From assembly GCF_024139115.2 (NCBI RefSeq), contig NW_026942547.1, positions 79,023-143,022 of the forward strand: a DNA stretch of 64,000 bases, read 5' to 3'. The position numbers and the translations under genes were made by a program. Shown here in pieces: positions 1 to 64,000 of this stretch. Numbering within the stretch: the stretch's first letter is position 1; every line of letters starts with the position of its first letter. The notes beneath the pieces were generated by a model. That model searched no databases, was not told the DNA's origin, and saw only the letters and a program-made list of their open reading frames with translations. The DNA is from Armigeres subalbatus (Eukaryota > Arthropoda > Insecta > Diptera > Culicidae).

Positions 1-486
1 TGCAGTGTCGTCACATTTCCGCGTCTTCCGCTTTTGTCGCGTGGTTTCATCATCTGTTTCGTCTGTGGTCGTCTGGACAATGAACTAACCGCCAACGCCG
101 CGAGGCGACCGTGAATCGAATACCGCAAATATTTATGTTATTTTTCACTTTCAAAGCGGCTCTAAACCGGTTCAGCATAGTGGAAGTGACTACGGTAAAC
201 GTATTTACCGTGGACAATAGAATGAAAGCGCGGTAGTACGCGGATAAAAAGTGGATTTCAAGGTTATCAGGCTAAAGCATCCTGGTGGAGCTGTCGCTAG
301 TCGATGGTCGAAGGGAAAAAACCGCAGCAAACTTCCTTGCATGGGTGATGGGCCTGTATAAAACCACGATCGTTGATTAGGGCTGTTAGCCCTAAGCGCT
401 GTAGCCATATGTTTATTGTGATTATTTGTGTATCAGCTAGTAATACAAAAAAATATTTTCTTCATTCCGTATATCGTTTAGTACAC
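1..486. other. Unassigned sequence, GC-richer first 120 bases
   Basis: I see no gene here. The first 120 bases are noticeably richer in G+C and CpG than the rest of the window, which would fit an exon, a promoter or a transposon fragment. No open frame of useful length or splice pattern supports any of these. Confidence 0.3.
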
Positions 487-570
487 AGCTTCCCAAAGTT
501 GGGAGGTCGCGACCTCCTTCCATAAGATTTACACAGGCTGGGGTGTCGCGACCCACCACTTTGGGAAACT
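487..570. repeat. 84-bp palindromic mini-foldback
   Basis: The two ends are imperfect inverted copies: AGCTTCCCAAAGTTGGGAGG at the left matches the reverse complement of the right end, AGTTTCCCAAAGTGGTGGGT. Both arms contain a GGTCGCGAC-type core palindrome. It looks like a very short foldback MITE. No target duplication was identified. Confidence 0.6.
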
Positions 571-913
571 ATGGTTTAGTAAATGGCCACATCATTGGCG
601 TTAATAGAAATTTAAAATGGAATGATAGTTGGGCATTTAGGCATTCACAAACATCATTCATATAAAGTTACTGATTACACTGCTTTTAAGCTTTACTTAT
701 TTTAACATTTAAGCAATTTTCAGTCTTGGTCCAAATCATTAGTGTTTGGTGAAATGTTCATTTGTATAGTTTCAGTCTGCAGAAGCTATTAGACAGTTCT
801 TCGCCGATGAAACGACGTCCCGCTCCAGTTGAAGTTCATATGCGTTATCCGCACCACTCTTCCATCTCCTTGAGGTTTCCAGCTCAACGCATATCCGAAG
901 CGCTTTCTCAAGT
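571..913. other. Unassigned AT-rich sequence
   Basis: No gene or clear repeat boundary is visible. A 71-codon open frame at 762-977 lies partly in the foldback arm that starts near 914 and is not credible as coding. Confidence 0.3.
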
Positions 914-1531
914 GATCGCACAGTGTTTTCTAACCCAGGAATTTGTGATCGAAAATGTTTTGGCCTTGAAAAGTTGATTTTAGAGGCTCAGTGACTTCCA
1001 AGAAAAGTTTCAGTATGTTAAACTCCATATTTAGGATTTTTTTTATTAATCCTCCTAGAAGTGAGATGGTAATTCTCTTGCCTCCAATTTTGAAGATACA
1101 TCATTGGTGTATTCGAGAAAGTTGTAGAAAAAGTTTCTACGAAACATATTACTATATCAACCTCTTCGCTAAACAAAGAAATACGGCACTAAATTCGTCG
1201 CTTCTTTTTGTCAACATGCGTGCTCACTGCTGAAAAAAAATCACAAAAATAATAAACAAACTAAGTTCATTTCCATTGCTTTGTTTTTGATGTGATGGAA
1301 ATAGGAGCTATGAGATGAAGTGGTGAACCGTTCCCCTATATAAATTTTATTTCTATCTGCTATAGAAGTCGAGATATGGGTCGTTATTTATGAACGACCA
1401 CCAAAAATCAGTTTTTTCACGACGGTGTTGAACTTAGTCTGTAGATTAAAAAAACACCTTAACAAAAATAAAAAAAAGGGTTTTTCACGATACTTTCGTC
1501 AATATATTTTTTAGATTTTTCGAATGTTCTA
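914..1531 (+). repeat. Left arm of a large, broken foldback element
   Basis: Most of this segment reappears as reverse complement at 2851-3098 and 5003-5120. Landmarks are the block with ACAGTGTTTTCTAACCCAGG near 929, the block around GAGATGGTAATTCTC near 1063, and the block with ATGGGTCGTTATTTATGAAC near 1375. This arm holds an extra ~175 bases (about 1160-1336) that the right arm lacks and that reappears at 16932-17146. A further ~90 bases near 1415-1480 are also missing from the right arm. Confidence 0.7.
1160..1336 (-). mobile_element. Fragment related to the TA-flanked MITE at 16932-17146
   Basis: The reverse complement of this stretch matches 16932-17105 closely. Shared landmarks are the GGGGAACGGTTCACCACTTC end, the poly-T run and the block with GTTGACAAAAAGAAGCGACG. 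The end nearest 1336 reads GTTCCCC followed by TA, as in the other copy. The matching segment in the right foldback arm lacks it, so it probably inserted after the foldback formed. Confidence 0.65.
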
Positions 1532-1663
1532 CAAAGATCTCCGTCACGATAAAAAACATGAACCTTTTGTTTAAAGATGAACATTTTGACATTAACATCA
1601 TATATTTAGGGGTAAAATGGGGCAGAGTTTCAATTAGGTGAATGAAAGTATAACTCATGCACT

Positions 1664-1765
1664 AAAGAGCTGAGCTGAATGGATACGTTTGCGTGCGTTT
1701 TGACAGTTTTACTATGGGAAAATTGTCAAAACGTAAGCAAACGTATCCATTCTGCTTAGCTCTTA
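1664..1765. mobile_element. ~100-bp foldback MITE
   Basis: The arms are inverted repeats. The left arm contains GAATGGATACGTTTGCGTGC and the right arm reads as its reverse complement with few changes; both also carry an AAGAGCT(G/A)AGC motif at the outer end. The arms are about 45 bp with a spacer of under 15 bp. Confidence 0.65.
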
Positions 1766-2850
1766 ACGGTTGCATTGCAACATATATGTGACTTAGCTTG
1801 CCGTAAGTACCGTATGGATATTTTTTTCGTCTTCTTCTTGTTATATATAAAAATTAATTGGTCTGTATTCCGCATAACTAAGAAACGGCTTGATAGATTT
1901 TCTTCATTCCTTCATCAATAAACAACAACATGCCCGACGGATTTACAGATTTTTTTCTCATGTAAAAATCTCGACTAAACTTGGAAAAAAATATGCAGGT
2001 TTTGTCAAAATGCTAATTTTTGAACCGAAAATCGTCAATAAAAAGAAACCACAGCCAAACAGACGTAACACTGAGAAAATTCCCATCGACCATGAGCTCA
2101 ACGGTCGTTTTGAATTCAACTGCTTGCGAGTTTCACATCCAGGAGCGCGCATTGTATACCTTTGTATTTGACATCTCACACTAGCGCCTTTTGTTGACAT
2201 TGTCGTACTAAACTTTTTTTCGTACAACATGCACGTTAGGTGGTGGTAAAATAACTGGGCAATGGATTTTGAAACAAATTGTTCTAGCTGTTACGTCTGT
2301 TTGTCTATGAAGAAACTCTCCTCGAAAGTGTAGAGAATATGATGTTCGATAATTGATATGTAAATGTTTTATGATAAATAATTTTAAAAAACATGCTAAG
2401 TAAACAATCATGATTTTAGTTTTAAAAAAATCAGAGTATGCTGTGAATTACTGAAAAACACTGAATGTTTGGAACAACGATCATTCTTCAGACTTATTTT
2501 GCGACAGATAGTCGTGTTTACTTTGTTGTCAAGAAATACTCAATACTTCTAATTCACCACAGAAAGGTTCATGTTTTTATCGCGACGGACATTTTTGTAC
2601 ACACTAAGTTTTTCTTTTTCGAGCTCGGCAAAATCGAGCACCGCTGTAGCTCAGTCAATTTCTGAACTGAACTTCGGCAGAAAATTTCGTTTACTACTGA
2701 TTCTCAGCAAAATATTTACTGTATCTTACCAACCGAAACGTCACTTTTACTGAGGTCTCGGCAAAAATCATGTTTACTGAAACTCAGCGGTGCCCACCTC
2801 GGGTAAACAAACAAAAAATGCTGAGATCTTGGAGAATAAAATTAAGTGTG
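1766..2850. other. Unassigned spacer between foldback arms
   Basis: No gene is seen. From about 2400 to 2830 there are iterated short motifs of the types TTTACTGA, CTCAGCA and CGGCAAAA, suggesting a decayed repeat. A similarly textured stretch lies at 8400-8610. Open frames of 60-93 codons on both strands overlap each other and show no coding signature. Confidence 0.35.
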
Positions 2851-3102
2851 TAGAACATTTGAAAAATCTAAAAAATATATTGACGAAAGTATCGTGAAAA
2901 ACCTGATTTTTGGTGGTCGTTCATAAATAACGACCCATATCTCGACTTCTATAGCAGATAGAAATAAAGTTTATATAGGAATATTTTTCGTAGAAACTTT
3001 TTCTACAGCTTTATCGAAGACATCAATGATGTATCTTCATAATTAGAGGAAAGAGAATTTCCATCTCACTTTGAGGGTGATCAACAAAAAAAAAAAGTAG
3101 AG

Positions 3103-5002
3103 TAGACTGGTCCAGGAAACGAAAAGTTGTCTAATTCTACGGGGCACCCTCCAGGGTTGTGTCTTTTGGTGAAAAATCAATCTCTGAAAATTTCAGCTCA
3201 ATCGCTTGTTGCATAAGCTGGCGCATTTGATTTGAAGTTTGTATGGGGATCTCAGTCAAAATATATAGGAAAATACACCTCCGACACTCATTTGATCTGG
3301 AAATTAGTTCTGATTGCTCGATCGAGCTCAGAATTGCAAAATGGGCTGTTGGTTCCATAGAACATTGTAGGGTAACGGCTGTATTTTGGACCGGGCTTAT
3401 ATTTTGGACCACCTTGCTAAATTTTGCATTTATATCACACAAAACTAAATAAAACATGCAACATATACATTTTATTGCAAAAAGAAACTATCCATAAGGT
3501 ATCTCTTACATTTGTTTTATATAAAATATAGCAATTATGAAAAATATTGTCAAGAATTTAATCATTCCTGCTGGATTAGACCAAAATCAAGACGACATTG
3601 TAAAATTGAAGTCACCTTTCGAAAGCTGTAAATTTATTTGTACATAGATTTAAAACATGGCAATGATGTTGTTGACTTATTAAAACCTTATTGAAGCAGT
3701 TTCTTATCTCGAACAAAACATTATAAGTTAATAAACAGTATTCTGAGGCATGTCCAAAATAGGTTCATTTTTATTGAACCGAACATATTTTCGACATATC
3801 TTCTTTTAAGATCTAGATCTCTTTTTGTTTTTACCAACCATTTGTTTCTCTAGTATCAAAACATTCATAAATTACTGTTCATACCGCATTTATAAATTAC
3901 CGATAATTGATGTAAGCCCTAGAAAATGTCTATCAAACCAACATGTAACTGTTTTCATTATTTCCATACGATCGTTTGGAAAAGAATGTGCAATGAGCAA
4001 GGAAGAACCGGGTAACAAACTATCAATGACGCAAATGGAACAAATCTGGGAAACTATATAAAAAGATATGGCAGGGTTAGAGTGATCAGGTGCATACATC
4101 ACGGCCATGGGCCACACGTTTGTTTTGCTTCGATGATGCTGCACCGAGTGGTACTGAATTTGATATTAGCTTCAATACCCTTAGCTGCCAGATATTGTTC
4201 TAATCCTTAAAGTGCTTAAAAATGCATTTCTTACAAGAACTTTAAGGATGAAATCGCCGAAAATGCTGGAGATCACTTATTTAATCTAATAGTTACATAA
4301 CTTTGCAAGCAATACAAAATTATTCGAGTGGTCCAAAATAGGTCCAATAGGAGGTCGAAAATAAAAACAGGTGGTCCAAAATTAAATCTTACATATCTTC
4401 AGAATTTATGATAGTTTGGTTCTTTCGGTGGGATTTACAACATTTTTACCTACAAATTTTACTTAGCATTCACCACTTTTTAGTTGCATAGGGAAATGAT
4501 CAAGCATTATTACAAAATCCAACTTTTATTCGAAAAATTGTTTAGCTATCTCCTAAAGTGGTCCAAAATACCTCCCTTACCCTACGTTGATTAAATGAAC
4601 TTTTATTTAGGTTTCGGCTGATTTATTAGGGGCTGTTTTGTGTACTTTTGGTTTTTTTGATCGAATCGAGTCAGATGAAAAGTATATAAAAGTTCATTTA
4701 ATCATCGTGCAATATTTTGTGGAATTGATCTGTAACATACCAACAGCCCATTTTGCAATTCTGAGCTCGATCGAGCAATCAGAATCAATTTCCAGATCGA
4801 ATGAGTGCCGGAGGTGTATTTTCCTATATATTTTGACTGAAATCCCCAAACAAACTTCAAATCAAATGCGCCAGCTTATGCAACAAGCGATTGAGCTGAA
4901 ATTTTCAGAGATTGATTTTCTCACCAAAAGATACAATCCTGGGAGGTGGCCCGTGGAATTCAACAATATTTTTTTCTCCCCATACTAAGCTGGGCCAGTC
5001 TA
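3103..5002. mobile_element. 1.9-kb foldback DNA transposon with TA ends
   Basis: The left end reads TAGACTGGTCCAG and the right end is the reverse complement of TAGACTGGCCCAG. About 230 bp of inverted arm sequence follows: 3130-3360 matches 4738-4985 in reverse. A further inverted match, GATTAAATGAACTTTTAT, lies at 4588 and 4685. The TA on both sides is consistent with a Tc1/mariner-like target duplication. Open frames at 3137-3457 (minus) and 4638-4988 (plus) encode the same residues because they lie in the inverted arms; they are not evidence of a protein. Confidence 0.7.
3367..4585. mobile_element. 1.2-kb TIR element nested in the foldback
   Basis: The left end, GTAGGGTAACGGCTGTATTT, and the reverse complement of the right end, GTAGGGTAAGGGAGGTATTT, match for about 26 bp with four differences. 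The motif GGTCCAAAATA recurs inside (3729, 4331, 4558 and others) like subterminal binding sites. With TA taken as the target duplication the termini are GGGTAA. No transposase frame remains, so it is non-autonomous. Confidence 0.7.
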
Positions 5003-5120
5003 ATATGGAGCTTAACATACAGAAACTTTTCTCCGAAGTCACTTAGCCTTTAAAATCATCTTTTCAAGGCCAAAACATTTTCGATCACGAATTCCTGGGT
5101 TAGAAAACACTGTGGATCGG

Positions 5121-5329
5121 TTGAATGCCGAGGTCAGTCCAGAGATTCTGTATAGAGTAAAGCGAAGGTACGACGATCCGACAACGGTACTTCAACGCGT
5201 CGTGATCTACGTAGTCCGCAACGGTGGATCTGGCCTACACGGATGGTAAGTTCCCCGTCACGCGTCACGCCGTTGGTGATCGGCGGCGTGGATCAGCGTG
5301 AACTATTTTCAAGCGCCAATTCGTAGAAA
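5121..5329. other. CpG-richer lead-in to the minisatellite
   Basis: This stretch is richer in CpG than its surroundings and contains GATCGGCGGCGTGGATCAGC near 5277. A comparable GGCGGC-containing lead-in accompanies other minisatellite blocks near 15100 and 18710. No gene is seen. Confidence 0.35.
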
Positions 5330-6343
5330 TTTCTTCAGAAGTTCCTCCAGGAATTCCTCCACAAGTTTCTCTAAGAATTCCTCCAGAAGTTTCTCAAGGA
5401 ATTCCTCCGGAAGTTTCTCCAGGAATTCCTCCGGTTGTTCCTCCAGGAATTCCTACGGAAGTTTCTCCAGGAATTCCTGCGGAAGTTTCTCCAGGAATTC
5501 CTGCGGAAGTTTCTCCAGGAATTCCTGCGTAAGTTCGTCCAAGAATTCCTGTGGAAGTTCCTCCAAGAATTCCTGCGGAAATTCTTCCAAGAATTCCTCC
5601 GGAATTTCCTCCAAAAATTCCTGCAGAAGTTCCTCCAGGAATTTCTGCGGAAGTTCCACCAGAAATTCCTGGGGAAGTTCCTCCAGAAATTCGTCCGCAA
5701 GTTCTTCCAGAAATTCGTCCGGAAGTTCCTTCAGAAATTCATCCAAAAGTTCCTTCAGAAATTCATCCGGAAGTTCCTTCAGAAATTCCTCCGGAAGTTC
5801 CTCCAGAAATTCGTCCGGAAGTTCCTCCAGAAAATCCCCCGGAGTTCCTCCAGGAATTCCTGCGGAAGTTCCTCCAGGAATTCCTGCGGAAGTTCCTCCA
5901 GGAAATCCTGCGGAAGTTCCTCCAGGAATTCCTGCAGAAGTTCTTCCAGAAATTAGTCCGGAAGTGCCTACAGAAATTCGTCCTAAAGTTCGTTCAGAAA
6001 TTCTTCCGGAAGTTCCTCCAGGAATTCCTCCGGAAGTTCCTCCAGGAATTCCTCCGGAAGTTCCTCCAGGAGTTCCTGCGGAAGTTCCTCCCGAAATTCC
6101 TGCGAAAGGTCCTCCAGGAATTTCGGCGGAAGTTCATCCAGGAATTCCCCCGGAAGTTCCTCCAGAACTTTCTCCAGGATTTCCTACGGAAGATCTTGCA
6201 GAAATTCCTGCAAAAGTTCTTGCAAGAATTCCTCCGGAAGTTCCTCCAGGATTTCTTCGGAAAGCTTCTTCAAGAATTCTTTCAAAAGTACTGGCAAATT
6301 CTTCAAAAATTTGGCTAAGAATTCTTCCGGAAGTTTCTCCAGA
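5330..6343 (+). repeat. 24-bp minisatellite, first part
   Basis: About 42 degenerate copies of a 24-bp unit of the form GGAAGTTCCTCCAGGAATTC plus four bases. The unit length is a multiple of three, so all reading frames stay open over long distances. The apparent products are 8-residue repeats (SSRNSCGS, PPGIPAEV, FLQEFLRK) in three overlapping plus-strand frames and also on the minus strand. That is the signature of a tandem repeat rather than a gene. Confidence 0.9.
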
Positions 6344-6357
6344 GATTAGTTTGGAAG
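6344..6357 (+). repeat. Target-site duplication, left copy
   Basis: GATTAGTTTGGAAG, repeated exactly at 6806-6819 on the other side of the SINE. Confidence 0.9.
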
Positions 6358-6805
6358 GGGGGGTCCCGTAGCGTAGTTGGCTACACGTTCGCCTTTCAAG
6401 CGAATGGTCATGGGTTCGATTCCCAGCCCCTCCACCAAAACCCTCGTCAGTTGCCGGATGCGCAGCCTATGCGGTGGCGTATTGGGGTGCACGCCTCACC
6501 GTCACGGCTGCCTGATGACGACTGACAACTTGTTCTTCTCGGAGGCATTCCTCCAACGTTACCCGGATAAATGGCAACCGGACAATGCAACGATCATTGG
6601 ATACACGACATGGACGAAACGAACACAATGGACTCACGACGAGATGGACCAGCAACGACAACAACAATGAATAATGGAAAAATCTAAAAATAGATTCTGT
6701 GTGGATTCTGGCTGCAGAATACCACAGTAGATATCGGCACAGTAGCGGTTAAGTAACACAGAGTGCCTATCAAATAAATAAAGGAATAAAAAAAAAAAAA
6801 AAAAA
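6358..6805 (+). mobile_element. tRNA-derived SINE, Feilai-like
   Basis: The 5' part is a tRNA-like pol III promoter. An A-box-like TAGCGTAGTTGG lies at 6372 and a B box GGTTCGATTCC at 6414, and a short anticodon-arm-like stretch sits between them. The element runs 448 bp to a poly-A tail (about 6788-6805) and is bounded by an exact 14-bp target duplication. Layout and promoter sequence resemble the Feilai SINEs known from Aedes; that family name is from memory and unverified. The insertion interrupts the 24-bp minisatellite, so it is younger than the array. Confidence 0.85.
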
Positions 6806-6819
6806 GATTAGTTTGGAAG
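6806..6819 (+). repeat. Target-site duplication, right copy
   Basis: Exact repeat of GATTAGTTTGGAAG directly after the poly-A tail of the SINE. Confidence 0.9.
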
Positions 6820-7745
6820 TTCCTCCAAACTATTCCTCAGGAAGCTTCTCCAGTAATTCCTCGGAAAGATTCTATAAGAATTCTTCCAGAAGTTCTAATA
6901 AATGCTATCCAAATTCCTTTTGCACTTCCTCAGGAAGTTTATTCAAAAATTTCTTCGGAAATTCCTCCAGGAATTCTTCCGAATGCTGGTCCAGGAGTTA
7001 GTTTGAAAGTTCCTCCAGGAATTTCTTGCAGAAATTCCGCCGGAAGTTCTTGCAGGAATTCTTCCGAAAGTTCTGGCAGGGATTCCTCCGGAAATTCTTC
7101 CAGGAATTCCTCAGGTAGTTCCTCCGAGAATTCCTCAGGAAGTTCCTCCAAGATTTTCTTCAGAAGTTCTAGCAAATTCCATCCAAATTCCTCCAGCTCG
7201 CCCAGAAGTTAGTTTGAAAGTTCCTCCAGGAATTCTGCGGGAAGCTTCTCCAGGTATTTTTCGAAAAGTTTCTCCACGAATTCTTCCCGGAATTCCTAAC
7301 TAATTATATCCAATTTCTCCAGCATTTCATTTGGAAGTTTCTTCAAAAATTTCTACGGATGTTCCTCAAGGAGTTTCTCTGGAAGATCCTCTATAAATTC
7401 CTCCGGAAGTTCCTCCATGAATTTTCTCCATGAATTTCTGCTGGAGTTCCTCCAAAAAATGCTTTCGAAATTTCTTCCAGAAAATTCTTCATGATTTCCT
7501 TTAGAAGTTCTTGCAAATATTTTTCGGAAGTTTTTCCAGGAATTCATCCATAGGCTCCACCAAAAATTAATTGGGAAACTAAGTTCTTCGGGAAGCTTCT
7601 CCAGGAATTCCACGGAAAGTTTCTCCAAGAATTATTCCCTGAATTCCTACAGAAGTTCCATCAGAATTCTTTAAGATTTTTTTTAGGAATTTCTTCAGAA
7701 GCTCCTCAGGAAGTTCTTCCAGCAGTTCCTCAGGTAATTCAGGTA
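6820..7745 (+). repeat. 24-bp minisatellite, second part
   Basis: Continuation of the array interrupted by the SINE, in the same orientation and more diverged, with (G)AAGTTCCTCCAGGAATTC units still recognisable to about 7740. Plus and minus frames are both open because of the 24-bp period. Confidence 0.85.
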
Positions 7746-7898
7746 ATTTCATGCAGACAATGTCATTGACTGCGGGACTTCGACGTTCGTTAGGAAATAT
7801 ATTCATTCAAATCCAGTTCCCTTCATGCTATTTCGAGAAAAACTTCAAAAATGGAACCGCTTCTAAGAAAATATGAATATGAAAATACCGAACCGATG
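7746..7898. other. Unassigned sequence
   Basis: Short non-repetitive interval between the minisatellite and the next TIR element; nothing recognised. Confidence 0.3.
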
Positions 7899-8397
7899 CA
7901 GGTAACCGTAGTGCAGGTAGCACCAATAGTGGAGGTAGTGGGGTTTTAATGAGATTTACCATATTCATAGACTTTACGATGGTTTCAGTTGATACGTCGT
8001 GCTTTAAATATCCTTTTAAATGCAACTTACCTTAAGATTTCGCTTGAAAAACTATTGAAAACAATGATTTTCCTTAACAAAATTGACTCCCTTGCACCCA
8101 TAGTGGTGCAACTGTACCAATAGTGGCGAGTCTCATAAGAAACCAATGGATAGCACCACTATAGGAACCAAAATTAATTTTTACCGCCACTAAAGGAACA
8201 GTGTACCCATAGTGGTGCAAGCAATATTTGGTAATTGTTGATGTTAAATGACATCCATCTCATTTTTGTTAGCAAATTTATTAGTTTATCTATTGACTAA
8301 GATAATAAAGTAGTAAATTTTCCATAATTATAAATTTTTAAAAAATATTTTCTTTTGTGGATCTACTAATATCTTCACTATTGGTACCGTTACCCTA
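7899..8397. mobile_element. ~0.5-kb TIR element with CCAATAGTGG-type motifs
   Basis: The right end, read in reverse, is TAGGGTAACGGTACCAATAG; the left end is the similar AGGTAACCGTAG and, downstream, CACCAATAGTGG. Inside, the motif GCACC(A/C)ATAGTGG and its reverse complement recur about seven times (7920, 8095, 8110, 8150, 8207 and others). A related block occurs at 23433-23547. No coding capacity remains. Confidence 0.5.
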
Positions 8398-8871
8398 TTT
8401 CAGCTAATTAGCTGATACAGTTTTTACATTTTCACGGTTATATTTTTCACAGCTTTATGTGAATTAATAAAAAAAAATCACCAAATTCAGTAATTTTATT
8501 TACAGTTTCCAAGTAACTTGCAAAAAATTACCGAAACATCCGTTATTTTTCAGAGCACAGATCTTTTCAGTAAAATGAATTACCGAATTTTGAGTCTCTG
8601 TTTAAGTGTGTTAAGTTGAAATACTCTCGGAAATTCGCACGAAAACTTTTACAGACATTCCTTCTGAAAGTCCCCCAATTTTTCCCTGGAACTGCACCCA
8701 AATTTCGCCCCTGGAATTTTTTCTCAAAATTCTCCTGCCTCTCCTCCTAGAGTTTCTCCAGAAGTTTCTGCGTTTTACTTCAAGAACTCTTCTATTATTA
8801 TTATTATAGATTATTAAATTCACAGATTATAGATTCACCAAAAAAAATCTCTGAAAATTGCTTTGAAAATT
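8398..8871. other. AT-rich decayed repeat and purine/pyrimidine-rich stretch
   Basis: No gene is seen. 8440-8600 carries iterated TTACCGAA and CAGTAA motifs comparable to 2400-2830. 8620-8790 looks like a remnant of the TTCC/GGAA minisatellite. Confidence 0.35.
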
Positions 8872-8975
8872 TATTTTGAATGAATTATTGGCAGTGGCTG
8901 ATTTTCTATCCGCCGCTTCCACATCCAGGCGCTATCGTACATGCGCAAATAGCCAGTATGAGTTAACCGCCCGAA
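8872..8975 (-). repeat. Dispersed repeat, inverted copy at 24310-24420
   Basis: The stretch running from TGGCAGTGGCTGATTTT through CACATCCAGGCGCTATCGTA to CAGTATGAGTTAACCGC matches the reverse complement of 24331-24412. It is a shared dispersed repeat of unknown class. Confidence 0.6.
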
Positions 8976-8980
8976 ATTTG

Positions 8981-9178
8981 TACAGTCAAACCTCCATGAG
9001 CCGATGTTCTATGACTCGATATCGACTCATGGAAGCAAATTATTCCATATCAAAAAATATTTTCTGGGTTACTGTGATGGTCCCTCCAAAGAGCTTTCCA
9101 AAGATTTCCTATTCCACATCTCGATATTTCCATGAGTCGATGGTCCCTTCAATATCGACTCATGGAGGTTTGACTGTA
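8981..9178 (+). mobile_element. 198-bp TA-flanked MITE, copy 1
   Basis: The ends TACAGTCAAACCTCCATGAG are exact inverted repeats of each other, with TA at both outer edges as in Tc1/mariner derivatives. A second copy, also 198 bp including the TAs, is at 30798-30995 in the opposite orientation. A degraded copy is at 42130-42300. No open frame; non-autonomous. Confidence 0.85.
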
Positions 9179-9312
9179 TAGGAAAACGATCATTTTTGCT
9201 CCTAGCGGTTTCAATTTATCGTCAATCACGTGACTCGATACACTAGGGTGCGTATACAGTCTTAAAGATGTCGACAAACTTTGTCGAAGAAGGTAAAAGA
9301 CGATATAGTTCT

Positions 9313-9515
9313 TTCTTTCAAATCAGGCATTTGCCCGGGTCAAGGCAAGGTAGAATGTGATCCCTTCTTTCAAAAGATGCATCTTCCCGACAGACGGCAA
9401 GAAAAAGATATGGTCCCTTCTTTTAAAGGATGCATTTGCCCGGAAGATGGCAAAAGATATGGTTCCTTCTTTTAATTCAGGAATTTGCTTGGTATAAGGC
9501 GAGAAAATATATGAT
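9313..9515 (+). repeat. ~51-bp tandem array, four units
   Basis: Four diverged units start with TTCTTT(C/T) at 9313, 9365, 9418 and 9467 and share the core GCATTTGCCCGG..(A)GGCAA. Spacing is 49-53 bp. Confidence 0.75.
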
Positions 9516-9574
9516 ACATATATAGCTACACGCAAAAAAATGTTGCGGTCGAAACTACCATTCCGAGGGTTAAT

Positions 9575-10265
9575 TGTCTTCTATTGTATTTGCGTTGCAA
9601 AATCATGAAGTTTGATGTGTCGCAAGCTGGGTTTCAGAACCACTCAAAAAGTGACCACTTCCCTGAGGGCATCAGGTTCCTAGGAAACCTCCGGAATTGG
9701 TCAATGCGCTCAGCAGTTCTGCAAATGTCTCCTATTGTATTTGCGTTGCAAAATCGTTGCAAATGCGTTGCAAAGTTTGATGTGTCGCAAGCTGAGGTTT
9801 AATATAAAAAATCACGATAATAATGATCTAAAAAAAAAAGCTGGGTTTCAAAATCAATCAAAAAGTGACCACTTCCCTGAGGGCATCAGGTTCCCAGGAA
9901 CCCACCGGAAGTGGCTAATGTGCACAGATGCAAATGTCTTTTATTATATTTGTGTTGCAAAATCATGAAGTTTGATGTGTCGCAAGGTGGGTTTCAGAAC
10001 CACTTACAAAGTGACCACTTCCCTGAGGGCACCAGGTTCCCAGGGAACCTCCGGAAGTGGCTAATGTGCACAGATGCTCTGCAATTGCCTCCTATTGTAT
10101 TTGTGTTGCAAAATCATGAAGTTTGATGTGTCGAAAGCTGGGTTTCAGAATTACTCAAAAAGTGACCACTTCTCTGGGGGAACCAGGTTCCCGGAACATC
10201 TGTTACCGGATTCTGGAGGTCCATACGTGCAGTTTTCATTCCCACTATTGCAAAATGATGAATAA
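9575..10265 (+). repeat. 151-bp tandem array, four units
   Basis: Units share ATTGTATTTG(C/T)GTTGCAAA, then AGTTTGATGTGTCGCAAG, then AGTGACCACTTCCCTGAGGG. Unit starts are near 9583, 9734, 9943 and 10094. The first and last spacings are exactly 151 bp; the second unit carries about 58 extra bases, partly a local duplication (9768-9838). Short open frames here repeat the same peptide and are not genes. Confidence 0.85.
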
Positions 10266-11264
10266 AAACGATTGCAGCATTATTGAGAGCATTTACTACT
10301 AGTTATCTACGATTAAAAGGAAGTTGACCTATTTTTGACCCCATTTGACCCAGGGGACCCCCTCGATAAAACCGTACCCAAGGACCCAATCATTAAATCA
10401 GTACATCTACACAAAAATATAGGGTTTAGTGCATCTTTCTTCCAAATTTCATGCAAATCGGTTTAAAAACAAGAGAACGGTGGACTTTACAATTTGAAAT
10501 CGAAACCCGGGCCGAAACGGTCCTCGACGATTTTCAGCAGACAACAAACCCGTTTGATTTTACCATGCGCGCAGTAAAAATCAACTGTGGTCTGTGGAAT
10601 GTTGTTACATGAACTGAGTCAGTGGTGAATTTGTCCGAATGCATGGGTAATTTAACTGAAAATTTGTGGTTGTTCAAAAAACATGGCGTGGTCTACAAAA
10701 TAGTAATTGTTACCATGCATTTTTTTTTCTGTGTAGTTGTTGCGACTTTCTCTCCTCATCAGCCGAAGAGTTATCCCACGATCGCTTGTACCATCTGCAG
10801 CAGCGTATAGGGAAAGAGGCCCCAAAACGCCCCCCCGGGGCAAAACGACTTTCGGGTATTCACCATGTTTGAGATAGCCTTAATAAAACTAGACGTGAAA
10901 TTATGTAGGTTAGGCGGAAAAAGTGTCAAAATAACAGATAGGAATGTAGGAAAAACTGGAATTTTCCACATTTTGATGAAACATCCAACATTTCGGCGAG
11001 GCAAAACGCCCTAGTGGAACTATCCTACAATATACTCGCGTCTCCACGCACTTTCTTATACCAGAATGCTGATGTGCCGACGCGTGGTACGTTGTTCCCT
11101 AAGAGCTGCCGGCTAAAAGGCGTTTTGCCTCATGAGTATTCCGGTAACGAAATATCACCACTTTTTAGAAATGTGAATATTATCAATATGATTAAGATTT
11201 TTTCTAATTTTAATATGGCATCAGCTAGCTATATTGTTTAACTGTTGCGTGAGGTAGAAACACC
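10266..11264. other. Unassigned; repeated GGCAAAACG motif
   Basis: No gene is supported. GGGGCAAAACG at 10838, GAGGCAAAACGCC near 10997 and its inverse GGCGTTTTGCCTC at 11118 suggest a small TIR-type element whose limits I cannot fix. Overlapping 60-77-codon frames on both strands have no coding character. Confidence 0.3.
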
Positions 11265-13674
11265 CATGAAAACCGTTATAGCTAAGGCATAGAAGCAGTC
11301 TATGCTTAGCTAGGGCATATTGCCCTTCCTTCCCCTAACTTCCTTTTCTAGAACCGAATACAACTAACCAGATTCGTTCTGGTTCTTTCTCTTTCAACCA
11401 CGGTCCTTGTCCTTGCTTCTCAATGCTCGAGCATTGATTGAGGATCCTCAATCTTCTGCCAGTAATTCACTACTTTCACTGAGTGCGCAGCTCACCCAGT
11501 TTGTTCTCACTGGTATCGATTGAGGCATTCTTGATGGGTGTACTCTTGCACAAAATAAAGAGTGCCATTTTAAAATCAAAACTCTGAACAGTAAATAATC
11601 TTATATCGAAATAAAATCAAAATACAAAACAAAAATGTAATAATATTCCCATAAAAATTGTCATAAACTATTCTTCAAGAGATGCTTCTCATATTTACTA
11701 AGTTGGAAACCATTCAGGGTTTAATGGTTTAATGACCACCATTCAGCATCACTATCTTACATCACACTGTTTAGGCACTGTGAACGGATGAATCAAAACA
11801 AAACTGATGAATGGGAGCATACTGTAATCCATTCGCTATTTTTTATTTCGCCGTTTGTTTTCTCCGCGCTTCTCCCGATGCACCGTTGCACAAACAGCCA
11901 ATTCATATTGAAACATTGCCTCTGAATGATGTGAAAACAAGCCGGTTTGAAGTCGCGAAAATTTTGCTCATCGAATGTCGATAACCGTCCTTGAATGAAG
12001 CAAAGCTGGCCGAAGAGTGTTTACCACGCACTTTTCGATCATGTTGCGTTGGATAACGGACAAACAGTCGAACAGTGACTTATTGTAGTAGAAAATAAGT
12101 CAAGATCTTGCAGAAAGAAGCGATCAAGCTTATCGCATTTGGCAAAACATTTCGTTCGAATCAGGTTAATTTGAAATTTTTTGAAGAAAGTTTAGTTCAC
12201 ATTTGAACACAGCATGTCTAAGGTCAAATCCGCCACCTCTGACTTGGCAATCCCTTTACCATTGGGGCCAATAAGTAAAGCATTCTATTATAAGGCTATT
12301 TTAAGAAACAACAGAGAATCTTAATTTGTTAAGAAGCTAGTCAACCTTGGCACAACTGTATTATTATTATTCAGAGCGAGTTGAAATAGCAGACCACTAT
12401 ACAGACAGGATTGATTCAATTAACTTTTTCTTAACGTCCACCAACAATGTCTTTCACCTCAGCGGCACCGACAAGCCTGCACCACCGGCTTATTCACTAA
12501 TCTGCTGTTTCGGAAATATATGGCGCTCAGTGGATGTCTTAGTCAGTGGAACGAAATGTGAATATTTGATTGAAACGAACGACTTTGCACCCACTTTTAC
12601 CTGCCTCTACTACCCTGAGTGATAATGAGCCATTAGCGGTGGACGGACGCAGCAGCGTATTGAATCAAATAACTTCCACTTTATAGCTACCCGTAAGCGA
12701 AATTCTACGCCTTCTTGGCATACCTATAGCCCTAAAAGGGCCCATAGCATAGCTTACATCAACCGAGACTACGAAGCTAATCCCCGATGGAAGTGGCACA
12801 AAGGGTGGTTTTGACCATGGCCACCACAATAGCAGTATCAGAGCGTTATGACCATTACTGGATTTCAACATGTGCCCTCAACATAAACAGGTACCCATAA
12901 GAGCTCAATTAGCTGTGACTGATTGCACGTATTGAGTGCGTTGATGTCTCCGCGCCGCCGGGTGGATGTTTACTGCCTTTTATGAAGGTTCAAATTGGAC
13001 ATACTTTATTTTTGAGTGTGTTCGATATGTAACCGAACATGCTTCGCGTGCCATGCATAAAATAAAGGCCATTTCCAAAATTGGCATTTAGAGGTGCGGA
13101 AACCAATTCACATATTTCTTGAAGGTCGCCAGTTCATAATAAGCTCTTTACATATGTATGAAAACTGACTATTTTGAAATTAAGAGAATTGGTTTTGCAG
13201 CTAAGTGGATTAAAACTAAATTGCAAAAGTGCAGTAATTGCTATAATTCAACATTACAAGTTGCTCTAATTGAACGAAAGTTGAGTAAAGTATCTATTGT
13301 CTAATGTCAAAGATATTCTTACACCTGGGGAAAACTTCTCAGCTGATCTCGATCCCAAGGTATTTTAAATGGTGCGTGAGGTTTTTATTCCTCAAGGTGA
13401 TAACTTGTGAAAATACGCGCACAAAATACCCAGAGTGTGAGGCTTCCATAAGTTTTACTTTTGGGTCTCACTTTCGTTTCATGTTGACCATATCTTTACT
13501 TTAAATACCAACGGAAAAAGTTAATCGTTTAAAATTCATATTCACATAATTATTATCAATGTTTACATTTTCTTGCCTAGAGATAAAAACCAAAAATTAC
13601 CCGAAATTCAGCTTGTAATGAAAAAAAAATCTACTTGGCAACAAAATCCAAAGTAAAGATTGTATGGAGCTAGG
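11265..13674. other. Longest non-repetitive-looking stretch in the first 20 kb
   Basis: No gene is recognised. The segment lacks obvious tandem repeats and matches nothing else that I noticed in the window, so it may be single-copy host DNA or an uncommon transposon. A 91-codon plus-strand frame at 12347-12622 and a 68-codon minus frame at 12665-12871 are the longest; neither has a recognisable motif. A local palindrome, GCCCTAAAAGGGC, lies near 12730. Confidence 0.3.
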
Positions 13675-13801
13675 GATGTTCAATCCAAAAGAAATATCAA
13701 CATTGCAACAAACTTTTGTTTCCTGGCGACTATACCCAGTAACTAGGCCATCAACTTTGATTGAAAAGTGCGTTGGTAATATTCCATTGGGATTGAACAT
13801 C
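13675..13801. mobile_element. 127-bp foldback MITE
   Basis: The left end, GATGTTCAATCC followed by AAAAGAAATAT, is matched in reverse by the right end, ATATTCCATTGGGATTGAACATC; the arms are about 25 bp with a few mismatches. No target duplication is evident. Confidence 0.55.
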
Positions 13802-14053
13802 TTCAGTTCTCCCTGTTAAGCTACGTTTCAACTTTTTTACTTCAAATTGTGAAAAATTTACATAATGTTTCTGTTATATCAAAAGGTTAAATATGCTTTT
13901 TTAATAGTCCTATCATTTTCTGTTCTAAATTTGTACTTGTAAGTTTCAACAACTTTTCTATCTGTGTACCGGCCTGCCAGATCCGTACTGCTCAAGCAAC
14001 GTAACCCGGGCAGAAGCCATGAACAGATATGGACTTGGACATAACATAACATG
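13802..14053. other. Unassigned AT-rich sequence
   Basis: Nothing recognised. Confidence 0.3.
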
Positions 14054-14280
14054 ATATGGACTTGATTGATATAAGAGATAAAAGAACAGGCAACAATATC
14101 AAAATTTGCACCAAAATATCATTTAAATATCAAGATATGCTATGGATAAGAACAAACTAATGGCACATGATATTGATTACTTATGACAAATAGCATAACT
14201 TGATCTCCTCGTGATATTTCAGTGCAAAATATTGATATTGTCGTCTGATCTTTTATCTCTTATATCAATCAGGTCCATAT
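14054..14280. mobile_element. 227-bp foldback MITE
   Basis: The left end, ATATGGACTTGATTGATATA continuing with AGAGATAAAAGA, is repeated in reverse complement at the right end with very few differences. The arms are about 45-50 bp and the interior is AT-rich and non-coding. Confidence 0.75.
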
Positions 14281-14633
14281 TTCATTTTGCTATCTTATCA
14301 ACATTTGATATTATTGAGCTATTTTCGTCTGCTCGGGAAGCACCAGATTCATTCCTTAAGCATTACTTGTCCTATCAATTTGCACAGTACTTTAGAAGTC
14401 CTTACTACACTTAAGCAAGCAAGTCAGAGCTGTAGCGAGAGGGAGAATTTGCTTCTATTAGTGTTTCACAAAAGTACACGGACCTTCGAAGAACAAAGGT
14501 AAGTAGGAGAAAAAATCTAAACTTACTAACCGATGGAGACTCATGGTGCTTCTTATGCCTATTTCATTGGATCTATTACAGATTCCAATTGATTGATGCT
14601 GGGTCATTAGGCCGAACGCTCATTCGAAAGGAG
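14281..14633. other. Unassigned
   Basis: No gene recognised. Two overlapping 67-71-codon plus-strand frames are present without any motif. Confidence 0.3.
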
Positions 14634-14960
14634 CACGCTTAAAATCAATAACACAGAGATGTGTTTGCATCACACAAAACGGACCTAATGCGGAACATCC
14701 CCTAGATGAGCGATAGTTACACAGCCACAAAAATAGCTCGTGTGGTTTTATTGAAGCTTGGATTTCAATATTTTCAACAGTATTTGGTTCCTCATGAAAC
14801 AAGGAATCTGTACAAACGTTTACATGTTGAAAAGGACCGTTATCACGACCGTACAAGGCATTTTTGTGCCTGTGTAACTGTCGCTCATCTAGGGGATGTT
14901 CCACATTAGGTCCGTTTTGTGTGATGCAAACACATCTCTGTGTTATTGATTTTAAGCGTG
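14634..14960. mobile_element. 327-bp foldback MITE with ~100-bp arms
   Basis: The left arm starts CACGCTTAAAATCAATAACA and the right arm is its reverse complement for about 100 bp with only a handful of substitutions (14634-14735 against 14858-14960). A 169-codon minus-strand frame across it translates both arms and is an artefact of the structure. Confidence 0.85.
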
Positions 14961-15120
14961 AGAAGTGGGAAATGAGAAGAGAGAGTGATAGATGAGAAGA
15001 AAGAAGAGAGAAGTAGAGGTGTGCGCCGGTCCGAAAATCGTCGACGGCGTTTGTCACAAATTTGTTCGTGACGTCGAAAGTAATCTTAGCCAGTGACGGC
15101 TGCGGCGGCGTGAATTTCTT
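14961..15120. repeat. Purine tract and GTGTGCGCC junction next to a minisatellite
   Basis: 14960-15018 is almost all A and G. It is followed by GTAGAGGTGTGCGCCGG and a CpG-rich stretch containing GGCTGCGGCGGCGTG, after which minisatellite-type sequence starts. The reverse complement of the junction recurs at 18708-18724 and, in variant form, at 38655-38672, each time beside the AT-rich minisatellite. Confidence 0.5.
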
Positions 15121-15335
15121 CAGAAACATCTTTGGAATTTCATCGGATATTTCTCAGGATACGAAATTTCATCGAAAAACGCTTCAAAATTTCTTCGGAA
15201 ATTTTTTCAAATATTTCTCTTGAAAATCTTCGGATATTCGTTGGAAAACTCTTCAAAATTTCCTTGGTGAACGCTTTGCAATTTCTTCAAAAAACTCTTC
15301 TGATATTCCTCGGGAAATTCTTCGGTATTTCCCAG
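15121..15335 (+). repeat. AT-rich 24-bp minisatellite, short block
   Basis: Degenerate units of the TTTCNTCGGAAATTCTTC type, the same family as 17640-18690, with a period near 24 bp. Confidence 0.65.
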
Positions 15336-15971
15336 AGGCGTCGCGTCCGCATGTGCAACCTGTGCCCTGCACATTTAGCAATTTTGTCCCTAACATTTAA
15401 ATTCTCAAATTTCTTGTCATTCTGATCCAAATATATATTTGGATTATGTGCATTTGTCGTACGTTTTGTACAAATTTGACGATTATATATGAAGCAACCG
15501 AAATGTTGCGATGGAGGCGCATTATATTTTACTTTATGATACCGAAATGACCTACCGCCACCGAATGTTGTTTGACACGTGCACTTTCAGCCGAGAACGC
15601 TTTGTCGTCCATAATACACGCAATATTTTGTATGTGTAGGTCATCCATTCTAACCGCGATCGGCGATGTATAGGTAATCAAACCGTTCTCCGTTGGCAGC
15701 GCACGGTTTGGTGCCGATGTGCTTCAGTAAAGGTGTGGGCCAAAGTCCTCTATGTCTGTATTAGTCGAAAAAATAACCAAAACATTGCCACCCACAGTGG
15801 GCGGGCGGAGTGAAACGTCACGTCTGTTATAAAAAATGTACTGAGTATGCCAGACGTGACGTCACATTCGGTCGAATTCGGCCATCTTCGGCGGCCCAGC
15901 TGAGAGTTTCTCTCTCAAAAGAGCGAAAGTTCGCTGAACAAATACTACCAAAGGGTTTGGGCCACACCTGT
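15336..15971. other. Unassigned
   Basis: No gene recognised. GTGACGTCAC at 15857-15866 is a perfect CRE-like palindrome, but there is no further evidence of a promoter. Confidence 0.3.
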
Positions 15972-16045
15972 GCCGCTAACCGCAAGTCGAGCACATCTGT
16001 ATATGGGACTCCATATACAGATGTGCTCGACTTGCGGTTAGCGGC
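15972..16045. repeat. Perfect 35-bp-arm hairpin with 4-nt loop
   Basis: Arms at 15972-16006 and 16011-16045 are exact reverse complements; the left arm starts GCCGCTAACCGCAAGTCGAG. The loop is GACT. As RNA it would fold into an uninterrupted 35-bp duplex; as DNA it is a cruciform candidate. No mismatches suggests a recent origin or gene conversion. Confidence 0.9.
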
Positions 16046-16170
16046 AGTGTAGTAAAGCACATCGGTTTGGTGCCTACCGCACAGATAGAAAAAGTTGTTG
16101 AAATTTACACGAAAGTAATGCACATAAAGGGAATGCCAAAAAAGCGTAAATTCAAAAGATATTATCATCC

Positions 16171-16249
16171 AAATGTATGCAATTTGTATTGCATTATGTC
16201 ACTTTTTATACGAATAAGTGTCATAATGCTATGTAAATTGCATACATTT
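16171..16249. repeat. 79-nt imperfect hairpin
   Basis: AAATGTATGCAATTTGTATT at the left pairs with AAATTGCATACATTT at the right. The arms are about 34 nt with three or four mismatches and the loop is about 11 nt. Size and pairing resemble a pre-miRNA, but a tiny foldback MITE is at least as likely. Confidence 0.6.
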
Positions 16250-16739
16250 AGGGCGAACTTGTCGGAAAAGATCCATGTACGCCCAAAATAGTGTAATTTT
16301 CCACGTCTTTATTATTCACGCGTCGATTACTTTTCATTATTTTTTTCTGTGCGGCTAGGTACCCATACCGCTTCAAACAGCGCATGCGTGATTGGGTAAA
16401 GAGTGTGCGATCGGAACAAAACAGAAAAAGAGTGATTAAATAAATTTTCTGCTCTCTCAAAGCGTTCAATGACGAAAGTTCAACTTTGCATAAGCACCTA
16501 GCAGCAAAAGCGCTTCTAATATTTTATATTGATTGGGATAATGGCCCAAAATACAAATTGGTTAACACAAATTTATGAAAATTTGCATGAGCAGATGTCC
16601 ACGCTGATGGAGGAAAGAACACATCTAAAACTGTTCGACATCTATTCATGGTATGAGGACAACCCCTTTCGAAACAAAATAATTTATCAAAGGAGTAAAC
16701 TAAACATAGAATAATTAAGAATTGAGAAACAGAAAAAAT
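16250..16739. other. Unassigned
   Basis: A 61-codon plus frame ends at 16714 and is not recognisable. No other feature seen. Confidence 0.3.
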
Positions 16740-17222
16740 ATTTAAGCTCTTTTAGAGGAATGTCTTCAACTGTCTAAGACGAGTTTAGTACTCTCCATTT
16801 AATTCCACCCCGTTTTGATATCTTTGCCGATATACGAATTTCTACCTCAGCTGTGAGGCCGTCTTCAGTATCTAGTGTCAGTGTCTTTAGTACGAAACTC
16901 TAAAGACGGTCTTACAGTTGAATTTGAAATAGGGGAACGGTTCACCACTTCATCTCATAGCTCCTATTTCTATTCCATCAAAAACAAAGCAATGCAAAGG
17001 AATTTGGCTTGTTTATTTTTTTTGTGATTTTTTCAGCAGTGAGCACGCATGTTGACAAAAAGAAGCGACGAATTCGGTGCCGTATTTCTTTGTTTAGCGA
17101 TGAGATGGATATATGTACAGTGAGATGGAGATCGGAACAGTTCCCCTATGTATCTGCAAAGACAACAACATGTTATGGAATTTAATGGAAAGTACTAACT
17201 TCGTCTTAGACAGTTGAATTGA
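16740..17222. mobile_element. Foldback repeat copy, split by a MITE
   Basis: The left arm (16750-16900) contains CTAAGACGAGTTTAGTACTC, CCATTTAATTCCACC and GAGGCCGTCTTCAGT. The right arm runs in reverse at 16905-16929 and 17149-17217. It is the same family as the perfect inverted repeat at 39022-39286. A TA-flanked MITE at 16932-17146 sits in the right arm. Confidence 0.7.
16932..17146 (+). mobile_element. 215-bp MITE with TA target duplication
   Basis: The ends are GGGGAACGGTTC and, in reverse, GGGGAACTGTTC. TA at 16930-16931 and 17147-17148 is the duplication. Removing the element and one TA restores GAAATATGTATCTG, which matches GAAATACGTATCTG of the intact relative at 39222 apart from one base. 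A related segment is at 1160-1336. Confidence 0.85.
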
Positions 17223-17635
17223 GAAACGTTTAGACTATGAACTTTATTGCATAGACCCCATTTTCCTGATAAGAAATGCTAATTGTAAACGTGAATTAGT
17301 CATCTAATCTTAAAATATTTCAATTTTCTGCTAAACGTCTCATTTTACGAAATAACTCAAATTATTATTGAAAGTGACCGTTTCCATTGAATAAATAGAT
17401 AGATATCATTGTCATATTGAAAAGCAAAACGTTTCTCATTATGGTATTTTTTTACCCACTGTCACTTTTAAGTTTATTTTGATAAATGGAACGTGGGATG
17501 GTTAATGACAAACATATGGGAAACACGCTTGAAGATAAATCATTTATATGGGATGTGTCATTCCAGGTCCTTTTTATACGCGTTTCTCTCGAAATGTTGA
17601 ACTTTAATCAAACAATGCATAGGTTGAAGAATTGA
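17223..17635. other. Unassigned AT-rich sequence
   Basis: No gene or repeat boundary seen. Confidence 0.3.
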
Positions 17636-18690
17636 TTGGTACTTTCTTGGGACAATCTTAAAAATTTCCACAAAAAACTCTTAGGGAATTTTTCGGGAAA
17701 CTCTTCAGAATTTCGTGGGGAAACCCTTCAAAAATTTCCACGAGCATCTCTTCATTGGGTAAATTTTAAGGTAAATTGTTCCGAATTTTCTCGGGTTCGA
17801 AACTTCTTCGGAAAAAATCTTTGGAATTTCTTTGATAAACTGTTTGGAAATTCCTCAGGAAACTCTTCGGAATTTCCTCGCTTCGAAATTGCATCAGAAA
17901 ACTATTCGGAAAATTCTCGAGAAATGCTTCATAATTTCCTCGGGCAACTGCTCGGAAGTTCCTTGGGAAACTCTTTCGAATTTTCTCGGGAAAAGCTCAA
18001 TAAATTCTTCGGAATTTTAATATATTTTCGGAACAGAATTTTTTTTTTTAATTTTTCGGGGTTTGCTACGAAAATTCATTGGGAAACTATTCAAAAAATT
18101 TTCGGAAAACACTACAGAACTTCTTCGGGAAACGTTTTCAAAATTTTCTCGGCAAATATTTTATAGGAAAACTTTTCAAATTTTCGATGAGAAACTATTC
18201 GGAAATTTCTCGGGAAACGGTTCAACTTTTTTTTTCGGGGAACTTGATATTTTTTTTCGGGGGAAACGCTTCAAAAGTTAATCGGGAAACTCTTCAATTT
18301 TCCCGCGGGAAACTATTCGTAAATTCCTCGGGAAATGCTTCGAAATTTCTTCATAAACTCTAAAACGATTCGGAATTCGTCGGGAATTCCACGTAAAACT
18401 CTTAAAATATTCCTCGGGAAACCCTTCCGATATTCCTCGGAATGCTTTTTAAAATTTCCGCGAGAAACACTTCGAATTTTCATCAGAAAAATTCTTCGGG
18501 AAACTATTTGCAAATTTCTCGGGAAAGGCTTCCAAATTCCTTCGGGCAACTTTCGGATGATCCTTGGAAAAATTCTCGGATTTTTCTCAGGAAATGCTTC
18601 GAAATATGCTCGTGCAACTATTCAGAAATTCCTTGGGAAACAGTCCGGAATTCCCTCGGAAAGAGATTCAAAATTGCCTTGGAAACTCTA
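17636..18690 (+). repeat. AT-rich 24-bp minisatellite, main block
   Basis: About 43 degenerate units like TTCCTTGGGAAACTCTTTCG plus four bases, period 24. As in the 5.3-kb block, the period keeps several frames open (176, 118 and 102 codons), but these are repeat translations. Confidence 0.85.
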
Positions 18691-18724
18691 AAACAAAAAA
18701 CTGTCGGTGGCGGCGCACACTTCT
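18691..18724 (+). repeat. Minisatellite junction motif
   Basis: GGTGGCGGCGCACACTTCTA lies between the minisatellite and the purine tract; compare 15014-15030 (inverse) and 38650-38672. Confidence 0.5.
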
Positions 18725-19330
18725 ACAGAGAATTGAGGAGGAAGAAATGAGAAGTTAAAAAAATATGCGTGAAGAAAGAAGGAAAAGCGAAAAGGACAGA
18801 AAAAAGGAAGGAAAAAAAGAAAAAAAGGAAGGAGGAAGACGAAGGAAGGTACAAGACAGAAGGAAGAAGCAAAGGTGAAGGGAGAAGGTAGAAGTTAATA
18901 GGAAGAAGGAAGAAGGAAGGAAAATAAAGGAAGAAAGAATATTGGAAGAAGAGAGACTAAAAAAATAAAAAAAAAGAAGGAAGAAAGATTAAGGAAAAAG
19001 CCAGAAAAAAGAAAGGAGAAAGAAGTAAGAAAAGAAAAAATCAAGAACGAAGAAAGTAAACGGAAGTTGGAAGAAGAAAATTAATGAAGAAAGAAGGAAC
19101 AATGACGAAGGAAAGAAGAAGAAGGAAATGGAAATGGAAAATGAACAATAATAAAGAAAGAAGGAAGACAAAAAAAGGAGTAATGAAAATTTAAAAGGAT
19201 GAGGAAAAAAGCAAGAAGAAGAAAGTAAGGAAGATGAAAAAGACATAAGTTAGAAGGGAGAAGGAAGAAAAATAAAAAAGTGAGAAAGAGGCAACAAGAA
19301 GGACGAAAAACCAAGAAAAAAAGAAGAACT
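18725..19330 (+). repeat. ~600-nt purine tract (AAG/GAA-rich)
   Basis: About nine of every ten bases on the plus strand are A or G, built from irregular GAAGGAAG, AAAGAA and GAGGAAG runs. The minus strand reads as Phe/Ser/Leu-rich open frames purely because it is polypyrimidine. Such tracts can form triplex (H-DNA) and exclude nucleosomes. Confidence 0.9.
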
Positions 19331-20050
19331 GGCTTCTCACTCCTCCTATCCCACTAGACCTTTGGCCTAACGCCCTAATGGATTATGGAAATCATGGTAA
19401 TGAATATCGTCAAATCACACAAACAGCTTAAAAACCACACAATCAGTTTAAAAATCGCAAAGATGAAAAACAGAAACCATTGAATTTGATTACCATAAAA
19501 GTTTTGAATACTAAGTTTTAGGCAATACTAAGGTAAGTTACCTATGTATCTAAAACCAATTCAATTGCCCTGCCTTCAATTTCCACCATAGTCGCAAAAG
19601 TTATTGCACTGCAAGCCAATGTATAGAAATAAAAGCTTTATGGAATAAGGGATTATGGAATTGAAGAATAAGGGAATTGGGTATACAAAATCAAAGATAT
19701 TGAAAATTCACATACAAAAATATTAAAACACGAATCGATTGCAAACATCCTCAACGCGTTCGTCGTTGAAAGGGTCGCTGTCTTTCACTATCACGCGTTT
19801 AAAGCTACGAAAAACCTAAAATAATGATCAAAATCAACACTTCCTGATACGAAATCTGTTCACCGACTGTGGATCAAAATCCGTACAGCTATTTTTCGAC
19901 TAAATAATTGAATTTAGTCGATTGATTGACTAGACTACCACTGCACTATGGTCCATGATACAGTTTTATGCGGAAAGATATATTTTACGCCAAAACTATA
20001 TTTTTTATAAAAAAAAAGTTATTTACAAAGTTGTTCATCAAGATGCTATC
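19331..20050. other. Unassigned
   Basis: No gene seen. The interval is AT-rich with no repeat boundary that I can define. Confidence 0.3.
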
Positions 20051-21000
20051 AAAGAATAGGGTGGCCCATCATATAAAAATCTTCGATTGGGGCAAACCAA
20101 AAAAAAATGTTCATACGTCATTTGATAGAGAGATAGTAAGTAAAACTGACTGATAGAGAGTAAGTAAAACTGACCTAAATCAGTGAGCTTAAGAGCTACA
20201 AAAAAATATAGCTAAGTTGATTGAAATAAGCTGCGCTACAATTTTGTACATTTCAAATAGGCCACCTTATTTTTTGAAAACTCTATAACAAGGACCCAAG
20301 TTTCCAGAACAACTATGTAGACCAAATTTCTTTTCTAAAAAGTAAAGTTTTGGCCGAAAATGCCTCTTTTCTCATGAATCTTGCAATAGGGTGATAATGG
20401 AATAAAAGGAATGAATAGTGCTAAAGCTGTAAATTATTTACGTTTGATTTCTCACGAATGTCACTTTCTGAATACTTTTGGGGCTGATGCATATTTTTCT
20501 ATAAGAACATCGACTGTATCTTTTTCCATTGCCGAGTTAGGTCAAGTTGTTTAAAAAAAATATGACATTAGTAAAAATGGTAAAACTTGAAATACAAAAA
20601 TAACATATCTCAATTTTTTTGACACAATAAAGATAATGGGATGTACTTCTATCAAATGTCGTGTGAACAATTTTTTCAATGCTCCAATGGGAGCTAAAAG
20701 TTGATTTAGGTGAAACGTAATTTTGGCTGAAAACGATTAACTTTTGATCGGCAAAAGATATTGAGCATACTTACACATCAAAAGTTGCGTTTTTTCAACT
20801 CTAAAAGTCACCCAAAGAAGACTTTTCCGAAAAATCAAAAACAAAAAAAGTAGATCAAAAATATTGTTTTCAAGGGACACCTAAGCCATCCAGTTATAAT
20901 TGCTCTATATCAGCCAACTTAAGAGCTACAGAAAACATTTTTTAGGCAAATTTATTGAAATAAGCTGTGCTACAACTTACATGTCAGTATTTCGTAGAAC
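20051..21000 (+). repeat. Dispersed repeat with internal duplication
   Basis: The segment around AGAGCTACAAAAAAATATAG and ATTGAAATAAGCTGCGCTAC (20180-20250) recurs at 20915-20980. A 23-bp direct repeat (GATAGAGAGTAAGTAAAACTGAC type) sits at 20124-20172. No coding sequence. Confidence 0.55.
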
Positions 21001-21624
21001 AAAAAATCTATAATGGGCAACCCATGAGCACCACAATGATGACCTTATGTACTATTCCAAACAAATTTGTAGAACAACATTTTTGCCTTTCTCGTATACA
21101 AAGTATTCGTAAAGGTTATATGTTCGCTTCAAAAACGAACTTTTTATAGGGGGCCCGGAGACCCATAGTGTTATATACCGATCGACTCAGCTCGACGAAT
21201 TGAAGTGATGTCTGTGTCTGTATGTGTGTACGCAAACTAAACTCACTCATTTTTCAGGTACTTATCTTAACCGATTTGCTCACAAAAAGTTGCATTCGGC
21301 GCGGATCCCTGTCGCATTGTTTCGTATTGAAAATTGACCCAATCGGACTATGAGCTTTGAAGTTATCGCCAAAATGTATTTTTTACAAGAAAAATTCTCA
21401 CTCACTTTTTAGGCACTTACTTTTAGATGATTTGCTCGCAACATTTGCTTTCATTTGACGTACAGATCGGACTATGGGTTTCGAAGTTATGGCCAAAATT
21501 CATTTTTTACATTAGAAACACGTACAAAATTCTCACTCTTTTTTCATCCACTTATCTTTAATTGATTTGCTCGCAACGGAATCCTGTCCCATTATTTCAT
21601 ATTGAAAATTGGTCGAATCGAACT

Positions 21625-21636
21625 ATGGGATTCTAT
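21625..21636 (+). repeat. Target-site duplication of the SINE, left copy
   Basis: ATGGGATTCTAT, repeated exactly at 21914-21925. Confidence 0.85.
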
Positions 21637-21913
21637 CTTCTTCTTCTTCTTCTTATTGGCATTACATCCCCACAATGGGACAGAGCCGCCTCGCAGCTTA
21701 GTGTTCATTAAGCACTTCCACAGTTATTAACTGCGAGGTTTCTAAGCCAGGTTACCATTTTTGCATTCGTATATCATGAGGCTAACACGATGATACTTTT
21801 ATGCCCAGGGAAGTCGAGACAATTTCCAATCCGAAAATTATCTAGACCGGCATCGGGAATCGAACCCAGCCACCCTCAGCATGGTCTTGCTTTGTAGCCG
21901 CGCGTCTTACCTC
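21637..21913 (-). mobile_element. tRNA-derived SINE, family B, copy 1
   Basis: Read on the minus strand, it starts GAGGTAAGACGCGCGGCTAC, has the B box GGTTCGATTCC and ends in (AAG)n. It lacks the first ~20 bases of the family head and is bounded by an exact 12-bp target duplication. Four further copies are at 25901, 29045, 46273 and 48353. Confidence 0.85.
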
Positions 21914-22110
21914 ATGGGATTCTATATTATGGTATGGCCAAAACACATTTTTTACAAGAAAAAAATTCACTAATTTTTTAGGCACTTACCCTCAGCCGAT
22001 TTGCTCGCAACAAGTTGCATACGACGCAGAATCGTGTCCCATTGTTTCCTATTGAAAATTGGCCGGATCGGACTATGGGCTCAGAAGTTATGGCCAAAAA
22101 ATTATTTGCC

Positions 22111-22438
22111 CAAAAATAATATTTTGAGGGGGCAACAAAAAAAAAATTCGGATTTTTTTTTTAATCTTAATATTTATCTTTCATTATCCCCCCCCCCCTT
22201 CCTCGACCTTTCGGAGACCAGTAGGACATAATATAAATTAAATATTTGTAACGGCCTTATAAAAGAAGAACTTCCATAAAGAAATCAAAATGTTCCACGG
22301 AAAAAAATTCAAAATTCCCTTAAATAAATCAATATTAGCCGTTAACAATTAGAAAATGTTCGAAAAAATCAATAAAGAACTTTAGGTTAAGGTGCAAAAA
22401 ATGTCCTCAATCTAATTGCTAGAAATCGCGATTTTGAT
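22111..22438. other. AT-rich unassigned sequence with homopolymers
   Basis: Contains poly-A near 22137-22149, poly-T near 22154-22164 and a C10 run near 22189. No gene. Confidence 0.3.
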
Positions 22439-22463
22439 TATCAAGCAGAAACATTTTGGATAA
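22439..22463 (+). repeat. 25-bp target-site duplication, left copy
   Basis: Starts TATCAAGCAGAAACATTTTG and is repeated exactly at 22861-22885. Confidence 0.9.
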
Positions 22464-22860
22464 GACCCGTAACGCTGGGTAGACACCTTTACGTGGTGTG
22501 TTACGGGGTAAGATCTACCACGGTTACATTGCCAGCTACAGGCAAATCCTGACCCAACGAATACCTTCCTCATTATCCAACTCCGTGGTACTTATGAGGG
22601 TGTCGCTAAGTCGGTGGCCTCTCGTTAAGTAAGTACCACATCAACACTTCCTTCCTCTCCCTAGTTACGGTGAAGATGGGCGTGGCCAGGAGTAGTAATC
22701 CTCATGCTTTTGTTATTTTGTTTAAGACTGGAATCAAGGACCACTCCCCTTCTTGATTTCTGATAGCATTCTAGATAAGGATCTCAAAAGTAAAACATGA
22801 GTATCACTAGTGTCCAATCTACGAATTACACCGTAACAATGCTAATGCTAATGCTAATGC
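22464..22860 (+). mobile_element. 397-bp retroposed element with (GCTAAT)n tail
   Basis: The insertion lies between two identical 25-bp sequences and ends in AATGCTAATGCTAATGC. Short tandem tails of this kind are typical of RTE-clade or related non-LTR elements and their dependants. There is no readable protein, so it is either a 5'-truncated LINE end or a SINE mobilised by such a LINE. I could not place its 5' part on a tRNA. Confidence 0.75.
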
Positions 22861-22885
22861 TATCAAGCAGAAACATTTTGGATAA
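22861..22885 (+). repeat. 25-bp target-site duplication, right copy
   Basis: Exact copy of 22439-22463, directly after the (GCTAAT)n tail. Confidence 0.9.
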
Positions 22886-22985
22886 AATTTTGCTGCAAGA
22901 AGATTGTTCAGCCACTGGGAGTCGTTTTATCCTGTTAAAGGTACAGCAACAGTTCGATAACTGGGCGCTTTTAAACTGGACTGTT

Positions 22986-23130
22986 TTTTTTTAACTGGGC
23001 CGAAGCCCAGTTAAAAATCAGTTATCCGTCAAAAAACGGCGACTCGGCGACGAGTCTGAATGAAGCTTCATGTAAAACACGATCAAAACAATGCATCGCG
23101 AATCCCTTCGTCAGCCCAGTTAAAAAACGG
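22986..23130. repeat. Small hairpin AACTGGGCCGAAGCCCAGTT and direct repeats
   Basis: A perfect short hairpin is at 22993-23012, followed by two direct occurrences of GCCCAGTTAAAAA and two of AAAAAACGGCG. Possibly the remains of a MITE. Confidence 0.45.
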
Positions 23131-23432
23131 CGTTCGATGACCGGGCTGGTGTTTTAGCCAAGTTAGCGAATGGTTGCTGTAGTCTCAAACCTTTCTTCTA
23201 CCGGATTTGTGTCTGAGCGTTTAGCCGTGGAAAGCTCCATTAGGGTAAAAGTTCCGATAGTCGTGGCTGTTCCTATATAGTTGCGGCAGTACGGTTTGCA
23301 GGGAATTAACAAATTAAACGCAGTAACCCACATCACCGGTCAATTAGTTGACCTGTCATAACATGATAGAAACAAAAATAACATATGGATTTCATTCAGA
23401 CTGGTAAAGTATCTTTAAAATACCTTTCCCTT

Positions 23433-23547
23433 GCACCAATAGTTGCGGTAGTGTTCCAATAGTATAAAACCTATGGGATTCGCAACTATAGGAACACGCA
23501 TTACAAAATACCGCGACTATTGGATCACTGTACCAATAATTGGATGA
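23433..23547. mobile_element. Relative of the 7899-8397 element
   Basis: CCTTGCACCAATAGTTGCGG at the left, then TATAGGAACAC and a right part with CACTGTACCAATAATTGG, follow the same order as 8088-8226. The copy is diverged. Confidence 0.5.
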
Positions 23548-24309
23548 ATGATTTCAAGTAACAATCAAGGATTTTGATGCGATTATGGCACGCTTTGAAT
23601 AAAATAGAGATTATAAGCTTTCGGATGCACTCTCAAGGTGCGGGTCGTCCGATGAGGAAGAGGATTAGTCATGGCCTGCTGTTGGCTGATCAAATGTCAT
23701 GTAATCGTTCGTTATACGGAAGATGTTTGCATCTGTCAACTGAACACACACAGCAGTTGAACTGTGTTATCTTACAATTATAATAGAGCAAAAATCTATG
23801 AATCACTATTGAAAATTTGTAGATTCCGTCCGTTGAGAAATTATTGAGTTATTCGCTTCCTAAACCTAATTTTTTTTGTGATAGTTTCGTTTTCCAAAAT
23901 TCTGAAATGGACGCAATCCTACGGCAATAATATTTGTTTTAAACAATAATTCTGAAACGCTGAATGGCTGATCCGTCAAATTATTATTTGCGAGAAAGAA
24001 TCGCCTTCTGCTTCGAATGCAGTTTGTTAAGTAATTTTTTACGTGTTTTTCGCATAAAACATGGTTTTTTAACCATAATTTTTGATCTCATAATCCTATC
24101 TGGCAAATTTTCAATAGCAAACAATGGGACAGGATTTCCCGTCAATGAATCGCCTGCTTTGAGCGTGCGACACACTAGGAGTTAACTTTCTTATATCAGT
24201 ATAGCGAAAAGCATCTCTAAATAAGGCACCGGACGGTAGAAGGTAGCGGACACCATCCTTCACAACCGGCACCAAATAATTTTTCATGAAAAGTTCCTAG
24301 TTTTGAGAA
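23548..24309. other. Unassigned
   Basis: No gene. Open frames of about 70 codons occur on both strands at 23964-24185, which argues against either being real. Confidence 0.3.
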
Positions 24310-24420
24310 AAACCGCGTTAGATGTCTTTTGCCATCGGTTAACTCATGCTGGCTATTTGCGCCTGGATGTGGACGCGGCGGGTATAAAATCAGCCACTGC
24401 CAATAATTCATTGGATGCGA
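24310..24420 (+). repeat. Dispersed repeat, inverted copy of 8872-8975
   Basis: Shares the blocks AACTCATGCTGGCTATTTGC and AAAATCAGCCACTGCCAATA with the reverse complement of the earlier copy. Confidence 0.6.
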
Positions 24421-24464
24421 GTAAAACGGAAAACGTTAAGTTCCCAAACGTGTGTTTGCAAATT

Positions 24465-24560
24465 GTGTACACATACACACACATACATACTCACATACAG
24501 ACATCACCTCAGTTTGTCGAGCTGGTATATAACACTATGGGTCTCCGGGTATTCTATCAA
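24465..24560 (-). repeat. Fragment of the 21070-22110 repeat
   Basis: A CA-rich run (24470-24500) leads into TTTGTCGAGCTGGTATATAA and CACTATGGGTCTCCGGG. This is the reverse complement of the region around 21150-21230. Confidence 0.65.
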
Positions 24561-25318
24561 ATATTATAATATTATAGCCTTTCGGTACAACTTGACATTT
24601 TACTCGAAGTCGAAAACCATCGCAATTCAACGAACTTTCACATATCTGGATCGTCATCGACATCACAAGCCGAAACCAGATAAAAACAAAGCATCAATCC
24701 GGCGCTCTTCCGGAGCGCCTTCGACATTCAAGTCAAAACCGATGAAAACCCAAAACAATCTATCAATTGACTAGAATATAATTTCTTCTGTCTGTATTGT
24801 GGACGAATACCATCGCTTTGGACATATCCATATATTTCGGAAAGTCTCAAATATCTTGTACACGTGACACTGAATGTTTTCAAATTGATCAACTCTATGT
24901 GTCCTGGTTACGAATGAAAAACGCTAAAATAATTCCCCAAGCTCTCATTTTACCACCTATACGACCGTCTGTCATGTACGATGATGACCTGCATAAATTT
25001 CCGCATCCAACCAACTCTTTTGTTAAAATTGAATTTATCCTAAAAATAACTAAATTGTCGTCAATTTGGTTTAAAACGCATTTTTTAAGATTCGCCACAC
25101 TTATCAAAGTTCCAACATCAGCTGCGAATTGACGATAATGGTTTAATCGCCTACGCCGCAACGACGTCAGCTCTGTTCTACGTTAGATCATCTGATATTC
25201 TAACGCAGCTGTCAGCTGTTTCATTCCGGTTTTGACCTACGGTATCCTTCCAAAGAAGAGACTACGACCAACGGACGTTTTACATACGAAACATACGAGA
25301 TAATAGGTTTGAGCTGAT
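24561..25318. other. Unassigned
   Basis: A 111-codon plus frame (24797-25132) and an 88-codon minus frame (24895-25161) overlap. Neither shows a known motif and I do not call a gene. Confidence 0.25.
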
Positions 25319-25504
25319 ATGTTTAAGCTTGTTCTGGTGCTCGTTCTCGCCGGTTGTGCTAATTTTAAGAGCTGTGTCACGCGTGTCAAAAAAGCGACAG
25401 CAAAAAAATGCAAACTGTTTTGTACCAAACGAACGAAAAACAAGTTCTATTCAATTGGTCCACGTTTGGAATTTTTTTTTTTGTTTTCGTGGTGCGGAAG
25501 ATAA
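25319..25504 (+). CDS. Doubtful small secreted-peptide ORF
   Basis: Sixty-one residues starting MFKLVLVLVLAGCANF, which looks like a signal peptide, followed by a Lys-rich stretch with four further Cys. The downstream part is hydrophobic and Trp/Phe-rich, unlike a mature secreted peptide, and no promoter, intron or poly-A signal supports it. I list it only because of the N-terminus; chance is the more likely explanation. Confidence 0.15.
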   Translation: MFKLVLVLVLAGCANFKSCVTRVKKATAKKCKLFCTKRTKNKFYSIGPRLEFFFLFSWCGR

Positions 25505-25891
25505 TCACTCGAACACGATCCGCTAGTTGTTTGGCGTTTTCCTAGCATGATGGTGATTGAACAGTAAAGCAATAAAGTGGGCTCCAATAGACATAAATGC
25601 ACAACTGTAAAGTGGTATACCTAAATCTGGAGAAAATTGATCAGCTAGCGGAGGAAAATTGCAACTTCCGACAAACTTGTTTTTAATAATTTTGATACTA
25701 CAGACATTCAAAGGTATCGTATTCGTAATTTGAATACCAATCTGTACACTACCAAAGTTATAGACAAAAGTAAGTTAAATTCTCAATTGTCTCGTAAGGC
25801 AATCAATCCCAAACAATGTACTTGAACCATTCTACATTCGAATTTTATGGAGAACTTGCTTACTTGAGCTTTGAATACGTCTTTCGCATAA
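25505..25891. other. Unassigned
   Basis: Nothing recognised. Confidence 0.3.
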
Positions 25892-25900
25892 GTGACTAAT
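25892..25900 (+). repeat. Target-site duplication of SINE B copy 2, left
   Basis: GTGACTAAT, repeated at 26178-26186. Confidence 0.75.
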
Positions 25901-26177
25901 GAGGCCCTCCTTAGCCTAGCGGTAAGATGCGCGGCTACAAAGCAAGACCATGCTGAGGGTGGCTGGGTTCGATTTCCGGTGCCGGTGGAAATTGTATCGA
26001 CTTCCCTGGGCATAAAACTATCATCGTGTTAGCCTCATGATAAACGAATTCGGTAATGGTAACTTGGCTTAGAAACCTCGCAGTTAAAAACTGTGGTAGG
26101 GCTGAATAAACACTAAGCAGCGAGGCAGCAATGTCCTAGTAGGGGATGGAATGCCAATAAGAAGAACAAGAAGATAT
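25901..26177 (+). mobile_element. tRNA-derived SINE, family B, copy 2
   Basis: Full-length sense copy: head GAGGCCCTCCTTAGCC, GCGGTAAGATGCGCGGCTAC, B box GGTTCGATTTCC, body with CTCGCAGTTAAAAACTGTGG, and an AAGAAGAACAAGAAG tail. It is 277 bp. A 9-bp duplication, GTGACTAAT, flanks it. It lacks ~20 bases after the B box that copies 1 and 5 retain. Confidence 0.85.
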
Positions 26178-26186
26178 GTGACTAAT

Positions 26187-27066
26187 AACTAGCAGCTTTC
26201 ATTGATTGACTTCCATATCCAGTATGTAACCGGTTCCCATAATTTTCGATCAGCACAAGAGGTCAATTAGATTGGCTTTTGATAATGGGTTTCCCAGCCA
26301 GCGTTTATCAATTCTCCAATATTTGGGGGGAACTTATCTAACGACAATTAGTGCGGTTTAAACGTCCCGCCACTAGGAGAACAGCATGATAAACTGAATA
26401 TTGTGCCACGATAGCTTATCGTATAAACTGAGGTGCAAATTAATCAACGGAAATCAGTTCCTGAAAACTGACACCTTATGATTGCCTTTATCTTTTCAAT
26501 TGTATTTACCTATGATTCACTCATGTAAAATATTGCATAACCTTTATTTTTATCGCCGAATCGGAGCAATACTTATCCTTCATTTAATCAATATGCAACT
26601 CATTATATCTTGTAGATCTAAATATCCGAAACGTTTCAAATCAAATTTGGTTTGTTTCATAAACTCTGTGAAGCCCTTGAATCAAGTTACAACAGAAAAA
26701 AAATCCAGCCGTTCAGCACGGACTTGCTCAGAGAGGTAACCTTCTCCGACGGAACGGCGGTGATGATGATAATGATCATTAGACGCAGTTCATCGTCAAT
26801 TATTTCTGAATAGCTGTGGCTTTTATTACCCACCATGTGTAAACCACTTAACGTTCAGGTTGATTTTCATGAAACCCCTATTAGTAACGTGTTAATGCTT
26901 AGTATTGGTGAGGAAAATCGTATTGATCGTAAGTCCGGAATTGAACTAAGCTGCCAAAACTTTAGCATGTTTCACTTAATTTTGCCAAACTGCAGAGAGT
27001 CAACAGATAAGTCTGACAGTTCAAGTGCGTTAACGCAAATTAAACGTGTTAAAAGCACAAATCAAA
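26187..27066. other. Unassigned
   Basis: No gene recognised. Frames at 26482-26739 and 26835-27074 are open for 79-85 codons but have no motif. Confidence 0.3.
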
Positions 27067-28124
27067 TAGGGTAAATCACTACTTGGGCCTATGGACCCGG
27101 TTCCCGGCTCACTGCACAAAAAACTAATGATTTATACTGTTTGAAAGCCGTAGGTTCATGATTGATAATTTTTAAAAAGTCTCCCATTTATTTTTCACAA
27201 TACTCAATATTGTTCAACCACTTGTTTTACTCCTAATTAATCCAATTGTAGAAAACAAAAATGTATATTTCAAAATTTCGCTCTCCGATGCCACACCACT
27301 GAGCCGGAGTGATTCTTTCCACTTTTACAAAACGGTATCATCAAATAAACACCTACCTGAAAATCGTCACAGTGCTCTATACAACCATTGCTTGAAGCTG
27401 TTAATCACTACACCATAATTCTAAACACACGCGCTTCAATTCTTCATAATTTTTCGTTTCACTAGAACTTATTTAAACACATTAGAATACATTTTAAAAT
27501 GTATCCTCAAACCGAACAAAAAATCACCTCGGCCCAAGAACTTCTTGCCGCACCGTGCTGCCAAAACGCCAGGAGTATGAAAATGATCCTTCATTGTTAA
27601 TTGGAAAACTGTCTAATACGTTGACGCTATCATGTTATTTATAATTCTCTCGATTTCAAAAGGTGAAAAAAATATTGTTTTTAAGTGTTTGGAAGAAATT
27701 TGGATGAGTAAATATATCTTCTTAACCGAATAAAAATGATTATGAATAATACCATCTGGCATCTTGTTGTCGTGGAACGTGCATATTTTTGTTTACGTCG
27801 CATTTTCTACCATCCCGAGAGAGAAAGAGAGTAAAATGTTGAGAGATTGAGCGAAATTTTGCTTAGGCCGGGAACTGGTTTGGAAGTGGGCCGGAAATTA
27901 AATCGCTATGACTGAAATGAGTGCTGCACCTCGTTGATTAAAATCAAATAAAAGCTTTTTTGAACGATATTTAGCACGGATAGCTATTTTTTAATCAGAA
28001 GTGAACCTCAATGCAATATTATACAGCCCACAAAATTCAGGAAAAGTTGCTTCCTGTCATAAATATCAATTAAATAATGCAGTCGTATGCAAGTTAGGCC
28101 GGGAATGGGGTAAGAAACCCTATC
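27067..28124. mobile_element. Possible ~1.05-kb TIR element (weak)
   Basis: The left edge reads TAGGGTAAATCAC with CCCGGTTCCCGGC inside it. The right edge in reverse reads TAGGGTTTCTTACCCCATTC with CCCGGCC inside. The terminal TAGGGT and nearby (G)GCCGGGAA(C/T) motifs (27100, 27870, 28102) fit a subterminal-repeat DNA transposon like the one at 3367-4585. The match is short, so the call is tentative. Confidence 0.35.
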
Positions 28125-28203
28125 TAGATTTTTGATAAAGAACTTCATAGTTAATTTCATATTATTCGGCAACTCGGCCGTACGGAAACCATTTTTTTGT
28201 TAA

Positions 28204-28814
28204 ATATCTTGGCTGTGCATATGCACAGCACATGTTTCGAAATGGACAAATTGATATGAAATTTGCGAAAAAGAATCCACGTGTCTTGGAGGGACTCGAA
28301 CCCTCAACCTCCTACTCTCTAGATATGCAATTAATTGTAATCAAGTGTCGGTCTTTCACCGTCATTAGTCGTCTGAGTGCACGCGACCGCTTACGTAAGG
28401 CAATCAAACTCATCAAATGCTTTAGCCAAGCAAGCCTTTGGCACAGCAGAGTGCGATTGATTCGCATTCTATACCATCCCGCCCAACCCGTTGTTGGGGG
28501 GGCATGGAGTGCGATCCTCTCGTTTAATAAACAATGTGCACTCGCTTGACTGTGGATATACAACAGTAAAGCACATGTGGAGATTGGACAAATCAAGCAT
28601 CCGAAAGATATTCAATTTGCAAAAAAGAGAGCTAACCGCGGTGGAGGTTGGTACTCGGATTCTGCTAACTTTTCCGCAAACGTGACCTTTAAGTGGTATT
28701 GTTGTGTAGGGGTTATCACGCCTATCTAGAGAGTAGGATGTTGGGGGTTCGAGTCCCTCCAAGACAAGTGGATTCTGTTTCGCAAATTTCATATTATATC
28801 TACAGCCAAGATAT
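28204..28814. mobile_element. Foldback or inverted SINE pair with tRNA-like arms
   Basis: The left arm is the reverse complement of the right arm over about 100 bp: both hold ATATCTTGGCTGT, AAATTTCATAT and GGTTCGAGTCCCTCC. In the right arm a tRNA-like segment at 28706-28766 shows an A-box-like AGGGGTTATCACG, an anticodon-arm-like stretch and a T-arm GGGGGTTCGAGTCCCTC. The left copy stops before the A box. Long open frames across it on both strands are repeat translations. Confidence 0.65.
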
Positions 28815-28884
28815 TGAACAAAAAAAAACTTCATAGTCATTTTTTTTCAATTTGATTGAAAACTTTAGAAATTTTTATACTAAC

Positions 28885-28950
28885 AACACTAAGGCCAAGT
28901 TTTAGTTAGAATGTAGAGCTATTAAAGAAGTTGAAGAAGCCTTCATAGTC
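28885..28950 (+). mobile_element. Possible SINE family C tail fragment
   Basis: TTAGAATGTAGAGCTATTAA and GAAGTTGAAGAAG resemble the tail of the SINE at 40155-40435. Short and uncertain. Confidence 0.35.
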
Positions 28951-29044
28951 AACCTCCAACAAGTCAATTGGATTCACAGTTGACAAATCACACTTGTCCA
29001 AGAATTTGATATAATAGGCAACGTGATCGATCGACTGTTTCGCC

Positions 29045-29298
29045 TTTCTTCTTCTTCGTCTTTGGTATCACATCCCCCACTGGACCATTGCCGCCTCGCC
29101 ACTTTGCGTATATTAAGTATTTCCTCAGTTAACAAATGCGTGGTTTCTAAGCCTATTTACAATGTTTACATTCGAGTAGTCGAAAAAAGATAGTCCTGGG
29201 CCGGACCAGAAATCGAACCCAGTTTCTTTCACTAAGGTAGGTCTTTCGTTTTGTAGCCGTGCATCTTACCGCTACATAAGCTAAGAGAGGCTCCGACT
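29045..29298 (-). mobile_element. tRNA-derived SINE, family B, copy 3 (diverged)
   Basis: On the minus strand it reads CTCTTAGCTTATGTAGCGGT, then AAGATGCACGGCTACAAAAC, a B-box-like GGTTCGATTTCT and an (AAG)n tail. It is much more diverged than the other copies. Confidence 0.7.
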
Positions 29299-29819
29299 GT
29301 CTCACCTAAACGTTACTTATGTATAATATAAAATATATTCCCAGAATATAATCCTTCAGTGTAGGCATTTCAAAACTACAGTTTTAAGACAGTTTTAAGT
29401 ATGGGAAGGAAATAAAACTCAGTAATGCGTTTAACAACCGATGCAACCGATTTATCGTTGTGTCAATTTTTTGTGTTTTATGTGTGTACAACAAACTTAG
29501 TCTTCAATGAGGGTGGTCTATAAAACGTTATCTGACGGTATTTTGACCGTATTTTGATGGGCTGTAATCTACATTCTGAATATAGAGCTTATCTGGGTTC
29601 GACTGACAGAGGTAGAGCGATAAAGCTTGTATGCATCTAAATATTTTCTTTGCGTTCGTTGAATTGCGTGAAAAACCAGAGCAACATTGATAAATTTGTT
29701 TGGTAAACATGAACAACCCAAGTGCGAATATCTAGCCTAGAAAGACGGAATAGTATTACATACATGCCGTTTTTCAAAATGATTGTGTATTCACACTAAT
29801 TGTTATTATTGTATATTCA
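29299..29819. other. Unassigned
   Basis: Nothing recognised. Confidence 0.3.
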
Positions 29820-29940
29820 CACTAAGATCGTAGTGGACTCTGCAGTTCATAAAGGTCCTCCTCGAGTATCTTTCGATCTTGTGGCCAAAGAGGACTACCG
29901 GTCTAATAAGAGTTTTGTCGATAGTCAGTTTGATAGGCAC
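29820..29940 (-). pseudogene. Fragment of a LINE ORF2 C-terminal region
   Basis: On the minus strand the translation contains KTLIRPVVLFGH. After a frame change near 29875 it continues as ILEEDLYELQSPL. This order resembles the 'LY-TLIRPVVLYGHETW...EEDLQAL' segment downstream of the reverse transcriptase in many insect non-LTR elements, as I recall it. It is a short, frameshifted scrap. Confidence 0.5.
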
Positions 29941-30454
29941 AGAAAAGAGTAATGAAAACAAACAATGCGCATTACTTGAGATGCAGAAATGAATGATGTT
30001 CAACGCTGAAATGGAGTTTGCTAAAAATTTGCATGCTGTATTGACGATCCGCAACAAATATTGCGTACATTTGGGTTATATCACGTGTAAAATCGCACTG
30101 ATAGCCATGTACCTACCTCGTAAAAAAAACTTTGAAAAAACTTCTTTAATTCGAATACCCGTGAAAAAAACATATAAAAATGTTCGGCACTTGTGGTTGC
30201 CGGTACTGAAGCACGTTCTTTTTGTGCCGACTACCGATCCAAACAGTTTAACAATGAAAACATATTTTCTACTCAGAAGTGTTTTTTCGGTCATTTACAT
30301 AGTAAAAAACGAAGTAAAACAACCAGAAAGGTAAATTTATTACGTATTTACAAAGAATATTCGCTATATTTTGTGTTTCTACATTTAATGCTACCGAAGC
30401 GTTTGTTATTAGTCTTTTATTCTCTTTTCAAAATGGTTGCTAATGTCAGTTGTC
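29941..30454. other. Unassigned AT-rich sequence
   Basis: Overlapping open frames on both strands (up to 113 codons) without motifs. No gene is called. Confidence 0.3.
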
Positions 30455-31060
30455 GGCAACCAATCGTGGTCGGTTGTTGGCACCCCAATTTTCAAAAGAG
30501 ATATCAAAACAAATCAAAGGTTATTGCTTAGTTTCAGGTTAGGGATAGGTGAGGGATAATAACAAATTTGAAGGCTTGAATAAATATGCATAAAGTACTT
30601 AAATGTAATGAATTTCATTGCCATTTACATAATAAATCTTCATATTTTCAGCCAGACCCCATCAGTTCATATTTTTACGTTTTTCATGGACTTTTTAGGG
30701 TGCCGATAACCGACCAGCTTTTTCTAAATGTTTTAGGGTGCCGATAACCGACCACCTTTTTCTCATTTATGTTTATAGGCTTCTATTGGTATGCAAATAC
30801 AGTGAAACCTCCATGAGTCGATATTGAAGGGACCATCGACTCATAGAAATATCGAGATGTGGAATAGAAAATCCCTGGGAAGCTGTTTCAAGGGACCATC
30901 ACAGTAGCCCAGAAAATATTTTTTAATATGGCATAATTTACTTCCATGAGTCGATATCGAGTCATAGAACATCGACTCATGGAGGTTTGACTGTATCGCC
31001 ATTTTGTTCAATTGGGCGAAAGTTATGAACAAAAGGGTGCCGACAACCGACCACCTTCCC
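30455..31060. mobile_element. Element with repeated GTGCCGA(T/C)AACCGACCA motif
   Basis: The motif occurs at 30700, 30730 and 31037 in one orientation and as TGGTCGGTTGTTGGCACC at 30466 in the other. Iterated inverted motifs near the ends are typical of non-autonomous DNA transposons. The exact ends are not resolved. A 198-bp MITE is nested inside. Confidence 0.5.
30798..30995 (-). mobile_element. 198-bp TA-flanked MITE, copy 2
   Basis: Inverted ends TACAGTGAAACCTCCATGAG and, in reverse, TACAGTCAAACCTCCATGAG. Same length as copy 1 at 8981-9178 but in opposite orientation. It interrupts the repeat-motif element around it. Confidence 0.85.
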
Positions 31061-32124
31061 TACTTTTTTTATTAGAAAAGAGTTAAAAGAAAAAAAAAAA
31101 GTTTCCGAGTCTATTCGATTGACAAAACCTTAGAAACAATTCCCAGAATGGGGGCTCGATGATAGGAGCTGGAATGCGAATTATAGGGTCCATTTAGGAA
31201 TTTAAGATAGCCGACTTCCGGTTTGCCAAAAACGAAAAAAACGCATGCTACGGATATTCCACAGCGGGCTCAATAAGTAGAATTCGGGAATTGCTGATCG
31301 GGGCCGTTTTGAAATCATAGCGCGAAAAAAATGCGTTGATGATTCAAAAATTCGTTTGTTTAAATTAAAAATGGCATATCTTTGCTCACAAAATTCGATT
31401 TTGATCAAACCAGGTCTATCAAACGCAGAAATTCTAGTTACCATAGTTTTAGACTGGTTCACGAACACCGTAGATGTTATCCAATGATATAATAAGCAGG
31501 CATTTTTTGTTCCCCTGAAATAGCAACTAATTTGCTTTCCAAATGCCGTGACCGTCGGTAATTCGAAAGGCACCTCGTTCAAATTAACGGCGCCCTATTT
31601 TAATTTGAACAACTGGTAACCCTATACATGTTGATATTGGAGAGAATCTGGTTACCTTATTATTTGTTGTTGTTATGAACATTTCTTTCTCACGCAAATT
31701 GCTCAAGCCTACTGAGAGCAAGATTACCGGTGGTGAGTTTAAGCCGTTTGGCAGCGCAGTATCATTACTTGACACTTTACCGGTCGCTACTAAACGCGCT
31801 GCTATAACAGTAGCGCGACTGACAGGTGACCAAATTTGGTAGCGCGATAAGAGCGCTGCTATTTGATGAACTGTCAACTGTCAAACGTCACCGGTACGGA
31901 ATACAGCAACCAAATTGAGAGCCGAAAATAGTGACCGATACGGAAACGAGTGACGAAACTAAAATGAAAGCGCTGCGCGGGTGATTAAAATGCTCGCGAC
32001 CGGTAATGATGCTCTGATTAGTTGATCCTACTGATTATCGTTGATAAAAGAGTATACAGAATCATGAATCAGATAAAAACTAATCAGTCCCCCAGAAGGT
32101 AAGATTTCTAATATTTTTTTCCAG
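31061..32124. other. Unassigned, with a 126-codon minus frame
   Basis: A minus-strand frame at 31202-31582 is the longest outside repeats but has no recognisable motif. 31770-31900 has repeated GCGCT and TAGCGCG elements. Polypyrimidine TATTTTTTTCCAG at 32112-32124 with an upstream CTAAT resembles a splice acceptor. Confidence 0.3.
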
Positions 32125-32135
32125 GCACTGCATTG

Positions 32136-32387
32136 ATGAACGCTTTTACCAATTCCAATTCCAGGTTGACTGCTGCAAATGGAAACGTAGTGTCTTCCGT
32201 GACGAAGAAAAAGAAGGCACACAACACTTACCCTTCTGTAGAAGCTATAATTGAGCTGCTGGTTGTAGGGAAGTCTTCTCTGGACAAAATTGATCGAACT
32301 TTCAACGTCTGCAGAGCCACTGTTTTGAATATTTCTCGGAAAAGGGACTCAAATCGCACAGCTGAAAATCGTTCCTGTGGGGTTTGA
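32136..32387 (+). CDS. ORF with helix-turn-helix-like motif
   Basis: Eighty-three residues. Residues ~40-72 read SVEAIIELLVVGKSS, three residues further on IDRTFNVCRATV, then LNISRK. The spacing fits the homeodomain-like helix-turn-helix of pogo/Tc1-type transposases and CENP-B-like proteins (hydrophobic helix, G-K-S turn, F-N-V-x-R-x-T-V recognition helix). A splice-acceptor-like TTTTTTTCCAG ends 11 bases before the ATG. The frame stops at TGA and a hAT-like MITE begins 71 bases later. It could be a transposase remnant or a host exon. I see no catalytic domain. Confidence 0.35.
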   Translation: MNAFTNSNSRLTAANGNVVSSVTKKKKAHNTYPSVEAIIELLVVGKSSLDKIDRTFNVCRATVLNISRKRDSNRTAENRSCGV

Positions 32388-32450
32388 GTAAAATGCCTTC
32401 AGCGTGTTATAATAGATTCACGCATCAGCGTGTCAATCGGCGAGCAGCAA

Positions 32451-32458
32451 GCCATGAT
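32451..32458 (+). repeat. 8-bp target-site duplication, left
   Basis: GCCATGAT, repeated exactly at 32786-32793. Confidence 0.85.
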
Positions 32459-32785
32459 TAGAGATGTCGTAAAATCCCGATTAATCGATTAGTAACTAAT
32501 CGATTCCTATCGATTATTGAATCGATTGATCGTTGGATAATAATCGATTCAAAATTAATTGATTATTACTACGATGAATCGATTAATCGAAGTAATCAAT
32601 TAATTTGCGACATCCTTATGATGTCGTAAAATCCTGATTAATCGATTAGTAACAAATCGATTACTCTCGATCTCTCTCGATTATTGAATCAATTAATCGT
32701 TAGGTAATGATCGATTCAAAATTAATCGATTATTACAACGATTAATCGATTAATCTAAGTAATCGATTAATTTACGACATCTCTA
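32459..32785. mobile_element. 327-bp hAT-like palindromic MITE with internal doubling
   Basis: The ends are TAGAGATGTCGTAAA and its exact reverse complement, and an 8-bp duplication flanks them. TIRs of the (C/T)ARNG type and 8-bp duplications are the hAT signature. Inside are two head-to-tail palindromic halves (32463-32614 and 32620-32781), each saturated with ATCGATTAAT-type words. Confidence 0.85.
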
Positions 32786-32793
32786 GCCATGAT

Positions 32794-32965
32794 TTTCCCT
32801 CTTGCAGTCAGACCTCCGCGGCGTGCACACGCATGCACGGGAAGTCGCCTGTCATAACTTCGTTCCGGCCCTTTAGGGCCACACATTTTGGCGATCCTGC
32901 CAGGAGATTTTTTGGATCCTGTCGCTGATTTCATGAGGTGTGACGAATTGTGACTAGTGCTATAT
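32794..32965. other. Unassigned GC-richer stretch
   Basis: Contains CGATCCTGCCAGGAG at 32893, a word also found near 49914 and, modified, at 58680. Probably part of a dispersed repeat. No gene. Confidence 0.3.
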
Positions 32966-33395
32966 TTCAGTTTGCAAAATCGCAAGCGCGTCTCGAAGAC
33001 CGTCGGAAAATGGTTTGAGGTTTGCTATATCACGAGACGCCTCTCGAAGACCGTCGGAAAATGGTTTGTGGTTTGCTAAATCACAAGACGCGTCTCGAAG
33101 ACCGTCAGAAAATGGTTTATGGTTTGCTAAATCACAAGATGCGTCTCGAAAATCGTCGGAAAATGGTTTGCGGTTTGCTAAATCACAAGACGCGTCGTCG
33201 GAAATTTGTGGTGGCCTGTCTGAAAGACCGCTGGAAAAATGATTTGTGGTTTGAAGAATATTAAAGCCTCGCCTGGAAGACCGTAAGAAATTGGTTTGTG
33301 GTTTGCAAATTACAATGCGCGTCTGGAAGATCGGTGGAAATGGTTTGTCGTTTAGAAAAGTATAAGGCGTGTCTGAAAGGTGGCTTTTCAAATGT
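32966..33395 (+). repeat. 51-bp tandem array, about eight units
   Basis: The core TCTCGAAGACCGTCGGAAAA recurs at 32991, 33042, 33093 and 33144 with exact 51-bp spacing, then decays towards 33390. Because 51 is 17 codons, several frames stay open. A 149-codon minus frame encodes 17-residue repeats such as DASCDLANHKPFSDGLR, and two plus frames do the same. Confidence 0.9.
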
Positions 33396-34132
33396 ATGTT
33401 TAAAACCATCTTAGCTTTTTCAAAAGCTCATTTCCGATAAAGATTGTAGAAATAATAATAATTTCTTATTGATGCTATTTTAACCAATCTTGTTGAAACA
33501 ATAAATTTTGAGGTATTTTCAATGAAATGTTACGATATAAAAATAACAATCTTAATTTTTGATTCAATGGTATTAATTTTCTGTTCGTGTATGGCTATTG
33601 GACAACTGTTAAAACGGTAGGGGAAGTGGTTCGGTTGTGGGCTCCCCCACGTATCTTTTGACAGAAAGCATTCTGACATCTGTCATTATATCAAAACACG
33701 ATGTTTTGTGCAGAATACCCAACTAGATAGACACCTCTACTTTGAACCTGGGACGGGACTTGCAAAGAGGAAAAAATGTAACTTTATCTGCAACCAGCAA
33801 ACAGTGTCACGAATTGTCAGATGCAACCAGCACCTTGTTGTGTGAAAGTATTGGTATCCCTCAAAAGGTATTCCGAATGATTTTGTTTTACGAGTACTTT
33901 TTTTCACTTTGAAAAGTATTCTAGAATAGCCGGACAGCTTAATATTGAACAGTTATGAATACATGTTTTATTACCGATAGGAAAATCTTTATAAAAATAA
34001 GTTTACAAATCCGTAAATTGCAAATAACACTTTTATTGTGCTCAGAAGATTCTACCCGGGATGTGAAATACTCAAGCAAACAGTTGAGAATCGATGATCA
34101 ACTGTGATGAAAGAAGAACAAGTGTCAAAACA
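33396..34132. other. Unassigned
   Basis: AT-rich, no gene. Confidence 0.3.
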
Positions 34133-34148
34133 AGGAAAAAGAAGCTGT

Positions 34149-34199
34149 TCGAGACGAGCCAGCCCAGGGCTGAAAGTCTCGCTAATAAAAACAAAAAAA
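34149..34199 (+). mobile_element. 51-bp micro-retroposon, copy A
   Basis: TCGAGACGAGCCAGCCCAGG and GGCTGAAAGTCTCGCTAATA are followed by an A-rich tail. It is flanked by AGGAAAAAGAAGCTGT (34133-34148) and by the same sequence with one A fewer (34200-34214). It is the same short sequence as 45819-45867. Likely the extreme 3' end of a non-LTR element, or a minimal SINE. Confidence 0.8.
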
Positions 34200-34289
34200 A
34201 GGAAAAGAAGCTGTCTTTGCAGGTCTCGTCTCAGCTTTGAACTATGAACAAACCAATTGTTTTCTACATGAAAATCAACACGAAAGTTT

Positions 34290-34515
34290 TGTTTGACTGA
34301 AACAAAAGATATTTTAGTTACTAGATAAAGATTGTCGCTTCGGTTCCCTTTGTTCTGCTGTCCGAAACATGTGTGGTACATACCTGTCAAATCGTATGGA
34401 TTTTCCTTCTTTGACATTTAGCTCCCCTATCCTCGCCAGCAAAAGATGTTCCGGACAGCGACGACAGCGACAATCTTTATCTAGTAACTAAAATATCTTT
34501 TACTGAAACCGTCAT
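34290..34515. mobile_element. Foldback MITE
   Basis: AGATATTTTAGTTACTAGAT followed by AAAGATTGTCGCT at 34306-34338 is matched in reverse by CGACAATCTTTATCTAGTAACTAAAATATCTTTT at 34468-34501. The arms extend to the GTCCGAAACATG/GTTCCGGACAG region. Confidence 0.75.
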
Positions 34516-35480
34516 TTTCCAGGATGCTTTGAAGTATTGGCTACGCAAGTATGAGATTAGATTAGATTAGATAAAGTCTAGAAATCGAAATCATTGGACG
34601 ATCACCCTCAACTGCAACTAGCATGGAGCTGTTTTCTATCTGGTGTGCCAAAATCTCTTTTTAAGTAAAGCCAGCTTGGTGGCTAGATCCCTTGCTATAT
34701 AGAGTATGCTCGAAAACCCACCTTAGATTATTTTTTTTAGAAAATATGGGATTTTATGGGCTTGCTCTTAGAACACCTTCAAAAAGTCCTCCTAGAATTT
34801 TGTTGGTATTTCGGTCTGAAACTATTTCAGATTTACATGTGAAAGTTATTAAGAAATTCAGCGAGATTTTTTTAATTCCTTCTAAAATTGCTCTGAAAAT
34901 AAGCGAACTTCTAGAACTTCTCCTTGAATTTCTTCAGGAGCTCTCTTAGGAGTTCGTTCGAGTATTTTTCCTGCAAGTCCATCTGGAAAGCCACCCGAAA
35001 TTCTTTCAAGAGTTTATCCAAACAAATCTTCCAGGATTCAAAAATACATCGTGAGTTCATTCTTAAAAAATAATTTCTTTAGGCCGTTCCTAGATTTTTT
35101 TCAGGATTATTTCTTGATGTTAGTTCGCAGGAAATATTAAAGGATTTTCCTGAAAAGAACCGTGCAGGGTCTTCTAAATGATTTCTTGGCGAAACTTGGA
35201 GTGGGGTGAGTACCAGGATTTTTAGAAGACTTTCGGCAAAAATTTTCTAGAGTAACGTAAATTGTCTGAAAAATTACTTAAATAATTTCCAGAGGAATTT
35301 CCCCGTCGATCCTAAGAGTAATTTCGTATTTGGAGAAATATCCGGAAGAACTTTAGTAAAAATTTATGGAGGAAGAATTTTCAGAGAATTTTTTGTAGAC
35401 ATTTATGGAGGATGAAATGAAAGGATTTCTAGAGGAAATGTTCAAGGAAATTCGTGGAGGAACTTCCGATGGAATTGCAT
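34516..35480 (+). repeat. Diverged minisatellite block
   Basis: From about 34770 the sequence is built from (G)GAATTTCTNNAGGANNTC-type words with a loose 24-bp rhythm. It is strongly eroded. A small (GATTA)n run lies at 34553-34572. Confidence 0.45.
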
Positions 35481-35528
35481 GAAGACATTCCACTAAAAAA
35501 CTCAAAATAATTTTCTTAACAAGAATTT
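35481..35528 (+). repeat. Tail fragment of the 39-kb foldback family
   Basis: GACATTCCACTAAAAAACTC and AAAATAATTTTCTTAAC match the sequence immediately after the inverted repeat at 39288-39325 and that at 41940-41980. Confidence 0.6.
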
Positions 35529-36062
35529 TATGTTGACAAAATCGAAGTGATCAATCAAATCATGAACTGAAACTTATTGGTGGCCGCTGAAAACTTAAAA
35601 AAAAAAATCTGAAGAAACTTTATTGTAAGCCGCATCGTGGTAGGTGATTCGTACTTATTTTGGAGTCCGTAATACACTTTGGCAACGATTTTACCATTCT
35701 TTTATCTGAGATATAGTGCTAAGTCCTAAAATACCATTTGTGGTAACGGAAAGAAATGATGCATCTCTCCAACGATGGTCTAATAGGCTTGTACCACCTG
35801 CGGAATTGTTGCGAATCGTTCAATGCTAATATTAGTTATGCCATGGTTAAATAACAGTTGCGAAGCATGTAGCCCATTGATTCTCGTATCCAATTAAACA
35901 AACTGAAACATTTTAACTGGATCGGATCAAGCAATTCGGCGAATCTCCGCTCCGGCTGCTGTCGATAGGAGTCAGTCAGTCGGTTAATCGAACATTAAAT
36001 CGTTGTGAAAGTTTTGCGTCATACGCCATTTCTGCAAGGCCGGCGAAAAAAGCACCAATTCA
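35529..36062. promoter_or_regulatory. Possible TATA-less promoter around 35965
   Basis: GGAGTCAGTCAGTCGGTTAA at 35968-35987 holds repeated TCAGT, the arthropod initiator core, in locally GC-richer, non-repetitive sequence. A small ORF starts about 90 bases downstream. This is inference from composition and one motif only. Confidence 0.25.
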
Positions 36063-36221
36063 ATGGGACAAAACAACAACACAAACACACCTTGTGTGCC
36101 TGGCGCCGATCCGACTATTCACCTGCCGCTGGCTGGCCAGCCAGATCAACCAGTTCCACAAAAAATAGTTCCGACTGCACCCTACCGCCAATGCAGTCCT
36201 AGTCCGGCGTATTTTAGTTGA
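36063..36221 (+). CDS. Small proline-rich ORF, possible first exon
   Basis: Fifty-two codons starting MGQNNNTNTPCVPGADP, rich in Pro, Gln and Asn, in a locally GC-richer stretch whose codon composition resembles coding DNA more than its surroundings. It begins about 90 bases downstream of the initiator-like TCAGTCAGTC. It ends at TGA at 36219-36221. A second open frame (36005-36202) overlaps it, so chance is possible. No known motif. Confidence 0.25.
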   Translation: MGQNNNTNTPCVPGADPTIHLPLAGQPDQPVPQKIVPTAPYRQCSPSPAYFS

Positions 36222-37440
36222 TGGTTCACTTGTGAATTTCTATTTCGTTTTCCATCCAACTCGCAATAAGCCACATTTTATTTTCCTAATATATATGTTA
36301 CATTAGGCAACAATCACGACGACGTAGATGGGAAGCCATCAGCGCGCAATCGATGACGGTTTATAAAAATCGCGGGTTTTTTGCAGCTACGGTGGTTTTT
36401 AAGTATAGGGGAAGAAGCAAACCAGCACAGTTTATGGACGAGTATGCAACCAGGGAGGGTAATTTAAAATCTAACACCACCCATTACACTTACCTCATCG
36501 TGTCTTAGTGTAGCGGTTTGAGACCACCCAACCTTTCTTTTGTTTTGGAAATTTATTATGATCATCCATCGATGACGGTCGACTTGTAACCGATAACACA
36601 TGGGCCCCGTGGTACAAGACTCTCATTTTCGGCACCAGAGGACCCACATTTGATGCATGGTGAAACATTCAAAAGTAGAGGAACGTAACACGTTCATACT
36701 TCAGATTTTATAGAAAAAAAATCGCTTACAGAGCTTTGCTTCCCTTTTCTGTTAAGTAAAAACACACTTGTACCCGGAACTCACGGGGGCGTGGTCACGA
36801 CACGCGCAACTTCAAGAGGCGAAGACTTCTTTACCAAATGGAACAGATCCCCTATTTCATCCGAAAATAAAATCAATCAAAAATTGCCCATCTGTTTTGG
36901 TGCTACCCACCTACCAAACAAATTGGATAGAGTCTAGCGAGTCAACATTCCTTATAGAATGAAACCTACTCCACTCGTATTTGCCCTTCAATAGAACTAG
37001 TTACGCGTGACCGACACTGTGGGACCGAGTGTTAGGTAAAAGAAATAGATACATACGCACAGCAATAAGTCGGTCATACGAAGTTGATTGGCAGAAAAAC
37101 TTGACCCTCTGGTGAATATGTTGAAAACTTGTTTTGAGAATAAAATTAAGAGCAAAAAATCGCCATTTCCTTAACTGCCCATGATCGCATATTTGTAACA
37201 TTTGCATTTTGGTTGATTTTATAAATCGTTTGTCAATCCTCCCCACAAGCTCAATCTATTAAAAAACTATTTCATGTTAACACAATTACTTATTGTGAGT
37301 TAGGTATCTTAATATTGACTACATTTGCTGCTGAATAATATAACCTTTGGATGAATTTGCATTTATTTTTCGCCAAAATTTGAACAACAAAATCAACAAT
37401 AATTTTTGAACCCACAGCAAGCTGCCAAAAAAGCACTCAA
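36222..37440. other. Unassigned, mostly non-repetitive
   Basis: No gene recognised. A TATA-like TTTATAAAAATCGCG is at 36360. The interval lacks the window's usual repeats and may be single-copy. Confidence 0.3.
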
Positions 37441-37505
37441 AACAAGTCTACGTTAGTCTACTAAGGGGGACGGGGGGGTTTTTCCAAAAGTTCATGTAGA
37501 CTTTT
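37441..37505. mobile_element. G-rich MITE fragment
   Basis: GTCTACGTTAGTCTACTAAG followed by GGGGACGGGGGGG matches 42641-42671, where the same GTCTAC and G-run order occurs. Confidence 0.5.
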
Positions 37506-37779
37506 TTTTAGATAACAATTTATGCAGCAGCTTTGTGGGAAGTTCACTTGTTTAATTTTTAAGGTTTTTTTGGCTGAACTACGGCTTTAAACTATCATGG
37601 ATTTCACTTGGATTTTATTACAAATTGTACTAGATTATCTTTTGATTTTCGACAGGAATTTATATGGAAGCGAGAGATGATTATTAAGAATTTACACGTG
37701 AAATTATTTCGTACTTCAACGGAATTTACAAAGGAAGCATTTTGGAATATCAAAGAAAAGGTCATTTGAATTTCCAAAA

Positions 37780-38046
37780 GACATTCTTTAAAACTTGCAA
37801 AGGAAATTTTCCGAAATTTCCGCGAGAAACCCTTCAGAATTTCAACAAGGCCGGAAAACTTTTCTTAGTTTCGGTAATTCGGTAATTCTTCGGAACTTTC
37901 GCCAGGAATTCTTTAGACATATAAGCAAAACTCTTCAGAATGTCCATGGGAAATTAAAAAAAAATTACGGCCATTTATTCAGGAGTTCAAATGCAAATTC
38001 TTTGGAATTATTGATGGAAAATTTTTGGCACTGCTATAGGGGGAAT
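37780..38046 (+). repeat. AT-rich 24-bp minisatellite, part 1
   Basis: Degenerate (A)AATTTCCGCGAGAAACCCTTC units, same family as 17636-18690, interrupted by the element at 38047. Confidence 0.6.
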
Positions 38047-38220
38047 GACTGCTTTGGTAGGTTTTGTTCTATTATTGTCAGGGTTTTTTTTATTACTGAT
38101 TATGCTCAAATTTGGCCTAAACATTCTATGCATATCAAAGAATATTATGGCCAAATTTCATAAAATTTGGTCGACAAAAACCCCCCTGACAATAATAGAA
38201 CAAAACCTGCCAAAGCCGTC
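38047..38220. mobile_element. 174-bp foldback MITE inside the minisatellite
   Basis: The left end, GACTGCTTTGGTAGGTTTTG continuing TTCTATTATTGTCAGGG, pairs with the reverse of the right end, differing at only a few positions over about 40 bp. Interior is AT-rich. Confidence 0.8.
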
Positions 38221-38672
38221 TTTTCCCCTAGAAATTGTTAAAATAAATTCCACGAGAAATTATTCTAATTTCCCACTCTTTGAGTTTCCGCAAATAAAAC
38301 AATGCAATTTTTGTAAGAAAACCTTTTTTTTACGAAAATTTATTCGAAATTTTTATGATAAATTCACCAAAATTTTAACTGAAATTCTTTCATAATTTTC
38401 ACGGAAAATTATTCAGAAGATTCTTTGGAATTAGGAAATTGCTCCAAATTTGATTACAGAAATTTAAAAATATCGTAGGAAACCATTCTAAAATTCCACG
38501 GGAAATATTTTGAAATGTTCGTTTAAACTTAAAATTACCTCGGAAATTAAGTTTAAATTTTCACTGAAAATTACTGGAGAATGGCGTGGAGAATTATAGC
38601 TCAGATGCGTTACAGATTAGAGGCAATGGCGCGTTTGAAAAAGTGATGGTGGCGGTGGTGCACACCTCTATG
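38221..38672 (+). repeat. AT-rich minisatellite, part 2, and junction motif
   Basis: Eroded 24-bp units to about 38590, then GGTGGCGGTGGTGCACACCT at 38651, the variant of the junction motif at 18703. Confidence 0.55.
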
Positions 38673-38867
38673 AGGAATCGAGTTCAACAGAAATTAAATT
38701 GGCTTTGAGATACGGATTCAGGAGCTATGTACAATAAATTAAATTTTATTACGTTTTAAATTGATTTTTGTTTTGTTGGGTTTTGTTCAGTTTCATTTTG
38801 TTATGTTAGAAATGCGAATTTTTTTGTAATGTTTACATACTACAATGGATTTTAATAGGTGAATTGC

Positions 38868-38995
38868 TTAGGGGCCGTCCAGAAACCACGTGGTCATATA
38901 TGGGGGGAGGGGGGGTTTGGAAAATGACCACGATAAGCCACATGGGGGGAGGGGGGGTGTTGCTCTCGAACCACGTGGTTTTTTTACACGAAAAA
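38868..38995 (+). mobile_element. G-rich MITE with CACGTG arms, copy 1
   Basis: GGGGCCGTCCAGAAACCACG starts the element, followed by two GGGGGGAGGGGGGG runs separated by AATGACCACGATAAGCCACA, and CCACGTGG again at 38971. The order is the same as 42418-42547. The right terminus is eroded. Confidence 0.7.
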
Positions 38996-39021
38996 CTTTT
39001 GGTGAATAACAATAGCGGTGT

Positions 39022-39286
39022 CACCTGTCATAAGACGAGTTTAAATAATCCCATTGAATTCCACCACTTAATTGTATCCTGACAGATACGTATTTCGACC
39101 TCAACAGTAAGGCCGTCTTCAGTGTCTTGTACTTGACTCGACTTGACTTGACTCGACTCGACTAAGTCGAGTCAAGTACAAGACACTGAAGACGGCCTTA
39201 CTGTTGAGGTCGAAATACGTATCTGTCAGGATACAATTAAGTGGTGGAATTCAATGGGATTATTTAAACTCGTCTTATGACAGGTG
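39022..39286. repeat. Perfect inverted repeat, 121-bp arms
   Basis: 39022-39142 and 39166-39286 are exact reverse complements. The left arm starts CACCTGTCATAAGACGAGTT, and includes CGACCTCAACAGTAAGGCCG. The 23-bp spacer is built from TTGACTCGAC words that continue the arm's own end. It is the best-preserved copy of a family also seen at 16740-17222, 35481 and 41880. Confidence 0.95.
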
Positions 39287-39645
39287 AAAACATTCCACTA
39301 AAAAGCTCAAAATAATTTTCTTATCAATAGCGGTGTAAAAAATACAAATCATCAAAATTTAATGATTTAATCATTAAACACAAAGCGCATCTTAGGGCCG
39401 ATGCCCACGTAGCGTCTTTTCAACTCAGTGTTAAAAAGAATTTAGCATTAAGCATCGAGAAAACCCGGTAACGCAGCGTCGGTCGCAACGCCGATGCATA
39501 TCTGAGTTATTTGGCCAACTGAGCTTTAGATCCTATTTCCATAAAAAAAAAAAAGAAAAAACAGGTTGCGACTGAAACCTCAATTTCCACAAAAAAAATT
39601 TGGTAAAGAAAAATGAAAAAATATTTTTTTAAAAATTCCGCAGCA
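39287..39645. other. Unassigned, with the family tail at its start
   Basis: 39288-39325 is the AACATTCCACTAAAAAGCTC tail of the foldback family. The rest is AT-rich, with poly-A at 39543-39560. Confidence 0.4.
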
Positions 39646-41575
39646 GATGGTTTTTGGCATCACGCCGCCGACACTTTTGCATCAGCGGACTACAGCTACA
39701 ATTTTGAAAACTGTTCATGTTTTTACAATAATTCAAGAAAAATCTTCAAAAGAATTTCTTGTGGATATTCAGGAAAAATCCAGTAAAAAAATTTCCTGTA
39801 AAAACTTTGACCTTACTTCATACAATCCTGATAAAGTGCTAGCATTCAGAATGTTTTTTGAACAATTCTCTCTGGAAAATTTTGCTTGTAAATTTTGCTA
39901 CAAATTGGTCATGAAAAAACAAAACATCTCCAGTGTAAATGCCGAAAAATTCCATGTGAATTCTGTCTGAAAATTCAAAAACAGTCTCGTGGGAAATACA
40001 TATAATAATAATTTTCGGTGGAAATAAATGTTCATATTTTCATATTTTTTTACATTCTAATGAATTTCTTCGACAAGTTCTTCGAATCTTCACCAGAAAT
40101 TCTTTTCATTTCCAAAATAAGTTTTACGAACATTTTAGGGAGTGCATTTCAAAATGTTCAGTCTCCAGTTAGCCTTACGAGCAAAGGCGTAGGATTGCCA
40201 ATCCGGAGATGACGAGTTTGATTCTCGTTCCTGTCTAGGATGTTTTCGGGTTTCAAACATTGTCGACACCCTAGGTATAATGTATCCATCGTACTTGCTA
40301 CACAAGATATATAATCGTACAATGGCTGGCATTTAAAACTTTCAATTTATAATTGAGGAAATGCTAATAGAATAAACTAAGTTGAAAAGCAGACCAACTT
40401 CCAGTTGGAATATAGAGCCATAGAAGAAGAAGAAGACTTCTAAATTTTTCAAGAAAAAATTCTCTGAATTTTCATGAGAAATTAAATAGCCAATGCCACA
40501 TGAAACACTTTGATATTACCGTTGATTTTTTGTTTTTGGATTTTTGTTTTCAAATTTTACGCTCTTTGTGAATTCTATCACATTTTTTAAATTTTCCAAA
40601 TATTTTTTTATTTGAGGCATTATTTAGAATTTCCACGGAAGAGTCTATGGATTATCTTCAAAAAATACTTTGGATTTTCAAAGAATAAATCTTTAGAATT
40701 CTCAAGGTTCATGTTTTTTTTAATTTGCACCATAAATTCTTTCAAAATTTCATGGGAAATTCATTCTTCTTCGGAAAGTCATTTTGATTTCTTTCAGCTA
40801 AACATTACTTTAAATCTTTACCATGCAAAGAAGCACAAGAAATGATTTAAAAATTTTAAGGAATTTTCACATCAGAAAATCTTTAAAATTTTGATTTGAT
40901 TTTCTAAGGAATTCCTATTGGAATTGCTTCTAAAGTACAATCTTCACAAGTACTACAAAAGTGCAATTTTTTCGTTATTTCCACTTGTAAAAACATCGAA
41001 ATATCCTCGGGAAATTCATTATTGGTGTTTTAGATGAAATTTTTTTCGATTTTCTACTGGAAAATCTTAGGAATTTCCATCGGAAATATGTTGGTATATT
41101 CCAAATAATTTCTTTTGAAAATTAAAAAACTGCTGAAAATTTCTAAGATTTTTTTTTGAAAAACGAAAAAAATTTCCATTGGAAATTTAGAAGAATTTCC
41201 TTTGAAGATTCATTAAAGTTGCCTAGGATTTTGAAAAAAAATCTTTAGAGATTATGTAAAAAAGTAAGCTGGATTTTTTTTTCTAATTTATGCTGGAAAT
41301 TCTTCCGAATGTGATGTTTATTGGAATTTTCGTCGTAAATATGCATTTCGGATCCTTCTACGGATTCTTCTAGTTCTTCAAAATTTCTACCGAACCTTTT
41401 TTAAGAACTCTTTCACAGAATTTCGAAAAAAAAGTCGTTGAAATACTGAAGATTTTTCCGTGGAGACTCCGAAGAATTTCTTCTAAATATTCTGAAGGGT
41501 TTCCCTTGCAACTCCAGAATAATTATTCTTGGAAATTAGGAAGAACTTGGACTTTAAAATTAATCCAAGCAATAA
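39646..41575 (+). repeat. AT-rich minisatellite domain, strongly eroded
   Basis: Long stretches of GAAATTTCCA, GGAAATTC and TTTTCAAAATTT words with a loose ~24-bp rhythm, interrupted by a SINE at 40155. The open frames of 65-107 codons here come from repeats. Confidence 0.5.
40155..40435 (+). mobile_element. tRNA-derived SINE, family C
   Basis: The head has an A-box-like TTAGCCTTACGAGCAAAGGC, a central GTAGGATTGCCAATCCGG and a B-box-like GAGTTTGATTCTCG. The body contains AATCGTACAATGGCTGGCAT and it ends in an (AAG)n tail. Tail-side relatives are at 59985-60110 and perhaps 28885. No target duplication found. Confidence 0.6.
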
Positions 41576-41635
41576 ATGTAGGCAATTATTTAGGATTAAG
41601 AAGCCTAGTTCTTATGATATTGAACAATTAGGCTA

Positions 41636-41704
41636 ATTGATCGAAAAATTTAATAATGCACCTAATTAGAACATTTAGGTGCATTATTAAATTTTTCGAT
41701 CAAT
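41636..41704. repeat. Perfect 30-bp-arm hairpin
   Basis: 41636-41665 and 41675-41704 are exact reverse complements; the left arm starts ATTGATCGAAAAATTTAATA. The loop is TTAGAACAT. Confidence 0.85.
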
Positions 41705-41879
41705 AATGCACAAAATTCTAGTAGTGCGTATGAAAAAGGTTATGACATAGAGAAGTTTGCATTTAAAAAATCAACATGAAATTCTAAATAAAATGCTTTT
41801 TAAATTCATAAAAGGGTCTTAGAACTAAGAAGAGTCCTGCGATATGAAAAAAAGGGGCAGTGCTCCAGAAAAAAAACAA
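41705..41879. other. Unassigned
   Basis: Nothing recognised. Confidence 0.3.
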
Positions 41880-41990
41880 GGTACAATCAAGTGGTGGAAT
41901 TAAATGGGAAGGTACAAACTCGTCTTATGACAAGTAAAGACATTCCATTAAAAAGCTCAACATAATTTTTTTAACTAAAAAGTCTGTAGT
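41880..41990 (+). repeat. Partial copy of the 39-kb foldback family
   Basis: GGTACAATCAAGTGGTGGAA, AAACTCGTCTTATGACAAGT and GACATTCCATTAAAAAGCTC follow in the order of 39236-39312. Confidence 0.8.
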
Positions 41991-42129
41991 AGCTTGTACA
42001 AATAACAATTGTCATATCAACCCAATGGACCTAATGGGATATTATATCATACATCATTCATAATTTGGTTAATTGGATAAATCGAATGATCCGAACTCCA
42101 AAATGATAATTGATCTATAATACATTCAT

Positions 42130-42300
42130 TCTTCTATGAGTCGCTTATGAAAGGACCATTGACTGAAGCATATTCGAGATATGGGAAATTATTCGATATT
42201 AAATTATTCGATATTGGGAAATTATTCGAAAGACATCAGAGTGACCGAGAAAACATGTTTAGTATGGCATCATTGGATTCCACTAGTCAATATCAAAATT
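42130..42300 (-). mobile_element. Degraded copy of the 198-bp MITE
   Basis: GAGTCGCTTATGAAAGGACC, TATTCGAGATATGGGAA, GTGACCGAGAAAACATG and TTAGTATGGCAT align in order with copy 2 at 30798-30995, with a small internal duplication (ATTATTCGATATT). Confidence 0.65.
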
Positions 42301-42417
42301 TTGAATCAATATCAATTTTTGATTTTGAATCAGTTGAAATTGTCCATCTTCAAAATAGATCGGATTAACCATATGTTTTAGTTACAGTTTTTCAGTTTTT
42401 TTTTTAATTTTTGTACT

Positions 42418-42547
42418 TGAAAAAAAAACCACGTGGTCAAAGGGGGGGAGGGGGGGGGGGCTGCCAAATGACCACGATAGACCACATGGGGGGAGGGGGG
42501 TTTGAAAATCTTCAAAAATATGACCACGTGGTTTCTGGATGGCCCCT
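42418..42547. mobile_element. G-rich MITE with CACGTG arms, copy 2
   Basis: Begins AAAAACCACGTGGTC, then two long G runs around AAATGACCACGATAGACCAC, and ends GACCACGTGGTTTCTGGATG followed by GCCCC and TTAA. Same layout as 38868-38995. Confidence 0.7.
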
Positions 42548-42597
42548 TAAACCATGGATGAACTCCATATTTTTAAAATCGCACATGATATTTTGTA

Positions 42598-42736
42598 AAA
42601 TTTAGAAAAGTCTACGTAGACTTCAAAGAGGGGAGGGGTTTTGGAAAAGTCTACGAAAGTCTACTAGGGGGGACCCCCCGTCTGACCCCCCGGTTTGAAA
42701 ATGTGAAATTTCGGTCTACGTGGTTTGTGGACAGCC
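42598..42736. mobile_element. G-rich MITE, related variant
   Basis: AAAGTCTACGTAGACTTC at the left, G and C runs in the middle and TCTACGTGGTTTGTGGACAG followed by CCCC at the right. The right terminus parallels that of 42418-42547. Confidence 0.55.
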
Positions 42737-43293
42737 CCAAAGTTACCCCAAATTGGAAAATAAAAAAACTCGACAAAAAGCATTTTTAAAACAAGTTTTA
42801 AAACCATTTTTAAAACAAGTTTAAAACAACATTTTTAAAACAAACAACAAAATACTAAATGATTGAACGCCAATTACTAAATAATCTATAACATCCTTTC
42901 AAGAACAACAGCCTTATACGTTCTATATGTAGCAGTACTTGTTTTAAAAACATGAAAAAAGTTTTAATTTTACTTACGGGGGAAATATTTACAAAACAAT
43001 TAAAAAATGATCAATGTTACCCCGGATTACGGTAATCTAAGCGAAAATTTATTTTCAGTCCTCTCTATAAGTTAGTTTGAGTATATTTGAGCCTTTGTGC
43101 TGTACACAAGTGATTGTATTCGAATTCAAGAAGAGTTAATCAATTATTTCATGACAAATGGCAACTAAAAAGATCTCCAGAAGGTTTCAAAAACACAAAC
43201 CGCCCTGTAAAACTGTCAATCCAAAAAATAAGTTATTCCATAATGATAATTTATCTATAGGATCCATGCCAGAAAAAAACGCTTGAACAAAAC
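42737..43293. other. Unassigned AT-rich sequence
   Basis: Contains iterated ATTTTTAAAACAA words near 42780-42850. No gene. Confidence 0.3.
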
Positions 43294-43479
43294 TACACTC
43301 AACCCTCTTTTTACGGCAGTTTTCTTACGTCACTTCGTTTTACGGCCTTCTTTTTACGGCACGTGACGTAAAAAAAATTTTATTGACATCCAAAAGTAAG
43401 CCTATAAGAAGGCACTCTTAGAAACCCAAAGAACAAAGTAGATGCTTTGTATATTCATCATTGGCCTTCAACTATTGTT

Positions 43480-45600
43480 CCATTCCAGGTCATTCAAGAA
43501 ATTCCTGGAGTCTACACGCGTAGCCAAGGACCTAAGGTCTACAAGCGTAACGAAAGAGCTGTTATCTCTTTTTAAAAATGGTTCATGCCCTACTTGATAT
43601 ATTAAACCAAATACCGTTCCAGGTCATCCGAGAATTCCCTGGAGTATCAAATCCAGGCATATGAGTTGTTCTAAGATCTCCAAATTGCCCTTGAGTTTGA
43701 ATCAAAGGGTCTGCCGAATCAACCAAGGCTTCCATGATGCACCCAGCCACGGTAACAACCCAATTATGTCCTTCGAGTATTTGTCGTTCACTCGCGTCTC
43801 AAATGTAGACATGTGAGTTGTTCTAAGACCTCCAAATTATCCTGGGGTTTGTATCAAATGGTCTGCCGAATCAACCAAAGCTTTCATGATGTCCCCAGCC
43901 GCGGTATCAACCCAATTATGTCCTCCGAGTATTTTTCTCTCACTTGTTGCGTCTCAAATCCTGACATATGAAATGTAGTAAGATCTCCAAATCGTCCTGG
44001 AGTTTGAACCAAATGGTCTGCCGAATCAACCAAGGCTTCCATGATGTCCCGAGCCGCAGTAACAACCCAATTATGTCCTCCGAGTATTTGTCGTTCGCTC
44101 GCGTCTCAAATGTAGGCATATGAGTTGTTCTAAGATCTCCAAATTATCCTGGAGTTTGAATCAAATGGTCTGCCGAATCAACCACTGCTTTCATGATGTC
44201 TTCAGCCGTGGTATCAACCTAAGTATGCCCTCCGAGTATTTTTCCTTCACTTGCGTCTCAAATCCAGACATATGAGGTGTAGTAAGATCTCCAAATCGTC
44301 CTGGAATTTGAATCAAATGGTCTGTCGAATCAACCAAGGCTTCCATGATGTCCCCAGCCGCGGTACCAACCCAAATATGTCCTCCGAGTATTTGTCGTTC
44401 ACTCGCGTCTCAAATGTAGGCATATAAGTTGTTCTAAGACCTCCAAATTATCCTGAAGTTCGAATCAAATGGTCTGCCGAATCAACCAAGGCTCTCATGA
44501 TGTCCCTAGCCGCGGAATCAACCCAATTATGTCCTCCGAGTATTTGTTGTTCACTCGCGTCTCAAATGTAGGCATATGAGTTGTTTTAAGACCTCCAAAT
44601 TATCCTGGAGTTTGAATCAAATGGTCTACCGAATCTACTAAAGCTTCCATGATGTCTCCAGCCGCGGTATCAACCCAATTTTATTCTCCGAGTATTTGTC
44701 GTTCGCTCGGGTCTCAAATTTAGGCATATGAATTGTTCTAAGACCTCCAAATTATCCTGGAGTTTGTATCAAATGGTCTGCCGAATCAACCAAGGCTTTC
44801 ATGATGTCCCTAGCCGCGGTAACAACCCAATTATGTCCTCCGAGTATTTGGCGTTCACTCGCGTTTCAAATCCAAGTAATATCTCCAAATCGTCCTGAAA
44901 TTTGAATCAAATAGTCTACCGAATCAACCAAGGCTTCCATGATATCACCAGCCGCGGTAACAACCCAATTATGTCTTCCGAGTATTTGTCGTTCACTCGC
45001 GTCTCAAATGTAGGCGTGCGAGTTGTTCTAAGACCTCCAAATTATCCTGAAATTTGAATCAAATGGTCTGCAGAATCAACCAAGGCTCTCATGATATCCC
45101 TAGCCACGGAATCAACCCAATTATGTCCTCCGAGTGTTTTTCTTTCACTTGCGTCTGAAATCCTGACATATGAAATGTAGTAAGATCTCCAAATCGTCCT
45201 GGAGTTTGAATCAAATGGTCTACCGAATCAACCAAGGCTTCCATGATGTCCCCAGCCGCGGTAACAACCCAATTATGTCCTCCGAGTATTTGTTGTTCAC
45301 TCGCGTCTCAAATGTAGGATATGAGTTGTTCTAAGATCTTCAAATTATTCTGAAGTTTGTATCAAATAGTCTACCGGATCAACCAAGGCTTCCATGATGT
45401 CCCCAGCCGCGGTATCAACCCAATTTTGTTCTCCGAGTATTTTTCGTTCGCTTGCGTCTCAAATTTAGGCATATGAGTTGTTTGAGGATCTCCAAATTGT
45501 CCTGAAGTTTGAATCAAATAGTCTCCATGAAGTCCCCAGCTGCGGTATCAATCCATTTATGTCCTTCGAGTATTTTTCTTTCACTTGCGTCTCAAATCCA
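43480..45600 (+). repeat. 152-bp tandem array, left half
   Basis: The motif CCGAATCAACCAAGGCTTCC, or a close variant, occurs at 43714, 43866, 44021, 44173, 44325, 44477, 44629, 44781, 44929, 45071, 45223 and 45374. Most spacings are exactly 152 bp. Units also carry CTCCAAATTATCCTGGAGTT, CAGCCGCGGTA, ATGTCCTCCGAGTATT and TCACTCGCGTCTCAAAT. Confidence 0.95.
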
Positions 45601-45900
45601 GGCATATACAAAACATGTGCATGGGCTCTGAGGACGCGGACTAGAGGACTGAGGACTATTTGTCCACACTCCAGGTCAATTTGGAAGGCCTAGAATATCG
45701 CATCTCATGTACAAAAAATGTGCTTGGAGGACGCGACATAGGGCAGTTTGGAGAACCTGAATCATGTCATCTTCATGAATAAATTAAGTGCATATACTCG
45801 GATGACATAATTGGGAACCGAGGTGAGCCAGCCTTGGGCTGAAAGTCTCGCTTGTAAAGATAAAAAAAATTGGGAACACATCTTCATTGGGGACATAGTT
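45601..45900. repeat. Switch region between inverted arrays
   Basis: The orientation of the 152-bp unit reverses within this interval. It holds shortened unit pieces such as AGGACGCGGACTAGAGGACT and a micro-retroposon at 45819-45867. Confidence 0.7.
45819..45867 (+). mobile_element. 49-bp micro-retroposon, copy B
   Basis: CGAGGTGAGCCAGCCTTGGG and CTGAAAGTCTCGCTTGTAAA, then a short A-rich tail, flanked on both sides by AATTGGGAAC (45809-45818 and 45868-45877). Same sequence as copy A at 34149. Confidence 0.85.
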
Positions 45901-47900
45901 CCAGGCGAGGTTGATTTGGTAGACTATTTGATTCCTACTCTAGGGCAATTTGGAGGATCGCAAGTAAACTATAAATACTAGGAGAACACAATTGGGGGTT
46001 GTTAAAAGGACATCATGCAAGTCGTTGTTCATTTGGTAAGAAATCTAAATACACTTAGTGGACATAATGGCGTTGATATCGTGGCTGGGGGCATGATGCA
46101 AGCCTTATTCGATTCAGTAGACCATTTGATTCATTCTCTAGAACAATTTGGAGATCTTACAATATCTTAAATGGCAGAATTTGAGTCGCAATTCGCAAGC
46201 TATCCAAATTCCAGGGCAACTTTGAGATCTTACAGCACCTCATATGTCTTGATTTGAGACAAGTGAAAGACATGGACCCTCCTTAGCCGTGCGGTAAGAC
46301 GTAAGAAATTGTCTCGACTTCCCTGGGCATAAAGGTATCATCGTGTTAGCCTCATGATATAGGAATGCAAAATGGTAACTTGGCTTAGAAACCTCGCAGT
46401 TAATAACTGTGGAAGAGCTTAATGAACACTAAGCTGCGAGGCGGCTCTGTCCCAGTGTGGGTATGTAATGCCAGTAAGAAGAAGAAGAAGAAAGACAAAT
46501 ACTCGGGGATTATAAATGAGTTGATACCGCGACATCATGGAAGCCTTGGTTGATTTGGTAGACCACTAGATTCAAACTTCAGGACAATTTGGAGATCTTA
46601 CAACATCTTTCATGCTAAAATTTGATTCAAACTCCAGGATAATTTGGAGATCTTAAAGCATCTCATATGCCTGGATTTGAGACGTAAGTGAAAGGCAAAT
46701 AATCGGAGGACATAATTGAATTGATACCACGGCTTAGGACATCATGAAGGCTTTGGTTGATTTGATAGACCATTTGATTTAAACTCTAGGACAATTTGGA
46801 GAACTTACAACATCTCATATGCCTGTATTTGAGACGTTAGTGAAAGACTAATACTCAGAAGAGAAAATTAGGTTGACACCGCGGCTGGGGACATCAGGGA
46901 AGCCTTGGTTGATTCGGTAGACCATTTGATTCAAACTCCAGGACAATATGGAGACCTTAAAACATCTCATATACCTGGACTTGGGACTCAAGTGAAAGAC
47001 AAATACTCGGAGGGCATGATTTTGATGATACGGTGTTGAGGACATTATGGAAGCCTTGGTTGATTCATTAGACCATTTGATTCAAACTCCAGGCAAATTT
47101 GGAAGTCTTATAAAACCTCATATGTCTTGTTTTGAAACGCAAGTGAAAGACAAACACTCGGAGAACATAATTGAGTTGATACCGCGACTGAAGACATCAT
47201 GGAAGCCTTGGTTGATTCATTAGATCATTTGATTCAAACTCCAAGACAATTTGGAGATCTTACAACACCTCATATGTCTTGTTTTGAGACGCAAATGAAA
47301 GGCAAATTTTCAGAGAACATATTTGAGTTGATACCACGGCTTATGACATCATGAAGGCTTTGGTTGATTCGATAGACCATTTGATTTCAACTCCAGGACA
47401 ATTTGGAGAACTTACAACATCTGATATGCCTGTATTTGAGACGCAAGTGAAAGACCAATACTCAGAAGACAAATTGGGTTGACACCGCGGCTGGGGACAT
47501 CAAGCCTTGGTTGATTCGGTAGATTTTTTGATTCAAACTTCAGGACAATTTGGAGATCTTAAAACCTCTCATATACCTGAACTTGAGACGCAAGTAAAAG
47601 ACAAATACTCGGAGGGCATGATTGTGATGATACCGCGGCTGAGGACATCATGCAAGCCTCAGTAGCTCCGGTAGACCATTTGATTCAAACTCCAGAACAA
47701 TTTGGAGATCTTTCAACTTTATACATGGAAGAATTGAAGACGCAGGTGTAAGACAAATAATCGAAGGACAAAATTGAGTTGACACCGAGGCTGGGAACAT
47801 CGTGGAAGCCTTGGTTGATTCGGTAGAGCATTTGATTCGAACTCCAGGACAATTTGGAGATCGTATAACATCTCATATGCCTGAATTTGAAGAGATCTTA
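45901..47900 (-). repeat. 152-bp tandem array, right half (inverted)
   Basis: Reverse-complement units: TTGGTTGATTCGGTAGACCA-type starts occur near 46548, 46754, 46906, 47058, 47209, 47360, 47508, 47661 and 47812, mostly 148-153 bp apart. One interval is longer because of a partial duplication near 46615. Confidence 0.95.
46273..46489 (+). mobile_element. tRNA-derived SINE, family B, copy 4 (B box deleted)
   Basis: Head CCTCCTTAGCCGTGCGGTAA and body are intact, but the sequence jumps from GTAAGACGT to AAGAAATTGTCTCGAC, losing the B box and ~70 bases. An (AAG)n tail follows. GAAAGACA flanks both sides (46265-46272 and 46490-46497). It sits inside a 152-bp unit. Confidence 0.8.
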
Positions 47901-48051
47901 CAATACCTCATGATACATAAGTGAATGTATTTAAAAGTATCCAACAATCAATAAATTAAGTGTTATACTAGAAACTTGAGCAAAAATTATTTTTACGTCT
48001 CATTCGGTTTACGTCCCCCCAATAAATGACGTAAAAAGAGGGTTGAGTGTA

Positions 48052-48352
48052 TAGTACTTTGGTTCTCGATAAAACGGGGGAATTAACTTTCTCCATCTAC
48101 CCTACAGTTATATTGCCAGATATTTTCTTGAAGGAAATTATGAATATTATTTTCAAACCACCCTGAATTCGGGGGTTACGCAAAACAAATTAAAAAAAAA
48201 ACTAAAAAAAATGATGTCACCTTATGGTTGGGTGTTTATCTAATGTTAACAATAGAATATATTACGAATGGTTCTGATGGGGTAGAGGAAGCTAAAATAA
48301 GCGTTACCCTTTTTGTGAAGCGGTCCTTCAATCATTATGTGAATAATGTGGG
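48052..48352. other. Unassigned
   Basis: AT-rich flank of the foldback element. No gene. Confidence 0.3.
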
Positions 48353-48574
48353 GCCCTCCTTAGCCATGCGGTAAGACGCACGGCTACAAAGCAAGACCAT
48401 GCTGAGGGTGGCTGGGTTCCATTCCAATGTGCCGGTCTAGGCAATTTTCGGATTGGAAATTGTCTCGACTTCCCTGGGCATAAAAGTATCATCGTGTTAG
48501 CCTCATGATATACGAATGCAAAAATGGTAACCTGGCTTAGAAACCTCGCAGTTAATAACTGTGGAAGTGCTTAA
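48353..48574 (+). mobile_element. tRNA-derived SINE, family B, copy 5 (3'-truncated)
   Basis: Starts GGGCCCTCCTTAGCCATGCG, keeps a mutated B box (GGTTCCATTCC) and stops after AACTGTGGAAGTGCTTAA, before the usual tail. Confidence 0.8.
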
Positions 48575-49576
48575 ATCCAATCGCCTAGGTTAGGCATGAT
48601 GATGTGATGTGTGAATTGTGATTATCAATAAATTACAACTCACATTGCATCACGTAAGTAATCTTTCTCTATCAATTAACAAACGTCATCGAAAGCCTTA
48701 TTACATTTCTTAGATTAAAAAGAGTCATAAAACACATTTCATGCGTTGTTGGTGAGCACTCGAGGTGAGCATTGTCGGACGTTTACTGTTTTCTTCAACT
48801 TGACTCTAGTCGCGGTTCGACTCACGTGTAGCGGATATTTTCGCGCATCCACTTCGGCGAGACCCATTTAGTAGGTATCCACGACTAGGTACGTCGTCGT
48901 TGTCTAATCGTCGATGACGAGGAGGGGAGAAAGTCAATTCATTCGGTCCCACTGTTGGTGACTACCGGTGAGTGGGTGTGACGGAGCTACTTGCGGTGAA
49001 CGCCCATTGTTATTGTAAACAATGTAGAATGTAGTAAAACTCGTGTTTCGATTGACTTTATCATGGTGTTTGCCAGAATGTAAAGTGGTTATTTATGGAA
49101 AAGATAGAATGAGGCCTTATCATAGTTGAAACAGGGATTAATTCCAAGAAATACTGAATGAGTGATAATTCGACCTCATAGATAAAGTTCACAAATCAGT
49201 AAAGTGTGTACAAGAGGAAAGCTCGAGTATGGAAAAATAGCTTCAAAATACTTGTCTGGAGCAAACAATAGCTAGTACTGTTTATCAGATATTAAATAGT
49301 CCTATAATAGTGATTAAGCAAACAGTTGCAAAAATATGATGTTTTCATCACGAGTTGCACTACGAGTGCTGAACAAATCGTGTTTTGCAACGAATTACAA
49401 ACACTATTTTTATTTTTATTTTTTTTTTTTTTTCAATTACGTAATGTGGACTTAATATGAAAAACCGGGACCAAACTGGTCCAGTCTGATTAATTTCACA
49501 TGTTTTTTTGCGTTGCAGCAACTCCGGAAAAAACAATTTCAATTTTTATTTTCCAAGGGAGGGCTTTTGGCAGAAA
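48575..49576. other. Unassigned, CpG-richer from 48750 to 49010
   Basis: No gene. 48780-49000 is CpG-rich with CGTCGTCGTTGTCTAATCGT and CGATGACGAGGAGG words, and might be promoter, exon or LTR. I cannot decide. Poly-T at 49411-49434. Confidence 0.3.
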
Positions 49577-50002
49577 ACTGTGTGGCATTGGACAGTCCTA
49601 TTAAGGTCACTCCTGACGGAATCCAATTTTCAAAGTACTCGTGTTTTCAAGACCACACCATTCGATACGGAAGCAACGCACAACTGTCATTTTTATTTTT
49701 TCAGCTTTGCTTGGATTTGAAAATTGGATTTCGTCAGAGGACCTTAACATGAACAAGTTTAACATAACTCTGTTCCTCTGTGACGTGACAGATCATAGCA
49801 GCCAGTCAATCCAAGCCTTGGATCCCAAGGTTCCTCGCGAGTTTGAGTTGCGACTGCAAGCAATGCTAACATGATGAGTGATTGATATGCGTGATGTTGA
49901 ATTGCACATTTAGTGATCCTGCCAGGAGTGTGTTTCAACGTTTCTCGTAAACTCATCATGTTGTGTAACTTCTGGTCGAGCAACGGAAGTCGTCTGGGGT
50001 GG
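49577..50002 (+). repeat. Dispersed repeat, copy 1 (interrupted host of the next element)
   Basis: GGCATTGGACAGTCCTATTA, AACATGAACAAGTTTAACAT, CAGTCAATCCAAGC and TGATTGATATGCGTGATGTT reappear in order at 56140-56335. The sequence continues after the 50011-53342 insertion at 53351. Confidence 0.6.
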
Positions 50003-50010
50003 GATACACC
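50003..50010 (+). repeat. 8-bp target-site duplication, left
   Basis: GATACACC, repeated exactly at 53343-53350. Confidence 0.85.
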
Positions 50011-50219
50011 CATGGGCGTAGCCAAGGGGGGGCAGCGGGGGGCCGTCGCCCCCCCTAAATTGTGGAAAGATTGAACGGGTACTGAAGTGAATTCCCACAA
50101 ACATGTGCACTTTACGATCCAATCATATACAGAAATAGATGGTTGAAATTAAAAAAATTCCCAAAACTTATTAGGGCATCCAGAATCCATAATATATGAA
50201 AGTTCAAAACAACTCAAAA

Positions 50220-51635
50220 CATTTCGGGCTCAAAAATTCTCCTTGAAATCCTTCTAGAAGCTCCCCTGGGAACTTCTAAATTCCTCCGGAAAGTTATCCA
50301 CAAATTCCTCTGAAAATCGTTCGAAAATCCTTCTCATGTAATTGTAATTCCCCCCCCCCCCCCACTATTTTTTTTAGGAAATTCACGAGGAAATTCCTTG
50401 AAGATATCTTTTCTTCTCTCCAAGATTTACTTCTAGATATTTCTTCGGCTATTCTCTCTTCAGGAAGAATCCGGCATTTCCTTCCAGCCACCAGCCAATA
50501 GCTCACGCAACAATACATACGGAATTTCTTCCCAAAATTCTACCAGAAGTTTATTTAAAAATTTCTGACTGAAATCCTCTGATTTAGCTCCATAATTTCA
50601 CTTGTAAATCTATAAGAAATTCCTTCGGAAATTATTCTAGGAACTTCTCCGGGCATTACTCTCGGAACTCTTCCTTTAATTCCTACGATTACTTCCAGGA
50701 AATTTTCAGGAATACTTTCCAAACATTCAATAGCGAAATCATCTAGCATTCCAATCTGGAATTCTTTTCACAATTACTTCAGAATATCCTTCAAGAAATC
50801 CTCTAGAAATATCTTCATGAATTTCTCCTGGAATTCGTCCAAGTATTTCCCCAGAAATTCTTACAGGTTTTTTTTCTGGAGTTTCTTCAGGTACTTCTCC
50901 AGGAATTCCTTCAGGAATTTCTCCGGGAGATTTTCCACGGAAGTGTACTAGAATTCCTTCCGGACTTCACTCGGAATTTACTCGGATATCTGCCAAGAGT
51001 TCTTCCAGAAATTTCTTCGAAACAATCCGCAGAGATTTTCTTCAGCAATTAATCTGGGAATACTTTCAGGATTTAATCTGGGAATTTCTGCATTAATTCC
51101 TACTGGTATCAGATATTTTTTTGGAAATTCCTTTAGGAACTTCTCTAAGAATTATTTCAGGACAGGAATTGCACGGGAAATGGGATTTTGGAAGTTCCTT
51201 CAGAAATGTTTTTTCTTTTCCTCTAGGGTATTCCACCGGATGTTCCTCTGAAGTTCCACCAGTAGTTCCTTCGGGAATTCAATCAGGCTCTCTTCCAGGA
51301 ATTCATTTAGCATTTCTTCAGGCATTTATCTACAAATTCCTCTAGAAATTCTTCGGAGAATTTCTCTGGGAGTTCTTACGGGAATTCCTCCGGGAGGTTC
51401 TTTTAAGAATTCTTCCAGGAGTTCCTCCTGGAATTCTTACGGAAGTTCCTTTGGGAGTTCATCCTAAAATTCCTATGAGAGTTCCTCCAGGATTTCCTAC
51501 GGAAATTCTTCCTGTAGTTCTTCAATAAATTCCTCCAAAAGTTCCACCGGCAGTTCCTCCGAGAATTCCTCTGATAATTTCTCTGGAAATTCCTATAGAT
51601 AAATCCCCCGGGAGTTCCTCCGGAAATTACTCTGG
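50220..51635 (+). repeat. 24-bp minisatellite inside the element, forward half
   Basis: Units such as GGGAGTTCCTCCGGAAATTC and GGAATTCCTCCGGGAGGTTC, with a 24-bp period where well preserved (51360-51600). A C14-type run lies at 50349. Confidence 0.8.
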
Positions 51636-51639
51636 GAGT

Positions 51640-52940
51640 TCCTTTTCAGAGCAACACCCGGAGAAACTGCAGGTGAAACTCCCGGAGGGATTCTCGTAGA
51701 AACTGCTGGTGGATCACCCGAAGGAATTCCCGAAGGAACTGCCGGAGGAGCTCCCGTAAGATTTCCTGTAAGAACTCCCGGAGGAATTTCAGGAGGAACT
51801 CCTAGAAGAATTCCTATTAGACCTCCTGGATGAGCTCCCAGCGAAACTATCGGAAGAACTTCGGGAGGAATTTCCAGCTTAATTTCTGAAGAAAGCCTAA
51901 ATGATTTCCTGAAAAAAAGCCTGAATAATTCCCTGGAATAGCTTCTGGTGGAACTCCCGAGGGAATTTCCGGAGAAACTCCCGGATGAGTTGCTGGTGGA
52001 ATTCCCGGAGGAACTCTCGAAGGAATTTTCTGGAAGAATTTCTGAAGAATCTTCCGGGAGAATTTTCAAAGGAACCCCGGGGAAACTACCAGAAGCATTC
52101 TCGGAAACAAGAGAATTCATCTTATAGACAAATGTCGTCTAGCTGAAACCTTTATTGGGGTTTGTAGCTGGACCATCATCATCATCAGAGGACCTCCCGG
52201 AGAATTCCCTGAGGAGCTCGCAGAGAAATTTTCGGAGAAGCTTCTGGAGGAAAATCTATATAATTTCCTGAAGAAGCCTAAATAAATTCCAATTCTGCCG
52301 AAATTCCCGGAAGAATTTTCAGAGGAACTGCCGATAGAACTACCGGAATAATTCTCGAAGGAAATCCTAGAGAAATTCTTGGTGGAAATGCCGGTGGAAC
52401 TCCTGGAAGAATTCCAGGAGGAATTTTCGGGGAAACTCCTGGAGGATCTCCCAGTGGAAATCTTGAAGTTTCCACTGGAATTCTTTCAGGATTTCATTGC
52501 GAATGCCTCCGAAAATTCCATTGTTGATTCCATTTTAGGTATAATTGCTGGATAAATTTCCGGTGGAATTCCTAGAGAAAGTCTTTGAAATTTTCATAAG
52601 AAATTAGACGAAACAATTCACGGAAAATTTTATGGAATTTACAAGAAATTGAATATTTTCGTGAATTTCTTAGGAATGTTTTCTGCGGAATTTCAACGGA
52701 ATAATCTTATTCTAAAAGTTATGGGAAACAGCACGAAATTATTTAAATTATTGCAGGAAATTCTGCAGAACTTATAAAGAAGTTCGTGAAGATTTTCTTG
52801 GATTAAATAATGGTGGAATTTTCGGATCAATTCCGGCAAAATTTATGGTGGAATTCCTGAAGACACTGCCGAAGAAGTTGCTGGAGGCATTCCTTAAGAA
52901 TCCCTGATAGAATTTCGGATAGAATGCCAGAGCAATTGTC
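51640..52940 (-). repeat. 24-bp minisatellite inside the element, reversed half
   Basis: Units now read GGAGGAACTCCCGGAGGAAT, the reverse complement of the forward half. A 175-codon minus-strand frame (51593-52120) therefore encodes the same 8-residue repeats (for example PPGVSPAV) that plus frames give at 5.3 kb. An unrelated ~80-bp insert with an ATC repeat is at 52105-52190. Confidence 0.8.
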
Positions 52941-53350
52941 GAAGGAATTCCTGGAGAAAGCTTGCATATTGATTTGTCTGCCTATTTTATAATAAATATT
53001 ATTTCAGAGAGGATTTGTTTAGAAATTCAGATGTATGGTTCTAGTTTTCTTAAACTTATGGAAGAATGTAGGATTTTTATAATAATTGTTATAGCCGATT
53101 TAATATTCTTTCTGAATACTAAGTTCGTTAATATTTTTCTCACTTTATTTAAAAATATCCGATGAGCAATAAATCACGCATTTTTAAATCCATTATTGTT
53201 TTAATCATTATTGTTTCGATTTGGTTTGGATTTGGTTTCATGTGTTAATATTCATGTGTTTTTATAAAACTACTATAAAACTACGATTTGGAAGACCAAA
53301 AAAGTTGCCCCCCCCCTTCTCGAAATCCTGGCTACGCCCATGGATACACC

Positions 53351-54517
53351 CGCCTCTTTTCCCAGGGTCGACTAAGATAAAGTGTGTGCTGAGGTTGATC
53401 AAAGAACAAACGTATCACTCTCGGTCTTTTATAATTTTTATTACTCACTCTACTGACACTGAGTGTGTCATGTGTGTGTGATGTGTTGCGTTCGGTCGGC
53501 CGGCGTGCGAGGTTAGAAACCTCTGGATCGAGATACAACGGTTAGGATATCGCGTCTAGGGCTCACTTATGGCATTCGCGTGCTCGTTGGTGGGCTTTAC
53601 AAAGCGGGAGGGCTAGTAGGACTGCTGCCTCGATAGGGCTGTCTTCCGACAGGGCCAATATACGGCCGTTTGCGCTACGCTCTAATGCTAAAACTCAATG
53701 GGTCCTAATTGAGGAAAATAAGGCAAACTGAGCAATCTCATGCAAGAAGAGTAGCACACTATATTTCACCTGATTCCCAAGGTAAACAACTTATCTAAAT
53801 ATAAACTTTTTCACTTTTTAAACTTTTTAATAGATTTTCCATCGAATACTAATTTTTGGATAACTTCCATGCTTCTAACTTGTAACGACGTCTGCGTGGG
53901 AAAGAATTGCTATTTTATGCCTCAATTTTCTCTTTTAGTGCCATGCCCTTATCGTCATTCCCGATTAGTCTATTTCATCCGATCCAGCTGGTAGTATTTT
54001 CGTATGTAAATTCTGCCTAGTATTTAAAAACTGTGTTCTGTGTAATTCAACATGACCGTTTATTGGAGTTTATTTTAAATGCATGCCTAGCTTCTAATTA
54101 TTAAGTTAAGTTGAGATGATTTCAAATGTCTCAGTGACGTATTCGGTCATACCGAATGATAAATTTGCCTCAAATCCGGCGAGTTGGAAGGCATTGTCTT
54201 TTTGTTCAAAAATCCTGGATAAAGCATCCACAAAAACTAATAGTCCTTATTGCCTATGAGCTGACACCCAGTAATGCCAGAAAAAAAATATTTGTTATAA
54301 CTTGCTGAGCTGTAGAACTCACAGCACTACTGAGTGAGTCAATTATTATCTATTTTTGCTTTGTAGAAGGAAACTGCCACAATCTGTACGGATAATTTGC
54401 AGACACCCTATATAATGGGGACATTTTGTTACAAAATTAACTTACAAGTTTCATTTTCAAAATGAGTTTCATTTGCAAAACTTTGTGTTCTAATTTCTTG
54501 CGTTGTCGTTTCCAAGT
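53351..54517. other. Continuation of interrupted repeat, then unassigned
   Basis: 53351-53700 continues the sequence broken at 50010. It is CpG-richer and contains TTTTATAATTTTTATTACTC near 53428. This could be part of an LTR, but no paired LTR or primer-binding site was found. No gene to 54517. Confidence 0.3.
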
Positions 54518-54720
54518 GTTTCTTCCTCTGCGTTGGTGGGACGCCCACAAGAAAAAAAAGTGTTATTGTGGATCAGAATGATCACAGTTCTGCGTGCTGG
54601 CACGCCCGCATTCAAGTGTGTCTTACTCTGCGTTGGTGGGACGCCCGCAAGAAGAAAAGTGTTATTGTAGATCGGAATATTCACAATTTTGCGTGGTGGG
54701 ACGCCCACATTCAATTGGGT
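54518..54720 (+). repeat. 100-bp tandem array, first block
   Basis: Two units starting at CTCTGCGTTGGTGGGACGCC (54526 and 54626, spacing 100 bp). Each has GTGTTATTGT and a second GGTGGGACGCCC or similar, so the unit is itself a pair of ~50-bp halves. Confidence 0.85.
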
Positions 54721-55159
54721 CCTAAAGCCCTACATAGTTGATGGTTGCAAACGATAATGCATCGGTCAAGAATACATGAACCGATATTATATAAATTCTG
54801 ATAAAGTCTAAAAATTATATTTTTGTGTTTGAAACTTTTTAAGACATGTTTTGGGCTGAGCAACGTCTGTTGCTGAAAAGACAACATATCACAACGAATG
54901 AACCATCAGCCCAAAACGTCAGACCCATATATTAATTGTCAAAGGTTGAGTAAAGTGCCCTGCGGTGTTTGCTAGTGCATTTGAATCATATTATTCCGTA
55001 CGTCAAACAAGACCGAAAATGTCGAGGAAGCATTTCTCATCTATTTTTATAATTCACATAAACAATTTTTGAGTCGGAAGGAAAACTGCCGCGTCCAGGA
55101 TAATTAACTTCATCGTTCCCTGAAAGAAAATCGAATATCGATTCTTCATTTTAGGACGC
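54721..55159. repeat. Spacer with a small inverted repeat
   Basis: ACATGTTTTGGGCTGA at 54844 and TCAGCCCAAAACGT at 54907 form a hairpin-like pair. The rest is unassigned. Confidence 0.45.
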
Positions 55160-55625
55160 AATTGTTTTTTCCTCTGCGTTGGTGGGACGCCAGCAAGAAG
55201 AAAAATGTTATTGTAGATCGGAATGGTCACAATTATGCGCTGTGGCACGCCGGTATTCAATTGTTTCTTCCTCTGCATTGGTGGGACGCCAGCAAAAAGA
55301 AAAGTGTTATTGTAGATCGGAATGATCACATTTCTGCGCGGTGGAACGCCCACATTCAAGCAAGTTTCTTCTTTTGCGTTGGTGGGACGTCCTTGAGAAG
55401 AGTGTTTTTGTGAATAGTAATGATCACAATTCCGCGTAGTGGGATGCCCGCACTTGAGAGTTTCTTCCTCTGCGTTCGTAGGACGCCCGCAAGAAGAAAG
55501 GATTTATTATGAATAGAATAGATCATACTTCTGCGTGGTGGGAAGCCCGCATTCAAGAGTTTCTTCCTCTGCGTTGGTGGAACGCCCGCAAGAAGAATAG
55601 TGTTTTTGTGGATCGGAATGATCAC
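55160..55625 (+). repeat. 100-bp tandem array, second block
   Basis: Five units with CTCTGCGTTGGTGGGACGCC-type starts at 55172, 55271, 55371, 55468 and 55567. The spacing is 97-100 bp. Minus-strand frames encode repeated (N)(V/A)GVPPRR-IV-IPIYNNTFLLAGVPPTQ-type peptides, as expected from a repeat. Confidence 0.9.
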
Positions 55626-56139
55626 GAAAGTCAATCCGAAAAGTCAAACGTGCACGAGAAGCTTGGTTGTGAATATATATCCGCCTATGATTAAAAGCTG
55701 TTTGTCGATACTTTTCCAGTTACGGTTTCTAGTTTTTATTTATTAATTATATTTTAAAACTGTGAATATTCAGTGAAATAGACGTGTGTTTGAAAAGAGT
55801 TGAGATAGTAGTAGTAGTAGGTATGATTTGTAATACAAGTGAAATAGGGTTATTAGAAAATAAAACTTTATTGCAAGGCGAGACGTCACTGCACTTGAGT
55901 ATCTGAGAGTGATTTTTATATATAGGTTTTGCACCCACAATGATGTATCCAAAGTGTTCATTAATCACAAAATGAATCGCTCGTAGTACGTTAATATGCC
56001 GTAAGTAATCGTTTGCTGCAAGATGCCCTTATATCCACAGTGGTTGTAACCTCCATTATACATAATAATATGTCGGAAGTGTTATTTTTCCTTACAGGAT
56101 TACAAGGTTCCTAGCCATTTTTTTAGAGAAGAGGGAAGA
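55626..56139. other. Unassigned AT-rich sequence
   Basis: Contains a (GTA)n run at 55804-55822. No gene. Confidence 0.3.
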
Positions 56140-56335
56140 TGTTTGGCATTGGACAGGCCTAATTACCATGAACAAGCCTAACTTAATTCTGTTCCTCAGT
56201 AACATGACAGAACATAGCAACCATCGTGCACGCTACATATTCGCAATCAGTCAATCCAAGCTTTCTCGCGAGGTTCGTCGCTAGTCCAAGCAATGCAAAC
56301 ATGATGGGTGATTGATATGTGCCATGTTGAATTGC
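56140..56335 (+). repeat. Dispersed repeat, copy 2
   Basis: GGCATTGGACAGGCCTAATT, ACATGACAGAACATAGCAAC and GTGATTGATATGTGCC align with 49577-49912. This copy lacks about 145 bases present in copy 1. Confidence 0.6.
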
Positions 56336-56599
56336 ACAAAAACCATTTTTTTTCACTCCCGAACCCAATTACCGATCTGGATAAATTTCAATAGGAAGCA
56401 ACTAGACCACATTCCGCGTCGAATGCAACCTGTTGCGAGCAAATCAAATAATGTCATGTATTAAAAAGTGTGTGTCACATTTTTTAACGATCAAGCTATC
56501 AAGCTGCTATTAGGGCACTGGTTTTAAATAGGGTTAATTGTTAGTGAAATCAGTAGTGATTCAGTTTCATTCAAAAATTTTGACCACTATTCTAGTTTT

Positions 56600-58460
56600 A
56601 ATCTGAAGCAAAATAAAACAAACTCGCTGGTTTCCCCAGCAGTGTCCATTCATGTGCTTGGGTGCTTTCTTAGATATTGAAGGTGCTTTCGACAACGTGT
56701 CTTTCGATGCAATATTGGAAGCCGCACGTTGTCATGGGCTACCTAATATAATAAACAAATGGATTCATCCAGATGCTTAAAAACCGACATCTCTACTCGA
56801 CATTACGTCAAGGCGATTAGGAAATTAAGTATGTGGGTCTAATTTTGGATTCAAAGCTTTCCTAGACTCCAAACATTGAGTTCAGAATCAAAAAAGGCGT
56901 GTATGGCTTTCGGCCAATGCCGACGAACCTAAACTTGGGGTCTTAAACCCAAATATTTCAAATGGATGTACACAACAGTTGTACGACCATTTTTGCCTTG
57001 TGTGGTGGCAAAAGGGGGAAGTGAGGACAATTCAGTCTAAATTAGGCCATCTTCAAATGATGTGCCTAATGGCAATGACTGGTGCGTTCTTTTCAACTCC
57101 CATGGCTGCTCTCGAAGTTCTCTTCGACGTGGGCCCACTACACATACATCTCAAACAAGAAGCATTTTCTTTTACTTACCGACTCTGGGTACTCGGTTTT
57201 ATGAGAATCCTGTAAACCGCAGCTGTACACACACTTCGTTGTTACCGCTTGTGGTTAATTGGGACAAAATTTTCCTTGCTCCAAGTGATCTCACACAAGT
57301 TAGTAGTTTTCCTTATAGGATATTTCAACACAATTCCTCTCGCGGGATGAGTGGACATCTTTCTATTTGGATGTCGGACAGCATTATTTGTTACACTGAC
57401 GGTAGGTAGGTAGAGCAGATGCAGGTGTCTATTCGCGTGAGCTGAGCTTGGAACAGTCACACTCATTGGGTAAACACTGCACTGTCTTTCAAGCGGAAAT
57501 ATTTGCCATCATGTGTTGAGTGCAATTTTCACTGCAGCAACGCATTATGGGCAAAGTAATATACTTCTGTTCAGATAGCCAAGCAGCTATTAAAGCTCTC
57601 GCCTCGGCCAACTCAAGGACGAAGTCAATAATCGCATGTCGAACTCAAATTGAGGAACTGAATTCAGTTAATACTTTACACCTTATATGGGTACCTTTTC
57701 ATTCTTCCATAGCTGGGAACGAATTGGCTGATGAGTTAGCTCGTAATGGAGCATCACATGATTTTATTGGTCCTGATCCAGCTATTCCAATATCCAAGTG
57801 TTGGGTGAAGCTTTTGATTAACTCTTGGGCTGTCACTCAGCACAAATGGCATTGGAGTAGTCTGGATTCATGTCATCAAACAAAATTGTACATCCGGGAG
57901 CCATCTCCGGTAGTAGCGAACTATTTAGCTAATCTGTCTAAACAGAATTGCAGTGTCTTAGTCAAGGCATTGACAGGTCACTGCCGACTGAACTATCACA
58001 TGGCAAATATTCAACGCGTTGAATCATCTGTTTGTGATAGTTGTGAATCCGATTTTGGAACTTCTTATCATCTGATATGTAACTGCCCAGTCTATGCGCA
58101 ATTGTGCTTCCAAATATTAAGTAAACACTTACTTAGTGAAATTGACTTCTGAAACCTGAACCTTCAGAGTATTTTGTTGTGCATAATCCGTTGTGGTAAG
58201 GAACTATAAGCTCTTGTACGCTTATGCGATGTATGCCCTCTTCAAGGGCTCTTTTCCAAACTTTCCCTTTATTCCCCATCCAAATTCCTTTCCTTTTTGT
58301 TCACTTCCTTTTCCGTCAGGTGTGTGATGAAAAAGGCTGTGAAGGCGATGGCACAAATCTCCCAAATTCAGGTGAACGTGTCCCTGGAGCCGACGTTCTG
58401 ATACCTGATGCCTGATCCATTCATGTTTTTCAAATCTCCAATTCAATAAAATAATAATGT
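56600..58460 (+). pseudogene. Dead R1/LOA-like non-LTR retrotransposon (3' half)
   Basis: Starts with a reverse-transcriptase fragment at ~56655: AFLDIEGAFDNVSFDAILEA, followed by GLPNIINKW. A frameshift occurs near 56770. A deletion then joins LYSTLRQGD to KYVGLILDSKLS, so the catalytic YxDD core is gone. 56979-57215 encodes the post-RT connection (VWWQKGE, PMAALEVLF). An RNase H domain follows, then a Cys/His cluster. The 3' UTR runs to an AATAAAATAATAATG end near 58458. RNase H plus the DIEGAFDN motif points to the R1/LOA/I group. It cannot be active. Confidence 0.85.
57391..58152 (+). pseudogene. RNase H and C-terminal Cys/His region of the LINE
   Basis: All four RNase H motifs can be read: CYTDG (57388-57402), FQAEIFAIM (57490), FCSDSQAAIKAL (57570) and AGNELADELA (57711). 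The first two lie before a GTAG duplication frameshift and a TGA near 57518; from there 210 codons are open to 58152. The C-terminus has CDSCES-DFG-TSYHLICNCP, the Cys/His cluster usual after RNase H in these elements. Within the retrotransposon, RNase H would remove RNA from the RNA-DNA hybrid. Here it is a remnant. Confidence 0.8.
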
Positions 58461-58499
58461 TGCTGCCAAGAAAGACGCCCTTATTGAAGAGTGGTGTGA

Positions 58500-58690
58500 G
58501 GATGAGATATATAAGAAATTACCCAATCCACTTCCAGCGTGCATTGATGACAGATATGCCAATATCATCCGTATAACGCTTCGGTTGCCAACATTGATTA
58601 GTGAATAGCAGGCCATGACTTTACCTCTTCTCTCGTCGGGCAACCAACGGAGCCGCATGTTCGATAAGACAGCACACCAGCGATCCTGGC
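58500..58690 (+). repeat. Direct repeat flanking a 2-kb interval, left copy
   Basis: CAATCCACTTCCAGCGTGCA, GATATGCCAATATCATCCGT, TTGCCAACATTGATTAGTGA and GGCAACCAACGGAGCCGCAT recur at 60513-60690 in the same order and orientation. Could be two insertions of one repeat or the LTR remnants of one element. Confidence 0.7.
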
Positions 58691-58784
58691 AGGTTGTTCC
58701 TGATTGAAAATTATTGTTTTGTAAGTATCCTGTGGGCGTGATTGGAACATTTTTTTCTTTGGATTGGGAAGAGAAGATCGCTGG

Positions 58785-59300
58785 AATAAATGATTTGTTT
58801 TCTCATCGGTTTCGACTTGTAATGTCGAAGACGCTCTGTAAAAGCGGCGGATTAAATGATTTGTTCATTGTTTCGAATTGTAATGTCGAAGACGCTCTGG
58901 AAGAGCATCGGATTGAATGATTGGCTCATCGGTTTCGACTTGTATAGTGTCGAAGATGCTCTGCAAGAGCGACGGATTGAATGATTTGTTAATCGGTTTC
59001 GACTTGTTATGTCGAAGACGGTCTGGGAAAGTGTCGGAATGAATAATTTGTCCATCGATTTCGACTTGTAATGTCGAAGACGCTCTGGAAGAGCGTCGGA
59101 TTGAATGATTTGCTCATCGGTTTTGGTTTGTGATGTCGAACTCTGGAGTAGTACCGAAGATTCGTTTTCTCATCGGTTTCCACTTGTAGTTGAATGATTA
59201 GTTGTTCTTATCGGTTTCGACTTAACATGATTTCATTTTCAGAATAAAATTATTTGTTTTCTCATCGGTTTTCTGCTTATGTTGTCGAAGTTGCCTCTGA
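58785..59300 (+). repeat. ~61-bp tandem array, about eight units
   Basis: GTCGAAGACGCTCTGGAAGA-type cores at 58824, 58884, 58949, 59011, 59073 and 59135, spacing 60-65 bp, each preceded by CATCGGTTTCGACTTGTAAT. Confidence 0.85.
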
Positions 59301-60512
59301 AAGTTTCGATTGTTGCAGCCTTTGCTGGACAGTTAAGGTATAGTAGAAGTTGGGCGGATTATTCGGCGTAAAAGAAACGTTAATGCAGTGACGCAATGAT
59401 TCAAATATGAGAATTATGTAGGTGTTGTTAGGTATTGCCGCCGACTTATTGGTTTAAGCTTGAATACAGATAGTTTGAGAGCCACTGATATTGTTCTGTT
59501 GGCTATCCTGTTGGAAGGCCATCAAATTGTATTTGGATATGGTCTGTCGGATCAAGTTCTATTAGTTCTAGATTTGCAAATGGCATTATATTTGCAAAAA
59601 AAAAGTAAAGAAGAAATACAGGTTCAGCATCAAGACTCTCATGAAATAATTGACAGTTCATAAGGCTCAGAAAAAGATCAGGTTACTTTTGTAATTAGTA
59701 AATATGCATTTGCGTATTTGTATGTGGATTTTGAATTGAAAAATGTAATTTGGATTGTTTTTGATATTGGTTTTAAATAAAACATTTGATTTTGATAATG
59801 GGTGAGGTTACATGATTTTTAGATTTAAAAATTTGAATTGGCTTGGTTGCAAATATTGAAATTAATATTAGATAAGAATCAACTTTTGGTTTTAAACTAG
59901 AGACTGTATTTGAAAGATGGATTTGGATTAGAATATTTGTTGTGAAAATTGGATATGAATATAAAAAAATAAATACTGATACAAGATACATAATCATGCA
60001 ATGGCCGGCATAAATAAAACATTTAATTATTTACTGTGGAAATGCTATAGAACACGTAAATAGTAGACCAAGAATCAGTTGTAAAGCCGAGCTATTGAAG
60101 ATGAAGAGATTGATGAAAAAACGAATATTTCATATGAATGTTTGATTTTGGTATTGCATTATGAAAACGTTCCAATGTTGGTTTGTGATTAAAACTTTGT
60201 TCATAAAATAGAAATGTTGGATTTTGGGTTTATACATTGGATGCATTTTGGGTTTATACATTTGGATTTGCGTATCGGATTGGACAATCGTATTAAACGT
60301 AGGGTAGAAATATTTGAATTCAAATTTTAATTAGGGTGATTTTGAATATGGGAATTGAGTAGGGATATTGGATACTGGATTGTAAAATTAGACTTGGCTG
60401 TAATTTAAAAAAAATGCGATGTAAATAGTTGTTTATGAAAATCCCAAGTCAATGGTTTTTCTCTCTTTTTTAATGAGAGAAGAAGGCGAATGTGAGGAAT
60501 GGAGGATATATT
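59301..60512. repeat. Low-complexity TTGGATT-rich interval
   Basis: 59690-60400 is dominated by ATTTGGATT, TTTTGAAT and TTTGGTTT words. 59985-60110 resembles the tail half of SINE family C (AATCATGCAATGGCCGGCAT, AAATGCTATAGAA). No gene. Confidence 0.5.
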
Positions 60513-60700
60513 AGAAATTAGGCAATCCACTTCCAGCCACGCATTGATGACAGATATGCCAACATCATCCGTATAACGCTTCGGGTTGCCAACATTGATT
60601 AGTGAATGAGCAGGCCATGGCGACTTTGCCTCTTCCCATCGTTCGGGCAACCAACGGAGCCGCATACACTGATAAGACAGCTAACACCAGCGATCAAAAA
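60513..60700 (+). repeat. Direct repeat flanking a 2-kb interval, right copy
   Basis: Matches 58500-58690 with about 90 per cent identity by eye. Confidence 0.7.
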
Positions 60701-62640
60701 CAACGGATATCTCGTTCGGCGGAATTAGCCGCACAAGTGGATTGATCTGTAGAGAAAATGACGTATTCATATATACCAAAAAACAATTGAAAATATTTGA
60801 ATCGATTCGTGATTTATTCGTGGTACAAATCTGCAAAAAATAAAGCTGAGCGTTATACTAGTTTTTAGGTTTCGTCATTTGACTGGTATAAAAAAATGAA
60901 TGTAGAACAACAGCTGCTGGGAGAATAAAATGTTTTCCAGAATCATATTCAATCTGACAGACCCGGAACAATTTGAATCACTGCTGATTTTTACTCTAAA
61001 TATTGGTGTAAATAAGGTTAATTCTAATACGAAAAAATCAGTAGGATTATTATCAACAAAAATTTGTTCTTTATTGTAAAGAGATTTTTAGCCCGAAGCT
61101 GGTTCCATATCTCATGAAATTAAACCATCATCTTTGAAAAATCTAAATAATAACTACGTAAAGTTGAAAAAGCAAGAGGTTAAGCCACCTAAAAATGTAT
61201 TCTAAAACTATGTGAAACAAAAAACTGTTCAGAAACAACATGAATTTAACAACAACAACGTCGGTTTGTCCTCACTGTGACAATATTGGGTTATTGTGAA
61301 TTCCAAACTCCGCCTTTTGGAAAATGTTGGCATTGTATATCAGTCATTGGCACCACCTATTCATCAACTGACTACAAAAAAGCTTATGTTTGAACAATAA
61401 TAAGCAAGAGCTACTTACTAAATCTAGTTTTTGTTTTGTGTTTTGAGAAAGGTTTTTTCTAATACTTATTGTTCCAAAACAATTGTATTTTTATCTATAT
61501 CCTGATATAACCGATTATTTATGAAAAATAGATTAGTAAGAGATTTAGACATACAATAGAGAGTTTTTTGAAGATAAAAAGTATTTCCACTTAGAAGTCC
61601 TACTGCCTGGCTTATTACATAAACCCATTGGCTATTCCTTTTAAATAAATTTTGTTTCGTGTCACACCCATATTTCGAATGTGGCCGCGCCATGCGTGCC
61701 AAATAATAATCACTTTATTGAATTAGTTTAATGAACCTAATTATCCTCTTCGGCTCAATCCACGATCTTGAGCTGACTTACGCTGCTATTTTCTTCTACC
61801 CGGATTAAGCCGGAATAGTTGCTTTTTCTTAATTGGTTACATCGATGATGTCACAGTATTGATTTGTTTCAGTAGCACCTACCATCCTATCATAAATTAG
61901 AAACAGTTGGTGAATGTTTCAAAAATCCCTTTCACGATATTTCTGAACAAAATAATTTGCGCCTTTATTGCTCCTTTCTATGAAAAATCATCTTTCGATA
62001 CAACAACAATCAAGCTAAAATAAATTTACAAACAGCACGAAATAAAATTTTCAATTATCTGAAAAAAAACATTGAAAGACAGCAACAATGAAATCAGAAT
62101 ACCAGCGCTGCATCCACGCTGGTATATTTTCCTTGAAAGCAATAATGTGAGCCATGCCGTCACTTTGACTATTCTAACGTGTTAATCAATGTCGATCAAC
62201 AGGTTGGCACACGGGTAATTATTGCTGAATTATTTCAATCGGCACCTGGCGTCTTGGTCTTCAGTAGTCAGAGCATTCGATATATATGCAGTTGTGTCGC
62301 AATGATACCGGCTAACTTATGGAGTGCACTTGGATCTTAACATAGTGACATACACCGTTTGAAGCTGGCACTTATCCACCGCACGATTCCTTACTCTTAG
62401 TAGCAAGCACTCTAATGTAGAGTAGCATAACGTAAGCTGGCCATTAAGTTGAGTTTTGGTCCTCAAATCCACTTTGAAACTTGCTAGAGGGGATCAAGTT
62501 TACAGCTTTTAAGATAAGTCAGATGACGTGCTCAATGAAAAAAATGCTTTGATCGCACGGGAATGCCGTCCACAAGAAGGCACTTTACTCAGATTGACGA
62601 ACCACTTTACAAAGGTGTTTAATTTCTAATCATAAGTAGC
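60701..62640. other. Unassigned AT-rich, mostly non-repetitive
   Basis: No gene recognised over nearly 2 kb. No tandem repeats and no match that I noticed elsewhere in the window. Possibly single-copy intergenic or intronic DNA. Confidence 0.3.
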
Positions 62641-62679
62641 AGAGAAATTATGACATGAGATCTAAAATTGGAGCCTAGT

Positions 62680-62712
62680 TTTGCTATAAAAGGCGCGTCT
62701 AGGTTTCAGTAA
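62680..62712 (+). promoter_or_regulatory. TATA plus initiator candidate
   Basis: TGCTATAAAAGGCGCG (TATAAA at 62685-62690) is followed by TTTCAGTAAA, with TCAGT at 62706-62710. The order fits an insect TATA/Inr core promoter, but the spacing (about 23 bases from TATA to the initiator A) is slightly short. Confidence 0.4.
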
Positions 62713-62747
62713 ATACCTTGGGGAGATAAGTGCATTGTACTTCGACC

Positions 62748-62963
62748 ATGAAAACTTCGTGGATGCAAACCGATAAAGATATAATATGTCAGACTAAAAT
62801 AGCTTTGCAGAACATAAAAATAAAATTAATTTACATAACGTCCATAACAAACTACCAAGATTTTAAGATCTGGAATAATAAATTGTTCCAATTGATTATC
62901 TGGTTCCATTTCTTGATTCAAATTCAGTCACATCCACGTTTGTCAGCGCGTATCTTCCTCTGA
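62748..62963 (+). CDS. Doubtful ORF downstream of the TATA/Inr candidate
   Basis: Seventy-one codons starting MKTSWMQTDKDIICQ, Lys/Ile-rich with no signal peptide or known motif. The ATG lies about 40 bases downstream of the initiator candidate, a plausible 5' UTR length. AT-rich codon use suggests chance; a short first exon spliced elsewhere is also possible. Confidence 0.2.
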   Translation: MKTSWMQTDKDIICQTKIALQNIKIKLIYITSITNYQDFKIWNNKLFQLIIWFHFLIQIQSHPRLSARIFL

Positions 62964-63695
62964 TATGAGTGCTGAAGATAATTATCTAGTATGTAGGAAG
63001 GTATACAAAATGGAATTGTTTATGACAATTTTAAATTCTGATTGACGGGTGATGCGCGTTCACAATGCTATGAGCTGCTGACTTCGGAGGGACGTGGGAG
63101 GACTCTGCTGGCATTTCATGCGACTACGTGGATGACGACGACGGCTTCGGAACAGGATGAATGCGTTTGTTGTCTCCAGGCAAAACTCCTTCAATTCGGA
63201 GTGATGGGGTCGACATGAATTGAGCGATGACAACGCAAATTGCATAAATCCAGGTTGGGGCAACAGATGATAACCGAAGGATTTCTCTCTCTATAATGGC
63301 GAGTCGTGAATGGTTTGAAGACTTATATCATGTAATGACCCTACATGCATTGTGATTCAACAATGTATTATCGGACGTCGCCGTCTCATCAGTCATCGAA
63401 GAAAATAGATAATGGGTAGAAATAACTGAGATAAGTCATCGTTATTGTTCGGGGAATTCTATTCAGAAACATAGTCTTGGTCAGAGAAGTAATTCGAAGC
63501 AATTGCTACTATGGTGAGAGATTATTTTGCAATGAAACGATATTTTAAATTGAAATTGATTAAAAAATTGGTACATGCTGTGGAGCAATACACAAAACTT
63601 ACATAGGAGTAGCTAGTCCCAATCTAGCAAGAACGCCCAGATGGAATGATGTATTTTTAAGCCAATAGTTGTAGCACGTTGTATCTATTCGGAAA
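62964..63695. other. Unassigned
   Basis: A minus frame of 67 codons at 63060-63263 and plus-strand coding-like composition at 63080-63210 are present, but no motif decides. No gene is called. Confidence 0.25.
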
Positions 63696-64000
63696 CATCT
63701 TTTCAAGAGGCTCTGGAAACTCTGCTTGTAAAAAGGATCTGGAAGCCTCACTCGCCAAGAGGGGCTCTCAAACCTCTTTCAATAGGGCTTCCGAAGGCTT
63801 CCTTTCAAGCAGGCTCGGAAGCCTTCTTTCAAAGAGGTGCCTCAAGCCTCCTTTCAAGAAGGCTCGAAGCCTCCTTTCAAAAGGCTCAGGAAGCCTCATT
63901 TCAAGAGGAAGCCAGGAAGCCTCCTTTCAAGAGGCCAGAAGCCTCCTTTCAAGAGGCTCGGAAGTCCTCCCTTTCAAGAGGCCTCGGAAGTCTCCTTTAA
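63696..64000 (+). repeat. 23-25-bp minisatellite continuing past the window end
   Basis: About 12 units of GGCTCGGAAGCCTCCTTTCA plus AGA, best preserved from 63830 on. The array is cut by the window edge. Confidence 0.85.

Follow-up and report, generated by a model that had tools for sequence, protein, structure and literature searches.

The segment at positions 43294-48051 of the window (the whole stretch of 64,000 nucleotides of Armigeres subalbatus DNA that was analyzed) is a complete transposon-like element. It is one of a family of TA-flanked cut-and-paste DNA transposons in which no transposase is visible, and its arrays of ~152-bp units are part of this family. Taken as a whole, the evidence makes it very probable that the family is non-autonomous, inserts at TA, and has opposed 152-bp arrays that are copied with each transposition.

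Structure of the Window Copy

The two ends of the element carry an exact 22-bp inverted match, TACACTCAACCCTCTTTTTACG, at 43294-43315 (plus) and 48030-48051 (minus). When the inner 20-mer was searched with up to three mismatches, it was found at only two places in the 64 kb, both of them ends of this segment (0.01 expected), which bears out the 22 identical inverted bases and TA edges of the first-pass annotation. Boundary sequences of the family have the form CACTCAACCC...TTTTTACG. The features of the window copy are as follows:

43294..43315, plus strand: left terminal inverted repeat (TA target duplication + 20 bp), an exact inverted match to the right end
43294..43393, plus strand: left terminal zone with a clustered motif, present at four sites in this copy, with overlap between the first site and the inverted repeat
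43394..43634, plus strand: left flank domain, some of it belonging to another, diverged repeat in plus sense (the B repeat, spaced at ~135 bp)
43635..45607, plus strand: left array, 13 units of ~152 bp, plus sense
45608..46047, no strand: decayed middle, with weak minus-sense unit pieces at 45653-46038
46048..47931, minus strand: right array, 10 well-kept minus-sense units and partial ones, broken by a SINE
46273..46489, plus strand: SINE-like insertion (217 bp) inside the right array, between direct duplicates of 8 bp
47932..48029, minus strand: right flank; three motif sites fall within the final 90 bp of the element, and one of them overlaps with the inverted repeat
48030..48051, minus strand: right terminal inverted repeat (20 bp + TA target duplication)

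Both of the opposed arrays that had been claimed were recovered. On the left, 13 plus-sense matches span 43648-45591 with a mean pairwise identity of 86% (43635-45607 when delimited by BLAST), and the units mostly alternate between two unit types. On the right, minus-sense units are strong over 46048-47889, with weaker pieces from 45653; there are 10 good units, at 79% identity, and a partial unit was recognized by eye at 47890-47931. Left and right units of this copy are on average 80% identical. Outside the arrays, the best alignment of the left 341 bp with the right 120 bp is the terminal 28 bp, and the better-kept sister copies have a second short piece common to both ends, GTGACGTAAAAAGAATTT, seen by eye. 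Beyond these short pieces, no flank mirroring was seen in the best alignment, the only one tested. The earlier description of the whole element as one 4.7-kb imperfect palindrome goes too far, the flanks being mirrored in short pieces only.

Unit arrays begin some 340-560 bp in from the left end. The B repeat was delimited in copy L016, whose middle domain contains it again, and shows a weak likeness to the 152-bp unit, with 20 of 300 shuffles scoring as high. Other copies have a unique middle domain of ~530 bp that was not found in the window copy. The SINE-like insert is bounded by GAAAGACA at 46265-46272 and 46490-46497, and the window copy is an older family member into which the SINE came later. 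Pieces related to this insert also lie at 21638-21826, 25988-26174, 29044-29173, and 48456-48574 of the window. A search of the window for RNA families returned two tRNA matches only.

A Dispersed Family With Two Distinct Ends

The genome search that had been proposed for the terminal repeat revealed many dispersed copies: in the 1.34-Gb genome to which the window belongs, the 22-mer end has 543 exact matches and the reversed control none, which places the family at a copy number of at least a few hundred. The 100 end places listed, which all lie on C1, include 21 convergent end pairs less than 15 kb apart (1578-11528 bp), and exactly one right-type end is present in 20 of these, none in one, and two in none. 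Complete elements that were read measure 1.6 to 6.2 kb and have the same ends, with unread end pairs reaching 11.5 kb. Of 20 copies picked by their left end, 8 could be followed from end to end in the stretch read and have differing flanks, and in the remaining 12 the right end was not seen within that stretch. The left 340 bp are 96-100% identical in eight sampled copies (L014, L016, L017, L022, L024, L025, L026, and L028), which indicates that part of the family spread recently. Neither the 20-mer end nor a 28-base unit pattern was found in viral contigs (0 and 0).

Taken alone, the window could not exclude that two unrelated MITEs happen to surround a satellite, or that the palindrome is an artefact of assembly. 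Seven end pairs, selected blind to their contents and all among the nine shortest of the 21 listed, bear on the first of these, which the first-pass annotation had itself named as a refuting outcome: arrays were enclosed in 7/7, with both opposed arms in 6/7, and the ends are thus not those of two MITEs flanking an unrelated satellite. At many places the same arrays lie between two distinct end types, the left one ACGGCA or ACGGCAG-like and the right one ACGTCA, and both explanations are vanishingly unlikely.

Target Site and Superfamily

TA is present at both edges in seven of eight sampled complete copies, and L014 has TT at its left edge. Empty sites with a single TA, another proposed check, were observed for one sister copy: nine copies were tested, and L017 alone gave matching paralogous sites, at L017:7091-7205 and at 21104-21219 and 24499-24561 of the window. 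In 16 complete elements, no stretch free of stops exceeds 152 aa, the longest seen, and no Pfam transposase was detected in the 5 stretches scanned of 45 that are stop-free over at least 90 aa, although a gene split by introns could escape such a scan. The scanned stretches also gave one weak, below-cut-off Pfam match, to GTP cyclohydrolase. None of 29 listed DDE_3 matches lies near an end, each being separated from any exact end by over 59 kb; this comparison covers the DDE_3 family on C1 within the range of the listed ends, with 150 of 1164 candidates scored. With terminal repeats on many dispersed copies and no Pfam transposase in the stretches scanned, the earlier view of a transposon without its own transposase is upheld. 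Because no transposase was found, we can only infer membership in Tc1/mariner, from the TA duplication and the empty sites of one copy.

End Motifs and the Role of the Arrays

A motif chosen by eye from the ends, TTTACG[GT]C / G[AC]CGTAAA, occurs at both ends of 16/16 complete elements, three to five times within the leftmost 100 bp, and is the likely transposase-binding motif, confined to the ends. Its presence inside the arrays was considered and rejected, the interiors of all 16 elements being without sites. This bears on the idea that the arrays multiply transposase-binding sites, so that elements with longer arms would move better. In Galileo, a P superfamily element that likewise has internally repetitive inverted arms, tandem repeats within the ends hold extra transposase-binding sites (PMC3688188), and the same role has been proposed for the repeats of the Drosophila transposon Tetris (PMC4079207). 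The mosquito arrays differ from those of Galileo in that they lack the end motif, with the reservation that the true binding site may differ from a motif picked by eye, and the two terminal zones are unlike the unit (scores equalled or exceeded in 87 and 237 of 300 shuffles). A role of this kind is very doubtful, and as far as the sequence allows one to judge, the arrays appear to be passive cargo.

Origin of the Inverted Doubling

The nearest relative of a unit comes from the same arm for 298 of 301 units, a pattern that holds with same-copy units left out of the comparison, and arm-to-arm likeness is 0.799 within a copy and 0.799 between different copies. A recent inversion in the window copy was rejected, as the identity table, examined by eye, has no run of mirrored left-right partners and the arms form separate lineages across copies. 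The first-pass annotation was correct that the element contains opposed arrays; the inversion that it placed in this element is, judging from the unit comparison, old, ancestral to the family, and common to its copies. What varies among copies is array length. Full-length units per sampled locus range from 0 to 30 on the left and from 0 to 16 on the right (some loci being truncated). Against the preferred reading, the outermost units on the right could be matched between copies in just 3 of the 6 pairs that were compared.

Arrays Outside the Element

It had also been suggested that the element may seed satellites elsewhere, and arrays lacking its ends had been named as a refuting outcome. Both points were addressed on a sample of 23 array places from a unit search that lists only the best-matching arrays, in an assembly from which heterochromatin may be absent. 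An element end or the left domain was nearby at 22 of the 23. On C1, within the range of the listed ends, 11/11 array places are at most 3.2 kb from an exact end, compared with a mean of 0.056 and a maximum of 2/11 for random places within 8 kb of one; on C2/C3, 11 of 12 array places read have the left domain. The one exception, L048, has neither end nor left domain within the stretch read, and unit matches are abundant, with 2209 first-look candidates. Tetris gave rise to longer satellite arrays in Drosophila virilis (PMC4079207), whereas no array free of the mosquito element was shown among the 23 places. Seeding is so far not supported, and it is improbable that a free satellite was captured and that the element still exchanges with, or seeds, arrays elsewhere.

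Proposed Mechanism and Possible Hairpin RNAs

The preferred reading is that of a non-autonomous cut-and-paste element that inserts at TA and would use a transposase supplied in trans, probably through binding to the TTTACG[GT]C motifs in its outer 90-100 bp. The unit comparison shows that the inverted doubling, presumably a single event, preceded the spread of the family and that every transposition took the doubled arrays along. Arrays may gain and lose units internally by unequal exchange or slippage after insertion, and perhaps also in gap repair after excision.

A different emphasis would be that the opposed arrays are a functional source of hairpin RNA, in which read-through transcripts would form long dsRNA and be cut by Dicer-2 into siRNAs that might dampen the activity of the transposon or of other targets. 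A satellite piRNA, tapiR1, is known from mosquitoes. The predicted hairpin is strong: the fold of a 4758-nt transcript reaches -2362 kcal/mol (plus) and -2488 kcal/mol (minus), computed without a shuffle control, with 1279 and 1277 predicted pairs spanning more than 1 kb and longest helices of 33 and 49 bp, respectively; the longest exact arm-to-arm match is 47 bp. By mapping, MITEs in Aedes aegypti account for 4.26% of endo-siRNAs, against 0.26% of piRNAs (PMC3259105). However, the arms mismatch by about 20%, and their equal likeness within and between copies argues against selection for complementarity. Such a function is conceivable but unlikely. More doubtful still is an extended version, in which hundreds of dispersed copies would act as a length-adjustable source feeding one self-limiting siRNA pool of 152-bp periodicity, with array growth and shrinkage tuning the dose.

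Relation to Known Systems and Significance

Inverted arms that are internally repetitive are also found in FB of Drosophila melanogaster, which belongs to another superfamily. Foldback elements are recognized by long inverted arms of tandem repeats, which the mosquito element has, and by long arms that reach the termini, which it does not. The closest known system is the Drosophila foldback transposon Tetris (Drosophila virilis/americana), described as apparently non-autonomous, with no transposase found, and as having opposed arms with tandem ~220-bp repeats in variable number and a short-ended relative, DAIBAM (PMC4079207). Tetris differs in its 8-10-bp target duplications and its placement with Mutator, compared with TA and a 152-bp unit here, and its arms are long terminal inverted repeats that include the outer domain (PMC4079207), whereas the mosquito ends share only 22-28 bp and a further short piece. 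TCAST4, TCAST7, and TCAST8 of Tribolium castaneum are inverted satellite-like copies in, or resembling, mariner-like non-autonomous elements, which are single or dimeric rather than opposed tandem arrays (PMC5844308). Cg_HINE and non-autonomous Helentrons of Crassostrea gigas are mobile and disperse satellite-like arrays, but they belong to the Helentron superfamily and have central repeats, and the abstract makes no mention of opposed arrays between TA-flanked inverted ends (PMC7492417). No earlier description of the present family was found by title or start of abstract in the open-licence PMC literature, the scope of the search (Repbase and TEfam lie outside it), and a 12-base end piece used as a text query returned four papers, all with unrelated titles.

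Since its body consists of opposed arrays of variable length, the element carries ready-made satellite DNA, and possibly a long RNA hairpin, around the genome. One object thereby joins the two main classes of repeats: the transposon delivers inverted satellite arrays, already formed, to hundreds of sites. Palindromic arrays of this kind are likely trouble spots for assembly and rearrangement. With one ancestral inversion and varying array length, the sampled copies provide a natural experiment on the expansion and shrinkage of tandem arrays, and also on whether mosquitoes tolerate, transcribe, or silence long inverted repeats.

Structure of the element

The transposon-like element comprises 4758 bp, within which Tandem Repeats Finder delimits two 152-bp arrays:

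43294-48051, transposon-like element, 4758 bp
43647-45524, 152-bp array (left, plus-sense units)
46620-47890, 152-bp array (right, minus-sense units)

At both edges TA is followed by an identical 20 bases in inverted orientation. The inverted 22-base ends with TA described in the first-pass annotation are thus exact, and the 20-mer, with up to 3 mismatches allowed, is found at two places in the 64-kb window, both of them element edges (0.01 expected). The opposed arrays of ~152-bp units described there were likewise recovered, with a unit profile search giving 13 plus-sense matches spanning 43648-45591 and exclusively minus-sense matches from 45653 on; elsewhere in the 64-kb window the unit had no match at E values up to 1. 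Mean unit identity is 86% in the left array, 79% in the right (10 units) and 80% between left and right. Two types cover most left units, in a weakly supported tree, and right-unit pairs 3/7 and 4/8 are each 91% identical, a pattern suggestive of a four-unit higher order. Inside the right array is a SINE-like piece with GAAAGACA on either side, and the element therefore predates that insertion.

The element had also been claimed to be palindromic from end to end, and this did not hold: when the left 341 bp were aligned with the right 120 bp, the terminal 28 bp gave the top match. By eye, GTGACGTAAAAAGAATTT is present at both ends in sister copies, and no mirroring of the flanks is visible beyond these two features. 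In L016, a better-kept sister copy, the left flank measures ~550 bp and a middle domain of ~530 bp (711 bp in the excerpt used for searching) precedes decayed units. A second, diverged repeat of ~135-bp spacing, the B repeat, occupies both the left flank (462-1017) and the middle domain (1590-2117) of L016 in equal orientation. Between the window copy and L016 the left flanks align over 361 bp, and the L016-type middle domain is represented in the window copy by its decayed-unit part alone.

Arrays and Ends Belong Together

The genome searched amounts to 1.34 Gb, with contigs C1, C2 and C3 of 319, 465 and 430 Mb and the window on C814. A search with the element's first 207 bp brought up 963 initial candidates, and all 40 of those scored matched at 92-100%. 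Exact copies of the 22-mer end number 543 (269 on one strand and 274 on the other), of which 240 are right-type ends (ACGTCA), and the reversed control has 0 occurrences. Among the 100 of these 543 ends that were listed, all on C1, there are 21 convergent pairs less than 15 kb apart, 1578 to 11528 bp long, and 3 non-convergent neighbours within the same distance. Exactly one right-type end is present in 20 of the 21 pairs, none in the pair at 203.5 Mb, and two in no pair.

It is conceivable that such ends belong to two separate MITEs around an unrelated satellite. To avoid selection by internal sequence, seven of the 21 convergent pairs were taken from the end list, namely the three shortest (L030-L032) and four of 3171-4439 bp (L033-L036), all among the nine shortest and all with TA at the edges by construction, TA being in the search pattern. 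Every one encloses the 152-bp unit, and six carry plus-sense units on the left and minus-sense units on the right (L031 has the right array only), which makes the two-MITE reading very unlikely.

The same element would also be called into question by arrays that lack its ends. A two-unit genome search gave 2209 candidates, of which 40 were scored, and places were taken from the matches listed among 258. On C1, all 11 such places within range of the listed ends lie at most 3.2 kb from an exact end; random places gave a mean of 0.056 and a maximum of 2 of 11 within 8 kb. On C2 and C3 the matches listed gave 25 places, five already known from the left-end search, and 1.6 kb of the outer left side was read at 12 of the remaining 20. 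The left end is present at 10 of these 12, being exact at eight, with one mismatch at L043 and four at L040. At L045 the left domain is interrupted and no end lies within 1.6 kb, and L048 is the one place among 23 with neither end nor left domain in 1.6 kb. Taken together, 22 of the 23 sampled places go with the element, in a sample that consists of the best-matching arrays only and has no bearing on unassembled heterochromatin. L048:700-1573 is a decayed array with gaps.

Sister Copies and Insertion at TA

Sister copies were sampled as the 20 best matches to the first 207 bp after the window copy, and at most 10 kb of each was read. In eight, the stretch read includes both ends (2 mismatches or fewer), separated by 3516 to 6175 bp; flanking sequence differs among these copies, and TA stands at both edges in seven, the exception being L014 with TT on the left. 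The right end is absent from the stretch read in the other 12. The sequence of L021 stops at a contig end before any right end, and L026 has a GAGCAT microsatellite in place of the right 22 bp. The unit arrays of L009 lie at C3:311640048, just past the stretch read, so this element was probably split by an insertion. About 450-550 bp of the window copy's left flank (about 42743-43293) is common to L009 (86%) and L010 (95%), and in all three the element sits at the same position relative to it; judging from this sequence, these copies are probably duplicates of one insertion. In L023, a degenerate right end that differs at 4 positions is followed 44 bp further on by full opposed arrays (4004-8736), an arrangement that suggests nested or tandem copies.

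For nine complete copies, including that of the window, a script fused the two flanks around one TA, and the product was compared with all sequences collected for the analysis. Matches crossing the joint were found for L017 only, whose element sits within a local repeat. Three related repeats are uninterrupted at the joint and carry one TA there, namely L017:7091-7205, window 21219-21104 (minus strand) and window 24499-24561. For L017 this shows insertion at TA with TA duplication. The proposed search for empty single-TA sites thus succeeded for one of the nine copies. A dispersed repeat at window 21104-22107 and 24058-24561 holds the empty counterpart of the L017 site.

Evolution of the Arrays

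Units were compared across 21 loci using the 301 of 395 unit matches that span 136 or more unit positions, leaving out shorter matches and locus L015 (2 matches). The nearest unit comes from the same arm in 298 of 301 cases, both overall and with the same copy excluded, and the consensus sequences of the two arms disagree at 5 of 150 positions. These comparisons indicate that the inverted doubling is older than the spread of the family and that the two arms exchange little or no sequence. Mean arm-to-arm identity is 0.799 both within and between copies, so resemblance between the two arms of a copy is not maintained.

Full-length units number 0 to 30 on the left and 0 to 16 on the right per locus, some loci being truncated. 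In unit-by-unit comparison of six pairs of copies, the outermost right units correspond at 0.95-0.96 in three (L016-L022, window-L027 and window-L012) and match more weakly or elsewhere in the other three, and inner units are in shuffled order. The left array of L026 (1951-6627) has about 30 units whose profile scores form a regular repeating pattern, as if a multi-unit block had been amplified recently. These observations fit internal gain and loss, and the arrays may change in this way by unequal exchange or slippage.

Mobilization and RNA

Inspection of the ends by eye singled out the motif TTTACG[GT]C, counted on either strand. Every one of the 16 complete elements has 3-5 sites within its left 100 bp, 2-3 within its right 90 bp and none in its interior, and the density over the whole window, element included, is 0.125 per kb. 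This is probably a transposase-binding motif. Repeats are reported as extra transposase-binding sites in Galileo (PMC3688188) and proposed as such in Tetris (PMC4079207), whereas the present arrays are unlikely to serve in this way, since the motif is absent from the interiors and no likeness of either end to the 152-bp unit was found.

The longest stop-free stretch in the 16 complete elements is 152 aa, and no transposase family match was obtained in the five scanned of 45 stretches of at least 90 aa. A genome search for the Tc1-type DDE_3 domain, with 150 of 1164 candidates scored, gave 29 C1 matches in the range of the listed ends, all at least 59 kb from any exact end. From these matches and candidates, the genome offers many possible transposase donors.

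Predicted RNA folding of the whole element gave -2362 (plus) and -2488 kcal/mol (minus), as values without a shuffle control, with 77-78% of bases paired and nearly 1280 pairs whose partners lie over 1 kb apart. The longest predicted helices are 33 and 49 bp, and exact identity between the arms extends to at most 47 bp. MITEs of Aedes aegypti are described as attracting relatively more endo-siRNAs than piRNAs (PMC3259105).

Other Features of the Window

57520-58149, RNase H-like retroelement reading frame; best named relative from the mosquito Uranotaenia lowii, 56%
6357-6437 and 28694-28768, tRNA-like sequences (Glu, Ser), each also recovered with the Rfam model; either genes or heads of SINEs
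5338-7740, 50808-52067 and 63689-63998, long minisatellites, periods of 12 and 24 bp and multiples of these

Place Among Known Systems

A literature search, with curated repeat libraries outside its reach, found no earlier description of the family. Tetris, as described in PMC4079207, is the closest known system. Unlike those of foldback elements and Tetris, the arms of the present element stop short of its ends, and its target duplication is TA, as opposed to the 8-10 bp given for Tetris in that account. Functionally, the family resembles a foldback transposon whose arms are made of satellite.
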